Below the pieces are notes generated by a model. It saw only the letters and a list, made by a program, of their open reading frames with translations. It searched no databases and was not told where the DNA came from. The translations under genes and the position numbers were made by a program. 64,000 bases of DNA from Helianthus annuus (Eukaryota > Streptophyta > Magnoliopsida > Asterales > Asteraceae): contig NC_035449.2 in NCBI RefSeq assembly GCF_002127325.2, positions 84,012,100 to 84,076,099 on the forward strand, in the 5' to 3' direction. Below are positions 1 through 64,000 of this stretch, in pieces. Within the stretch, counting starts at the first letter, position 1. Each line of letters starts with the position of its first letter.

Positions 1-66
1 ACTTAGTTGTTTCAACGCATTCCCAAGACATGAAATGATTTAAAAATCACATCACACTTTTTATGG

Positions 67-478
67 TTAAAACACACTTTAAACAAGTCAAATTACCCAA
101 CACACTATATATGATCTTACAGATCAAAACACACTTTAAACGGGTCAAAATTACCCAAGCACACTATATACGATCATAAAGATCAAACACTTGAAGCGGG
201 TCAAAATCTCCCAAACACACTATATACGATCATACACACTTGAAGCGGGTAAAAAAAATTACCCAAACACACTATATACGATCATAAAGATCAAAACACA
301 CTTGAAGCGGGTCAAAATTACCCAAACACACTATAAATGATCTTAAAGATCAAAACACACTTGAAGCGGGTTAAAATTACCCAAACACACTATAAATGAT
401 CTTAAAGATCAAAACACACTTGAAGCGGGTTAAAATTACCCAAACACACTATATATGATCTTAAAGATCAAAACACAC
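67..478. repeat. Tandem array of a ~60-bp unit
   Basis: Seven to eight degenerate head-to-tail copies of a unit of about 57 to 62 bp. Each unit carries the blocks CTTGAAGCGGGTCAAAATTA, CCCAAACACACTATA and GATCATAAAGATCAAAACAC in that order. The first units (TTTAAACGGG) differ from the later ones (TTGAAGCGGG), and the last three are almost identical, which suggests recent amplification at the right end. Every unit contains a short GGGT...ACCC inverted repeat. The array stops abruptly near 478. No coding potential is seen. It may be a minisatellite or the internal repeat of a DNA transposon. Confidence 0.85.
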
Positions 479-1534
479 TTTTAATTGAATAATACGATAA
501 TGCATATAAATAAATTGGAATCATGACATAAGTCAGTTTAATCATTCTGGTGAAAGTACATACCTTTGTCAATTAAAGACGATGATAGCGGTGCCCCTTT
601 CTTATCTTCAATCTTAATCACTTGTGTTCCTGTTTATAAACCAATTTATTTACAATCATCATTCTTTGCACACATGTGTCATGGAATTAAGCATTCAGTT
701 GTATCTTAGCATCCTCTAAAAAATATAAACATACTCATCTCTAATTAGTTCTTTTACACCAAACTTGATTTAATTTACCAACATGGTATTGTTTTAAGCT
801 CATATTTTCGTGATTAACACAACAATCTGGTGTATTATAAAAATCCCTAAATTTAACAAAAGAATCCTAATCTATTAATTTCATTCTTTGTTAATTAATA
901 CACAAGTAATGAATTTCTTTTCCTTTAATATAATTAGTTTCTGTAAGTTTCATATTTAACTCTAACATAAATGTCTCTTTGAATTTAATACCTTACTCCC
1001 ACATGCATCGACATATATGAAGTAACAGTTTAGGACTTGAGGATGATTTTAATCAAGTGGCAATAAATCTTTGAATTTGATATCAATCACACACTTAACA
1101 TACAAGAATTAAAAGCATTAAATCAACATTACTAACTTACACACACATGCATCCACATTCATGAATTACAAGCCCTAAATCAAAATTGTGAACTTACAAA
1201 TTAGTACCTGGAGATTTAACAATCAAGTGGGCATTGCTACTAATGTCTTTTTCATCAAGATTTCCATAATTGTTTTTAGAGATAAAAATCAACTCTCCTT
1301 CTTCCTTCTTGGTGTCGCATACAATACACACACACACACTTTACTCTGGAAGTTTTTCTTCTAATTTCCAGCAACAGTTTGACTCACATCCTTTTTACTA
1401 AACATAGAGACTACTTTGTCATATTTGGCCCTTCAAGTATATTAAACTTTTATTTTCTAAGTGTTCTAATATTTATGTTTATATAAGTTATCATGAGTAT
1501 GTGTGTTTACTAATAATTCTATTTACCCCACAAC

Positions 1535-1541
<7 letters not shown>
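479..1541. other. AT-rich stretch, no gene recognised
   Basis: About 1 kb of AT-rich sequence without a frame or splice-bounded segment that I recognise. The phrases ACACATGCATCNACAT and CCTAAATC recur at about 1000 and 1145 and hint at an old local duplication. The right part may include LTR sequence of the minus-strand chromovirus remnant that starts at 1640, but I cannot place its outer end. Confidence 0.4.

Positions 1542-1591
<50 letters not shown>
1542..1591. repeat. (TA)n microsatellite
   Basis: An uninterrupted run of about 25 TA dinucleotides. Frames across it read as poly Ile-Tyr and are not coding. It lies next to the presumed LTR start of the chromovirus remnant at 1640. Confidence 0.95.
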
Positions 1592-1594
<3 letters not shown>

Positions 1595-1630
1595 CAAGAT
1601 AACAAAATTCGTTTTTTTTTTTAAAAAAAG

Positions 1631-1656
1631 GGATGTTACAAATACCTCCCCCTTAA
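1631..1656 (-). repeat. Polypurine tract and 3' LTR start of a chromovirus remnant
   Basis: Read on the minus strand, the purine run AAGGGGGAGGTATT is followed by TGTAACATCC. This is the usual order of polypurine tract and LTR start (TG) in plant Ty3 elements. It lies just downstream of the integrase C-terminal fragment on the same strand. The LTR should extend leftwards from 1640, but its other end was not found. Confidence 0.7.
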
Positions 1657-1680
1657 CAAGGTTTCGTCCCCGAAACCGGT

Positions 1681-2118
1681 CATGAAGAGAAGAGTTGTGG
1701 ATAATAACTTCTCATTTCTTCTTCTGCTTCCCACGTTATATCTGATCCTTTGCGATGTTTCCATTGTATTAAAACTTGACTAATCTCTTTATTTCGTAGC
1801 CGTTTTACTTTTCTATCAAGGATGGCTATGGTTCCTCGACAAAATTTAATTTATCATCAACTTCAATATCTTCAAGTGGCACATGAGCGGATTCATCCGC
1901 TAAACATTTACGTAGATGAGAGACATGAAAAGTATTATGTAGCTTACTTAGCTCTCCAGGGAGTTCCAAACGATAAGCTACCTTACCTACGCGCGCAATT
2001 ATTTTGAATGGTCCTATAAAACGTGGACTTAGTTTACCTCGTTTGCGAAAACGGATCACACCTTTCCATGGGGAGACTTTTAAAAGCACAAGATCCCCAA
2101 CTTCAAATTCAATAGTAA
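1681..2118 (-). pseudogene. Chromovirus integrase C-terminus and chromodomain-like tail (remnant)
   Basis: Minus-strand translation gives [19 protein letters not shown], then [12 protein letters not shown] and [11 protein letters not shown], the standard C-terminal segment of chromovirus integrases (GPF/Y module). A one-base loss near 1830 shifts the frame. After it, ILDRKVKRLRNKEI and VLIQWKHRKGSDITWE can be read, the chromodomain-like tail of Tekay-type elements, ending at a stop near 1681 just before the polypurine tract. The upstream half of the integrase resumes at 2938, across an inserted organelle-like block. The frameshift and insertion make this a dead copy. Assignment to the chromovirus branch is firm, the clade name less so. 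Confidence 0.85.
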
Positions 2119-2937
2119 GGAAATGAGACGACTCTTTCTTGAACTATATTATAAACAGACCTTCCCCTCCACACCAATCATGAGTTTTTCTCTATTCCTC
2201 TCATATATCGTCGTAACGCCCTTAATGCAAAAAAAAAAAAAAAAAAAGTCGGATTCTCTTTTTTAGATTCACTCTCTTCCTCTCCCTTATGCGTGGTTTA
2301 GCTAATTTAATAGCCTTCGGAGAAAAGCGACAAGTACCACTGGACAAGCAAATCACTTTTGGAATCACCTTGAAGGATCCTCTTACGGTGAAATGCCGGA
2401 ATGATGTCTTTCGGGGCTCCATCCCTCTTGACTATATAGGTAGGGGCTTAGCTGCTCCTAGTCAGATAAAAGTTCTATGCTGGGGCTCTCGGCAACCCTG
2501 AACTACTAAAAACCTGGCCCTTTGATGTGCTTGCCCAGCCTCTTCCACTAGAAAGAGCTTCTTCTCTTAAGGCTTCTTGCCAGTAGTGAGAAAAACCTTG
2601 CTTATCTATCTTTAGAAAGAGGATAGATAAAAAGATTCTAAATGCAGAAGGGGATAAGAGAAAGAAAAGAAAAGGAGACTCATAGGGATAGAGGAAATGA
2701 GAGAATGGTTCCGTGAAAACAAGAAGCTTACTAAACATATTACACTCACTGGGAAGGGTTTGTACAACACTCGATACCTGCTCCCGCTTATTGATTAGGG
2801 TGAGCCACTCAAGTCCCTTGTCACTCGTCCCTCTTTTACGTTTACGAAAATACCGGGCTTTATGCTTTTTTCGGAAACTAAACTAAAGTCTGTGATAAGA
2901 AAGCGTTCTTAGTTCAGTTCGGTAGAACGTGGGTCTT
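2119..2937. other. Organelle-like (probably mitochondrial) DNA insertion
   Basis: The integrase reading frame breaks off after the KRRRP motif at about 2938 and resumes with IEFEVGD at about 2118. The ~820 bases between are unlike retroelement sequence and have a plant mitochondrial intergenic flavour: mixed composition and short unrelated frames. The right edge is a 34-base match to organelle trnW. The clean interruption of one codon series shows that the retroelement was present first and the organelle DNA came later. An 18 to 20-base A run lies near 2229. Which organelle genome it came from cannot be decided here. trnW of plastid origin exists in both. Confidence 0.7.
2903..2936 (+). pseudogene. 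trnW-CCA: 5' half of organelle tRNA-Trp gene, truncated at the insertion edge
   Basis: The segment matches, by memory of the conserved gene, the first 34 bases of plastid-type trnW-CCA (acceptor stem, D arm with TTAGTTCAGTTCGGTAGAAC, anticodon 5' stem), with one C to T change in the acceptor stem. The match ends at GGGTCT, just before the CCA anticodon. The next bases already belong to the integrase codons. There is no anticodon or T arm, so it cannot be a functional tRNA. Confidence 0.75.
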
Positions 2938-3295
2938 TGGTCTTCGTCTCTTATCCGCGTATGATTTCTGTCGATCTTGAGCTGCCTTTAAACGGGCTCT
3001 AATTTGATCAATTCTTTCTGTTGTAGCCTGAACCACTTCTTTACTACCAAGTTCTCGCTGTCCAACTTCCCCCCAACAAACAGGCGTCCTACATTTTCTC
3101 CCCTAAAGCATTTCAAAAGGTGGCATTCCAATGCTTGAATGGTAACTGTTGTTGTAGGAGAATTCTGCTAAAGGAAGATATTTATCCCAACTTCCTCCGA
3201 AGTTAATAATATAAGCACGAAGCATATCTTCAAGAGTTTGAATAGTTCTCTCACTTTGCCCATCAGTTTGGATGTCACTCCTGACTTGAGAGCAA
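2938..3295 (-). pseudogene. Chromovirus integrase core fragment
   Basis: Minus-strand translation shows [18 protein letters not shown], then [20 protein letters not shown] and QDRQKSYADKRRRP, the conserved end of the integrase catalytic core and the linker of chromoviruses. The N-terminal side is lost: the usual YHP before QTDGQ is replaced, and homology stops near 3295. The C-terminal side continues at 2118 beyond the organelle-like insertion. The D,D part of the DDE triad is absent, so this is a remnant. Confidence 0.85.
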
Positions 3296-3514
3296 ATCTC
3301 GTGCAAAATACAGACACTGGTTAATCAGTGTTTTCAAAGTATCAAGTGTATATTGTATCAGCCGTAGGAAGGCATGTAAGTTTAACAGGGAATTTGCTGC
3401 TAGGAAGCAGGTACGGTGGGATGCATAAGTCTTAAACAACATATAAGAGTCAAGATTCCTAAAACTATAGACTAGGGCAGGTATTCCTACTCATCCTAAT
3501 TCCCTATAGTTATG

Positions 3515-3580
3515 GCTCTAATACCAGTCTGTCACACCCCAACTGATAGCGGAAACATCGGGGTGTGAGCACTAAGCGTC
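3515..3580 (-). repeat. Primer-binding site and 5' LTR edge of the same remnant
   Basis: On the minus strand the 12 bases at 3526-3515 read TGGTATTAGAGC, one mismatch from the initiator-tRNA-Met primer site TGGTATCAGAGC. Just upstream on that strand the LTR end reads GGGGTGTGACA (3540-3530). Primer site and integrase remnant are therefore only about 220 bases apart, meaning gag, PR, RT and RNase H are deleted. The LTR carries a CACCCC...GGGGTG inverted repeat. Its outer end is not resolved because other insertions follow. Confidence 0.6.
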
Positions 3581-3739
3581 CAGATTGCTCATGAGATTTC
3601 ATAACACTAGATGTTCAATAGTGTTGTGATTTAGGGTTGAACGACGTGTGAATCGTTAGATTTAGGGTTCTTCAGGAGGTGAATGTGTGAAATGTGAATA
3701 GGCATAGCATATATTTGGAGGTGAATGTGATTTTAGGGT

Positions 3740-3876
3740 AAATTAAGTAGAGTATATTTGTCACCATAAATACGGTAGCAAATTTGAAAGCATCTTGTGG
3801 AAAATTTTTAATTATTTGCTACTTATTTTATTCGGTATCAAAATTTGGTGGCAACTGCTGTTTTTTTGTAGTAGTG
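3740..3876. mobile_element. CACTA-type transposon end (right terminus)
   Basis: The segment ends in GTTTTTTTGTAGTAGTG (3860-3876), the inverse of the CACTACTACAAAAAA type of CACTA terminal repeat. Inside it, short subterminal words occur in both orientations (GTAGCAAAT at 3775, TTTGCTAC at 3818, GGTGGCAAC at 3847), as is typical of CACTA ends. I found no matching left terminus or 3-bp duplication, so this is a fragment or a short derivative. Confidence 0.5.
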
Positions 3877-4443
3877 TAATATTTATTAAATAACTTATTT
3901 AGTAGTATATTTTCTAAATAAAGATTTAGCCTTTGAATTGTGGTAGTGACATGTGTCTAAATTTATTATCATCTATTAAGTAGTAGATTTTCTAAACAAC
4001 CAACAAAAAGGTATATGAAAAATAAATGGCAAGCGGTTTACTGGGCACACAAGAAACCAAAACAAATGAGCAAAAGTAGAGTTTTGGTTTCCTTTGTAGT
4101 TCGTTTTTTTTATTTTTTTAATGGTTCATTGTTTATATATATATATATATATAGAGAGAAAGTATAATGTACAAAATCCCTAATCATACTTCACGTACGT
4201 GACAAGGAGAGTTGAACGCATGGCACGGATTAAGATTTCTCATTAAGGGCAAACTAGACATTTTTCATTCTTGAGGCAGGGTAATTCAGACATTTACTAA
4301 CATCAAGAGAATAATGCGAGTTCGTTATCTCCTGCATCCCGGTAATTACAATTCGAATTAGTTTCAAATATTTTCTATTTTTCAAAGTATCAAATTAGCG
4401 GTTATAGGTGTGCGATTAGGGTTACGATCACTTATTGTTTGAA

Positions 4444-5270
4444 ATGGATCCACAGAGCAGTAACGCACGAAACACAGATGATATTGAAATTGAAGATGCT
4501 GAAGTCCATGCCGTTCATGATGCTGCAGAGCATTTGAGGAATCCGACATCAGACAACCACGTTCTATTAGACGATCAGACCAGTAAGTTGTCAATTAATG
4601 GTTTTAATTTTCCAGAAATCAACGAAATTAACGTTGGCTGATGTTTTTTATTTGATCGTGCATCATTATTTGATAATTAGTTTTTTTAAAATGAATGTGT
4701 CATAAATCACGCATGTTTATAAGCTGTATAGTGTAGGAGACCTGTGTAATTCCACCAAGATGCGTTATTATTATAAAGCATACAGTATTGGCTGGTTTTT
4801 TTCTACCTGCGTTATTATTGAGGTTAACATGCATGATTTATTTTCTTTGCGTGATTTATTTTTTTATTTCCTAGATGAGTGACTGTGTGTCTTGTTTTAG
4901 AGCTCATGTTTTTTTTGTCATTTCAAAATGTGCAGATGAAAGATTGTATATTCCTGAGGTAGCTTCACATGTGTTCCCATTATAGGAATGGAATTCAGTT
5001 CCATAGAGCAAGTATATGTTTTTTATTAGACATATGCCAAGAAGGCAGGGTTCTCTGCGCGAAAAGAAGGTGAGCATCATAGTGGTGGTATTATCAAGAC
5101 TAAATACTTTGTGTGTTCAAAGGAGGGGCATAAACCTCAGGCGATCCTTATTCGAAGTTGTCTAAGCCATATAAAAGTAGGAATAGACCGAGTATTCGAA
5201 CCGGGTGTAAAGCACAAATCAAGCTTTGTTCGACGGATGGGGTGTTGTATAAGGTTGATAACATTTTTTA
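4444..5270 (+). pseudogene. FAR1-related (FRS-like) gene, N-terminal remnant
   Basis: An ATG at 4444 opens an acidic 46-codon segment that ends at a consensus donor GTAAGT (4583). The acceptor TGCAG lies at 4931-4935. Downstream the frame reads EWNSVP, then YAKKAGFSARKEGEHHSG, IIKTKYFVCSKEGHKP and, after a frame change near 5150, RTGCKAQIKLC. This is the FAR1 DNA-binding domain of FAR1/FHY3-type factors, a family domesticated from MULE transposases. Stops (near 4983 and 4997) and at least one frameshift are present, and the sequence ends before any MULE transposase domain. It could be a truncated host FRS gene or a MULE remnant. Confidence 0.75.
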
Positions 5271-6776
5271 AAAAAATAAACTACTAGTTTTTTTAAATGT
5301 TCAAAATTTGTATGTTACATTTTTTTGAACATATATATTATGTAGCATGAAATTTTTAACATTTTTTTAAAATAAACTACTCGGCGTTTTTTTGTTTTTT
5401 CTTTTATAAAAATGTTCAAATATATGTATGTTACATTTTCTATTTTTTTAGAAAAAAATAAAAATGTCACATGGGGTTTTTACAAAGGTTTTTTGAGTTT
5501 TCTCAACTCAGGTGGGTTTTCGTCTTATCTTTCCCATATATATATATACACACATACATACTAGTAGGAAACCAGTGCGTTACGGCGGCGGCGACAATGT
5601 ATTACACGGTACTCGTTTTCTATTAATTTATGAATTCTCTCGTGATATTTTGTATAGGGGTGTGATAAATACACCCAACGTATGGATTAATATATCAAAT
5701 TAGTTAAACTTGGTAATGATTAAGTACTTTAATACATTATTTTATTCTAAAGTCAAAAGTAATAATTATGTTTTTTATTTTATTTTATTTTATAGTACTT
5801 TTATTACTTTTTTATATTTTGTTATACTATTATTAGTATTAATATCAATATTAATAAATAAATAATCAAGACACTTTGTTATTAACACGAAAGTGAAAAA
5901 GTTCATCATAAGTAAATAAATAACGAGTCTCTAATAAAAAAAAGTAAATGTGTAAACATTAAAAAAAGTAAATGTGGCACTTTGTTCAAAAATCTTCTAA
6001 AAATCTTCAAATAACATGTGATTTTAATAATTATAGTTGTATTTGATAAAAGAAATATGTTACTATATTTATTTTATTAACCCCTGAGATAAAGATTAAA
6101 TTTGAACTCACGAACTCTTTCATGGCAGTTAAATCAACAACTTTGTTTTTATTAAAAACAAAGAAAATCTTATAGCAGGAAAGTATTTATTTATTTTTAC
6201 CAATTAAATAGTACATTTTTGTTTTGATTAAAAAAATTTGTATGTCAAATATTTTTACGTGTTTCATTCAATGTATTGAAGATATCTTATAACTATTTAA
6301 ATCAACAACTTTGTTTGATAAAAAAAATTTGTCTGTCAAAAATTTGTCTTGTAACTTTTTTTCCAAAGTAGATTTAATAAAAAAATATTTTAATATTCAA
6401 AAACTAAAATTTTAACTTTATATTTTATATTTTATATACCTCAAATCAATTCTTTTTAAAAGTAATACGTCTTTAAAATTGTATTTCAATTTTTATAAGA
6501 CTTGTAGCAAAAAAAAAATTAATAATATAGGCTAATGATTGAATAATAAATAGTTATGTAATAATTAATGACTACTATTACCTTTTCTCTCTCCCGCTCA
6601 CCCCTCTCTCTTTTGACCGTATCTCTCTTTCTCTCTCCTGCTCATACTTTTCATCCCCTTTAAAAGTTGACTTTTAGGTGTATTTAACACAATCCTTTGT
6701 ATAATACTTCTGTTTGTTTTGTTATTTGTATCATCAATGATTTCTATTTATTCCATGTGCTTTACTGATCTCAAAT
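5271..6776. other. AT-rich intergenic DNA with a Helitron-type end at 5561
   Basis: No gene is seen. At 5561-5596 the bases CTAGTAGGAAACC, followed by a GC-rich GTGCGTTACGGCGGCGGCG block, resemble the 3' end (minus strand) of the Helitron at 10158, but with a decayed hairpin. No matching 5' end was found. GATAAATACACC near 5660 and GGTGTATTTAACAC near 6678 form an imperfect inverted pair about 1 kb apart. Two pyrimidine-rich CTCTCTCCYGCTCA blocks lie at 6590-6650. Confidence 0.4.
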
Positions 6777-6786
6777 TTACCTTCTT

Positions 6787-8863
6787 GGGTGGTAGATTCA
6801 TTCTTGACGGCCCCCTTATTATCAATGAGGCTTGTTCATGGATTAGAAAGCGGAATAAGAAAGCTTTTCTCTTCAAAATTTACTTCGAAAAGGCTTATGA
6901 CAATATCAATTGGGGTTTTGTGGTGGATATTTTCCGTCAAATGGGCTTTGGCCGGAGGTGGTGTTCTTGGTTGTGGGGTATCCTCGCGTCTGCTCGGGCG
7001 TCGGTTTTGGTGAACAGGGCTTCTACATTCGAATTTAAGTGCGGTAAAGGGATGAGGCATGGGGATCCTATCTCTCCTTTTTTATTCGTTGCAGTAATGG
7101 AGGCGTTGTCTTGTCTTCTCGAAAGAGCTAAGGAGGCGAGTATTTTTTTCTGGTATTCAGCTTTCTAACGGAGGACCTGTTCTCTCCCATTTATTCTTCA
7201 CTGACGATGCGCTTATCATTGGGGAAGGGGAAGAGGATAATGCATTAAATATTGTTAGAATTTTAAGGTGCTTTCACGCCTGCTCAGGCTTGAGAATCAA
7301 CTTGGGAAAGTCTTGCTTGTTCGGGTTAGGGGTTGATGTCGAGGAGGTGGGGAGCCTAGCGGATATTGCTGGTTGTAAGCAAGAATCTTTGCCTTTCAAG
7401 TATCTTGGGCTTAGGGCTGGGTCGAATATGAATCGCATTAATAATTGGGAGCCAGTTATTGAAATCTTCGAGGCTAGACTTGCTCTTTGGAAGTCCAATC
7501 TGCTGTCTATTGGAGGGAGAATGACTCTCATTCGTTCGGTTCTCGAAAGCTTGCCGTCTTATTATTTTTCACTGTACAAGGCTCCTGTTAAGGTGATAAA
7601 GGTTCTCGAGGGTATGATTAAAAAATTCCTTTAGGGAGGATCGGAGGAAGCCCAGAAAACACACTGGGTCGCTTGGGATAGAGTTACGATGCCTAAGAAA
7701 GCTGGAGGGTTGGGTTTAAGTAAGCTCAAAAATATTAATATAGTGCTTTTATGTAAGTGGGGATGGAGATTCAAGAAGGAGAATAACAACCTTTGGGTTA
7801 AAGTGGTGGAGGCAATACACGCCAACGGATCGGGTTGGTCGTTTCTTCCGTTGAAAAAGTCCCTTGGTGGAGTTTGGTCTAGTATTGTGTCTGTTTTTAA
7901 TAGACTGTTTTTAATAGACCAATGGCTGGGCACTCTCAGTTTCGCAACTTCTTTAAGGGTTCAGTTGGGAACGGTGAGAATATCCTTTTCTGGCTAGATC
8001 CTTGGTTGAGGGATGTCCCGTTATTGGAAGTTTTCCCCAATTTATATCTGCTGGAGACTGTCAAGAATTGTTCGGTTAGGGACAGGTTAAGCGGCGATTG
8101 GTTGTGGAAGCATGACCCTATTTTGGACATTGAAAAAATCGAGCTGGAGGCTCTTAATGCGGAGGTAGCGGCTGTTTTGTTGTTGGATAAGCCGGATGAG
8201 TGGAAATGGTTGCCTGACCATTCGGGTGTATTATTCTCTGTTCATTCCGTTAAGAATCTTTTGGATGGTGACGAGGGAAATAATAACAAGTATGTGATTG
8301 ATTGGTGCAAGTGGGTCCCAACAAACTGCAACGTTTTTATTTGGAGAGCGGAATTAAATCGCATCCCAACTGCCGATGCGTTACGGAAGAGGGGTATCCA
8401 GGTTGGCGATGGTTTATGTCCCTTGTGCAAGTCGGTTGACGAATCTGTGGATCACCTTTTCACGTCTTGTGTCGTGGCTGTTATTCTTTGGCAAAAGATC
8501 TCGCGGTGGTGCGGCTTGGCCCCTATCTTTGCTTTTTCTTTCAATGATCTGTTGGATGTTCACAAGCATAGGAGTATTAATGCTGGGATTAAGAGGGTGG
8601 TTCATGGCATAATGTTCATCTCTATTTGGAGTCTGTGGTTGGCCCGCAATAAAGTGGTTTTTTCGAATGCCGATGTAAAGGTTGATAGTATTTTTAGCGA
8701 GGTTAGATCGTTAGGCTTTTTATGGTTTAAACATAGAGGTAAGTGTAGCGTGGTCTCGTGGTCGGATTGGTGTAAATTTGTAAATATGTAGTGTGTTTGT
8801 TTTGATGCCTGTCCCGGTTTTCGAATTCAGGTGTTGTTTAATGAAGTTTTCCTTTAAAAAAAA
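6787..8863 (+). mobile_element. 5'-truncated L1-type LINE (ORF2 3' half)
   Basis: The element starts inside the reverse transcriptase (GGRFILDG) and ends with an 8-base A tail at 8856-8863. It is flanked by TTACCTTCTT (6777-6786) and TTACCTTATT (8864-8873), a 9/10 matching target-site duplication. The frame runs through KIYFEKAYDNINW, GMRHGDPISPFLF and the catalytic motif FFTDDALII, then the thumb, and ends with the zf-RVT type domain (WRAELNRIPTADALRKRG, CPLCKSVDESVDHLF). Breaks: a frameshift in a T run near 7147, an in-frame TAG at 7632, and a frameshift near 7920. The endonuclease and ORF1 are absent. The usual FADD is FTDD here. It is a dead-on-arrival copy. Confidence 0.9.
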
Positions 8864-9032
8864 TTACCTTATTTTTAAGTTATTATCTTTATAACTAATG
8901 TTTTTTGTTCGAGTGCTTTAATTTGAGGATAACTTGCTTTTAAAGAGTTATTAGACGACCATAAGCCGCCTATTGAGAAGGTACATCTGTCATTCGTTTG
9001 GTAATTTGCCAAATTATATGAAACAAGTTGGT

Positions 9033-9108
9033 GTATAGTTTTTGTTAAGTAAAGGCTTATTAAATATAACGTATAGTTTTTGTTAAGTAAAGGCTTATTA
9101 AATATAAC
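9033..9108. repeat. Perfect 38-bp tandem duplication
   Basis: GTATAGTTTTTGTTAAGTAA and the following 18 bases occur twice with no spacer and no visible mismatch. The surrounding 8874-9180 holds no gene. Confidence 0.9.
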
Positions 9109-9185
9109 GCGTATTCTTAATCATTAAACACGCTAATCATTTGAAACAAGTGTAAGTGTTGAATATTTGAATTTTGATCCCTAAG

Positions 9186-9521
9186 GCTGTCCGGAGTGGT
9201 GCGGTAAAGTTGAGCGGCAAAGGGTTTTGCTGTGCGGCAACACCGCCGCCGACCCTTTTGTCGTGCGGTAATCAAAGATGAATCGGTGAGGGCTTGCCGC
9301 TGCGGTGAAGGGAGTGTATGAGAGAGAGATAGAGGGTAGTGTTGGGGGGGGGGTCCATTCCAATCTCAACCAATCACACCTTTTTTTTTTTTTTTTTTTA
9401 AGTTTACCACTTCACCAAGTGTCTAACCATTGTCAACACTTTTCAGCAAAGTTTAAACACTTTTCAGCAAAGTTTAAACACTTTTCATTGATTGACATGG
9501 TGCACTTTGATTAACCAATCC
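9186..9521. mobile_element. MITE-like fragment with one GC-rich terminus
   Basis: The left edge GGCTGTCCGGAGTGGTGCGG follows TAA and resembles a PIF/Harbinger or hAT-type MITE end. The internal part has GCGGCAA words in both orientations, a 19-base T run and a doubled 21-bp unit (TTTTCAGCAAAGTTTAAACAC, two copies at about 9440-9482). I see no matching right inverted terminus, and a complete second MITE begins at 9525. It may be a truncated or host-side copy. Confidence 0.4.
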
Positions 9522-9524
9522 TTA

Positions 9525-9864
9525 GGGTAGGCGGTATGGTGGTGATTGAGTTAGGGTGTTTGAGTTTTCTCTAGCCAATGATATAAAGCCATGTCAACTC
9601 CCCACTTCACTCCCCATTTTCTACTCAAACACTAGGTATGGTTAAACACCCACTCAAACACCCGATTTCTCTCTCCCCTCTCCTACTTTGATTGGTTCTT
9701 CTCTCCTCTCTCTCTCCTCCATCACTCTTCTCCACCTTCGGTGACTATTCACTGATTTCTCTCCCTCTCTCCTACTCAAACACCCTAACTCAATCACCAC
9801 GGTGTGCTTCACCAATCGATGAAAGGAGTCACCGAAGGCAAAATGGTGACCATACTGCCTACCC
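9525..9864. mobile_element. Tourist-like PIF/Harbinger MITE, 340 bp
   Basis: The ends are inverted: GGGTAGGCGGTATGGT on the left and ACCATACTGCCTACCC on the right, flanked by TTA at 9522-9524 and 9865-9867. A 3-bp TTA duplication is the hallmark of PIF/Harbinger insertion. A second inverted pair lies inside (GTGGTGATTGAGTTAGGGTG near 9540 against its complement near 9780-9802), so most of the element can fold on itself. There is no coding capacity and it would depend on a transposase elsewhere. Confidence 0.85.
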
Positions 9865-11009
9865 TTACACCCTAAGAACATCAAGAAAACACTAATGAAC
9901 AATTAAGCAAACTCTAATTTCAGAAAAGTTATTATTATAAAAATATAATTAATGAAAACAATTTTTGTGTTAATTTTTATAACTTTGTTCATTCAAAAAC
10001 TAATTTCATTCACCCCTAGTAGATGTATATAACATAATACAAGTAAAAAATATAAAAAAAATTGTATAAATTCTGTAAGTCACTTGCAACACCATTGCTA
10101 AAAAGATGGCCAAATTTCATACGCAGCGCTTACCTGAGGTCTTGATTTCCTATTCAACTAGTGGGAAACCCGCGCGTTGCGGCGGAGTCAACACTTCTCC
10201 CGTTTCTTTAAGACACCAACCCACGTTGATCCATTTCTTTGAAGTTGTCGACCCGTTTTGACCCGAAAACATAGGAGATGGAATTTAGTTGGCCCATTTT
10301 GACCTACTGAGGGAAAATATCTTACCCAAACCAACCCATATAATTTTAAAAGCAACCCAAACTGACTCACTTGGATTTGATCCTAATCCTTTAAGTAATA
10401 TTGTTCATGTGCATCATCTACCAAGGCCAAGATTGAAGGTGAAAAACTTGCATGGTATGATAAAGTAGTTAAAACTTTTTGTACAAGAACAAGCAACATC
10501 CCAGTCAACATGACACCAAAACACTGTACCAATGTTGTTTAAAAAACTGCGGCAATGGTCTTGGGTCTGGATTAGAAGGTTCAACATCAATCCACATCAC
10601 AGGCCCGAAAGAGAAAATAACTATGTGTTGTTACCCAACCAATCCAACTAAACAAACTGGAGCAATAGTAACAACCCAATCAAATATATACAATCAAGAA
10701 TAATGTGGTATGCTTGAAGGCTTGATGCTATATAATATGCATTTGCATGACTGTAGGCAACACCAGAAAGACAGTGTTTAATAACTAATATCAATGGCTC
10801 TCAAATGACCTAAAATATCATAAACTTAATATCCAGTGTTTTACTACTGAATCAATTACCTATTCAAAAGATGAAACACATATTACACTAATCATATCAT
10901 CTCAAAACCAAAACATCATGTCTGCAACTCAAAACAAACATCAAAAGTAACAACAAAATGAGAGTAAAAACTGAACAATTGCAATGATGATATGACAAGA
11001 CAACCGAAA

Positions 11010-11207
11010 TCAACACAACCTCCTAGCCTCTCTCTTGGACTCGAGGAAAGTAAGAACATCACCCTCTCGGACTGGTCCTCTCACGTTCCTCGTGATGAAA
11101 CGGTTCTGGTCATCAAGAAACTTCACTTTCACCTGTGTAACCTGCCCTCTCGACCCAGTTCTGCCCATTACCTTCACCACAACTACGTGCTTGATCTGAG
11201 ATTCCAT
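11010..11207 (-). CDS. RPS28: Ribosomal protein eS28, 65 codons, intact, inside the Helitron
   Basis: The frame begins [18 protein letters not shown] and continues with [23 protein letters not shown] and [10 protein letters not shown], the near-invariant sequence of eukaryotic 40S subunit protein eS28. Full length is 65 residues, as in plants. The start is fixed by homology. Just upstream the minus strand reads TTGAATTTCAG, a good acceptor, in line with the 5'-UTR intron of plant RPS28 genes. The last residue is Cys where the family usually ends in Arg (one C to T change). The protein sits at the mRNA exit of the small subunit. As a Helitron passenger it may be a silent copy. Expression cannot be judged from sequence. 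Confidence 0.85.
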
Positions 11208-11816
11208 CTTTGACCAGCTGAAATTCAATTCGTATATGCAACCATTAGATGAAAATAACATATGTATTAAAACAAAAGATGTAAACAAGGTGAGCTACTC
11301 GAGCTCAGCTCGGGTAAAAAAAACTCGAAACATCAAACAAGCTTGAGCCCATGCTTAACTAAAAGTTGTTTAGTAAACGAGCCAAAGTTTAGCTTGAAAA
11401 AAATACTTACAAGCCAAGCTCAAGCTTTAAATACAAAATATAAAACACAAAATATAAAACACAAAATACATTTGCTCCATCAACAAGTGGAACACGAAGA
11501 AAGCTGGACTTCAGAGACGCAATAGTACCAGACGTGATCCCTCTCAACTTGATAACATTCAAATGAGTATTGCGCTGTAATCAGGCGACTATAATTGTCC
11601 CAAACCCGCAAAAACTAAGAAAGCTAATTCCATAAACTGTAATCTAATTTTGCAATAAACAAACATTTTGGTCTACTTTTGGCCAGCTTGAACAGTTTCC
11701 TTAAGCTAGTTGCATAATTCGATTGACCCGTTAAGAGACAAGACCCGAACTGACCCATTTGTAAGTGAACTGGTTAAATTACCAATCATGAATTATGAAT
11801 ATATTAAGTTGACTTA

Positions 11817-12080
11817 CCTGTGATATAGAAACACGCCTGAGACTCCATCTTCACCTCTGTTGACAGAAGAAGAGAAAAGTTACAACCACAAAACAAAGAC
11901 TGTTGATTTTGAGCACTAAGTAAATCAAGTATATGACGAAACAATACACAGGTATATCACAGCAAGAAAAAATGAAAACAAAAAAGAACTGCTTATCCAA
12001 TTACCCTATCCCTTCATGTTGGCCCGGGGATAACACTGTTGCATACTTTTTATGGCCACCTTCTCGTGATAAAAAAATCT
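11817..12080 (-). other. Exon-like segments bounded by splice signals, origin unknown
   Basis: Two minus-strand segments look like captured exons. The first (about 12078-12005) follows TTACAG and reads FLSREGGHKKYATVLSPG before GTAATT. The second (about 11859-11817) follows TCAACAG, reads GEDGVSGVFLYH, and ends at a consensus donor GTAAGT. The second also contains AAGATGGAGTCTCAG, almost identical to the start of RPS28 (AAGATGGAATCTCAG). A third segment near 12805-12730 follows TTTTGCAG and reads ENMTIEAIIHQS. I do not recognise the parent gene. Confidence 0.4.
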
Positions 12081-13225
12081 GTAAGCATTAGTAAAATGAT
12101 TCATTAAATAGCCAAAAATCATCTACTCAGAAGAACAAATCGACTTACATGCTACTAATGTTTTGTTATTAAATGTTCTATACAAGGCATAAGCATCACT
12201 TGGACAAATATTTTAACAAAATAGGACAACTATATAAGTAATGTATGATAAATTAAAGGCTGAGATTTACAGAGAAATGATTGGCCATCACAGGGGAAGC
12301 CTCACATGTACCCAGAAGGATTTGGAATTGCCGAAACTCTCCTCTAAAACCTCTAGTTATTTCGTCAAATGATATTATATACTTAAGTGAAATTATTTAC
12401 GTATGCATTCCATTGAACACATTGTCTTCAAGTTTGGTATCAAAACCTAAAACACTCAAAAACAGAAAACTGTGATGGTAGGAATTTGTATTCTATAGTT
12501 CCAAAATATTACCCATTTAATATAGATAAAATTGTATCGATATCTCTATTGTAAGCTCGCAAAAGAAAAATCAGTTTCTAAGAATTAGCGATTGACACAC
12601 CAAGAAAAACCATAGATTCCCAGCAACAATTTTTCGGCAACCACTTCGCGAACTCAAGAGTGACTGGAACCTGTCAAATGTAGCCGAAAATAGAGCATGC
12701 AGTGTGGTTCAGACTACTGTGTCTTAGCCGGCAGCGGTGTGGTTCCGGCTTTGATGGATGATCGCCTCAATAGTCATGTTCTCCATAACAAAACGAGCTG
12801 CAAAAGATAATGCATTTTCCATTATCTAGCTCTTTGTTATAAAACTGAACATAGTTAAAATCAAAATCTAATGATAATAAATGCACTAATCTTGTGATCA
12901 AAATGAGCGCACACAAAACTATTTGAAAACATATGATCTTTAACAGAGGTAACAAGATGAGCATGTTGCCCCACAGGCGAAACAGGCTTGAATTAAAGCG
13001 AATCACTTTGAGTATGCGATGGGCTGGGTTGACCCGTAAACACTCTTTCGTCCGTTTTATATACATGATTAATGCGTTAATTATGTGCTAACCAATGACT
13101 TATTCACCTTTTAGCTAAAGGTTTTAAGATAAAACACAACCCAAATTGACCCATTCAAAATGGGTCAAAACTGCCATACCAGAATGTGGATATCTGTAAT
13201 TGCATGTAATATGAGGAAAAGTTAC

Positions 13226-13295
13226 CTTGTGAAGATGGAACTTCACTTTATCAATGACAATAGTTATATCACTTGGCAAACATGCATTACAAAAC
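13226..13295 (-). pseudogene. BTB/NPH3-family exon captured in the Helitron
   Basis: After an acceptor-like GGACCAG, the minus strand reads FCNACLPSDITIVIDKVKF then HLHK, and is followed at once by the donor GTAACTTT. The string LPSDITI..D.V.FHLHK is the start of the BTB domain of plant NPH3/RPT2-type proteins (usually LPSDI/V-IEV-F-LHK), which act as adaptors for light-signalling ubiquitin ligases. Only about 23 codons are present and the expected following exon (FPLL...) was not found. A possible upstream exon starts ATGGCACCTGCTGGAAAAGC near 13870. A captured fragment is the simplest reading. Confidence 0.55.
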
Positions 13296-13383
13296 CTGGT
13301 CCAAACAAACCAAAATTTTCAAATAAACATACCAATATAAAGAGGTATTTATATGTGCATTCAAATTGATCATTTTCGCCGAT

Positions 13384-13621
13384 GACCCTCTGGTGCATTG
13401 GCAACCCCACAACCTTCCAATGTGGAGGTCAAGGGTTCGAGTCTCGCCTCTCTTGGAGCAAAATGCTCTGGGTTAAGCCAAGTGGGTCATCAGGCTACGG
13501 GTTTCCTCTGGAACAGTGGCGGGCCGGGTCACCAGCACCATCTGCGTTCGCAGGCTTGGGTGGCCTTTTGCCATTGGGTTTACGTGGATGATCAGGCTTT
13601 TGTTGGTCATTCAAAAAAAAA
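13384..13621 (+). mobile_element. tRNA-derived SINE, about 240 bp
   Basis: The 5' part carries pol III promoter boxes: an A box around 13391 (TCTGGTGCATTGGC) and a B box GGTTCGAGTCTCGCC at 13434-13448, spaced as in a tRNA gene. The body is GC-rich and unrelated to its surroundings and ends in TTGTTGGTCATTC plus nine A. A weak duplication ATCATT may flank it (about 13369 and 13640), but I am not sure of the 5' edge. It sits inside the Helitron. Confidence 0.7.
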
Positions 13622-14535
13622 GAATTAAAAAATAATCATTGTGATTTACTTTAGGTAAACTAACTATATCCAAATTCCAACAAATTTCGCGAACCAAACA
13701 TGCACTGTATCCTATGAATTCAGAAGAACATTTGGCAATTCATAAGATAAAGTAATGAATATGATCAACAACATAACTATTTGTAGCATTCAATTACATA
13801 ATAAAAATATAAACTTTACCTATCATTGGCTTCAAGAAAGAACCATAAAGCTTTTCCAGCAGGTGCCATGGCTGATCTTCACTTTCCCAAACCAAAAACA
13901 TCAAAATCTTGAAACTTTTAATTTCAAAATTCTCATTGGAACCACACCACCCACAAAAAATATAACAAACAAAACATAAACAATTAAGCAACTGAGTCAT
14001 GAAACCGATCTGGGTCGGGTAAACCCGGATTTTAATTGGCGAGGTGCTCCAGTGGTTGCAGCCTGCGGGTGTAACAGGGTCGTTGTCACCGCACCTCTAC
14101 CTCCACCGCTATTCTTTCTCCTTCCTTCTTCCGATCAAGCGTGAAAGTTTGTTGATTTGATGGGAGAATGGATTTGATGGAAGGGAGCAGTGGGAAAGCC
14201 GATGTGGGTTACAATTCAATAGCTTAGAGTTAAATGTGAAAATCAGGGGTGGTTGAAAACGAACGGCCTTCAGACGGTTATGGTGCTGATGCATTGGATT
14301 AATTGTACAATGAATTGGATGAAATAATGGTACAATGAATGAATTGTTGAATTAAATGTGATAAAAGTGTCAAGAAACAGAATTGTAGAACCGGAAAATA
14401 CACTGAACTCAGGGGCAATTTTGGAAGAAATTGATGAAAATTAGAGAAAAAGGCATGACTGTTGGATTGCCATCTTAAAACTTTTAAGGAAATTACCTTT
14501 TTGTATATAGAAGATCTATTATATAGTATTATAGA

Positions 14536-14748
14536 TATGTAGTACTGAACCCTATAAAAAAGCTAACATCAACAATAACTCTTATCTATGTAGATCCCCT
14601 ACGATGTAACTAAAGTTGTATTAAGTAAAATAGTTGCTTATAACCAGATGTAAATGTTCAACCATTAAGTGTATATACAAACAGGTTAATCTCGTCCCTA
14701 ATTAAAGTTGTATGTTACTTTAAAAATGAACTGAAATACTCATTCCGC
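14536..14748. other. Spacer, nothing recognised
   Basis: About 210 bases of AT-rich sequence between the Helitron 5' end and the presumed LTR start at 14749. No frame or repeat is seen. Confidence 0.5.
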
Positions 14749-15334
14749 TGTAAGTGTTCCCTTTTGACTATGAAGTGAGTGCATATGTCTATCGCTTGCG
14801 TCAATCACGTATCGTAGCTGAGCAAATGAAATAAGACAAGGTGGTATAATGTTCAAAGTATAACATACATTGAAAGATAGGTTCACACGGAACAACACCA
14901 AGCACATCCACACAGATGGAGTGCGTGGAATTAGGGTTTCTTGGCTGCGCATCCACACAAAGAGATTTAATCCGTAGATGAGTTGATCCGTACGCACAGG
15001 TCCATCCTCGTTAACTGTCCATCCGCACCTAGTAACTTGATCCGCACATGTTATAGTTGATTCGCACCTGCAGTCCATTCGCACAAGGTTATGCGCGGAT
15101 CAGCAATTACTATATATGCGTGTGTTGTGTCTTTGTTTCATTTAGAACTTTGATGATAGAGTGGGGAAACTCTGCCAAGTTGTTGTCGTGGTATTGTAAC
15201 GTTGATAAATCAATAGAAAACAACATTTAATTAGCTTGTTCTTGTCTAATCCACTCTCGCACTTGGATTCCGCATAAGATACGAGATCTACACAGTCAAC
15301 GGTGTATCGGAATCGATCCTAACACGAACTCACA
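14749..15334 (+). repeat. 5' LTR of a copia-type element (C1)
   Basis: The right edge is firm: it ends in ACA at 15334 and is followed two bases later by the primer site TGGTATCAGAGC (15337-15348), complementary to initiator tRNA-Met. The left edge, TGTAAGTG at 14749, is my estimate by analogy with the related LTR at 34721 (TGTTAGTG). A TATATATG box lies near 15110. The LTR and leader repeat the short word YCCGCAC or TTCGCAC, often followed by GGATC or AATCAAC, at least a dozen times. No 3' LTR is present. Confidence 0.6.
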
Positions 15335-15849
15335 AGTGGTATCAGAGCGGGAGATTGATTGAAAGGATTGAAGACACAAGATTCAAGCTGAATTCATCCA
15401 AATTAGAGCTGATTTCATCCTATTGTACACATTCTTCTTCTACTCATTCTTTTTCATGTTTAAAACATGAATTGACATTGAATTCACGGTTCAAATTGGC
15501 TGAGTTTTGAACATATTGTGCGAAAATCAGTTTTAGTCAATCCTACAATGTTTCAGATCAAAATTCGAACAAATTCTTTGAAATTTTTTGAAAAAACATC
15601 AAATTGAAAACATGTGTTTGCTGAAAATGTACGCACGGATCTAGATTTGGGTGGGTTTGCACGAATCAACCAAAACAAGATTCATTAAGTCTGAGCTCAG
15701 TTCGCACGGATCAACAAGGAGTCCGTCCGCACGAATCAACCTAATTCCACATCCGCGCGAATTAGATTTTATAGTGTTTGATTGTTTCAAATTTGGTTTA
15801 AGTGTTTGTTAATTTGTTTGCAGGTGATAATAAAAGATTCAAACATCAT

Positions 15850-16848
15850 GGAAGAGGAGCTCTACAATGAGTTTTACAACGCTTTTACATCCGAAACAAC
15901 ACCCACATCAAAGAACATATCGAATGCTATTTCCGAAAACTTGAAACATGAGAATACATACGGAAGTTATCAAAAACCACCTAAACTAATGAACATCGAA
16001 GATTATAACTGGTGGAAAGATAGGTTCGAAATTTGGGTGAAAGCATATGCTTATGATTGTTGGTCGATGTTACATTTTGGACATGTAGAACAAGTTAATG
16101 AGAAAAATGAAATAATCCCACTTAGATTATGCAAAGATGCTGATAAAGTAGAGTTCTCTAATGAACAAAAAATGATCACATAGTTACAACAATCGGTTAG
16201 AGAAGACATTCTCAGTTTACTACAACATGAAAAACGTCAAAATCTATGTGGGAAGCGCTGAAAGTGAAGGCTGAAGGTGGCAAGGAAATCAAGAAAAAAC
16301 AAGATATCTTTGTTGAAGAAAGAATTTGACCTGTTTAGCTGCATGAAAGGAGAGATTGTCTGACAAATGATAGAACGTTTCTGTCATTTGAAAATCGAGC
16401 TAGAAAGATTTAAGAGTAAAAATGACAAAGAAGAGATCATCGACAAACAAACTGATTGAGGCATTACCTCATGTAGATGATTGGGAAAACTTTGTCATCA
16501 TACTAAAAAACGACGCAAAGTTTGACGAGATCACCTTAGATAGTTTGATTGGAAAATTGGAAAGCCGTGAGCTGGATCTGAAAAGGCAAAACAAAATGAT
16601 CAGTTCTACTTATCAGCTAAATGTAAATCTTTACAATCGTGGTAGTATTCTGAACAGTCAAGAACCAAAGATTGGTACAGCCTTTAGTGCTGAGAAATCC
16701 AGTGATTCATCAAAGAGCAGGTCTCCGAACTATGATTCTGGATATCATTCATCCTCTACATCAGATAAATCCAAACCAAATCTGGTTCAATGCAACATTG
16801 CCCTAAAATTGAAAGATTCTCCAAATATGTCAATGGATACAAAAATCT
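15850..16848 (+). pseudogene. Copia-type gag (UBN2-like) of element C1, broken and truncated
   Basis: ATG at 15850 opens MEEELYNEFYNAF, then KPPKLMNIEDYNWWKDRFEI, which matches the gag of the element at 35826 (KPPRLMSIEEYYGWKDRFEN). The frame stops at TAG 16181, then shifts, and resumes at about 16430 with NKLIEALPHVDDWENFVIIL, ending near LVQCNIALKLKDSPN. Homology stops at about 16848, before the zinc knuckle. Protease, integrase and RT are absent. It is a truncated relative of the gag-only element, too divergent to be the same subfamily. Confidence 0.75.
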
Positions 16849-16873
16849 GTCAGATACAAATCAGATTTGGGTG

Positions 16874-17680
16874 AAGAGAGAGGAGGGTATGGCGATGGTG
16901 GTGGTGGGGAATGGTGACAACGGCTGTGGAGGTGGAGTTGAATCGGGGCACCCACCGACGTCGTGGTTGTCATCGATGTCATTTACCACCAACGATGAAA
17001 ATTCAGATCTGTGTCGAAAAGAGTGGTTGGGGGAGGCGGATCGGGTTAGATCTGCTGGTTGTTGTTGAAGTCGAGTTAAATCGCCGAATAGTCATGTGGC
17101 GGCGGTTCTGGGTCAGAAAGAGCGGTTGCTGGATGTAGCGGTGGTGTCGTCTTTTCAGTTTGTTTTGTTTGGGGGTTTGGAGTTGTGGTGGTGGGCGATG
17201 GATAGAGAGGGTGTAGGTTAGTGAGGGTGGGTGGTAGAAAGCGGTGGTACAAGGCGGTGCTTGTGGGTGGTAGATGGTGGTGGCAGGTTGTGTTTTTAAA
17301 GAGTGAATGATATATATATATATATAGAGAGAGGTGTGGGAGAGTGACTGAATGGAGAAATAAAGTTTTATAAATATATATTGAAAGGGTGAAAAGACAA
17401 ATTTGCCCTCATGTGGGGTCTATGTGATCAGATTTAAAAAAAAATATATAAATAAATGGGTTTGCATTAAAGGACACGTGCAGGATTTTGAAACACTAAG
17501 AACGAAACTCATCAATTTTTAAGGTAAAAGAAATCGCCTGAAATTTGGAACAAACATAAAGGACAAAACTTGTAATTTACTCTAATTTAAAGTATAAGCG
17601 GTGGAGTTTTTACTTGGAAAAAATAGTATTCTATAATGTATATTGTTGACTTTCAGATTGTGTTTTAATATGTATAATAA
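16874..17680. other. G-rich then AT-rich intergenic DNA, no gene
   Basis: From 16880 to 17290 one strand is rich in GGTGG and GGCGG with frames open by composition only. A short TA run with GAGAGAGG follows at 17310-17335. From 17440 to 17600 the phrases AAAGGACA, AACTCATC and AAACTTGTAATTTACTC look like the 3' side of a repeat family. Nothing coding is supported. Confidence 0.4.
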
Positions 17681-18690
17681 CTAGGTGTTGCCCCGCCCGC
17701 ATTGCGGGGCACTAAGCCAAATATTTCTCTTTCATATACGTCTGTGTTTCGGTTACTTGTATATACTACTCATAACACGATCTCAAAAAACATTACATCG
17801 AGACAACCAATTAAAATAAAACACTATCAATACTTTTGCAAAAAAAAAAAAAAAAAAACCTAAAACGATGGAAATACTATAATTTTTAACTGGGGCAAAA
17901 TTGTAATTTTTCAGGACAAATGAGTGTGTGCCACGCAACCGCCTGACACGAATAAAAATTACACCGAGTCAGTAATTAAAACAAAACACTACCATAGATT
18001 TGTCAAAAAAAAAACTAAAACGAAAGCATGACTGTAATTTTACACTGGGGCAAAATCGTAATTTGACAAAAAAAAAACAAAAACAATGACAAACCTGTAA
18101 ATTTGAAACCGAGGGCAAAATCGTAATTAGGATGGAGAGAAAAAAAACAAAACTAATTGCAAAACTGTAAATTTAAACGGGGCAAAATCGTAAATTGGCT
18201 GGACCAATGGGGAAGTGACAGACAGCTGTGTGAACAAAATCATAATTTTTGAAATGGGAACAAAATCATAATTTTGAACAGAGGGCAAAATCGTAATTAT
18301 ATTTTGAACTGGGTGCGAAATCATAATTTTAAACTGAGCGCAAAGTCATAATTTTGAGCTACGGGGAAAAACATTATTTTATTTTGAACTGTCGGCAAAA
18401 CACGTAATTTTGAGTTGAGGGCAAAATCGTAATGAGCTAGGGGAAAACATACTTTTGTTTTGAGCTGGGGGCAAAAATGTAATTTTAAACAGAGGGTGAA
18501 ACCGTAATTTTAAGCTAGTATTAAAATTAAAAACGACTTTTTGAAATGAGGGCAAAATCGTAATTTTGAGCAAGGGGCAAAATCGTAATTTTGAGCCAGG
18601 GGCAAAAATATAATTTTATTTTAAACTGTGAGTAAAAACGTAATTTTAAATAAAGGTCAAAATCGTAATTTTAAACTAAGAATAAAATTA
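17681..18690 (-). mobile_element. Helitron-like 3' end with degenerate GGGCAAAATCGTAATTTT repeats
   Basis: At 17681 the plus strand reads A|CTAGGTGTTG followed by a perfect hairpin CCCCGC-CCGCATT-GCGGGG (17691-17709), the Helitron 3' terminus in minus orientation. To the right, from about 17880 to 18680, the word GGGCAAAATCGTAATTTT recurs some fifteen times in a degenerate array with a 25 to 60-base period, often followed by GAGCTG or AAACTG. The 5' end of the element was not found. No gene is present. Confidence 0.5.
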
Positions 18691-18920
18691 AATTAAAAAT
18701 AGGTTGGTGTAATAAGGAAGTGCCAGAGAAACTATCTAGCACTATTCCCTCAACTTGAAAATGTATATGTAGTAAATGTTTGGTTAAGAAGTTGTAGAAT
18801 GTGTCGTATCATAATTCATAAATGCGTATTTGTATTTTTCTAAACGACAACTCACATTGAATCCTAACTCTTTAAAAACTCAAAAGTATTATTTAACACC
18901 TTGGTATTTGGTATTGGTAT

Positions 18921-19002
18921 ATTGCTAGACTAAAGAATCTTTTATTCATGTAAGTGCTTGGTAGTTGGTATTGCTAGACTAAAGAATCTTTTATTCATGT
19001 AA
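18921..19002. repeat. 33-bp direct repeat, two copies
   Basis: ATTGCTAGACTAAAGAATCT plus 13 following bases occurs at 18921-18953 and again at 18970-19002 without mismatch. The flanking GGTATT/GGTAGT words suggest slippage or a short local duplication. The surrounding 18690-19600 holds no gene. Confidence 0.85.
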
Positions 19003-19607
19003 CTGAAAACTGAAAGTTCAAAAAGAAAAAAATAACATGAATATTCTTGACTTTTCTCATAGCTTTTTAAAAATATATGTATCTGTTTGAAGATATGTAC
19101 CAGGTTAATCTTAATAATTAATTATTAAAATGAAATAGATCGATTAAAGGAATCAAAATGAACGCTATAAAGACTACGAAGTGATCAATTTGAATTAGAA
19201 CTCTGTAAAGACAACGCAATAACGATACGGATTGCATTCCCATCAGGCACATGGAAATTCTAGAAATAACCAATGAAGACTATTTTTCTCATAAGAGATG
19301 TAAACATCATATCCATGTAAACATGTGGTGTCACTATGGTTTACTTGTCGACATCTTGTTTATCATAAAATTGTTCGGATGGCCCTCATTCGTCACTCGG
19401 AGATAAAGGATGATCCTTAGACCATCACGATGAAAGGTGATAATTAAATTCACCCATAAATACATCTAGTCAGCCACAGGAGGTTGTCGATTTCTGTTGA
19501 TCAAGGGCATTGTGAAGTAGAACAAGCATACGGGGAGGAAGTCTTGATTATACAGTGGTGAAAAGGTTTAGAGAAGTCAGTTGGTTCAAAGGGACCATGT
19601 GGTTACT

Positions 19608-19739
19608 ACTATTGAAAAGTCCAAGGATATCAAGATGCTCTCCTATGATCAATTCGTAGGATCCTTGAAGTTTCACGAGGCACAAGTTCACCAAAACACG
19701 AAAACTATAGATCAACTCATGGGATCCTTGCAGGGTTGA
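19608..19739 (+). pseudogene. Copia-type gag (UBN2) fragment
   Basis: The plus strand reads TIEKSKDIKMLSYDQFVGSL then KFHEAQVHQ and ends at TGA. The pattern of a serine-rich turn, then LT..E/Q-LIGSL-x-HEA, is the conserved end of the UBN2 gag domain of Ty1/copia elements. No start or flanking gag segments are recognisable. The following 560 bases up to the LTR at 20298 contain repeated CGTGTACAC and GTGCACG words and no gene. Confidence 0.5.
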
Positions 19740-20297
19740 TATGTACATCTAGATTCACAGGTATAAATGAAACAAGAACGAGCCTACAATTTATGTAAAA
19801 AGGATAGACCCAATAGATTTAACCATTGTGTGCTTGTATATCACTGATATCATTTACACGAGGTCGCCAAATTTAATGATTCTTGAAATCAAGGAGAATA
19901 TGCAAAGTGAGATTTAAAATTTAGGAAGGTTACATTCATTTCTTGGATTAGGAGAATGATGATGATAGATAGAGGGAAATGATGGTGAAGAGAGAACTAA
20001 TGGAACAAAGTTTTGTAGGGGACTAGGGGCTTAATTGGTTTATTATTGGATTTGTAGGTTTTGATAGCTAGTGGATGAGATTTGAAGATATAGGAAGATG
20101 ATAGTGGAAAGTTTGGATGAAAAGTCAAAGTCACTTGGTCGTGTACACCAAGTAACCATACATGACCGTGTACATCTTATTCAAATCCTTATTTAAGGAT
20201 CCGGATTTTTAGGATCCTAACGTCCATGTACACCTGAATAACCATATACGATCGTGCACAGGCCAAGACATAATTGTACACCTGAACCGTGCACGAT

Positions 20298-21001
20298 TGT
20301 TAAGGGAGGATTTTCCAATCCTAAGGATCACGGATCCCCAAGTACTGTCAGGATCACGGATCCTCAATTCTGTTTGAATTAAGGATCCTCAGAAGGTGTT
20401 GCAGGATCAGGATCCAGGATCCTCATTGTTATCCTTACACTAACGGTTGTCTACATTGTATGTGAGCTTGTTTTGCAGGAGTATGTGCATGGTCCAAGTC
20501 TTACCGATATTCTTGGAGAATATGCCCTCAATATTCCGCACGTGCTTGGCCCTTGTGAACGTTATGGAGATCGTGGGAAGCTTGCGCATTTAGCGGATAG
20601 TTAATTATCTAGTTATTTCTAAATTTAAAAGGAGATAACAAGTTTAGATTAGAACATTCGGCTAAGTTAGCTAACACACAAACACACTTGCAAGCTCTCG
20701 GCAATACTTTGGCGATTTCATACATATTTGCACAATAGTGAACCTTGTAACAAGCTGGTTATTATCCCGAGTTGTAATAACCATTTGTTTAAATATAGTT
20801 GGTGATCGGTAGTTTCCATCACCCGAGGTTTCTTATGCTGGAGATCAACTCTTGATCAAGGGCTTTTTCCTCGTATAAATCCTTGTGTCACCTGTTCATT
20901 TGATTTGCAAGTTGTTCATACAAATGTTCATTGATTCAAGCATCACACCTCACAACAAAAGATTCGGTTGCATTATCCTTGCTTGATTTTTGACCAAAAC
21001 A
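20298..21001 (+). repeat. Tat-family copy 0: 5' LTR, subfamily B
   Basis: It begins TGTTAAGGGAGGATTTT and ends TTTTGACCAAAACA, followed directly by the primer site (TTTGGCGCCCACC at 21002). The U5 half (TTGATCAAGGGCTTTTTCCT and on) is shared with all other family LTRs, whereas the U3 half is shared only with the LTR at 33628. The 3' LTR is not within the window because copies 1 and 2 and their nested guests sit inside this element. Confidence 0.85.
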
Positions 21002-21088
21002 GTTTGGCGCCCACCGTGGGGCAATTGGTGCTTCATTCCTAAGAAATTTTTGTCTTTGTGATCATTTCGGTTCATTACAACTAAGCAG

Positions 21089-22132
21089 ATGGCTTCTTCA
21101 GCAAAGAGCACTTCAAGTTCAATGCCGACAATCACTTCTTCACAGGGCGTTCCACCTTTGCCTCGAGCACCTTTTGGATCTCAGAAGAATGCTGAGAATG
21201 CTGCGAAGAGTCAGAGCCCCATTTTCCCAAAACCACCATCTTCTTCTGTTTCTTCTAATCCTACTAACAGTGATCTTTTTACTTTGATTTTGCAGATGAG
21301 GGATCACATACAAGAGCAGGACAGAACCAACGAAAGGATCCTCCGGGAGATTGGTGACATTAAGAAACAGAAGAAGTCAGTGGAGGATCACTCTCCATTG
21401 ATGCCCAGATCGCTGAATTTCGACACTCCAGTCATAACCTCCCAGCATTCTGCAGCTCCGGATGTCCAATACCTGGGTGGATTAACAGGAATGCGTTCTG
21501 GATCGTCGGCAATGACTCAAGCTCTAGGATCCTACTTTCAACCTTTAGGATCCTCTGTTCAGCATCAGGGATCCTTCTTCCAGCATCAGGGATCCTTCAC
21601 CAGTTCAGGAGGGTACATGGGGACACAGCCATTTCAAGGATCCTCTCATGTTCAAGGATCCTCTCAGGTTCAAGGATCCTCTCAGGTTCAAGGATTCTCT
21701 CAGGTTCAAGGATCCTCCTTTCAGCCTCAAGGATCCTCATCGTAGGTTTTCGGATCCATGGATTATCCTCCAAGACCCCCATTTACAACACATCAAGGAT
21801 CCAACATCTTTCAGGATCAAGCCTGAAGAAATGTGCAACCTGGAAGTTCAGATGTTCATCAAGGAGACTTCATACCAATGCAGACCATTGCTTCTCCTGG
21901 TCCCTCAATTATACCAGAATCCCGCCAATATGGATTCACATCCGGAATTCCAAACTTGAATCCTCCAGGGGGTAACACTTTGAATAATTATTATACTGCT
22001 AACCATGGCTTCATGCAGGATACAGGTATCAACCAGGCTATGGCTAGGGAACTACAGAAACTGAAGGATATGATATCCAGTGTACCAGGAGTGGTTAAAC
22101 CCATTCCTGAAATTCTAGATGGAAGCCATAAG
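21089..22132 (+). pseudogene. Copy 0 gag, 5' part
   Basis: The frame starts MASSAKSTSSSM, shows the coiled-coil segment LFTLILQMRDHIQEQDRTNE and the GSSQVQGSS repeat region, then meets TAG at 21743. After a frame change it continues with MQDTGINQAMARELQKLKDM. It breaks off after GSHK at 22132, where copy 1 is inserted. The duplicated target ATAAG (22128-22132 and 32897-32901) and the continuation ISRFAP at 32902 prove the break is an insertion. The copy was already dead before or after this by its own stop and frameshift. Confidence 0.9.
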
Positions 22133-22852
22133 TGTTAGGGCTGGATTTTTATAACACATGATCCTTACATGTGATCCTAACCAGTGATCCTTGTTTCTTT
22201 GGCAGATAGTGATCCTCAGCAGAGTTCCAGGATCAGGATCACGGACCATCATAGGGATCCTCATGCTAACAGTTGTTTTCATTGAATTTAATGTTATCTT
22301 GCAGGAATGTCTAGCAGGATCCGCTCTTAGCATCGCAAACAAGGGACGCATCCTTACAACTTTGGCATATGCTTAATCAGAGATGAACGTTGTAGAGGAT
22401 ATGGAAACTCGGCATGACTTAAGGGCGATAATTTAGGCTAGATTTACTTTTATTTCTAAAGGGGGTAATGAGCTGATTGTTAGTCTATTTACCTAAAATA
22501 GGTCACTCACACTTGTATATATAACACTCTTCCCCATTCGGAAGACACACAACACATTTCTCACACGCTTAGACACTCGATACTGTAGTGATCCTTGTAC
22601 TCAGCTCATTATCATCCGAAGTTGTAACCATTTTTTGTTATATTGAAGTTTGGTGATCGGTAGTTGCCATCACCCGAGGTTTTTTATGCCGGAGATCATA
22701 CATTGATCAAGGGCTTTTTCCTCGTATAAATCCTTGTGTCACTTGCATATTTCTTACCAAAGTGATCCTTTACTTTTTCAACAAACCAAGCATCATTCCC
22801 CGTTTACTTAGAGTTTGGTTGCATTATCCTTGTGTGATTTTTGACCAAAACA
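22133..22852 (+). repeat. Copy 1 5' LTR, subfamily A
   Basis: It starts TGTTAGGGCTGGATTTTTAT and ends GACCAAAACA. TATATATAA at 22516-22524 is the likely TATA box, placing transcription start near 22550. The words AGGATCC and GTGATCCT recur many times in U3. Confidence 0.95.
22516..22524 (+). promoter_or_regulatory. LTR TATA box of copy 1
   Basis: TATATATAA in the middle of the LTR, followed about 30 bases later by a CACACAACACA-type start region. The same arrangement is kept in the 3' LTR. Confidence 0.6.
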
Positions 22853-22855
22853 GTT

Positions 22856-22873
22856 TGGCGCCCACCGTGGGGC
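22856..22873 (+). other. Primer-binding site of copy 1
   Basis: TGGCGCCCACCGTGGGG follows the LTR after a short spacer. The same sequence follows the LTRs at 20298, 33628 and 50369. It is not the initiator-Met site used by the copia-type elements in this window. The matching tRNA was not determined. Confidence 0.7.
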
Positions 22874-22929
22874 AATTGGTGCTTCATTCATAAGAAAACT
22901 TTCTGTTCGAAATCATTTCAAAGAGTTAC

Positions 22930-25554
22930 ATGGCTTCATCATTGAAGAATACATCCACGGCGATGTCTGCAGTCACCTCGTCTCAGAACACTCTGCCTTT
23001 GCCAACACCACCGGCGGGATCTCAGAAAAATGCTGAGAAGAGACCAACTCCTACTTTCTCTAAACCTCCATCTTCTTCTGTTATGAATTCTTCTGCTCCC
23101 AGTACTAGTGATGTATTTACTTTGATTTTGCAGATGAAGGATCGTATGCAGCGGCATGATGAAACTAATGACAGGATCCTTAAGGAAATCGGAGATCTCA
23201 AAAGACAAAAGAAAGCGGCAGAGGATCATTCCCCACTGGTGCCCAAATCTTTGAGTTTTGATACTCCGATGATCACTTCTCAGCCATCAGGAGTCCCAGA
23301 TGTTCAAATTGTGGGAGGATCAAAAGGATTGCACCTCGGATCGGCAATAATGACTCAGGCATCAGGCTCACATTTTCAGCCGGCAGGATCCTATCCTCAG
23401 CATATGGGATCCTTCATGAATTCAGGAGCCTATCCGGGAGCACAGCAGTTTCAAGGATCCTACTTTGTTCCAGGATCATCCCAGGTTCAAGGATCCTCCT
23501 TTGTTCCAGGATCATCCCAGGTTCAAGGATCCTTCTTTGTTCCAGGATCATCCCAGGTTCAAGGATCCTCCTTTGTTCTGGGATCGTCTCAGATACCAGG
23601 ATCCTCCCAGATGCCAGGATCCCTAAAGAGTTTGCAAACAGGAAATCTAGATGTCCATCAAGGGGATTTCATTCCAATGCAGACCATTGCCTCCACTGGT
23701 CCCTCCATCATCCCAGAATCCCAGCCATATGGATTCACACCCAGTATTCCTAACTTGAACCCAATGGGAGGTAACACCTTAAATAATTATCTTACCACTA
23801 ACCATGGATTCGTGCAGGATACAGGTATCAATCATGCTATGGCCAGGGAGTTGCAGAAGCTGAAGGATATGATCTCAAGTGTTCCAGGGGTAGTCAAGCC
23901 TATCCCGGAGATTGCAGATGGAAGCCATAAGGTATCTCGTTTTGCACCACCAATTTGTGATGCAGAGGTACCCAAAAGGTTCCATATCCCTACTATGAAG
24001 CTGTATGATGGTACAACGGATCCTGAGGAGCACATAACACAATACAGGGAGAGGATGGAGATCAATCCAATCCCAGAAAAGTTAAAGGAAGCATGCCTAT
24101 GTAAAGGATTTGGATCCACTCTTACTGGATCAGCTCTTAAATGGCTGCTAAGTCTTCCCCCTTACTCCATCACTTCATTTGCTAATTTAGTTAATTTGTT
24201 CAATAATCAATTCTCTTGTAGTAGAAAATTTGAAAGATTAACTAGTGATTTATATAGGGTAACTCAAAGTCATAATGAATCATTAAGGGATTATATAACT
24301 AAATTCAGTAAAGAATCCTTGGACATTCCCAACTTGGATATGGCCACGGCTGTTGAGGCCTTCAAAATGGGACTGCTTAAGGATTCATTGTTCTATGATG
24401 ATCTTGTTATGACACCGTGCAGGAACCTAGATGAAGTAAGAACTCGGGCACTCAGGTTCATCCGGTTAGAGGATGACAAGAGGATCCAAGAGAGACAAGT
24501 AGGATCCTCAAAACAGGAGAAGCAAGGATCCTCCTTCAAGAGCAATAAATTCAAATCCTACCATAGAAATGACAACCAGAACGTGCATGCAGTTGACCAA
24601 GAAGAGGATGTTGAGGATTATCCTCCGATTTCTGAATATTGTTTTTCTGTTGACAATCATGAACTGATCCTTGCAATGCAGAATCTAGGAGAAAAAGCCA
24701 GGTGGCCCAGAAAGAATGATAAACCATCCGGGACTAAAGACAAGTCAAAGTGGTGTGCATACCTCGAGGATTTCGGGCATCTAACTGAAGAGTGCATCGC
24801 ATTAAGAAAGGAAATTGGATATCTGCTAAGCAAGGGGCATCTAAAAGAGTTGTTGGGAAGAAAAAAGCAAAGGACTCAGGATCCTGAAAGGATCCCTGAA
24901 AAGGCTCCAGCCCCTCCGGCGAATGCACAAGTGATCAACTTTATTTCCGGAGGATCAGACATCTGTGGTACATCCTTCTCAGCGGCTAAAAGGCATGCAA
25001 AGGAAGCAAAAATGGATAATGGAGAAAAACCTATCCGAACATCAAGTATCTCGGAAGGAAATATGATAACATTTGATGAGGATGACCGCATTAACATCCA
25101 GGATCCTCATCATGATAGTTTAGTTATTACTCTATTTATTTCTAACCATTTTGTTCGCAGGATCCTTATCGACGGAGGAAGCTTAGTAAACATTATCCAG
25201 CTTGATGTTCTAAAGAAAATGGGTATCCCGGAATCAGACATCACACCAAGATCCTCCGTGCTTGTGGGATTCAGTGGAGAAACTAAGAAAACTCTGGGGG
25301 ACATCAAACTCCCAATCTACGTGGAAGGATTACATAATTATCAAAAATTTTGTGTTATTGACTGTTTATCTTGTTGTAATGTTATCCTTGGCAGGCCCTG
25401 GATACATGATATGAAAGCAGTCCCATCCACCTACCATCAATGTGTGAAACTCCCTAGCCCATGGGGGATAATCAAGATCGACAGTGATCAGCAGGAGGCC
25501 AAGGATTGTTATACCTCATCCATGAAACCAACCTCGAAGCCAAGGGAGCAATAG
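22930..25554 (+). CDS. Copy 1 gag-protease polyprotein, 874 aa
   Basis: Order of parts: start MASSLKNTSTAMS; coiled coil VFTLILQMKDRMQRHDETND (about 57-100); glycine/serine repeat FVPGSSQVQGSS (about 170-240); capsid-type Retrotrans_gag domain from ISRFAPPICDAE to RALRFIRLEDD (about 335-520); a zinc-finger-like CAYL..FGH..EEC near 600; and protease with LIDGGS in place of DT/SGA near 740, ending NVILGRPW. It ends at a UAG in readthrough context, with pol in the same frame. The zinc ligand His is Leu here (CAYL instead of CAYH in copies 2 and 3), and the protease reads GGSLVNI where sisters have GGSSVNI. Otherwise the frame is intact. Confidence 0.92.
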   Translation: MASSLKNTSTAMSAVTSSQNTLPLPTPPAGSQKNAEKRPTPTFSKPPSSSVMNSSAPSTSDVFTLILQMKDRMQRHDETNDRILKEIGDLKRQKKAAEDHSPLVPKSLSFDTPMITSQPSGVPDVQIVGGSKGLHLGSAIMTQASGSHFQPAGSYPQHMGSFMNSGAYPGAQQFQGSYFVPGSSQVQGSSFVPGSSQVQGSFFVPGSSQVQGSSFVLGSSQIPGSSQMPGSLKSLQTGNLDVHQGDFIPMQTIASTGPSIIPESQPYGFTPSIPNLNPMGGNTLNNYLTTNHGFVQDTGINHAMARELQKLKDMISSVPGVVKPIPEIADGSHKVSRFAPPICDAEVPKRFHIPTMKLYDGTTDPEEHITQYRERMEINPIPEKLKEACLCKGFGSTLTGSALKWLLSLPPYSITSFANLVNLFNNQFSCSRKFERLTSDLYRVTQSHNESLRDYITKFSKESLDIPNLDMATAVEAFKMGLLKDSLFYDDLVMTPCRNLDEVRTRALRFIRLEDDKRIQERQVGSSKQEKQGSSFKSNKFKSYHRNDNQNVHAVDQEEDVEDYPPISEYCFSVDNHELILAMQNLGEKARWPRKNDKPSGTKDKSKWCAYLEDFGHLTEECIALRKEIGYLLSKGHLKELLGRKKQRTQDPERIPEKAPAPPANAQVINFISGGSDICGTSFSAAKRHAKEAKMDNGEKPIRTSSISEGNMITFDEDDRINIQDPHHDSLVITLFISNHFVRRILIDGGSLVNIIQLDVLKKMGIPESDITPRSSVLVGFSGETKKTLGDIKLPIYVEGLHNYQKFCVIDCLSCCNVILGRPWIHDMKAVPSTYHQCVKLPSPWGIIKIDSDQQEAKDCYTSSMKPTSKPREQ
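23461..23580 (+). repeat. 36-bp tandem repeat inside gag
   Basis: Three full units plus partials of TTTGTTCCAGGATCATCCCA + GGTTCAAGGATCCTCC, encoding FVPGSSQVQGSS. The same region varies in number and form in the other copies (18-bp QVQGSS unit at 21640 and 42690, 36-bp unit at 51660). Confidence 0.9.
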
Positions 25555-28877
<3,323 letters not shown>

Positions 28878-29880
28878 ACAGGATCCTTCAAGCATATGAT
28901 CCTTACATTGGAAGCATCCTCGAAGGATCCCGGCGACATCAGTGATCCTTACTCTGGTAAAGTCCTTATCTCAAAACTTTTCCATTTTCTTATTTTTACC
29001 TAAGGATAAGGATCACGTATCCTTCATCCTTCTCTCACGAGAATTTGAGTTCTGATAGTCCAGGTATCCTCAGCATATTATCGATAGTCTTCAAAAGCAT
29101 CTCAGATCCTTGGGTTCAACCCCAGTTATCCTTGGGCTTGTCCCCAGTTTTCGACTGTAGCGCACGATGATCCTGGTATAGTTCACGTCTTTGGGACCTG
29201 TACCCACTTTAGGGGCTGACAACCTCATCGTACTGGCTATATCTAGGATCCTACGTATAATGGTAGACGTACCATACATCCGTTCCTAAGGTTTCTAATG
29301 TTTTCACGTTAGCTAAGGTTTTGACATTTTCATGTCACCAAGTTTGGATAGTCGCCAGTAAGGGCCATACTCCAGTTTACATACGATCCTTGGGCTTGTC
29401 CCCAGTTATCCTTCGGGCTTGTCCCCAGTTATCCTTTGGGCTTGTCCCCAGTGATCCTTTGGGATCATCCCCAGTTATCCTTTGGGCTTGTCCCCAGTTA
29501 CTAACTTATCTTTTATATTGGCCTAGTCCCAAGTTATGTCCTACTTTCCAGGTTTTCGAAGACTAAACTTTTAAGGATCCTTAATCCTTGTTATCCTATT
29601 TCACTTACGATTACCCTGATCAAAGGATAGGATCCTAACTTGGATTCTCAGGTATGATCCTTGACTATACTCATTATTCTGAACAACCTTTACACTTTGA
29701 CAACTAAGCCTATGATCCTTGAAATAGACTACCTTGAAAATTTTCGATTACAGGATATTTGATCTAGGATCATATCCTAAATTTCTTAGACATGATTTGC
29801 TCAACTTTTGTTACTCTAACAAACATGTTTCTAAAACAATTGGAAAATAAGAGGATAAATAAAGGATAACAAAACAAGAT
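28878..29880 (+). repeat. Copy 1 region after pol, with 23-bp tandem repeat
   Basis: Non-coding on both strands. At 29392-29506 a 23-bp unit (GGGCTTGTCCCCAGTTATCC + TTY) is repeated five times. The same array appears inverted at about 50209-50293 (copy 5) and 58990-59118 (copy 4). AGGATCC words are dense. The strand-specific phrase CGCACGATGATCCTGGTATA is conserved in the copies. AT-rich sequence near 29900 is the presumed poly(A) region of the antisense gene. Confidence 0.8.
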
Positions 29881-29936
29881 AAGCCAGAAAGATTAGAGTT
29901 ATTTTATTAACAAAGCCCTTTCAAAAGTTGTCAAAA

Positions 29937-29980
29937 TTGCCAACCCACGTTTCTACCAGCAAAACGTGGCCCGTCCACAT
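29937..29980 (-). ncRNA. Conserved hairpin downstream of the antisense gene (copy 1)
   Basis: TTGCCAAC (29937-29944) pairs with GTTGGCAA (29973-29980), and CCACGTTT/AAACGTGG forms an adjoining inner stem. In copy 4 the outer stem is TTACCTAC/GTAGGTAA: two positions changed on each side with pairing kept. It lies in the presumed 3' UTR of the antisense transcript. Whether it acts on the sense or antisense RNA is open. Confidence 0.6.
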
Positions 29981-30261
29981 GGGTTGGCAAAGGGTGTCCA
30001 TTGTTTATGCGGTCATAGCAGGTGCAGGAAAGTAAAAGCGGCAGGATCACAAAGGCTTCATCCCCCAAACAGAGGATCCCTCCACCATTTGCAATCCTAC
30101 CTATTGTCCAAAGGATCCAGGATCCTCAATCCTAAAACTATTGTTTAAGTTACAGACCATCATTGTTTAAAACATCACAACCACAAAAAACCACTACCAA
30201 ATTTTAAAAAATTGGGCTCCGGCTATGTCTAGAAATTTCCATCATTGCCCAATCCTGCAGC

Positions 30262-31864
30262 TCAAACCTTCGCTGCACCATCACCACCAGCTCCACTTGC
30301 TTCCCCCTGATCCTTGCCAGCATCACCACCTTCAAGCATTGGGATCTCCTCAGCTTCATCATCATCCTCCAGCTCTGCCAACCTTGCCTTCCAGCCCTCC
30401 ACATCCCATGTGCTCTTGTCATAGGCAGGATCCTGAGCCTCCGCAGCCATCTGCAATTGGATCTTATACATAGCTATTGCGGCAGAGACCTTGGCATCCT
30501 GGGTGATCTCCTGCTTCTCACAATCCATGTTGATCAGCATTTGAGCAGCTTCATCCTTGGTAGCCCGGAGTTCCTTCTCAAGATCAGCTATCTTGAGATC
30601 CTTCAGCACGCCCATTTGTTGGAGGTCGGCGATTTGGCGGTCCTAATCCTCAACATGGCCAAGGTAGGTCTCTATTTCAGCAAGTTTCTGCAGAAAGGGA
30701 AAGAGGTAAGTTCAGGACCAGGTGATCCTCAAACAAGCAGGATATACGAGCAGAATACACAAGCAAGAGCAATGATCCTTACTTCATTAACATAATCAAG
30801 AAACTGTTGGCGGAGCATGGGAAATCCTTGAAGATCCTCAGAAGCCTTTCTCTTCTTTCCCTTACCCCTAATGGGTGCTTTAGGGGCTGAAGCAGATGGA
30901 CTAGCAGCAGGGTTCTTCTTCCTTGTAGACTTGACGTTAGCAAGATCATCAATACCAAACTTGGAGGCAGACTTGACAGATTTCCTAGCGCCTACACAAT
31001 CAAAATAAGATAAGAACTCTAACTAATTTAAAAATCTTACATAGAACTACTTTTTAAATGAGGATACTTACTTGACATTGTGGCAGATGCGGAGGATACT
31101 TCCTGTGAATCTTGAATGGCAACTTGAAAACTTCTGGTCTCAGGATCAAGCTTTTTGAAGGCTAGAACTCTCTCTCTTGCAGCAGGAGTCAACTTGAGAT
31201 GAGCAACAGATATGGCTGCACAAAAAACAGAATATTAGTGATCCTCGCCTTAAGGAACAAGTCTGATGGTGATCCTTCCAGGATCCTCTATCCTACCATG
31301 AGTAGCCCACTCCTTGGGCAGATCCTTCCCATTAGGGATGGTATCCATCCTAACAAAGAAGAATCGTCGCTTCTAATTCATGTCATTTTTGGTGACCTTA
31401 AGAACAGGGTGATCCTCTCTGGCTTTCCGTTTGAGCAAATATCGACAGGATCCAAACGTTGTGAGATCATACAGCTCAGCCAGCTCCGCCATCCCTAAGT
31501 CAATCCCCTCCTGCTCAATGATCCTTTCATGGGTATACAAAACCCTCCAGATCATCGGCATGGCTTGGATGTAAGATATGCCGGTCAGGGAAAAGAAAGG
31601 TTGGGTGAAAGCTGGAAAGGGATACGTATAGCCTATGGTGAACAGAGTAACAGGAAAAGCTACCCAAGAATCGGAGACAAAGTCACTTAAAGCAGTGGGA
31701 GTGAAAGATTTAAAGATAGTATTCGCCGGAAAACAATGACGAATTCTATCAATATGAACATCGGTGAAACAACACCTCTCATGGGGAGAATCCTTGATGA
31801 TCCCTTGACCCTTCAAGGGACTGTTCTTTTTAGGATCCTTATGAGGGGAGTTGCGTAGCAGCAT
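30262..31864 (-). pseudogene. Antisense four-exon gene of copy 1 (two stops)
   Basis: Exons on the minus strand: 31864-31297, 31215-31072, 30991-30783, 30687-30262, all with GT..AG borders and the same phases as in copies 4 and 5. The protein has about 448 codons. The N-terminal ~190 residues (CCFTDVHIDRIRHCF, YIQAMPMIWRVLYTHERIIE, EGIDLGMAELAELYDLTTFG) resemble the Pfam putative gypsy-type transposon domain (PF04195, from memory). Then come a basic RGKGKKRKA patch (NLS-like), a coiled coil (IADLEKELRATKDEA) and an acidic tail. A Trp codon near 31375 is TAG and a Gln codon in exon 4 (near 30643) is TAG, so this copy is not functional. Extra antisense frames are known in Tat elements. Confidence 0.85.
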
Positions 31865-32013
31865 GCTTGCAGAATGTTGAAGAAAAACAAAGAAGCAGAA
31901 AAACAGAGTAAGAGAAGGAAGAAGGAAGAAGAGAGATACCTGATTGATCTTCGGACGAGATTATAAAGGGAGTTTCTTTGATTTTAAATGCGAATTGATC
32001 CTATCTCTATCTC

Positions 32014-32088
32014 CTATTTATAATGATGATCTGCAGGGCTGTCACTTCTGTGACGTAAGAATCACAACGGCTAGTCCGACTCCAACGG
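32014..32088 (-). promoter_or_regulatory. Promoter of the antisense gene (copy 1)
   Basis: On the minus strand, upstream to downstream: CCGTT at 32088-32084 (as TCCAACGGCTA on the plus strand, a full match to the mitosis-specific MSA consensus YCYAACGGYYA), a second AACGG at 32066-32070, TTACGTCA (32058-32051), GTGACA (32045-32040) and TATAAATAG (32022-32014). The ATG is about 150 bases further on. The same order and spacing recur in copies 4 and 5. Confidence 0.65.
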
Positions 32089-32177
32089 CTAGTTATCCGA
32101 TTAGCTCGTTGCAGATAAGATCAAGCAAAATATAACTCATTTATTTACAATATCACTCCTTATATTTTAGGGGCAAT

Positions 32178-32896
32178 TGTTAGGGCTGGATTTTTATAAC
32201 ACATGATCCTTACATGTGATCCTAACCAGTGATCCTTGTTTCTTTGGCAGATAGTGATCCTCAGCAGAGTTCCAGGATCAGGATCACGGACCATCATAGG
32301 GATCCTCATGCTAACAGTTGTTTTCATTGAATTTAATGTTATCTTGCAGGAATGTCTAGCAGGATCCGCTCTTAGCATCGCAAACAAGGGACGCGTCTTT
32401 ACAACTTTGGCATATGCTTAATCAGAGATGAACGTTGTAGAGGATATGGAAACTCGGCATGACTTAAGGGCGATAATTTAGGCTAGATTTACTTTTATTT
32501 CTAAAGGGGTAATGAGCTGATTGTTAGTCTATTTACCTAAAATAGGTCACTCACACTTGTATATATAACACTCTTCCCCATTCGGAAGACACACAACACA
32601 TTTCTCACACGCTTAGACACTCGATACTGTAGTGATCCTTGTACTCAGCTCATTATCATCCGAAGTTGTAACCATTTTTTGTTATATTGAAGTTTGGTGA
32701 TCGGTAGTTGCCATCACCCGAGGTTTTTTATGCCGGAGATCATACATTGATCAAGGGCTTTTTCCTCGTATAAATCCTTGTGTCACTTGCATATTTCTTA
32801 CCAAAGTGATCCTTTACTTTTTCAACAAACCAAGCATCATTCCCCGTTTACTTAGAGTTTGGTTGCATTATCCTTGTGTGATTTTTGACCAAAACA
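32178..32896 (+). repeat. Copy 1 3' LTR
   Basis: Nearly identical to the 5' LTR. It is preceded by the polypurine tract TTTTAGGGGCAAT and followed by the target duplicate ATAAG and the copy 0 gag codons ISRFAP. Confidence 0.95.
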
Positions 32897-32901
32897 ATAA
32901 G

Positions 32902-33627
32902 ATATCCCGTTTTGCACCATCTCTTTGTGATGCAGAAATCCCAAAAAGGTTCCAGATACCTACCATGAAGTTATATGATGGTTCAACGGATCCAGAAGAG
33001 CATGTGGCTCGGTACAGAGAAAGGATGGAGATCAATCCAATTCCTGAGAGGTTAAAAGAAGCATGTCTATGCAAGGGTTTTGGATCCACACTCACTAGAT
33101 CAGCTCTTAAATGGCTGCTAATTCTTCCCCCTTACTCTATTACTTTATTTGCTAATCTAGTTAACCTGTTTAATAGTCAATTCTCATGCAGTAGAAAATT
33201 TGAACGATTAACTAGTGATCTATATAGGGTAACACAAGGTCAAAATGAATCACTTAGAGATTATATCACTATGTTTAGTAAAGAATCCTTGGATATTCCT
33301 AATTTGGATATTGCTACGGCTATAGAAGCCTTTAAAATGGGTTTACTTAGGGGTTCATTATTCTATGATGATCTTGTCATGACCCCTTGCAGGAATCTTG
33401 ATGAAGTAAGAGCCAGGGCCCTTAGATTCATTCGGTTAAAGGATGATAAAAGGATCCAGGAAAGGCTGGTAGGATCCTTAAAGCAGGAAAAACAAGGATC
33501 CTACTTCAGGAACAACAAGTCCAAGTGCTACAACAAGTCTGATAACCAGAATTTGCATGCAGTAGAACAGGAAGAGGATGATGAGGGTTACCCTCCAATT
33601 TTTGAATATTGTTTTTCTGTTGATAAC
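32902..33627 (+). pseudogene. Copy 0 gag, continuation after copy 1
   Basis: The capsid domain resumes with ISRFAPSLCDAEIPKRFQI and runs to EYCFSVDN, where the LTR of copy 2 begins (33628). The frame is open across this stretch and 80 to 90 percent similar to the other copies by eye. ATAAC at 33623-33627 is the likely target duplicate of copy 2. Its partner lies outside the window. Confidence 0.9.
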
Positions 33628-34341
33628 TGTTAGGGGAGGATTTCTCAATGACCTGTGATCCTTAATTACTGTTGGGTTTGGTGATCCTCACTTCTGTTTC
33701 TGTTAGTGATCCTCAGAAGTGCTTCAGGATCAGGATCATGGATCATCTTAAGGATCCTTATACTAACGATTGTCTACTTTGAATATGGTATTGTTTTGCA
33801 GGAGTACCAGCTTGGACATGGTCTTGGCGACATTCCTGGAGCATCTTCCATGTTTATTCCGCACGTGCTTAGCTAAAAGTGGACGTTATGGTGTCGTGGG
33901 GGACTTGCACCATTTGCGGAATGTTAGTTAGTGTAGATATTTTCCATTTTTAAGGGGTAGCGAGCTAATTAGAAAACACTTGGCTATTTTTGGCTACACA
34001 CACACTCGTACAACTGCTCTCACCAGCTCTCTGCAATTCACTTGGCGATTATACACTTTTTTACACAATACACTATAGTGATCCTTGTACTTAGCTCGCT
34101 ATCATTCAAAGTTGTAATACATTCATTGTTTAATTTGAGTTGGTGATCGGTAGTTTCCATCACCCGAGGTTTTTTATGCCGGAGATCATTCATTGATCAA
34201 GGGCTTTTTCCTCGTATAAATCTTTGTGTCACTTGTTCATTTCATTTCTGAGTGATCCTATTGTTGTTCATCAATTCAAACATCATACCTCACAACAGAA
34301 AGTTTGGTTGCATTGTCATTGCTTGATTTTTTACCAAAACA
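33628..34341 (+). repeat. Tat-family copy 2: 5' LTR, subfamily B
   Basis: Starts TGTTAGGGGAGGATTTCTCA and ends TTTACCAAAACA, followed by TTTGGCGCCCACCGTGGGG. The U3 half matches the LTR at 20298, not those at 22133 and 50369. The R/U5 half is common to all. Confidence 0.9.
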
Positions 34342-34428
34342 GTTTGGCGCCCACCGTGGGGCAATTGGTGCTTCATTCCTAAGAGATTCTTGTTTTCGTG
34401 ATCATTTTGGTTCATTGCATCCAAGCAG

Positions 34429-34720
34429 ATGGCTTCGTCATCAAAGAACACTTCCAGTGCGATGTCTGCAGTCAATTCATCCCAGGGCATTCCACCTCTG
34501 ACTCCACCACCTTCTGGATCTCAGAAAAATGCCGAGAAGAAACCGACTCCCATTTTCTCAAAACCTCCAACTTCTTCTGCTTCTTATACTCCTACTACTA
34601 GTGATTTATTTACTTTAATTTTGCAGATGAAGGAGCATATACAGCAGCAGGATAAGACCAATGAAAGGATTCTCAGAGAAATTGGAGACATCAAGAAACA
34701 GAAGAGATTGGCAGAGGATC
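34429..34720 (+). pseudogene. Copy 2 gag, N-terminal part
   Basis: Starts MASSSKNTSSAMS, includes the coiled coil LFTLILQMKEHIQQQDKTNE, and is cut in the codons for AED by the gag-only element at 34721. The gag resumes at 42449 after the duplicated GGATC. Confidence 0.92.
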
Positions 34721-35177
34721 TGTTAGTGCACTACATCTGTTGATTACGTCTAGGTGTCTAGGATCAGGTCTTATATCGGATTGTATAGCATAGGGCACGT
34801 AATACGAGAAAACAGGAGTTTGTATAGGTTTTATGTGCTAGACCCGCTCATAGGGACATTAGTGTTTGGTTCGCTTATTTGGCAGGCTGGTCCGCTTTTG
34901 TGGACATGTCTGGTCCGCTTTTATGGTCATGTGACACATAAGCGGACCCAGTTGCCTATATATAGGTGTAGCCATGAGCGGTTCAGTATGGTAGTTGTCG
35001 AATTCCACGCCGAAGCTCTGCCGGTGTGAAGATTGAGCTGTAAAACGTTTCAAATCAATAAAACAAGCAGTTAGGAGGAAGAACAAGCTATATCTACTTG
35101 CATTTCTTATTATTCCGCATCTGAAACGCAAGAGACAACCTCTGAACGACTCGTTCGGGTCAGCAAACGATCCTACA
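34721..35177 (+). repeat. 5' LTR of the gag-only element
   Basis: Begins TGTTAGTGCACTACATCTGT and ends GATCCTACA. CTATATATAG at 34956-34965 is the likely TATA box. It contains four GGTYCGCTT-type words, which continue in the leader. Confidence 0.95.
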
Positions 35178-35179
35178 AG

Positions 35180-35191
35180 TGGTATCAGAGC
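35180..35191 (+). other. Primer-binding site, initiator tRNA-Met
   Basis: TGGTATCAGAGC two bases after the LTR, the classical copia-type primer site. Confidence 0.9.
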
Positions 35192-35393
35192 TTGGGAGGA
35201 GGTTTTCTGCATATCATAGCCGGATTTCATCATTTCTTCTCACTTCTACACCTTCTTTTCTCATTTTCGGGAGATTTTACGGTCGGAATTCGCTCAAATT
35301 TTCACAGTTTGTGCGCATCTGCATAACGACAAACCTTGGAAAGTTTCGTCTCAAAATTCGAAGTTTTAGTGGGTCAAATCGTGTTCGTCATGT

Positions 35394-35775
35394 GGTTCGC
35401 TCGTACTAACGTCATCATGTTCCGCTCTTAGGTCACTGTCTGGTTCGCTCATTCGTACAGATTTTCAGCTGGTTCGCTCAAAAATTGGTTCTGGTCCGCT
35501 CCAAAGTCATAGTCTGGTTCGCTTTTCTGAACAAATCTTTGCTGGTCCGCTCGAACGAACAGAGTATGGTCCGCTCGAATGGACATTGATTGAGTTTGCT
35601 TATTTGTCCAGATAGCCTGGTTCGCTTATTCAGTCACCCGGTCCGCTTATTTGGTTCGCTCATTTGATTTTGATCCGATTCGCTCAAAAGGCTTTGTCCG
35701 GTCCGCTTATTAGATCTTATCTGGTCCGCTTATCTGGCTGGTTCGCTCCAAGTGATTTGGTTGGATCGCTTATTG
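35394..35775 (+). repeat. Leader with about 16 copies of GGTYCGCTY
   Basis: Between primer site and gag start, the word (C)TGGTYCGCTY, often followed by ATT, CAAA or CGAA, occurs about 16 times at irregular 15 to 50-base spacing. The bases between copies are not conserved. The same word occurs in the LTR U3. Sporadic variants exist (GATTCGCTC, GGATCGCTT). Confidence 0.85.
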
Positions 35776-35825
35776 TACTAGATTCTCTTATCAGTCATTT
35801 GTCTTGAAATTTGTGCCATTTGATT

Positions 35826-37205
35826 ATGGATACCGAATTTTACAACGCGTTTGCAACATCGTCGTCACCAGCTGCGATTGCTCAAGCCATGAATTTAGAA
35901 AACGAGACGGGAACGACTCAAAAGCCACCTAGATTGATGAGCATTGAGGAGTATTATGGGTGGAAGGACCGGTTTGAAAACTGGGTTCAGGCAAATCATC
36001 TCAGATCGTGGGAGTGCATATTGAAGAAGTACACATTGCCTCGAACAGATTTGCAAGTTGTTAAAGAGATATCCGAATTTACCGATCAAGAACGAGCAAT
36101 GTATAGAGCCGAGAAAATGATGATCAGTTTGTTGCAGCAGGCTATAAAGGAAGATATATTCATCTTGTTACAACACGACAAAACTGCTAAGTCGATATGG
36201 GATGCTCTTAAGGTTAAATTCGAGGGAAGTGAAAACATGATCAAGAGCAAGAAAGCACTGTTAAAGAAAGAATTCGATTTGTTTAGTAGTTTGCCGGGAG
36301 AGGATACTAAAAAGCTAATCGAAAGATACTGTCATTTGGTGCGATCGTTATCGATGTTGGGAGTTGAAAAAGGTCGTGAGGAATGGGTGGATAAATTGGC
36401 TGACGCGTTACCTCAGAAAGAGTGGGGAACGTATTTGATGATTTTAAAGAATACTGGTGTGTATGATGGGCTGACAATTTCACAGTTCATTGAGAAAATT
36501 GAGAGTCAGGATCTTGAACAGCAAAAGATCGCAAGAATGAACAGTCCGAGTGGTCAACAGGACGTGAAGATGTACTACCGGGGTAGTGTTCCAGTCGCTG
36601 AGTCTGAAAGAAGTCCGAAGATTCAAACTGCGTTCAGTGCTGGTGATTCATCTGACAAAGCTGATCAGGGTTCGAACAGGAGTAGCAACGGGTTTTCATC
36701 ATTTCCGAGTGTGAATCCGAAAGAGACTAACACGAGTTTTCAGTCTCAGAGTACAAAAACCGGAAATGGATACATAATTCAATGTAACATAACTCTTAAT
36801 CTTCCAGAAGGTCAAAGCTTCTCTAAAGACACTGCTAAAGATCACATGGCACTTCTGGGTTTAGTTCTGTTATCCTATGAAGGTCTTGTTGCTGGTCGGA
36901 TCGGAAATCCTATGCTCACCAAAGAGGATTACGATCAAATAGACGCTGAAGAAATGGAACTCATGGATATTAAATGGTGTCTTGCTAGTGTTCTTCGACG
37001 AGCTGAGAAATTCAAAACCATTACCGGGAGAAATGACTTTCTTGATGCACATGTCTCTACTTTAGGTTTTGATAAATCTAAAGTTACTTGTTTTCGATGC
37101 AGGGAGAAAGGTCATTTCAAGCGGGAGTGCAAGGGAAGAGAAGCTAGCGGAGCACAGAATCCATTCGGGAAAGATGATTACTATCGCAAAGCTATCTATC
37201 AGTAA
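35826..37205 (+). CDS. Gag of the gag-only element, first part (UBN2-like plus zinc knuckle)
   Basis: ATG at 35826 (MDTEFYNAF) is preferred over upstream non-ATG codons because C1 gag starts the same way. The frame shows KPPRLMSIEEYYGWKDRFEN, a helical UBN2-type body (LLQHDKTAKSIWDALKVKFE, CHLVRSLSMLGVEKGREEWV) and a CCHC zinc knuckle CFRCREKGHFKREC near residue 425. It ends at TAA 37203. A second TAA is at 37212. Both look like CAA codons changed by C to T, and the frame then continues to 39812. So this is probably the N-terminal third of one ~1330-codon gag. Confidence 0.8.
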   Translation: MDTEFYNAFATSSSPAAIAQAMNLENETGTTQKPPRLMSIEEYYGWKDRFENWVQANHLRSWECILKKYTLPRTDLQVVKEISEFTDQERAMYRAEKMMISLLQQAIKEDIFILLQHDKTAKSIWDALKVKFEGSENMIKSKKALLKKEFDLFSSLPGEDTKKLIERYCHLVRSLSMLGVEKGREEWVDKLADALPQKEWGTYLMILKNTGVYDGLTISQFIEKIESQDLEQQKIARMNSPSGQQDVKMYYRGSVPVAESERSPKIQTAFSAGDSSDKADQGSNRSSNGFSSFPSVNPKETNTSFQSQSTKTGNGYIIQCNITLNLPEGQSFSKDTAKDHMALLGLVLLSYEGLVAGRIGNPMLTKEDYDQIDAEEMELMDIKWCLASVLRRAEKFKTITGRNDFLDAHVSTLGFDKSKVTCFRCREKGHFKRECKGREASGAQNPFGKDDYYRKAIYQ

Positions 37206-37212
37206 GTTGGTT

Positions 37213-39812
37213 AATCCCAAGAACCGCAGACAGCTCACGGGAGAAAGATTGAAGATCCGAAGAGAGCATGTTTGGTAGATTTCAGCTGGAGTAATTACAT
37301 AACATCTGAAGCCACAGCAGCACACATTATCGATCAAGATGATGAGAAACTACCAGAAGGTTTCAGTTGGGATATGTTTGTGGATGAGAAGGGAGAGTTT
37401 AAAGCTTTCATTGCCAAGATCGTCCGAGAGCCAGATTTGTTTGCTACTTGGATGAGATCAATTGGAGAGACTGTGAAAAGTGAAGATGAAAAGTCTGTGA
37501 CATCTGATGAAAGTTCAGACAGTACTGATAAACTTTCAGAAATTTCTGGGGAAGTTTCAGAAAGTTCAGACGAAGGTTTACAGGGTTCAGATGAAGATTT
37601 ACAGAGTTCTGATAAAAGTGTACAAAATGAAAATGTTCAAGAAAAAGAAGTTGTTTTTGATAAAACACCGACTGATTCTGATGTATCTGATGGTGATTCT
37701 GATAAGTCTGTAAAATTTGATCAATCACCAGATCACAGCAGTAGTGATGATGAGGAAGAAAAACACATAAATATTGCAAAAACTCATTTTTCACCTGAAA
37801 GTTTTCATTTCTATTTTGCAGAAAGAATGGAGAAACTGAAGGAGAAACGAGCTGCTAAAGAACAACAATCCAAATCTGAAGGTGATATTCAAAATGCTGA
37901 GAATGTTGCTGAGAAGATTACCGAGGTTGTGAAAAAAGAAGAAAAGGTGATCGAAGATGAAAAGGTGGTTGAAGTTGTTAAAACAATCGAAGTTGAGAAG
38001 ATTGTTGAAGTCGTCAAGCCGTGTGAAAAGTGCTTGGAAGCTTGCAAGGATTGTGCAGCTAAAGACGACATCATAACTGAGTACGAGAAGAAGAAGGAGC
38101 AGTTACTGTTCAACCTCAATTATGTGAAAGAATCATACGATGTCTTGAACAAAACAGTAACGGGTCTCCAAACTACAAACTCAGAAAGAGAACAGGCACT
38201 GACAATGATGAATGCAACTTTGATGTCAAAACAAAAGGCGATCAATTTCTACATTGAAGAGAGTGCCAAGTGGAAGCAAGAGTTGGAGATGGAAAAGATC
38301 GAGAATGAGAGAATTAGACGGTTTTTGCAAAGTTATTCTAGTTCTGATTATCTCATTGACCGTATTTACCCAACTGTTGCAGGTATGGAAGCTTTCAAAG
38401 ATGAGAAGCTGAAAGAGAAGAAAGACTGTGGTAAGAAATCGACTGTTAGTTACAACAAATGTCCGCCTCCGATTTGGGATGGTTATTCACCTAGGAGACC
38501 AAATGAGGAGCAATTGGAAAAGGCAGTCAATATAAAGCTTAAAACCGACACAACTGACGTTTTACCAGATAATATTGATGTCACGTATACCTCGTCCGAT
38601 ACTGATCATGAGTCTGAATTAATCAAAAAGGTGGTCGATCAGGTGTTGGATAATGATGCGGAGTCTGAGTCGAAATCTGGGTCTGGAAAGTCAAAGTCGT
38701 CAGTCAACAGTCCAAATTCGTCGGATAAACGGTCTTATAGTAAAGAATTTTTATTGTCAAAGGCAGATTTGAATGATGAAACATTCGAAGTTGTGTATAC
38801 TTTGAATGGTTCGGACAAATTATATTACAATAAAGAGTTCCCAATAATGAGTATTAAAACGGAACTAATAAACAAAACTTTCAAACTTATCGAAGTTAAT
38901 ATTCCAGAATTAAAAGTTTTGAAAAGTTTTGAAAAATCTAAAAAATATACATCTAGAGTTCAGCAACGTTTAAATAAGAAAAAGGGCAACAATTCTGGGT
39001 CTGGTTTTCAAAAGAAACCTAACCAGAATCGTAGCTATAAAAAGAAAGGCCTTGGTTTTGTTCCACCAGAAAATGATAAAAATATGAAAAATTCTAAAAC
39101 AAAATCTGAATTTGTGTCAGGTGGAAGTGCTGAGGAGGAACAGCAGAAACCGTTCTGGAGACAGTCTAATGAAGATTTCCTTGCTGAGAGAAAGAAGAAT
39201 GGAACTGATATATGTTATCTGAGAGAGACTAGAACCTGTTATAGATGCAATGAAGCTGGTCACATTGCATGGAATTGCTCAAAAGATGTCCAATCAAAAC
39301 AGGGAGTTTCTCAGAAGTTGAAAGAGAAAGTTGTTGATGTTGACACACCAACCAATAGACCTAAAATTTTTGAGAATTCAAAATTCGAGGTTGGTGAATG
39401 TTCAAAGAAGAACCAATATGAAAAGAAAGGAAAAGACAACCAGGTGTGGGTTGCGAAGAAAGGTGAAGTGAATGTCGACGAGGAATCTGGTTCCACAAAG
39501 CCAGAAGAGCCACAGGTTGAGGAGAAAATTTCAGTGAATGATGAGGAGTTTCCATCATTGAAGTTTGAAGAAGTGAAAAAGAAAGTTGGAAAAACTAAGA
39601 TTTCGAATCAGTTCTACAAAGAAAAGAATGATTTTGATGTTGAGAAAACATTCAACGGGAATGTTAAAAAGATATTTGGGAAAATGTTGAGTGGGAGAGC
39701 TAAAGGGGTAAAAGATTTTTACGCGACTAAAAAGGCAACATACAACCCGACTGCTCAAGAGCTGAAAGCCATCAAGTCTGAGAAGACTTGGATGGAAGTC
39801 TGCTTCCCATGA
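37213..39812 (+). CDS. Gag of the gag-only element, second part (coiled coil, second zinc knuckle)
   Basis: In frame with the first part. After the two TAA codons the frame reads SQEPQTAHGRKIEDPKRAC, an acidic Ser/Glu-rich stretch (about residues 60-160 of this part), long coiled coils rich in EVVK/EKIVEVVK and NLNYVKESYDVL, a conserved CPPPIWDGYSPRRP motif, a basic KKGNNSGSG segment, a second zinc knuckle CYRCNEAGHIAWNC near residue 660, and the end ELKAIKSEKTWMEVCFP. No protease, integrase or RT signature follows. If the upstream stops are real it has no good ATG of its own near the start. The function is structural by inference. Confidence 0.7.
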
Positions 39813-40826
39813 TAGTCAAAGGACTACGCCGGAGATCCCAAGTTTATATCGTGGATCAGGAATCGGCATCTTTCTAGTGTTTGAACAGTTTGTTTAGAAA
39901 GATTTTGAATAGTGTTTTTAATATTTTGCAGGTTGAAGGACTACGCCGGAGCTTCCAGGTTGGTAAGTGCGAAGCATGAATCGGCATCCTGATTGGTAAA
40001 ATGGTGATGTAGACGTAACATTTCTACAAATGGTAGTTTTTGGGTATCTATAAGTGGTAATCTTGATCTTACAAGTGGTATTTGTGGTTATATTTTGAGA
40101 TGTTTGTATTTTTACAAGTGGTACAGAAGGTTCTGAAATGCAAATGGTAAATCAGGGATATTAAATTGTACTTGATTTACTATTCATGGCAAAAGATAGA
40201 CAAGATGATGAACCACGTCCCCGTTTTTTTAAAAGATAGACCTACAAGTAGTTTTTATCAACACAAACTCATTTTCCGGAAAAGTCATTTCGATTAAAAC
40301 AAACTTAAGTGTTTTGAAATCTAAATGAGAAAATGGTTTGTGATAGGGGGAGTTCCGATTGTTCATGCCGAGTGAATGGCGTTTTGATGTGATTCAGTGT
40401 CAGTTGTCAAGTTTCTGTATAGTTTGTTTTGTTTTTCTATGTTTTTCTATGTTTTTCAAGTGGGTCAAGAGTCTTTTATTTTCAAATTTCTTTTGAAATG
40501 TGTTTGCATTTTAGGGGGAGTAGAAATTTGAAAAAGCCAAAAACATGATAAAATTCAAAAAATGAGTTTTGTTGCGAAATAGAGGAAATGATAGTACATC
40601 AGTGGACTATCACGGCACGCTAAAGAAATGTAATATCAAAATGTGATAAACAATCTTACTGCGGATGTGTCAGTAGATTTTCGCACATTTAGTAAGTTGA
40701 AACGAGATATAAACCTAAATTTAAACTTGCTTGATTCGTGGGTAACTATTCTTGAATATATGGGTAACCCCCGAAATCTTGTTTGAAAGGTCTCATATTC
40801 TGAGATACTAGGTCTTTATGCTCAGT
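39813..40826 (+). other. Non-coding region after gag
   Basis: No frame or domain. Repeated CTACGCCGGAGMTYCCA phrases occur at 39826 and 39942, and ACAAGTGGTA words at 40070-40120. A GTGATAGGGGGAGTTCC block at 40341 and a TTTTAGGGGGAGTAGAAA block at 40512 resemble extra polypurine tracts. Confidence 0.6.
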
Positions 40827-41080
40827 GATATCTGTGGTATTATCCCGGGACTTCTGCTGAATGGAAGTTCTGACCTAGTCCCCGGATAATACTTTCTGCA
40901 AATGCTTGAAAAAGCGCCGCCCTCAGCAATCTGATTAAACTATAAAATTGATAGTCATTGCTGTTGTAAAAAAAGATCCTCTAAAGGGGACTCACCAAAA
41001 GTCGAGCCGTCATCTCTCTGCTGAACGGAAGTTCTGACCTGAGCTCTCACGGTTTCGCACCTAACCCCTTTACAGATATC
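40827..41080 (+). ncRNA. Predicted structured RNA domain in the gag-only element
   Basis: Four helices can be drawn by eye. P1: GATATCTGT (40827-40835) with ACAGATATC (41072-41080). P2: GTATTATCCCGGGACT (40837-40852) with AGTCCCCGGATAATAC (40877-40892), 15 of 16 pairs. P3: CAGCAAT (40924-40930) with ATTGCTG (40957-40963), continued by ACTAT/ATAGT. P4: TAAAGGG (40982-40988) with CCCTTTA (41066-41072). The P2 loop word CTGCTGAAYGGAAGTTCTGA recurs at 41019-41038 inside P4. The order and nesting form one multi-branched fold. It is not proven to be transcribed or folded. Confidence 0.5.
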
Positions 41081-41986
41081 ATCTATGGTATACTCACCTG
41101 TAAGACTGAATATTTGGGATCTGGATACGGGAGTATATTCAAGTGGAGTGATACACAATTAAGTTTAAGTTTCTAAAACATTAATATCGTATCTCGAATC
41201 GATTGAAATCTGTGTGAGAATTTAAGAGGACAAACATACTGACAATCTAGGTAAATTGTTTAAAACTTAAAATGAAATCAAGCTTAACGGTGTTGGTGAT
41301 AGGTCTCATAAACCGATATGATCCTCTTGCACGAACTCACAAAAATATTGTTTGTAAATATTACATTTCTGTATGTTTTTGTTTACGAGTAGTGTCAGGT
41401 AATATCTCTCAGAAAATTAAAAAAAGATTTTGTGTGTGTTTTTAGCATAAATTTTGAAAAAGTCAAAAAGATTTTCGACAGCTGACGTTGAAAAACTGAT
41501 TTTCAAAATTCCGAGTGCTAAACATAATGAGCAGCATTTGAGGGGGAGTGTTTGTGTAAATCTAACTGTTTTGTTGAATCTAACCTTCTTAAAGTGGTTC
41601 ATCACAGATACTTGAGAGAGAGCCTGAGTTGTTGCAATTATTTGTTTGTTTAGTGTTTTTGAGAGGGAGTCATGTGTTGGTGCACAGGTATTTGATATGT
41701 GATAAAATTAGAAAATTTATTTCTGGGTTAAGATTGTGCAGGTAGCCAGGTTTCGATTCCTGAAGATCTCTGTTAGAGCCTGGTTGATCGATTCTGAAAG
41801 CCTGTGAAGATCAGACAACGATCCTGAAGATGTTACTGAAGAACAAAAGAATGCCAGTAAATCGAGAGGGGGAGTCTGAAGATTGAAAGAAGAGAAAGCC
41901 CAGAGACTGGTCTAGACTGAAGATATGAAGACACAGTTTTGAAGTCAGAGTGTATTGGCGACTCCATCAACATCTGAGGGGGAGTC
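41081..41986 (+). other. Non-coding 3' region and polypurine tract
   Basis: No gene. Purine blocks GAGGGGGAGTG (41541), GAGGGGGAGTC (41864) and finally GAGGGGGAGTC at 41976-41986 directly before the LTR. The last is the functional tract by position, the others may be internal tracts or duplicates. Confidence 0.7.
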
Positions 41987-42443
41987 TGTTAGTGCACTAC
42001 ATCTGTTGATTACGTCTAGGTGTCTAGGATCAGGTCTTATATCGGATTGTATAGCATAGGGCACGTAATACGAGAAAACAGGAGTTTGTATAGGTTTTAT
42101 GTGCTAGGTCCGCTCATAGGGACATTAGTGTTTGGTTCGCTTATTTGGCAGGCTGGTCCGCTTTTGTGGACATGTCTGGTCTGCTTTTATGGTCATGTGA
42201 CACATAAGCGGACCCACTTGCCTATATATAGGTGTAGCCATGAGCGGTTCAGTATGGTAGTTGTCGAATTCCACGCCGAAGCTCTGCCGGTGTGAAGATT
42301 GAGCTGTAAAACGTTTCAAATCAATAAAACAAGCAGTTAGGAGGAAGAACAAGCTATATCTACTTACATTTCTTATTATTCCGCATCTGAAACGCAAGAG
42401 ACAACCTCTGAACGACTCGTTCGGGTCAGCAAACGATCCTACA
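41987..42443 (+). repeat. 3' LTR of the gag-only element
   Basis: Same length as the 5' LTR, with about five substitutions. The next five bases, GGATC, duplicate those before the 5' LTR, and copy 2 gag continues after them. Confidence 0.95.
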
Positions 42444-42448
42444 GGATC

Positions 42449-44809
42449 ATTCCCCATTGATGCCCAGATCTTTGAATTTCGATACTCTGGTTATGACCTC
42501 TCAGCCTTCAGTAGTTCTAGACGTTCAATACGTGGGAGGACCAAAAGGAGTGCACTACGGATCATCAGCAATGGCTCAGGCTTCGGGATCATACTTCCAA
42601 CCAGCAGGATCCCTTCCTCAGCATATAGGATCCTTCGCTAGCTCAGGAGGATACTTGGGAGCGCAACAGATACAAGGGTTCTGGCCGTTTCAAGGATCCT
42701 CGCAGGTTCAAGGATCCTCTCAGGTTTAAGGATCCTCGCAGGTTCAAGGATCCTCGCAGGTTCAAGGATCCTCTCAGGTTCAAGGATCCTCTCAGGTCCA
42801 AGGATCCTCTCAGGTCAAAGGATCCTCTCATGTTCAAGGATCCTCTCAGTTTCATGGATCCTTCCAGATTCCGGGATCCTTAAGTAGTTTGCAACCAGGG
42901 AATTCAGATATCCATCAAGGAGATTTCATTCCAATGCAGACCATTGCTTCTACTGGTCCTTCAATCATTCCAGAGTCTCAACAATATGGATTCACATCCG
43001 ATGTTCCTAATTTAAACCCAATGGGAGGTAACACTTTCAATAATTCTTATACCACTAACCATGGCCTTATGCAGGATACAGGTATCAATCATGCCATGGC
43101 TAGAGAATTGAAAAAGTTGAAGGATATGATATCAAGTGTTCCAGGAGTGGTCAAGCCTATCCCGGAGATTGCAGATGGGAGCCATAAGATATCTCGTTTT
43201 GCACCACCCATCTGTGATGCTGAGATACCCAAGAGGTTCCACGTGCCAACCATGAAGTTATATGATGGCTCAACGGATCCTGAAGAACACATAGCACAAT
43301 TCAGGGAAAGGATGGAGATCAATCCCATCCCAGAAAGGTTAAAGGAAGCATGTCTGTGCAAGGGATTTGGATCCACCCTTACTGGATCGGCTCTTAAATG
43401 GCTGCTAAGTCTTCCCCCTTACTCTATTACCTCGTTTGCTAATCTAGTTAACCTGTTTAATAATCAGTTTTCTTGTAGTAGAAAATTTGAGCGTTTAACT
43501 AGTGATCTATATAGGATAACCCAAGGTCATAATGAATCATTAAGAGATTATATCACTAAGTTTAGTAAAGAATCCTTGGATATCCCTAACCTAGATATTG
43601 CTACGGCTGTTGAAGCCTTTAAAATGGGACTGCTTAGGAATTCATTATTCTATGATGATCTTGTTATGACACCTTGCAGGAATCTAGATGAAGTAAGAAC
43701 CCGGGCCCTTAGGTTCATCCGGCTAGAGGATGACAAAAGGATCCAGGAAAGATTAGCAGGATCCTCAAAGCAAGAGAAGCAAGGATCCTCATTCAGGAAC
43801 AACAAGTTCAGATCCTACAACAAATCTGATAACCAGAATGTGCATGCTGTAGAACAGGAAGAGGATGATGAGGATTATCCCTCGATTTCTGAATACTGTT
43901 TTTCTGTTGATAACAACGAACTAATCCTTGCGATGCAGAATCTAGGTGATAAAGCCAGGTGGCCGAGAAAAAATGACAAACCAGCTGCAACTAAAGATAA
44001 ATCAAAATGGTGTGCATACCACGAAGATTTTGGTCACCTCAGAAGAGTGTATCGCATTGAGAAAAGAAATTGGATACTTGTTGAGCAAGGGGCACTTGAA
44101 AGAATTATTGGGGAGAAAGAAGTCTAGAACTCAGGATCCTGAAAGGATCCCAGAGAAAGCTCCAGCCCCTCCAGCAGACGCACAAGTTATAAACTTTATA
44201 TCTGGAGGATCAGACATTTGTGGAACATCCTTTTCTGCAGCTAAAAGACATGCAAAGGAAACCAAGATGGATAATGGAGATAGACCCATTCGAACATCCA
44301 GTGTCACCAAAGGAAAAATCATAACTTTTGATGAGGATGATCGTGTTGACATTCAGGATGCTCATCACGATGGTTTGGTTATCACTCTTTTTATTTCTAA
44401 CCATTTTGTTCGCAGGATCCTTATAGACGGAGGCAGCTCTGTGAATATCATCCAGCTTGATGTTCTTAAGAAAATGAATATTCCTGAATCCGATATCATA
44501 CCGAGATCCTCAGTGCTTATGGGATTCAGTGGCGAGACTAAGAATACTCTGGGGGATATTAAACTCCCAATCTATATTGAAGGGCTACATTTTTACCAAA
44601 AATTTTATGTTATTGATTGTTTATCTTGTTGTAACGTTATCCTTGGCAGGCCTTGGATACACGACATGAAGGCAGTCCCATCCACTTATCATCAATGTGT
44701 GAAGCTTCCTAGCCCTTGGGGGATAGTGAAGATTGATAGTGATCAGCAGGAGGCTAAGAACTGCTACACCTCGTCAATGAAACCAGCCTCAAAGTCAAGG
44801 GAGCAATAG
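42449..44809 (+). pseudogene. Copy 2 gag-protease, C-terminal part, broken
   Basis: Resumes with LMPRSLNFDT. The 18-bp QVQGSS repeat array runs from 42690 to 42850, with 13 GGATCC sites between 42601 and 42900. A C to T change makes TAA at 42727. The capsid domain (ISRFAPPICDAEIPKRFHV) is intact. A two-base loss near 44040 in the zinc-finger segment (CAYHEDFGHL) shifts the frame to a stop at 44127, and the rest (EECIALRKEIGYLLSKG, protease LIDGGSSVNI) reads in another frame to the UAG at 44807. The UAG context is CAA-TAG-CAA-TCA. Confidence 0.9.
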
Positions 44810-46468
44810 CAATCAAAGCATCCTCCGAGAGATGTCTTGGAGGCAAGAGAGCAGGATGTAGTAGAAACCCTTATGGATCCTCATGATCCTGACTCTAAAG
44901 TTTACATAGGATCAGGGATCCTTGGCGAAATGAAAGAAGACCTAGTATCCTTCCTCAAAAGGAGAAAGACTACCTTTGAATGGAAACACGAAGATATCAC
45001 AGGTATATCTAAAGATATAATCACTCACAAACTTGGCATTGACAGGTCGTTCAAACCAATCCATCAAAAGAGGAGGAAGTTTGCACCAGAAAGAAATGCC
45101 ATTATTCAGGAAGAGGTAGAAAAGTTACTCCGAGCAGGTATGATTAGGGAGGTCAAGTATCCAAGATGGTTGGCCAATGTGGTTGTAGTTCAAAAGAAAA
45201 AAGGAAAGTGGAGGGTATGTGTCGATTTTACAGATTTAATAAGGCATGTCCTAAGGATCCTTTCCCATTACCCCACATTGACTCCATGGTGGATGCAACC
45301 GCGGGTCATGAACTGTTAACTTTTATGGATGCTTCATCTGGATTTCAGCAAATTCAGATGGAACCATCTGATCAAGAGGATACAGCTTTTATGACTCCAG
45401 CTGGTATATACTGTTATATTACTATGCCGTTTGGACTAAGAAATGCAGGTGCAACTTATCAAAGGCTGGTAAATATGATGTTCAACGATCAGATTGGACA
45501 CACTATGGAAGTTTATATAGACGACATGGTGGTTAAATCTAAAAAGGCTGAGGATCACCTGAGAGACTTGGAGGAAGCATTCAATATCCTTGACAAATAT
45601 AATATGAAACTTAATCCTTCAAAGTGTCACTTTGGTGTTAAAGCAGGTAAATTCTTAGGGTATATGGTGACAAAGAGAGGCATTGAAGCCAGTCCAGAGC
45701 AGATCAAAGCTATAATAAACATCAAATCCCCTGCCAACGCTAAGGATGTTCAGAGGCTAACAGGCAGGATTGCAGCTTTAAACAGATTCATATCCAAATC
45801 CTCAGAGAAATGTAAAGAGTTCTATGATATCTTGAGGAAGAACTACTAACTTTTGTGACAGCTGGGGGATTAAGATGATAACATCAACACCAGTCCACCC
45901 ACAAGCTAATGGTTAGGCAGAATCATCCAATAAGATCATCATCAACAATTTGAAGAAGAAGCTTGGATCCAAGAAAGGAAAATGGGCAGAAGAACTACCT
46001 TATGTGCTTTGGGCTGATAGGACAACTCCTAAGAATGCTACAGGCCAAACTCCATTTTCTTTGGTATTTGGGGCAGAATCAGTGATCCCTACAGAGATGG
46101 TGGTTCCAACTGCAAGAACAAGTATTCGTGATCCTGAAGAAAATGATGAGAACTTAGTTCAAGACCTGGATACTATAGAAGAAATCAGGGATTTGGCAAG
46201 AATAAGGATGGCCAGTTATCAGCAGAGGATGGCTGGAGCCTACAACAAAAATGTCAGGATCAGGAAGTTCCAAGTTGGTGACATGGTACTAAGGAAAGCA
46301 TTTCAGAATACCACCAATCCTGCTGATGGAAAGTTGGCACCAAAGTTGGAAGGTCCTTACTTGATTGAAGCTGAGGCAGGAAAAGGGGCATATCGATTGC
46401 TAACAATGGAAGGTGATTTGCTACCTAGAGCCTGGAATGTTGTCCATTTGAAGAAATACTTCATGTGA
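44810..46468 (+). pseudogene. Copy 2 pol with internal deletion
   Basis: The RT frame is shifted by a one-base loss near 45236 (VDFTDL|NKACPKD). The rest of RT (LTFMDASSGF, YIDD) is present to 45842. There the sequence jumps from the RT-RNase H linker (FYDILRKN) to late integrase (TTNFCDSWGIKM), removing the RNase H, aRNH and the first half of integrase. The junction keeps AGAAC, present at both parental sites, so a microhomology deletion is likely. The Gln codon in ANGQAES is TAG (45914). Integrase C-terminus runs to TGA 46468. Confidence 0.9.
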
Positions 46469-46858
46469 TAAGGATCCATGATCCTCACATGATAAGTATC
46501 CTCGAAGGATCCTTACAGCACAGATGATCCTTATTTTGGTAACATTCCAATATCAAACTATTTCATTCTTTTATTTTCTCATATAAGGATAGGGATCCTG
46601 CATCCTTTATCCACCTTTCACTTGATTCTGAGTTTTGAAGGTTCAGGTATCCTTAGCAAAGGGTTGATTATCCACAGAAGCATCCAATTATATGGGCTTG
46701 ACCCCAGTTTCGCCAGTAGCGCACGATGATCCTGGTATAGTTCATGGCAATGGGACCAGTACTCGCTTTAGGGGCTGACAATTCCATTGTACTGGCTATA
46801 CCTAGGATCCTACGTATAATGGAAGACGTACCATACATCCGTTCCTAAGGTTTCTAAC
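46469..46858 (+). other. Copy 2 region after pol, cut by copy 5
   Basis: Matches 28878-29290 of copy 1, including CGCACGATGATCCTGGTATA and CATACATCCGTTCCTAAGGT. It ends after GGTTTCTAAC, where the inverted LTR of copy 5 begins. CTAAC (46854-46858) is the likely target duplicate. Confidence 0.85.
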
Positions 46859-47577
46859 TGTTTTGGTCAAAAATCACTTAAAGATAATGCAACCAAACTT
46901 TATGTAATCGGGGAATGATGCTTGGTATGATGAACAAAGTGAAGGATCACTCAAATGTAAAATGCACAAGTGACAAAAGGATTTATACGAGGAAAAAGCC
47001 CTTGATCAATGAATGATCTCCGGCATAAAAAACCTCGGGTGATGGAAACTACCGATCACCAAACTTCAATATAACAAATAATGGTTACAACTTCGGATGG
47101 TAACGAGCTAGGTACAAGGATCACTATAGTATCGTATGCTAAAGCGTGTGAAAAAATGTGTTGTCCCTTCCGAATGTTCAAAAGTGCCATTTATACAAGT
47201 GTGTGTGGTTCTATTTTAGGCAAATCACCTAACTACTAGCTCGTTACCCCTTTAGGAATAGAAGTAAATTTAGCCTAATTAATTGCCCTTGAATTGTGCT
47301 GAGTTTCCATATTCTCCATAACGTCCATCTTTGATTATGCATGTGCAAATTTAGCGTGACAGATTCCTTGTTTACGTTGCTAAGACCAAGTCCAACTCGT
47401 ATTTCCTGCAAAACAACATTAAATCCAAAGAGAACGATCGTTAGTATGAGGATCCTTAGGATGATCCATGATCCTGATCCTGGAGCTCCTCTGAGGATCA
47501 CTATCTGCCAAAGAAACAAGGATCACTTGTTAGGATACCAAGTAAGGATCATAGGTCATAAAAATCCAGCCCTAACA
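46859..47577 (-). repeat. Copy 5 3' LTR, subfamily A
   Basis: 719 bp, the exact reverse layout of the copy 1 LTR: begins TGTTTTGGTCAAAAATCAC and ends GGATTTTTA complement, CCAGCCCTAACA. Diverged by several percent from copy 1 by eye. Confidence 0.92.
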
Positions 47578-47653
47578 ATTGCCCCCAAAATATAAGGAGT
47601 ATTTATCTAATATAAACGAGTTATATTTTGCCGGTCATATCCATAACTAACTC

Positions 47654-47740
47654 AACGGATATATAGCCGTTAAGATGGAACTATCCGTTGCGATCTGACG
47701 TCATAGAAGTGACAGCCCTGCACAATCATGATTATAAATA
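47654..47740 (+). promoter_or_regulatory. Promoter of the antisense gene (copy 5)
   Basis: Three AACGG cores (47654-47658; as CCGTT at 47667-47671 and 47685-47689), then TGACGTCA (47696-47703), GTGACAG (47709-47715) and TATAAATA (47733-47740). Same order and near-identical spacing as in copies 1 and 4. Confidence 0.65.
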
Positions 47741-47880
47741 GAGATAGGGATATGATCGTTTGCATTTAAATTCAGGAACTCTTCCCTTTATAACCGCGAT
47801 CAGAGGATTGAATAGGTATTCCCCTTTATCTTCTTCTTGCTTGCTCTGTTTCTCTTTTTCTTTCCATCGTTCTGTAAAAG

Positions 47881-49442
47881 TTGTTGCTCCGGAGTTCTCC
47901 CTGCAAGGATCCCAAAAAGAACAGCCCCTTGAAGGGTCAAGGGATCATCAAGGATTCCTCCACCGAGAGGTGTTGTTTTACCGACCCTCAAATCGACAAA
48001 ATCCGTCATTGCTTTCCGGCGAATACTCTTTTTAAATCCTTCAGTCCTACCGCTTTGAGTGATTTCATCTCTGAGACTTGGGTAGCTTTCCCGGTCACTC
48101 CTTTCACCCAATCTTTTTTCTCCCTTACCGGCATCTGCTATATCCAGGCTATGCCGATGATCTGGAGGGTGTTATACACCCTTGAAAGGATCATTGAGCA
48201 AGAGGGGATTGACCTTGGTATGGCGGAGTTGGGTGAGATGTACGATCTTACAACTTTTGGATCCCACCAATATTTGTTCAAGCGAAAAGCTGGAGAGGAT
48301 CACCCTGTTTTCAAAGTGACCAAAAATGACACGAACTGGAAGCGACGATTCTTTTTTGTTAGGAGAGATTCCATCCCTAATGGGAAGGATTTACCCAAGG
48401 AGTGGGCTACCCATGGTAGGATAGAGGATCCTGGAATGATCACCATAGAACTTGTTCCTTAAGATAAGGATCACTAACATTTTCTTGTTTATTGTGCAGC
48501 TATCCGTTGCTCATCTTAGGTTGACTCCTGCTGCAAAAGAGAGACTCTTGGCCTTTAGGAAGCTTGATCCGGAGACAAGAACTTTTCAGGTTGCCATCCA
48601 GGATTCTCAAGAAGTATCCTCTGCCTCTGTCACAATGTCAAGTAAGTATCCTCATTTGAAAAGTAATTCTATGTAGGATTTTCAAGTTTAATTAGAATAC
48701 TTATCTTATTTTGGTTGTGTAGGTACTGGGAAATCCTCTAAGTCTGCTTCAAAGTTTGGCATTGATGATCTTACAAATGTCAAATCCTCAAGGAAGAAGA
48801 CTCCTGCTGCTAGCCCAACTGCTTCAGCCCCTAAAGCACCTATCAGGGGTAAAGGAAAGAAGAGAAAGGCCACTGAGGATTTACAAGGTCTGCCCCTGCT
48901 TCGTCAACAGTTCCTGGACTACTTCAACGAGGTAAGGATCACTGCCCCTGTTTGTTATCCTGACAGTTTTGAGGATCACTTGTTTCTGATGTTATGCCTT
49001 GTTTTCCTTGCAGAAATTTGCTGAGATAGAGACTTATGTTGGCCACGTCGAGGATCAAGACCGCCAAATCGCTGACCTCCAACAAATGGGTGTGCTGAAG
49101 GATCTTAAGATTGCTGATCTTGAGAAGGAGCTCCGGGCCACCAAGGATGATGCTGCCAAAATGCTGATCAATTTTGATTATGAGAAGCATGAGATCACCC
49201 AGGATGCCAAGGTCTCTACTGCAATAACCATGTATAAGATCCAGCTGCAGATGGCTATGGAGGCTCAGGATCCTGCCTTCGACAAAAGCACATGGGATGT
49301 AGAGGGTTGGAAGGCGAGGCTGGCAGAGCTTGATGATGATGAAGAGGCTGAGGAGATCCCGATGCTTGAGGGTGGAGAGGCTGGCAAGGATCATGCTGGA
49401 GAGGCAAGTGGAGCTGGTGGTGATGGTGCAGCGAAGGATTGA
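47881..49442 (+). pseudogene. Antisense gene of copy 5, decayed
   Basis: Exons 47881-48415, 48500-48641, 48723-48931 and 49014-49442 with all GT and AG borders kept. The start codon is TTG where copies 1 and 4 have ATG. Exon 1 lacks 33 bases (the IGYSYPF segment). Exon 2 lacks two bases near 48505 and runs into TAG. Exons 3 and 4 are open: basic RGKGKKRKA patch, coiled coil from EDQDRQIADLQQMGVLKDLK, and acidic tail ending AAKD. AATAAAATAA at about 49789 is a likely poly(A) signal. Confidence 0.85.
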
Positions 49443-49701
49443 GCTGCAGGATTGGGCGATGAAGGAAACTTCTAGACATAGCCGGAGACCAATTTTTTTT
49501 TGTTGAGTGGTTGTTGATGTTTTGAAACAATTATGGTCTGTAATTTGAACAATAGTTTTAGGGTTAAGGATCCAGGATCCTTCAGACAATAGGTAGGATT
49601 ACAAATGGTGGAGGGATCCTCTGTTTGGGGGATGAAGCCATTGTGATCCTGCCGCCTTTTAATTTCCTGCATGCTATGACCGCACAAACAATGGACACCC
49701 T

Positions 49702-49755
49702 TTGCCAACCCAGGTGGACGGGCCACGTTTTGCTGCTAGAAACGTGGGTTGGCAA
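49702..49755 (+). ncRNA. Conserved hairpin downstream of the antisense gene (copy 5)
   Basis: Outer stem TTGCCAAC (49702-49709) with GTTGGCAA (49748-49755). Inner stem CCACGTTT (49723-49730) with AAACGTGG (49740-49747), stacking directly on the outer one. Lies between the stop and the AATAAA of the antisense gene. Confidence 0.6.
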
Positions 49756-51164
49756 TTTTGACAACTTTGAAGGGTTTTAAACCTTTGTTAATAAAATAAC
49801 TCTAATCTTTTCTGGCTTATCTCGTATTGTTATCCTTTTAATTTTCAATTGTTTTGATACATATTTGTTTGAGTAAAAAAAGTTAAGCAAATTATGTTTA
49901 AGAAATTTAGGATATGATCCTGGATCAAATATCCTATAATCGAAAATTTTCAAAGTAGTTTATTTTAAGGACCATAGGTTCAGTTGTCAAAGTCTAAGGG
50001 TTATTCAAATAAATAATGAATGAAATTGAAAATAATTAAGGATCATACCTGAGGATCCAAGTTAGGATCCTAACCTTTAATCAGGATAACCATAAATGAA
50101 ACTTTAATGGATAATAAGGATTAAGGATCCTTAATTGTTTAACTTCGAAAACCTGAAAAATAGAACATAACTTGGGACTAAGCCAATATAAAAGATAAGT
50201 TAGTAACTGGGGACATGCCCAAAGGATCACTGGGGACAAGCCCGAAGGATAACTGGGGACAAGCCCGAAGGATAACTGGGGACAAGCCCAAGGATCGTAT
50301 GTAAACTGGAGTATGGCCCTCACTGGCGACTCTCCAAACTTAGTGACATGAAAATGCCAAAACCTTAGTGTTAGGGCTGGATTTTTATGAGTTATGATCC
50401 TTGCATATGATCCTAACCAGTGATCCTTATTTCTTTGGCAGATAGTGATCCTCAGAAGAGTTCCAGGATCAGGATCACGGACCATCACAGGGATCCTCAT
50501 ACTAACAGTTGTTTTCATTGGATTTAATGTTATCTTGCAGGAATGTCTGGCAGGATCCGCTCTTAGCAACGTAAACAAGGGACTCGTCTTTACAACTTTG
50601 GCATATGCTTAATCAGAGATGAACGTTGTGGACGATATGGAAACTCGGCATAATTTAAGGGCGATAATTTAGGCTAGATTTACTTTTATTCCTAAAGTGG
50701 TAACGAGCTAATAGTTAGTCTATTTATCTAAAATAGGGCCACTCACACTTGTATAAATAGCTCTCTTCCACATTCGGAAGACACAACACACTTCCCTCAC
50801 GCTTTGACACACGATACTATAGTGATCCTTGTACTTAGCTCGTTACCATCCGAAGTTGTAACCTTTATTTGTTATATTGAAGTTTGGTGATCGGTAGTTT
50901 CCATCACCCGAGGTTTTTTATGCCGGAGATCATTCATTGATCAAGGGCTTTTTCCTCGTATAAATCCTTGTGTCATTTGTGCATTTTATATTTAAGTGAT
51001 CCTTCACTTTGTTCATCATACCAAGCATCATTCCCCGTTTACATAAAGTTTGGTTGCATTATCCTTGTGTGATTTTTGACCAAAATAGTTTGGCGCCCAC
51101 CGTGGGGCAATTGGTGCTTCATTCATAAAAATATTTTCTGTTGGTGACCATTCCGGAGTGTTGC

Positions 51165-53756
51165 ATGGCTTCGTCGTTGAGGAATACCTCCACAGCGATG
51201 TCGGCAGTCAATTCATCTACTGGCATTCCACCTTTGCCTCCACCACCAGCCGGATCTCAGAAAAATGCTGAGAAGAGACCAACTTCTATATCCTCTAAAC
51301 CATCATCTTCTGCTCTAACTTCTTCTGTTCCCAGTACTAGTGATATATTTACTTTGATTTTGCAGATGAGGGATCGTATGCAGCAGCAGGATGAAACTAA
51401 TGACAGGATCCTCAGAGAAATCGGAGATCTCAAAAGACAAAAGAAAACGACAGAGGATCATTCCCCACTGATGCCCAAATCTTTGAATTTTGATACTCCA
51501 ATGATTACTTCTCAGCCATCAGAGGTCCCAGACATTCAATATGTGGGTGGATCAAGAGGAATGCATTTCGGCCCAGCAGCAGTGACTCAGGCATCAGGAT
51601 CATATTTCCAACCGGCAGGATCCTATACTCAACATATGGGATCCTTCATGAACTCAGGATCCTCCTTCGTTCCAGGATCATCTCAGGTTCAAGGATCCTC
51701 CTTCGTCCCAGGATTATCCCAGGTTCAAGAATTCTCCTTCGTCCCAGGATCATCCCAGGTTCAAGGATCATCCTTCGTTCCAGGATCATCCCAGGTTCAA
51801 GGATCCTCCATCGTTCCAGGATCATCCCAGGTTCAAGGATCCCTTCAGATACAAGGATCCTTGAAGAATTTGCAAACAGGAAGTCTAGATGTCCATCAAG
51901 GAGATTTTATTCCAATGCAGACCATTGCTTCCACTGGTCCATCCATTATCCTAGAATCCCAGCAATATGGATTCACACCCAATGTTCCTAACTTGAACCC
52001 GATGGGAGGTAACACTTTTAATAATTCTCTTACCACTAACCATGGATTCATGCAGGATACAGGTATCAATCATGCTATGGCCAGAGAACTACAAAAACTG
52101 AAGGATATGATATCAAGTGTTCCAGGGGTAGTCAAACCTATCCCGGAGATTGCAGATGGAAGCCATAAGGTATCTCGTTTTGCACCACCAATTTGTGATG
52201 CTGAGATACCCAAAAGGTTCCATATCCCTACTATGAAGCTGTATGATGGTACAACGGATCCCGAGGAACACATAGCACAATACAGGGAGAGGATGGAGAT
52301 CAATCCAATTCCAGAAAAGTTAAAGGAAGCATGCTTATGCAAAGGATTTGGATCCACTCTTACTGGATCAGCTCTTAAATGGCTGCTAAGTCTTCCCCCT
52401 TACTCTATTACTTCATTTGCTAATTTAGTTAATTTATTCAATAATCAATTCTCTTGTAGTAGAAAGTTTGAAAGATTGACTAGTGATTTATATAGGGTAA
52501 CTCAGGGTCATAATGAATCATTAAGGGATTACATAACCAAGTTTAGTAAAGAATCCTTGGATATTCCTAACTTGGATATGGCCATAGCTGTTGAGGCCTT
52601 CAAGATGGGATTGCTTAAGGATTCATTGTTCTATGATGATCTTGTTATGACACCATGCAGGAACCTAGATGAAGTAAGAACTCGGGCACTCAGGTTCATC
52701 CGGCTAGAGGATGACAAGAGGATCCAGGAAAGACAAGCAGGATCCTCAAAGCAAGAAAAGCAAGGATCCTCTTTCAAAAGCAACAGATTCAAATCCTACA
52801 ATAGGAATGACAACCAGAACGTGCATGCCGTTGACCAAGAAGAGGATGATGAGGATTATCCTCCGATTTCTGAATATTGTTTTTCCGTTGATAATCATGA
52901 ACTAATCCTTGCAATGCAGAATCTAGGAGAAAAAGCCAGATGGCCCAGAAAAAACGACAAGCCAACTGGAATTAAAGACAAATCGAAGTGGTGTGCATAC
53001 CACGAGGATTTCGGGCATTTAACTGAAGAATGCATCGCATTAAGAAAGGAAATTGGATATCTGCTAAGCAAGGGGCATCTAAAAGAGTTGTTGGGAAGAA
53101 AAAAGCAAAGGACTCGGGATCCTGAGAGGATCCCTGAGAAAGCTCCAGCTCCTCCGGCAGATGCACAAGTAATCAACTTTATTTCTGGAGGATCAGACAT
53201 ATGTGATACATCCTTCTCGGCAGCTAAAAGGCATGCAAAGGAAGCTAAAATGGATAACGGAGAAAGACCTATTCGAACATCAAGTGTCTCGGAAGGAAAA
53301 GTTATAACCTTTGATGAGGATGATAGAATTAACATCCAGGATCCTCATCATGATAGTCTAGTTATCACTCTCTTTATCTCTAACCATTTTGTCCGCAGGA
53401 TCCTTATTGACGGAGGAAGCTCAGTAAATATTATCCAGCTTGATGTTCTGAAGAAGATGGGTATTCCTGAATCAGATATCACACCAAGATCCTCCGTACT
53501 TGACATCAAACTCCCAATTTATGTGGAAGGATTACATAATTATCAAAAATTTTGTGTTATTGACTGTTTGTCTTGTTGTAATGTTATCCTTGGCAGACCC
53601 TGGATACATGATATGAAGGCAGTCCCATCCACCTACCATCAATGTGTGAAGCTCCCTAGCCCATGGGGAATAATCAAGATCGACAGTGATCAGCAGGAGG
53701 CTAAGGATTGTTACACCTCGTCAATGAAACCAGCCTCGAAGCCAAGGGAGCAATAG
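51165..53756 (+). CDS. Copy 3 gag-protease, 863 aa, open
   Basis: ATG at 51165 (MASSLRNTSTAMS) matches the sister copies, so eight codons further upstream are not used. Coiled coil, then a five-unit FVPGSSQVQGSS array (51660-51840), capsid domain, and the zinc-finger-like CAYHEDFGHLTEEC with all ligands. Protease carries RILIDGGSSVNI. Twelve residues after SSVL (VGFSGETKKTLG in copy 1) are missing by an in-frame 36-base loss, which removes the region between active site and flap and probably inactivates protease. Ends at UAG 53754 in CAA-TAG-CAA-TTA. Confidence 0.92.
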   Translation: MASSLRNTSTAMSAVNSSTGIPPLPPPPAGSQKNAEKRPTSISSKPSSSALTSSVPSTSDIFTLILQMRDRMQQQDETNDRILREIGDLKRQKKTTEDHSPLMPKSLNFDTPMITSQPSEVPDIQYVGGSRGMHFGPAAVTQASGSYFQPAGSYTQHMGSFMNSGSSFVPGSSQVQGSSFVPGLSQVQEFSFVPGSSQVQGSSFVPGSSQVQGSSIVPGSSQVQGSLQIQGSLKNLQTGSLDVHQGDFIPMQTIASTGPSIILESQQYGFTPNVPNLNPMGGNTFNNSLTTNHGFMQDTGINHAMARELQKLKDMISSVPGVVKPIPEIADGSHKVSRFAPPICDAEIPKRFHIPTMKLYDGTTDPEEHIAQYRERMEINPIPEKLKEACLCKGFGSTLTGSALKWLLSLPPYSITSFANLVNLFNNQFSCSRKFERLTSDLYRVTQGHNESLRDYITKFSKESLDIPNLDMAIAVEAFKMGLLKDSLFYDDLVMTPCRNLDEVRTRALRFIRLEDDKRIQERQAGSSKQEKQGSSFKSNRFKSYNRNDNQNVHAVDQEEDDEDYPPISEYCFSVDNHELILAMQNLGEKARWPRKNDKPTGIKDKSKWCAYHEDFGHLTEECIALRKEIGYLLSKGHLKELLGRKKQRTRDPERIPEKAPAPPADAQVINFISGGSDICDTSFSAAKRHAKEAKMDNGERPIRTSSVSEGKVITFDEDDRINIQDPHHDSLVITLFISNHFVRRILIDGGSSVNIIQLDVLKKMGIPESDITPRSSVLDIKLPIYVEGLHNYQKFCVIDCLSCCNVILGRPWIHDMKAVPSTYHQCVKLPSPWGIIKIDSDQQEAKDCYTSSMKPASKPREQ

Positions 53757-55644
53757 CAATTACAGTATCCTCCAAGGGATGTCTTGGAGGCAAGAGAACA
53801 GGATGTGGACGAAATCCTTTTGGATCCTAATGATCCTGAATCAAAAATCTATATAGGATCAGGGATCCTTGGCAAGATGAAAGAAGACCTAGTATCCTTC
53901 CTCAAAAGAAGAAAGTCTACCTTTGCATGGAAACATGAGGATATGACAGGTATATCTAAGGATATTATAACTCATAAACTTGGCATTGACAGGTCAATCA
54001 AACCAATCCATCAAAAAAGGAGGAAGTTTGCACCGGAAAGAAATGCCATTATCCAGGAAGAGGTAGAAAGGCTACTTCGAGCAGGTATGATTACAGAGGT
54101 AAAGTATCCAAAGTGGCTAGCCAATGTGGTTGATGTTCAAAAGAAAAACGGAAAGTGGAGGGTATGTGTCGATTTCACTGATTTGAATAAAGCATGTCCC
54201 AAGGATCCTTTCCCATTACCCCACATTGACTCCATGGTGGATGCAACGGCGGGGCATGAACTGTTAACCTTTATGGATGCATCATCTGGATTCCAACAAA
54301 TTCAGATGGAGCCATCTGACCAAGAGGATACGGCTTTTATGACCCCAACCGGTTTATATTGTTATATTGCCATGCCTTTTGGATTAAGAAATGCAGGTGC
54401 AACATATCAAAGGCTGGTGAATATGATGTTCAAAGATCAAATTGGACAGACTATGGAAGTGTACATAGATGATATGGTAGTAAAGTCAAAGAAACCTGAG
54501 GATCACCTAAGGGACTTGGAGGAAGCATTTGATATCCTTGATAATTATAACATGAAGCTTAATCCTTCAAAATGTCACTTTGGTGTTAAAGCAGGTAAAT
54601 TTCTAGGATATATGGTAACTCAGAGGGGCATTGAAGCAAGCCCGGAACAAATTAAAGTATTGGTGAATATCAAATCCCCTGCCAACGCTAAGGATGTGCA
54701 AAGGCTAACAGGCAGGATAACAGCTCTAAATAGGTTCATATCCAAATCCTCAGAAAGATGTAAAGAATTCTATGATATCCTAAGAAAGAACAAGAAATTT
54801 GAGTGGACTGAAAAACATGAGAATGCTTTACAAGCCCTCAAAGAATACATGTCCTCAGCTCCAGCATTGATGAAACCCGGAAAAGGAGATGTGTTATCCT
54901 TATACCTGGCGGTATCCTCAACAGCTGTAAGTGCAGTCCTTGTTAAGGATCATGAAGGTACACAATATCCTGTCTATTATGTAAGTAAGAGTTTACTTGA
55001 TGCTGAATCCAGGTACTCACACCTTGAAAAACTTATTCTTGCATTAATTATGGCATCTACTAAGCTAAGACATTATTTTGAAACCCATGCTATTGTTGTT
55101 AGAACTAATTTTCCAATCAAGAATGTCCTCAGGAAACCAGAGATGTCCGGAAGGATGGCTAAGTGGGCAGTAAAGCTTAGTGCCCATGATATAAGATATG
55201 AGCCTAGAACAGCCATCAAATCTCAAGCATTAGCAGACTTTGTGGTTGATTTCAGTAGTGATCTACAAAAGGAAGCCGAATTGGAGGTCCAGCAGCTGGA
55301 TGAGACCAAGGATCCTTGGATACTACATACTGATGGATCCTCAAATGTCAAAGGCACAGGGCTTGGCATACTACTAAAATCGCCACAGGGGGACATAATA
55401 CCCCATTCCATAGCTTGTGAGTTCCAAGCCACTAATAATGAGGCTGAATATGAAGCCTTAATCGCTGGCTTACAAATTGCTAAGCATTTGGGGATCAGGT
55501 ATCTTGAGGTATACGTGGATTCATTGTTAATCACTAATCACTTTAATGGATCCTATGCTGTGAAAGGTGAAAAACCAACCAAATATTTAGAGATAGTCAA
55601 AGAATTGGCACTCTCCTTTGTTTCTTTCAGTTTGACACAGGTAC
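53757..55644 (+). pseudogene. Copy 3 pol, truncated in aRNH by copy 4
   Basis: Open frame in phase with gag across the UAG. RT (LTFMDASSGF, YIDD), RNase H, and archaeal-type RNase H with HTDGSSNVKG, NNEAEYEAL and VYVDSLL are present. Integrase is missing because copy 4 enters after LTQV. The LANVVDVQKKNGKW segment has Asp where the others have Val. Confidence 0.9.
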
Positions 55645-56306
55645 TGTTTTGGTCAAAAATCACACAAGGATAATGTAACCAAACTTTATGAAAACGGGGT
55701 ATGATGCTTGGTTAATTATGAAAGTAAAGGATCACTTCTGTGATGAAGATGCAAAGACACAATGATTTATACGAGGAAAAAGCCCTTGATCAATGAACGA
55801 TCTCCGGCATAAAAAACCTCGGGTGATGGCAACTACCGATCACCAACTTCAATATAACAAAAATATGATTACAACTTTGGATGATAATGAGCTGAGTACA
55901 AGGATCACTATCGCTTTTGGTGTCTAAGTGTATGAGAGTTGTGTGGTATGTTGTGTGTGTTCTTCCGAATGAGGAAGATGGGTATTTATACATGTGTAGG
56001 TAACTTATTTTAGGTAGATAGACCACTAATCAGCTCATTACCCCTTTAGAAATAAAGATAATCTAGCCTAAACTGCTGCCCATTAATCAAGCTAAGTTTC
56101 CATATCCGGTACAACGTCTATCTCCAATTTAGCTCTTGCCATATTTGTGAAAACGCGTCCCTGGATCATGATGTGTAGGGCATATCCTCAATGTCCCATG
56201 ATCCTGATCCTGAGGTCCGGCTGAGGATCACTGCCTGCCAAAGAAATAAGGATCACTGGTCAGGATCACGTATAAGGATCATTTATAGTAAAATCCAGCC
56301 CCAACA
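55645..56306 (-). repeat. Copy 4 3' LTR, 662 bp
   Basis: Same ends as the other subfamily A LTRs (TGTTTTGGTCAAAAATCAC ... CCAGCCCCAACA on the plus strand) but about 57 bases shorter, because of losses in U3. The TATA region reads TTTATACATGTGTAG instead of a TATATATAA. Confidence 0.9.
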
Positions 56307-56373
56307 ATTGCCCCCAAAATATAAGGAGTTAATTGTAAATAGATGAGTTATATTTTGTTTTGAGCTTATCTCT

Positions 56374-56471
56374 AACGGGCGACTCCGGGTTACTAGCCGT
56401 TACATATGGACTAGCCGTTGTGATATTTACGTCACTGATGTGACGATCCCTGCAAATCATCATTATAAATA
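56374..56471 (+). promoter_or_regulatory. Promoter of the antisense gene (copy 4)
   Basis: AACGG cores at 56374-56378 and (as CCGTT) 56397-56401 and 56415-56419, then TTACGTCA (56427-56434), TGTGACG (56439-56445) and TATAAATA (56464-56471). The pair of TGACG motifs a few bases apart resembles an as-1 element, the AACGG cores resemble MYB/MSA sites. Confidence 0.65.
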
Positions 56472-56617
56472 GGAGATAGGGTTAGGATCATTTTGTATTT
56501 AAATTCGAAGTATCTCCCTTTATAACCATCATTGAAGACTCTTGATCAGGTATCATCTTCTTCTTTCTCTTCTTTGCTCTGTTCTTTCGTGCTTTTACTC
56601 TGTTTTTTGTTCAAAAT

Positions 56618-58209
56618 ATGCTGCTCCGTAATTCTCCGCACAAGAGTCCCAAGAAGGAGAGTCCCTTAAAGAGCCAGGGAATTATCAAGGATTCTCCCGT
56701 GGAGAGATGCTGCTTTACTGATGTCCACATAGACAAGATTCGCCATTGTTTCCCAGCGAATGTCGTTTTCAAACCCTTTGATCCTACTGCTTTGAGCGAT
56801 CTTGTCTCAGATGTCTGGGTGGCTTTTCCTGCTACTCCCTTCCTCATTGGGTATTCATATCCTTTTCCGATGTTCACCCAATCTTTCTTTTCTCTTACCG
56901 GCATCTCATATATCCAAGCTATGCCGATGATCTGGAGGGTTCTATATACCTTCGAGAGGATCATCGAGCAAGAAGGGATTGATCTGGGGTTGGCAGAGCT
57001 GGCCGAGCTCTATGATCTTACTACGTTTGGTTCCCACCGGTATCTGCTGAAACGGAAAGCTGGGGAGGATCACCCTATTTTCAAAGTGACCAAGAATGAT
57101 ACCAACTGGAAACGTCGATTTTTCTTTGTTAAGAGGGATTCCATCCCGGATGGGAAGGATCTGCCCAAGGAATGGGCCACTCATGGTAGGATAGAGGATC
57201 CTCGAAGGATCACTATCAGTTCTGTCTCATATGATGAGGATCACTGATGTCTTTTCTTTTTTGCAGCTATCTCTGTTGCTCACTTAAAGTTGACCCCTGC
57301 TGCCAAAGAAAGAGTGTTAGCTTTCAAGAAGCTTGATCCTGAAGTTCGAAGCTTCCAGATTATTATCCAAGATTCTCAAGAGATATCCTCTGCGTCTGCC
57401 ACAATGTCAAGTAAGTATCCTCATAAAAAATAAGTTTTATGTGAAAGTATTTAATTTAACAAGGGAACTTATCTTGTTTTTGAATTGTGTAGGTGCCGGA
57501 AAATCTGCCAGGTCTGTTAAATCTGCCTCCAAGTTTGGGATCAGTGATCTTGCCAATGTCTCGAAGAAGAAGGCTCCTGCTGCCAGCCCTTCAGTCTCAG
57601 CCCCTAAAGCACCTGCCCGAGGCAAAGGGAAAAAGAGGAAGGCTTCAGATGACCTTCAGGAATTTCCTCTTCTCCGTCAGCAATTCCTTGACTATTTTGA
57701 TGAGGTTAGGATCACTGCCCCTGTTAATTGTCTTCGACAAGTCCGAGGATCACATGTGTCTGATGTTGCTTTCCTGTTGTCTTCTTTATAAATTCTCCGA
57801 AATGGAGATTTACGTCAATCAGGTTGAGGATCAGGATCGTCAAATTGCTGACCTTCAACAGACGTGTGGGCTGAAGGATCTTAAGATTGCCGATCTTGAG
57901 AAGGAGATCCGGGCAGTCAAAGATGAGGCTGTTAAAGCGTTGATCAAGTTTGATTATGAGAAGCATGACATTACCCAAGACGCTAAGGTCTCTGCCGCGG
58001 TAACCATGTACAAGATACAACTGCAGATGGCTACGGAGGCTCAGGATCCTTCCTTTGACAGGAGCACATGGGATGTTGAGGGTTGGAAGGCAAGGCTAGC
58101 AGAATTGGAAGATGATGATGATGCTGAGGACATCCCAATGTTGGAGGGAGGTGATGCTGACAAGGATCAGGGTGGAGAAGCTGGTGGTGATGGAGCAGCG
58201 AAGAAGTAA
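56618..58209 (+). CDS. Antisense four-exon gene of copy 4, best preserved, about 441-447 aa
   Basis: Exons 56618-57185, 57267-57410, 57493-57704 and 57790-58209, total 448 codons with stop. Joins fall at phases 1, 1 and 0 exactly as in copies 1 and 5 (for example THA|ISVAHLKL). Exon 1 is the conserved ~190-residue domain (MIWRVLYTFERIIEQEGIDL, TNWKRRFFFVKRDSIPDG), exon 3 a Ser/Ala linker with RGKGKKRKA (NLS-like), exon 4 a coiled coil and acidic tail (AELEDDDDAEDIPMLEGGD). The acceptor of the last intron is lost (TTTATA where sisters have TTGCAG). The next AG (57806) would keep the frame and drop six residues. The role is unknown. A nuclear DNA- or chromatin-linked factor is plausible from the layout. 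Confidence 0.75.
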
Positions 58210-58485
58210 GCTGCATGATTGGGCGATGATGGATATTTCGAGACTAGGCCGGAGCCCAATTTTTTAGGATTGGTGGTGGTTTTTTGTGGTTGTTGATGTT
58301 TGAAACAATTATGGTCTGTAATCTCTGAACAATAGTTTCTTAGGGTTAAGGATCCTGGATCCTTTGAACAATAGGTAGGATTACACATGGTGGAGGGATC
58401 CTCTGTTTGGGGGATGAAGCCGTTGTGATCCTGCCGCCTTTTAATTTCCCTGCAATGCTTTTGAACCTATTATCATGGACACCCT

Positions 58486-58540
58486 TTACCTACCCCAGCG
58501 GACGGGCCACGTATTGCTGGTAGATGCTTTGGGTAGGTAA
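58486..58540 (+). ncRNA. Conserved hairpin downstream of the antisense gene (copy 4), with compensatory changes
   Basis: Outer stem TTACCTAC (58486-58493) with GTAGGTAA (58533-58540). Compared with copies 1 and 5 (TTGCCAAC/GTTGGCAA), two bases changed on the left and exactly the two partners on the right. The inner stem is weaker here. Confidence 0.65.
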
Positions 58541-58559
58541 TTTTGACAACTTTTTGAAA

Positions 58560-59636
58560 GGGTTAAAGATCCTTTTGTTTAATAAATAAAATCTTAAACT
58601 TTTGTCGCTTATCTTGTGTTATTATCCTTTTTGATTTTCAATTGTTTTGACACATGTTTGTTTGAAAAGTTGAGCAAATTATGTTTAAGAAATTTAGGAT
58701 ATGATCCTGGATCAAATATCCTATAATCGAAAGTTTTCAAGATAGTTTATTTTAAGGATCATAGGTTCAGTTGTCAAGGTCTAAAGGTTATTCAAATGAA
58801 TAATGAAATTAAAAGTAGTTAAGGATCATACCTGAGGATCCAAGTTAGGATCCTAACCTTTAATCAGGATAACCATAAGTAAAAATCTTAATGAACAATA
58901 AGGATTAAGGATCCTTAATTGTTTAACTTCGAAAACCTGAAAAATGGAGTATAACTTGGGACTAAGCCAATATAAAAGATAAGTTAGTAACTAGGGACAA
59001 GCCCAAAGGATAACTGAGAATGATCCCGGAAGATCACTTGGGACAAGCCCATAGGATAACTGAGAATGATCCCGGAAGATCACTGGGGACAAGCCCATAG
59101 GATAACTGGGGACAAGCCCAAAGGATCGTATGTAAACTGGAGTATGGCCCTTTCTGGCAACTATCCAAACTTAGTGACATGAAAATGTCAAAACCTTAGC
59201 TAACGTGAAAACGTTAGAAACCTTAGGAACGGATGTATGGTGCGTCCACCATTATACGTAGGATCCCAAGTATAGCCAGTACGATGAGGTCGCCAGCCCC
59301 GAAAATGGGTACTGATCCCAAAGACATGAACTATATCAGGATCATCGTGCGCTGCTGGCGGAAACTGGGGATAATCCCAAGGATAACTGGGGTTGTACCC
59401 AAGGATCTGTGGTGCTTTTGGAGATCTTTGACGATTTGCTGAAGATACCTGAACTATCATAACTCAAATGGTTTGTGAGTAGAGGATGAAGGATACGTGA
59501 TCCTTATCCTTAGGTAAAAAATAGGAAAATATAATAGTTTCTAGGATAAGCATATTACCAGAATGAGGATCATCGATGGCACCGGGATCCTTCAAGGATG
59601 CTCCAATGTAAGGATCACACGCATGAAGGATCATGT
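58560..59636 (-). repeat. Copy 4 region between antisense gene and pol
   Basis: Non-coding. Inverted counterpart of 28878-29880, with the GGGGACAAGCCC repeat array at about 58990-59118, here mixed with a second unit (GAATGATCCCGGAAGATCAC twice). AATAAATAAAATC near 58580 is the likely poly(A) signal of the antisense gene. Confidence 0.8.
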
Positions 59637-62942
<3,306 letters not shown>

Positions 62943-64000
62943 CTATTGCTCCCTTGGCTTTGATGTTGGCTTCATGGATGAAGTATAACAATCCTTAGCC
63001 TCTTGCTGATCACTTTCGATCTTGATTATTCCCCATGGGCTAGGGAGCTTCACACATTGGTGGTAGGTGGATGGGACTGCTTTCATATCATGTATCCAAG
63101 GCCTGCCAAGGATAACATTGCAACAGATAAACAGTCAATAACACAAAATTTCTGATAATTATGTAATCCTTCCACATAGATTGGGAGTTTGATGTCCCCA
63201 GAGTTTTTCCTTCGTTTCTCCACTAAATCCTACAAGCACGGAGGATCTTGGTGTGATGTCTGATTCTGGATACCCATTTTCTTCAGTACATCAAGCTGGA
63301 TAATGTTGACTGAACTTCCTCCATCGATAAGGATCCTGCGGACAAAATGGTTAGAAATAAGAGAGTAATAACTAACTATCATGATGAGGATCTTGGATGT
63401 TAATGCGATCATCCTCATCGAAGGTTATCGTTTTCCCTTCTGAAACACTTGATGTTTCTAATAGGCCTTTCCTCCATTGTCATTTTTTGATTTCTTTTGC
63501 ATATCTTTTGGCCGCTGAGCAACGATTACCCACAGATGTCTTGATCCCCGGATATAAAGTTGGAATCACTTGTGCATTTGCCGGAGGTGCCTGGTCTTTT
63601 TTCGGGGATCCTTTCAGGATCCTGGGCCTTTGCTTTTTTCTCCCCAGCAATTCTTTTAGATGCCCCTTGCTTAGCAGGTATCCAATTGTCCTTTCTTAAG
63701 GCTATGCAATCTTCAGTCAGATGGCAGAAATCCCCATGGTATGCACACCCATTTGGACTTGTCTTTAGTCCCGGATGGTTTATCATTCTTCCTGGGCCAC
63801 CTAGCTTTTTTCACCTAGATTCCTGCATTGCAAGGATTAGTTCGTGATTATCACGGAAAAACAATATTCTGAGATTGGAGGATATTCTTCATCATCCTCT
63901 TCTTGGTCGACAGCATGCACATTCTGTTCTCGTTTCTATGGTAGGATTTGAACTTGTTGTTTTTGAAGGAGGATCCTTGCTTCTCTTGTTTTGAGGATCC
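62943..64000 (-). pseudogene. Copy 4 gag-protease, 3' part, several frameshifts
   Basis: Recognisable pieces: capsid end and spacer near 63990-63850, zinc-finger segment CAYHGDFCHLTEDC (63755-63715; the usual Gly-His is Cys-His), KAKAQDPERIPEK, protease LIDGGSSVNIIQLDVLKK (63330-63270), and the end before the UAG (63060-62946). Frames change at least four times (near 63690, 63570, 63450, 63275), so gag-protease is dead while pol next to it is open. The sequence is cut by the window edge. Confidence 0.85.

Follow-up and report, generated by a model that had tools for sequence, protein, structure and literature searches.

What keeps a stop codon in the middle of the coding region of a retrotransposon? 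In a 64-kb stretch of the sunflower genome, here called the window, CAATAGCAAYYA occurs at 25549, 44804 and 53751 on the plus strand and at 62948-62937 on the minus strand, three times as CAATAGCAATTA and once, at 44804, as CAATAGCAATCA. In all four copies the C-terminus of a protease precedes the TAG and reverse transcriptase (RT) follows it in the same frame. The original prediction of gag-protease and RT split by a single UAG, with three UUA sites and one UCA site, was thus confirmed in every window copy. The 12-mer count (4 against 0.02 expected) is no test by itself because the copies are homologous; they differ by 5-14%, and with only four copies at such distances a single difference within the 12-mer says little about constraint.

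The element carrying the site at 25549

The first copy lies on the plus strand in an element flanked by a perfectly repeated 5-bp target site duplication (TSD), ATAAG, at 22128-22132 and 32897-32901. Its 5' LTR (22133-22852, 720 bp) and 3' LTR (32178-32896, 719 bp) are 99.4% identical and enclose an internal region of 9325 bp. The gag-protease ORF, 886 aa from stop to stop (22894-25554), contains a gag domain (PF03732) and ends with the TAG at 25552-25554. No Pfam match to a protease domain was found in this ORF, and the name comes from relatives annotated as gag/aspartic peptidase. The N-terminal part of gag holds an array of 36-bp tandem repeats (23446-23607). The site itself, CAA-UAG-CAA-UUA, spans 25549-25560, with the conserved core UAG-CAA-UUA at 25552-25560. 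In the gag-protease frame follows the pol ORF (25555-27744), which encodes RT, RNase H and a second RNase H (RVT_3); Pfam spans in pol are 127-286 for RVT_1, 350-475 for RNaseH and 525-643 for RVT_3, with integrase afterwards. The pol frame of this copy is disrupted between about 27603 and 27744, and the remaining pol, including integrase, is in a different frame (27603-28877).

The second copy (44804-44815, +; CAA-UAG-CAA-UCA) lies in a degraded element. The third (53751-53762, +; CAA-UAG-CAA-UUA) resembles the first until near 55644. The fourth (62937-62948, -; CAA-UAG-CAA-UUA) has a pol ORF of 1101 aa open over 59637-62942, and a one-base gap farther upstream disrupts its protease frame. 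Antisense to this copy, ORFs at 56546-57244 and 57493-58206 (+) in the interval between pol and LTR have Pfam matches at chance level (E<=10).

Probable assignment to the Retand clade

The original prediction placed the family in the Tat lineage (Ty3/gypsy). Domain order and lengths narrow this down, agreeing with membership in its Retand clade. A second RNase H (aRH) between RH and INT is given as the mark of Ogre and Retand (PMC6317226). The order gag-PR-RT-RH-INT with aRH between RH and INT is found here, the protease having no Pfam match, and the stretch between pol and 3' LTR (28878-32177) measures 3.3 kb, within the 2.9-6.6 kb of the long region characteristic of Retand. Three ORFs, two of them the antisense ORFs (>=200 aa) of the minus-strand copy, were scanned for TRP28 (PF04195), and none gave a match at E<=10. 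Its absence does not exclude Retand, because H. annuus 4 and 5 are named in the available text of PMC11963269 as the only exceptions to an antisense TRP28 ORF in the clade. These two clusters have LTRs of 719-720 bp, internal regions of 9310-9313 bp and pol-to-3' LTR distances of 3327-3343 bp (PMC11963269), and the element described here is alike, with 720/719 bp, 9325 bp and about 3.3 kb, respectively, and no TRP28 found. By this fit in size, the family appears to be already catalogued as Helianthus annuus clusters 4/5. A two-ORF organisation is mentioned in the available text of the same source, without readthrough or its context.

The sister clade Ogre shares the division into gag-pro and RT-RH-INT and the position of aRH, but its two ORFs are separated by a spacer averaging 274 bp, an intron that is spliced from part of the transcripts (PMC6317226). 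As originally predicted, no such spacer was found between the gag-pro and RT ORFs of the sunflower element, which abut at the UAG.

Conservation of UAG-CAR-YYA in two diverged families

The sunflower genome was screened with a 10-residue protease motif located about 160 nt upstream of the stop and therefore blind to it. The probe matched exactly at 4527 + 4426 places (8,953 in total), and its reversed control at none. The first 100 places, all on one contig (C1), were taken as a sample; one (L063), with other sequence past the motif, was excluded. TAG was kept in all 99 alignable copies and UAG-CAR-YYA in 96, the three exceptions having AAA after UAG, although these counts are not independent, the copies being related by descent. 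The tobamovirus-type context proposed originally, a type I readthrough signal of UAG and CARYYA, was upheld.

Two families were present, family 1 with 83 copies and family 2 with 16. They share 70% nucleotide and 73% amino-acid identity, and their modal codons differ at 34 of 46 fourfold sites, i.e. synonymous divergence is saturated; UAG-CAA-UUA is nevertheless common to both, so that the hexamer has been kept while neighbouring synonymous sites vary, as had been predicted. Identity of UAG-CAA-UUA between the families is not in itself unique, since nine of the 203 3-codon windows, this one included, are identical. On a FastTree tree built from the same piece, with changes assigned by parsimony, codons -1 to +3 form the sole run of five third positions free of internal-branch change among 200 windows, 31 of 205 third positions being unchanged overall. 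The only hexamer changes on internal branches are between UUA and UCA, both of which are allowed. One copy (L047) has CAG in the hexamer, and another (L128) has CUA, the latter a biased case retrieved by the 12-mer pattern itself.

The complete 12-mer, the unit that the original prediction held to be kept, was present at about the expected position in 78 of the 100 sampled places; the other 22 are the excluded place, the 16 copies of family 2 and five copies with a changed codon beside UAG. We rejected it as the kept unit, since codon -1 differs in family 2 (GCA in 12 of 16 copies). The conserved unit is UAG-CAR-YYA, 9 nt long, without the preceding CAA.

Third positions show an excess of change on both sides of the stop, weakly in codons +4 to +10, and both sides are therefore translated in that frame.

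Losses of the stop codon

A protein search with a protease-RT piece from Centaurea gave 18,368 candidates, of which 150 were scored and their stops counted; a few of these places overlap the first sample, the ranking may favour stop-less copies, and the position of the TAG was read only in the pieces examined in sequence. Among these 150 of 18,368, at least one TAG was present in 142, TAA only in one and no stop in seven, and no TGA was listed. Eleven of the 150 were read in sequence. Three of these, on three contigs (L157, L158 and L159), have a deletion of the same size, 48 nt between short repeats, which removes UAG and hexamer and joins both ORFs in frame, through one or several events. 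Other losses comprise another deletion and three point substitutions that yield codons for Trp, Lys and Tyr; a further place (L166) has UAA-CAA-UUA, and three with shorter spacing retain UAG-CAA-UUA.

A third probe, the motif with E for D, matched 18 places, and the 12 that were read belong by eye to the two families or near variants. TAG-CAA-TYA is kept in 10 of the 12, interrupted in one, and has TTG for TAG in one (L151, in which CAA-TTA is retained). Downstream of the hexamer, L151, L154 and L155 seem to represent an additional variant within the family. Another 17 places drawn from the 12-mer list comprised nine in the family and eight chance matches without the protein. The stop can thus be lost, and in these samples losses are few and of several kinds. 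Young copies without UAG, or lacking CAR-YYA as often as other codons change, had been named originally as speaking against readthrough. Copies without UAG, of whatever age, do exist (7 of 150 and L151), and individual copies thus tolerate a fused ORF; they are few, and none occurs in the stop-blind sample.

RNA structure downstream of the UAG

The original prediction had missed a stem-loop that starts 10-12 nt past the stop. In family 1 it is a 9-bp hairpin beginning 12 nt past the UAG, and 77 of 83 copies retain standard pairing throughout the stem; at the first window site it reads CCUCCAAGG AAUG UCUUGGAGG (25567-25588, +) and is a candidate stimulator. In family 2 a long stem-loop of unrelated sequence begins 10 nt past the UAG.

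Compared with dinucleotide shuffles, the 100 nt after UAG averaged -2.1 over 16 of the 83 copies of family 1 and -4.9 over all 16 of family 2. When synonymous codons were resampled for the same protein (10 of 83 copies of family 1 and 10 of 16 of family 2), windows at the UAG were the lowest-scoring of 12 in family 2, with z values of -4.2 and -4.4. In family 1 they gave -1.9 and -1.7, so that its hairpin is only modestly more stable than the controls, and a window just upstream of the UAG (-2.0) equals them. The structure of family 2 thus goes beyond what codon controls yield. Standard pairs occupy 98.9% of its 464 pair cells, and helix 1 is paired in 303 of 304 cells. Sliding lowers the former share to 29-46%, although this control is biased in favour of a structure derived from the very sequences tested. 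Two pairs of the family 2 structure have changed on both sides, a number matched in 25 of 500 shuffles; the hairpin of family 1 shows one-sided changes only, and in two copies with a piece shorter by 36 nt (L160 and L161) reading found the UAG kept and the hairpin end altered. A stem-loop is well supported in family 2 and suggestive in family 1, and may serve as a helper of readthrough.

Probable readthrough and alternative explanations

Programmed readthrough of the UAG is very probably the best explanation for the kept stop, a prediction made from sequence comparison. Most ribosomes would terminate at the UAG and release Gag-protease; a minority, given the CAR-YYA that follows, would insert an amino acid, presumably tyrosine as at the UAG of TMV, and go on to Gag-Pro-RT-RH-INT. 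The excess of Gag over Pol would then be set in a single frame, without intron or frameshift, and the stem-loop 10-12 nt downstream would probably assist. The occurrence and rate of readthrough, the residue inserted and the part played by the stem-loop are what we infer from these features and from known systems.

In plants, the TMV context allows 32% readthrough in transient and 6-10% in stable assays and the BNYVV context 11%; changing the C after the TMV stop to G abolishes readthrough, and tyrosine is the residue inserted at the UAG (all from PMC2754532). The site studied here shares with that of TMV the UAG followed by CAA-UYA, a plant host and, in family 1, a CAA as the codon preceding the stop. 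It differs in belonging to a chromosomal LTR retrotransposon, in its position at the protease/RT junction, in the 3' stem-loop and in that its readthrough is a prediction. Gag-pol of murine leukaemia virus (MuLV) is a comparable case, a retroelement stop that is read through and has a 3' RNA structure; its stop is located before the protease. The MuLV structure is a pseudoknot (PMC4132726).

As of 2009 all experimentally verified cases of readthrough in plants were viral, and the rice gypsy-type element RIRE2 (Ohtsubo 1999) is cited as a candidate (PMC2754532). RIRE2, a monocot element that we compare through the papers citing it, is listed under Retand (PMC6317226) and thus has in common with the sunflower element both this listing and its candidacy as a gypsy-type readthrough system. 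Neither this class of mechanism nor its proposal for the lineage is therefore new. The original view that the family was undescribed appears not to hold, given its apparent cataloguing (PMC11963269) and the proposal for RIRE2, but no description of UAG-CARYYA in Retand elements was found in the passages of open-access papers that were searched. What appears to be new is the evidence that the signal is under selection and recurs in a second, diverged family, together with the stem-loops and the breadth.

An intron that removes the UAG from some transcripts and joins protease to RT is unlikely, even though the sister clade Ogre uses one (PMC6317226). The UAG and the next MAG are possible 3' splice sites, with the AG at +1 and +10 kept in both families; two upstream GTs are conserved, and predicted proteins of some relatives (Mikania P0010) omit the region, as a modelled intron would. 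However, the abutting ORFs leave no spacer, and only 6% of the 25 nt upstream of the UAG are U in family 1 and 16% in family 2, plant splice acceptors being U-rich. Moreover, the third-position excess from codon +11 onward (weak in +4 to +10) would be unexpected in a region spliced out or untranslated, and hexamer variation stays within CAR-YYA; codon +3 is AAG in 52 of 99 copies.

Less likely still is a UAG that arose by chance in an ancestral master copy and was simply inherited. Copies within a family are close, so retention within families says little and the four window copies cannot decide; yet two synonymously saturated families have both kept UAG-CAA-UUA while the surrounding codons turned over, and losses by deletion and by differing point changes occur but are few in the samples. 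Equally improbable is separate production of Pol after the UAG by re-initiation or internal entry, for which an AUG at codon +63 is available in 83/83 and 16/16 copies, but nearer AUGs are unshared (+4 in 9/16 of family 2 and 0/83 of family 1; +41 in 72/83 of family 1 and 0/16 of family 2), codons +11 to +50 show coding constraint, and the hexamer would be left unexplained.

Programmed readthrough, if true, would also account for annotations that divide such elements into two genes or leave out parts at the stop. In a chromosomal element whose protease motif has 8,953 matches in one genome, selection maintains a readthrough signal already known in plants, and the family offers a cheap and directly testable system in which natural losses of the stop are ready-made controls.

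Breadth in other plants

Among 100 predicted proteins with a GRPW-like motif and a tail of <140 aa (P0121-P0279, many from the same species), 77 gag-protease tails from eudicots end 46-52 residues past the motif. They come from Asteraceae, Caryophyllales, Salvia, Cannabis, Humulus, Acer, Xanthoceras, Tripterygium, Brassicaceae and Cuscuta, and at least one (P0275) terminates there in apparently another frame; as these are protein figures, they show neither which stop nor which hexamer is present. Weighing against such breadth, many pol relatives are annotated as a single gag and RT protein (for example in Centaurea, Daucus, Arabidopsis hybrids and Fagus), an unsorted mix of real single ORFs and/or modelled introns. 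Proteins of Daucus and Apium continue into RT without visible gap, and a Smallanthus protein (P0046) has, by eye, Tyr at the position of the stop. According to PMC11963269, gag and pol form one ORF in 59% of clusters, and the values of 29% for monocots and 83% for eudicots given there we take to be the share with two ORFs.

We see about an even chance that Retand elements across eudicots set their Gag-Pro/Pol ratio by tobamovirus-type UAG readthrough with lineage-specific 3' stem-loops, in which case plant genomes would hold thousands of working cassettes, and plant viruses and plant retroelements would have converged on one signal.

A search for nucleotide sequence from other plant species found no relative in viral contigs and, in genome contigs, 19 distant loci in bacterial and archaeal assemblies. 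The one that was read (L109) has 40% identity and no stop between protease and RT; it is probably contamination, since it is a single-ORF gypsy-type polyprotein on a contig labelled Streptomyces clavifer.

Other features of the window

At 35808-39812 the window contains a copia-type gag ORF (PF14223) and an 865-aa ORF with weak zinc-knuckle similarity, both in one frame, with two stops lying a few codons apart between them. Finally, an ORF with a zf-RVT domain (PF13966) at 7904-8791 is probably a LINE-type remnant.
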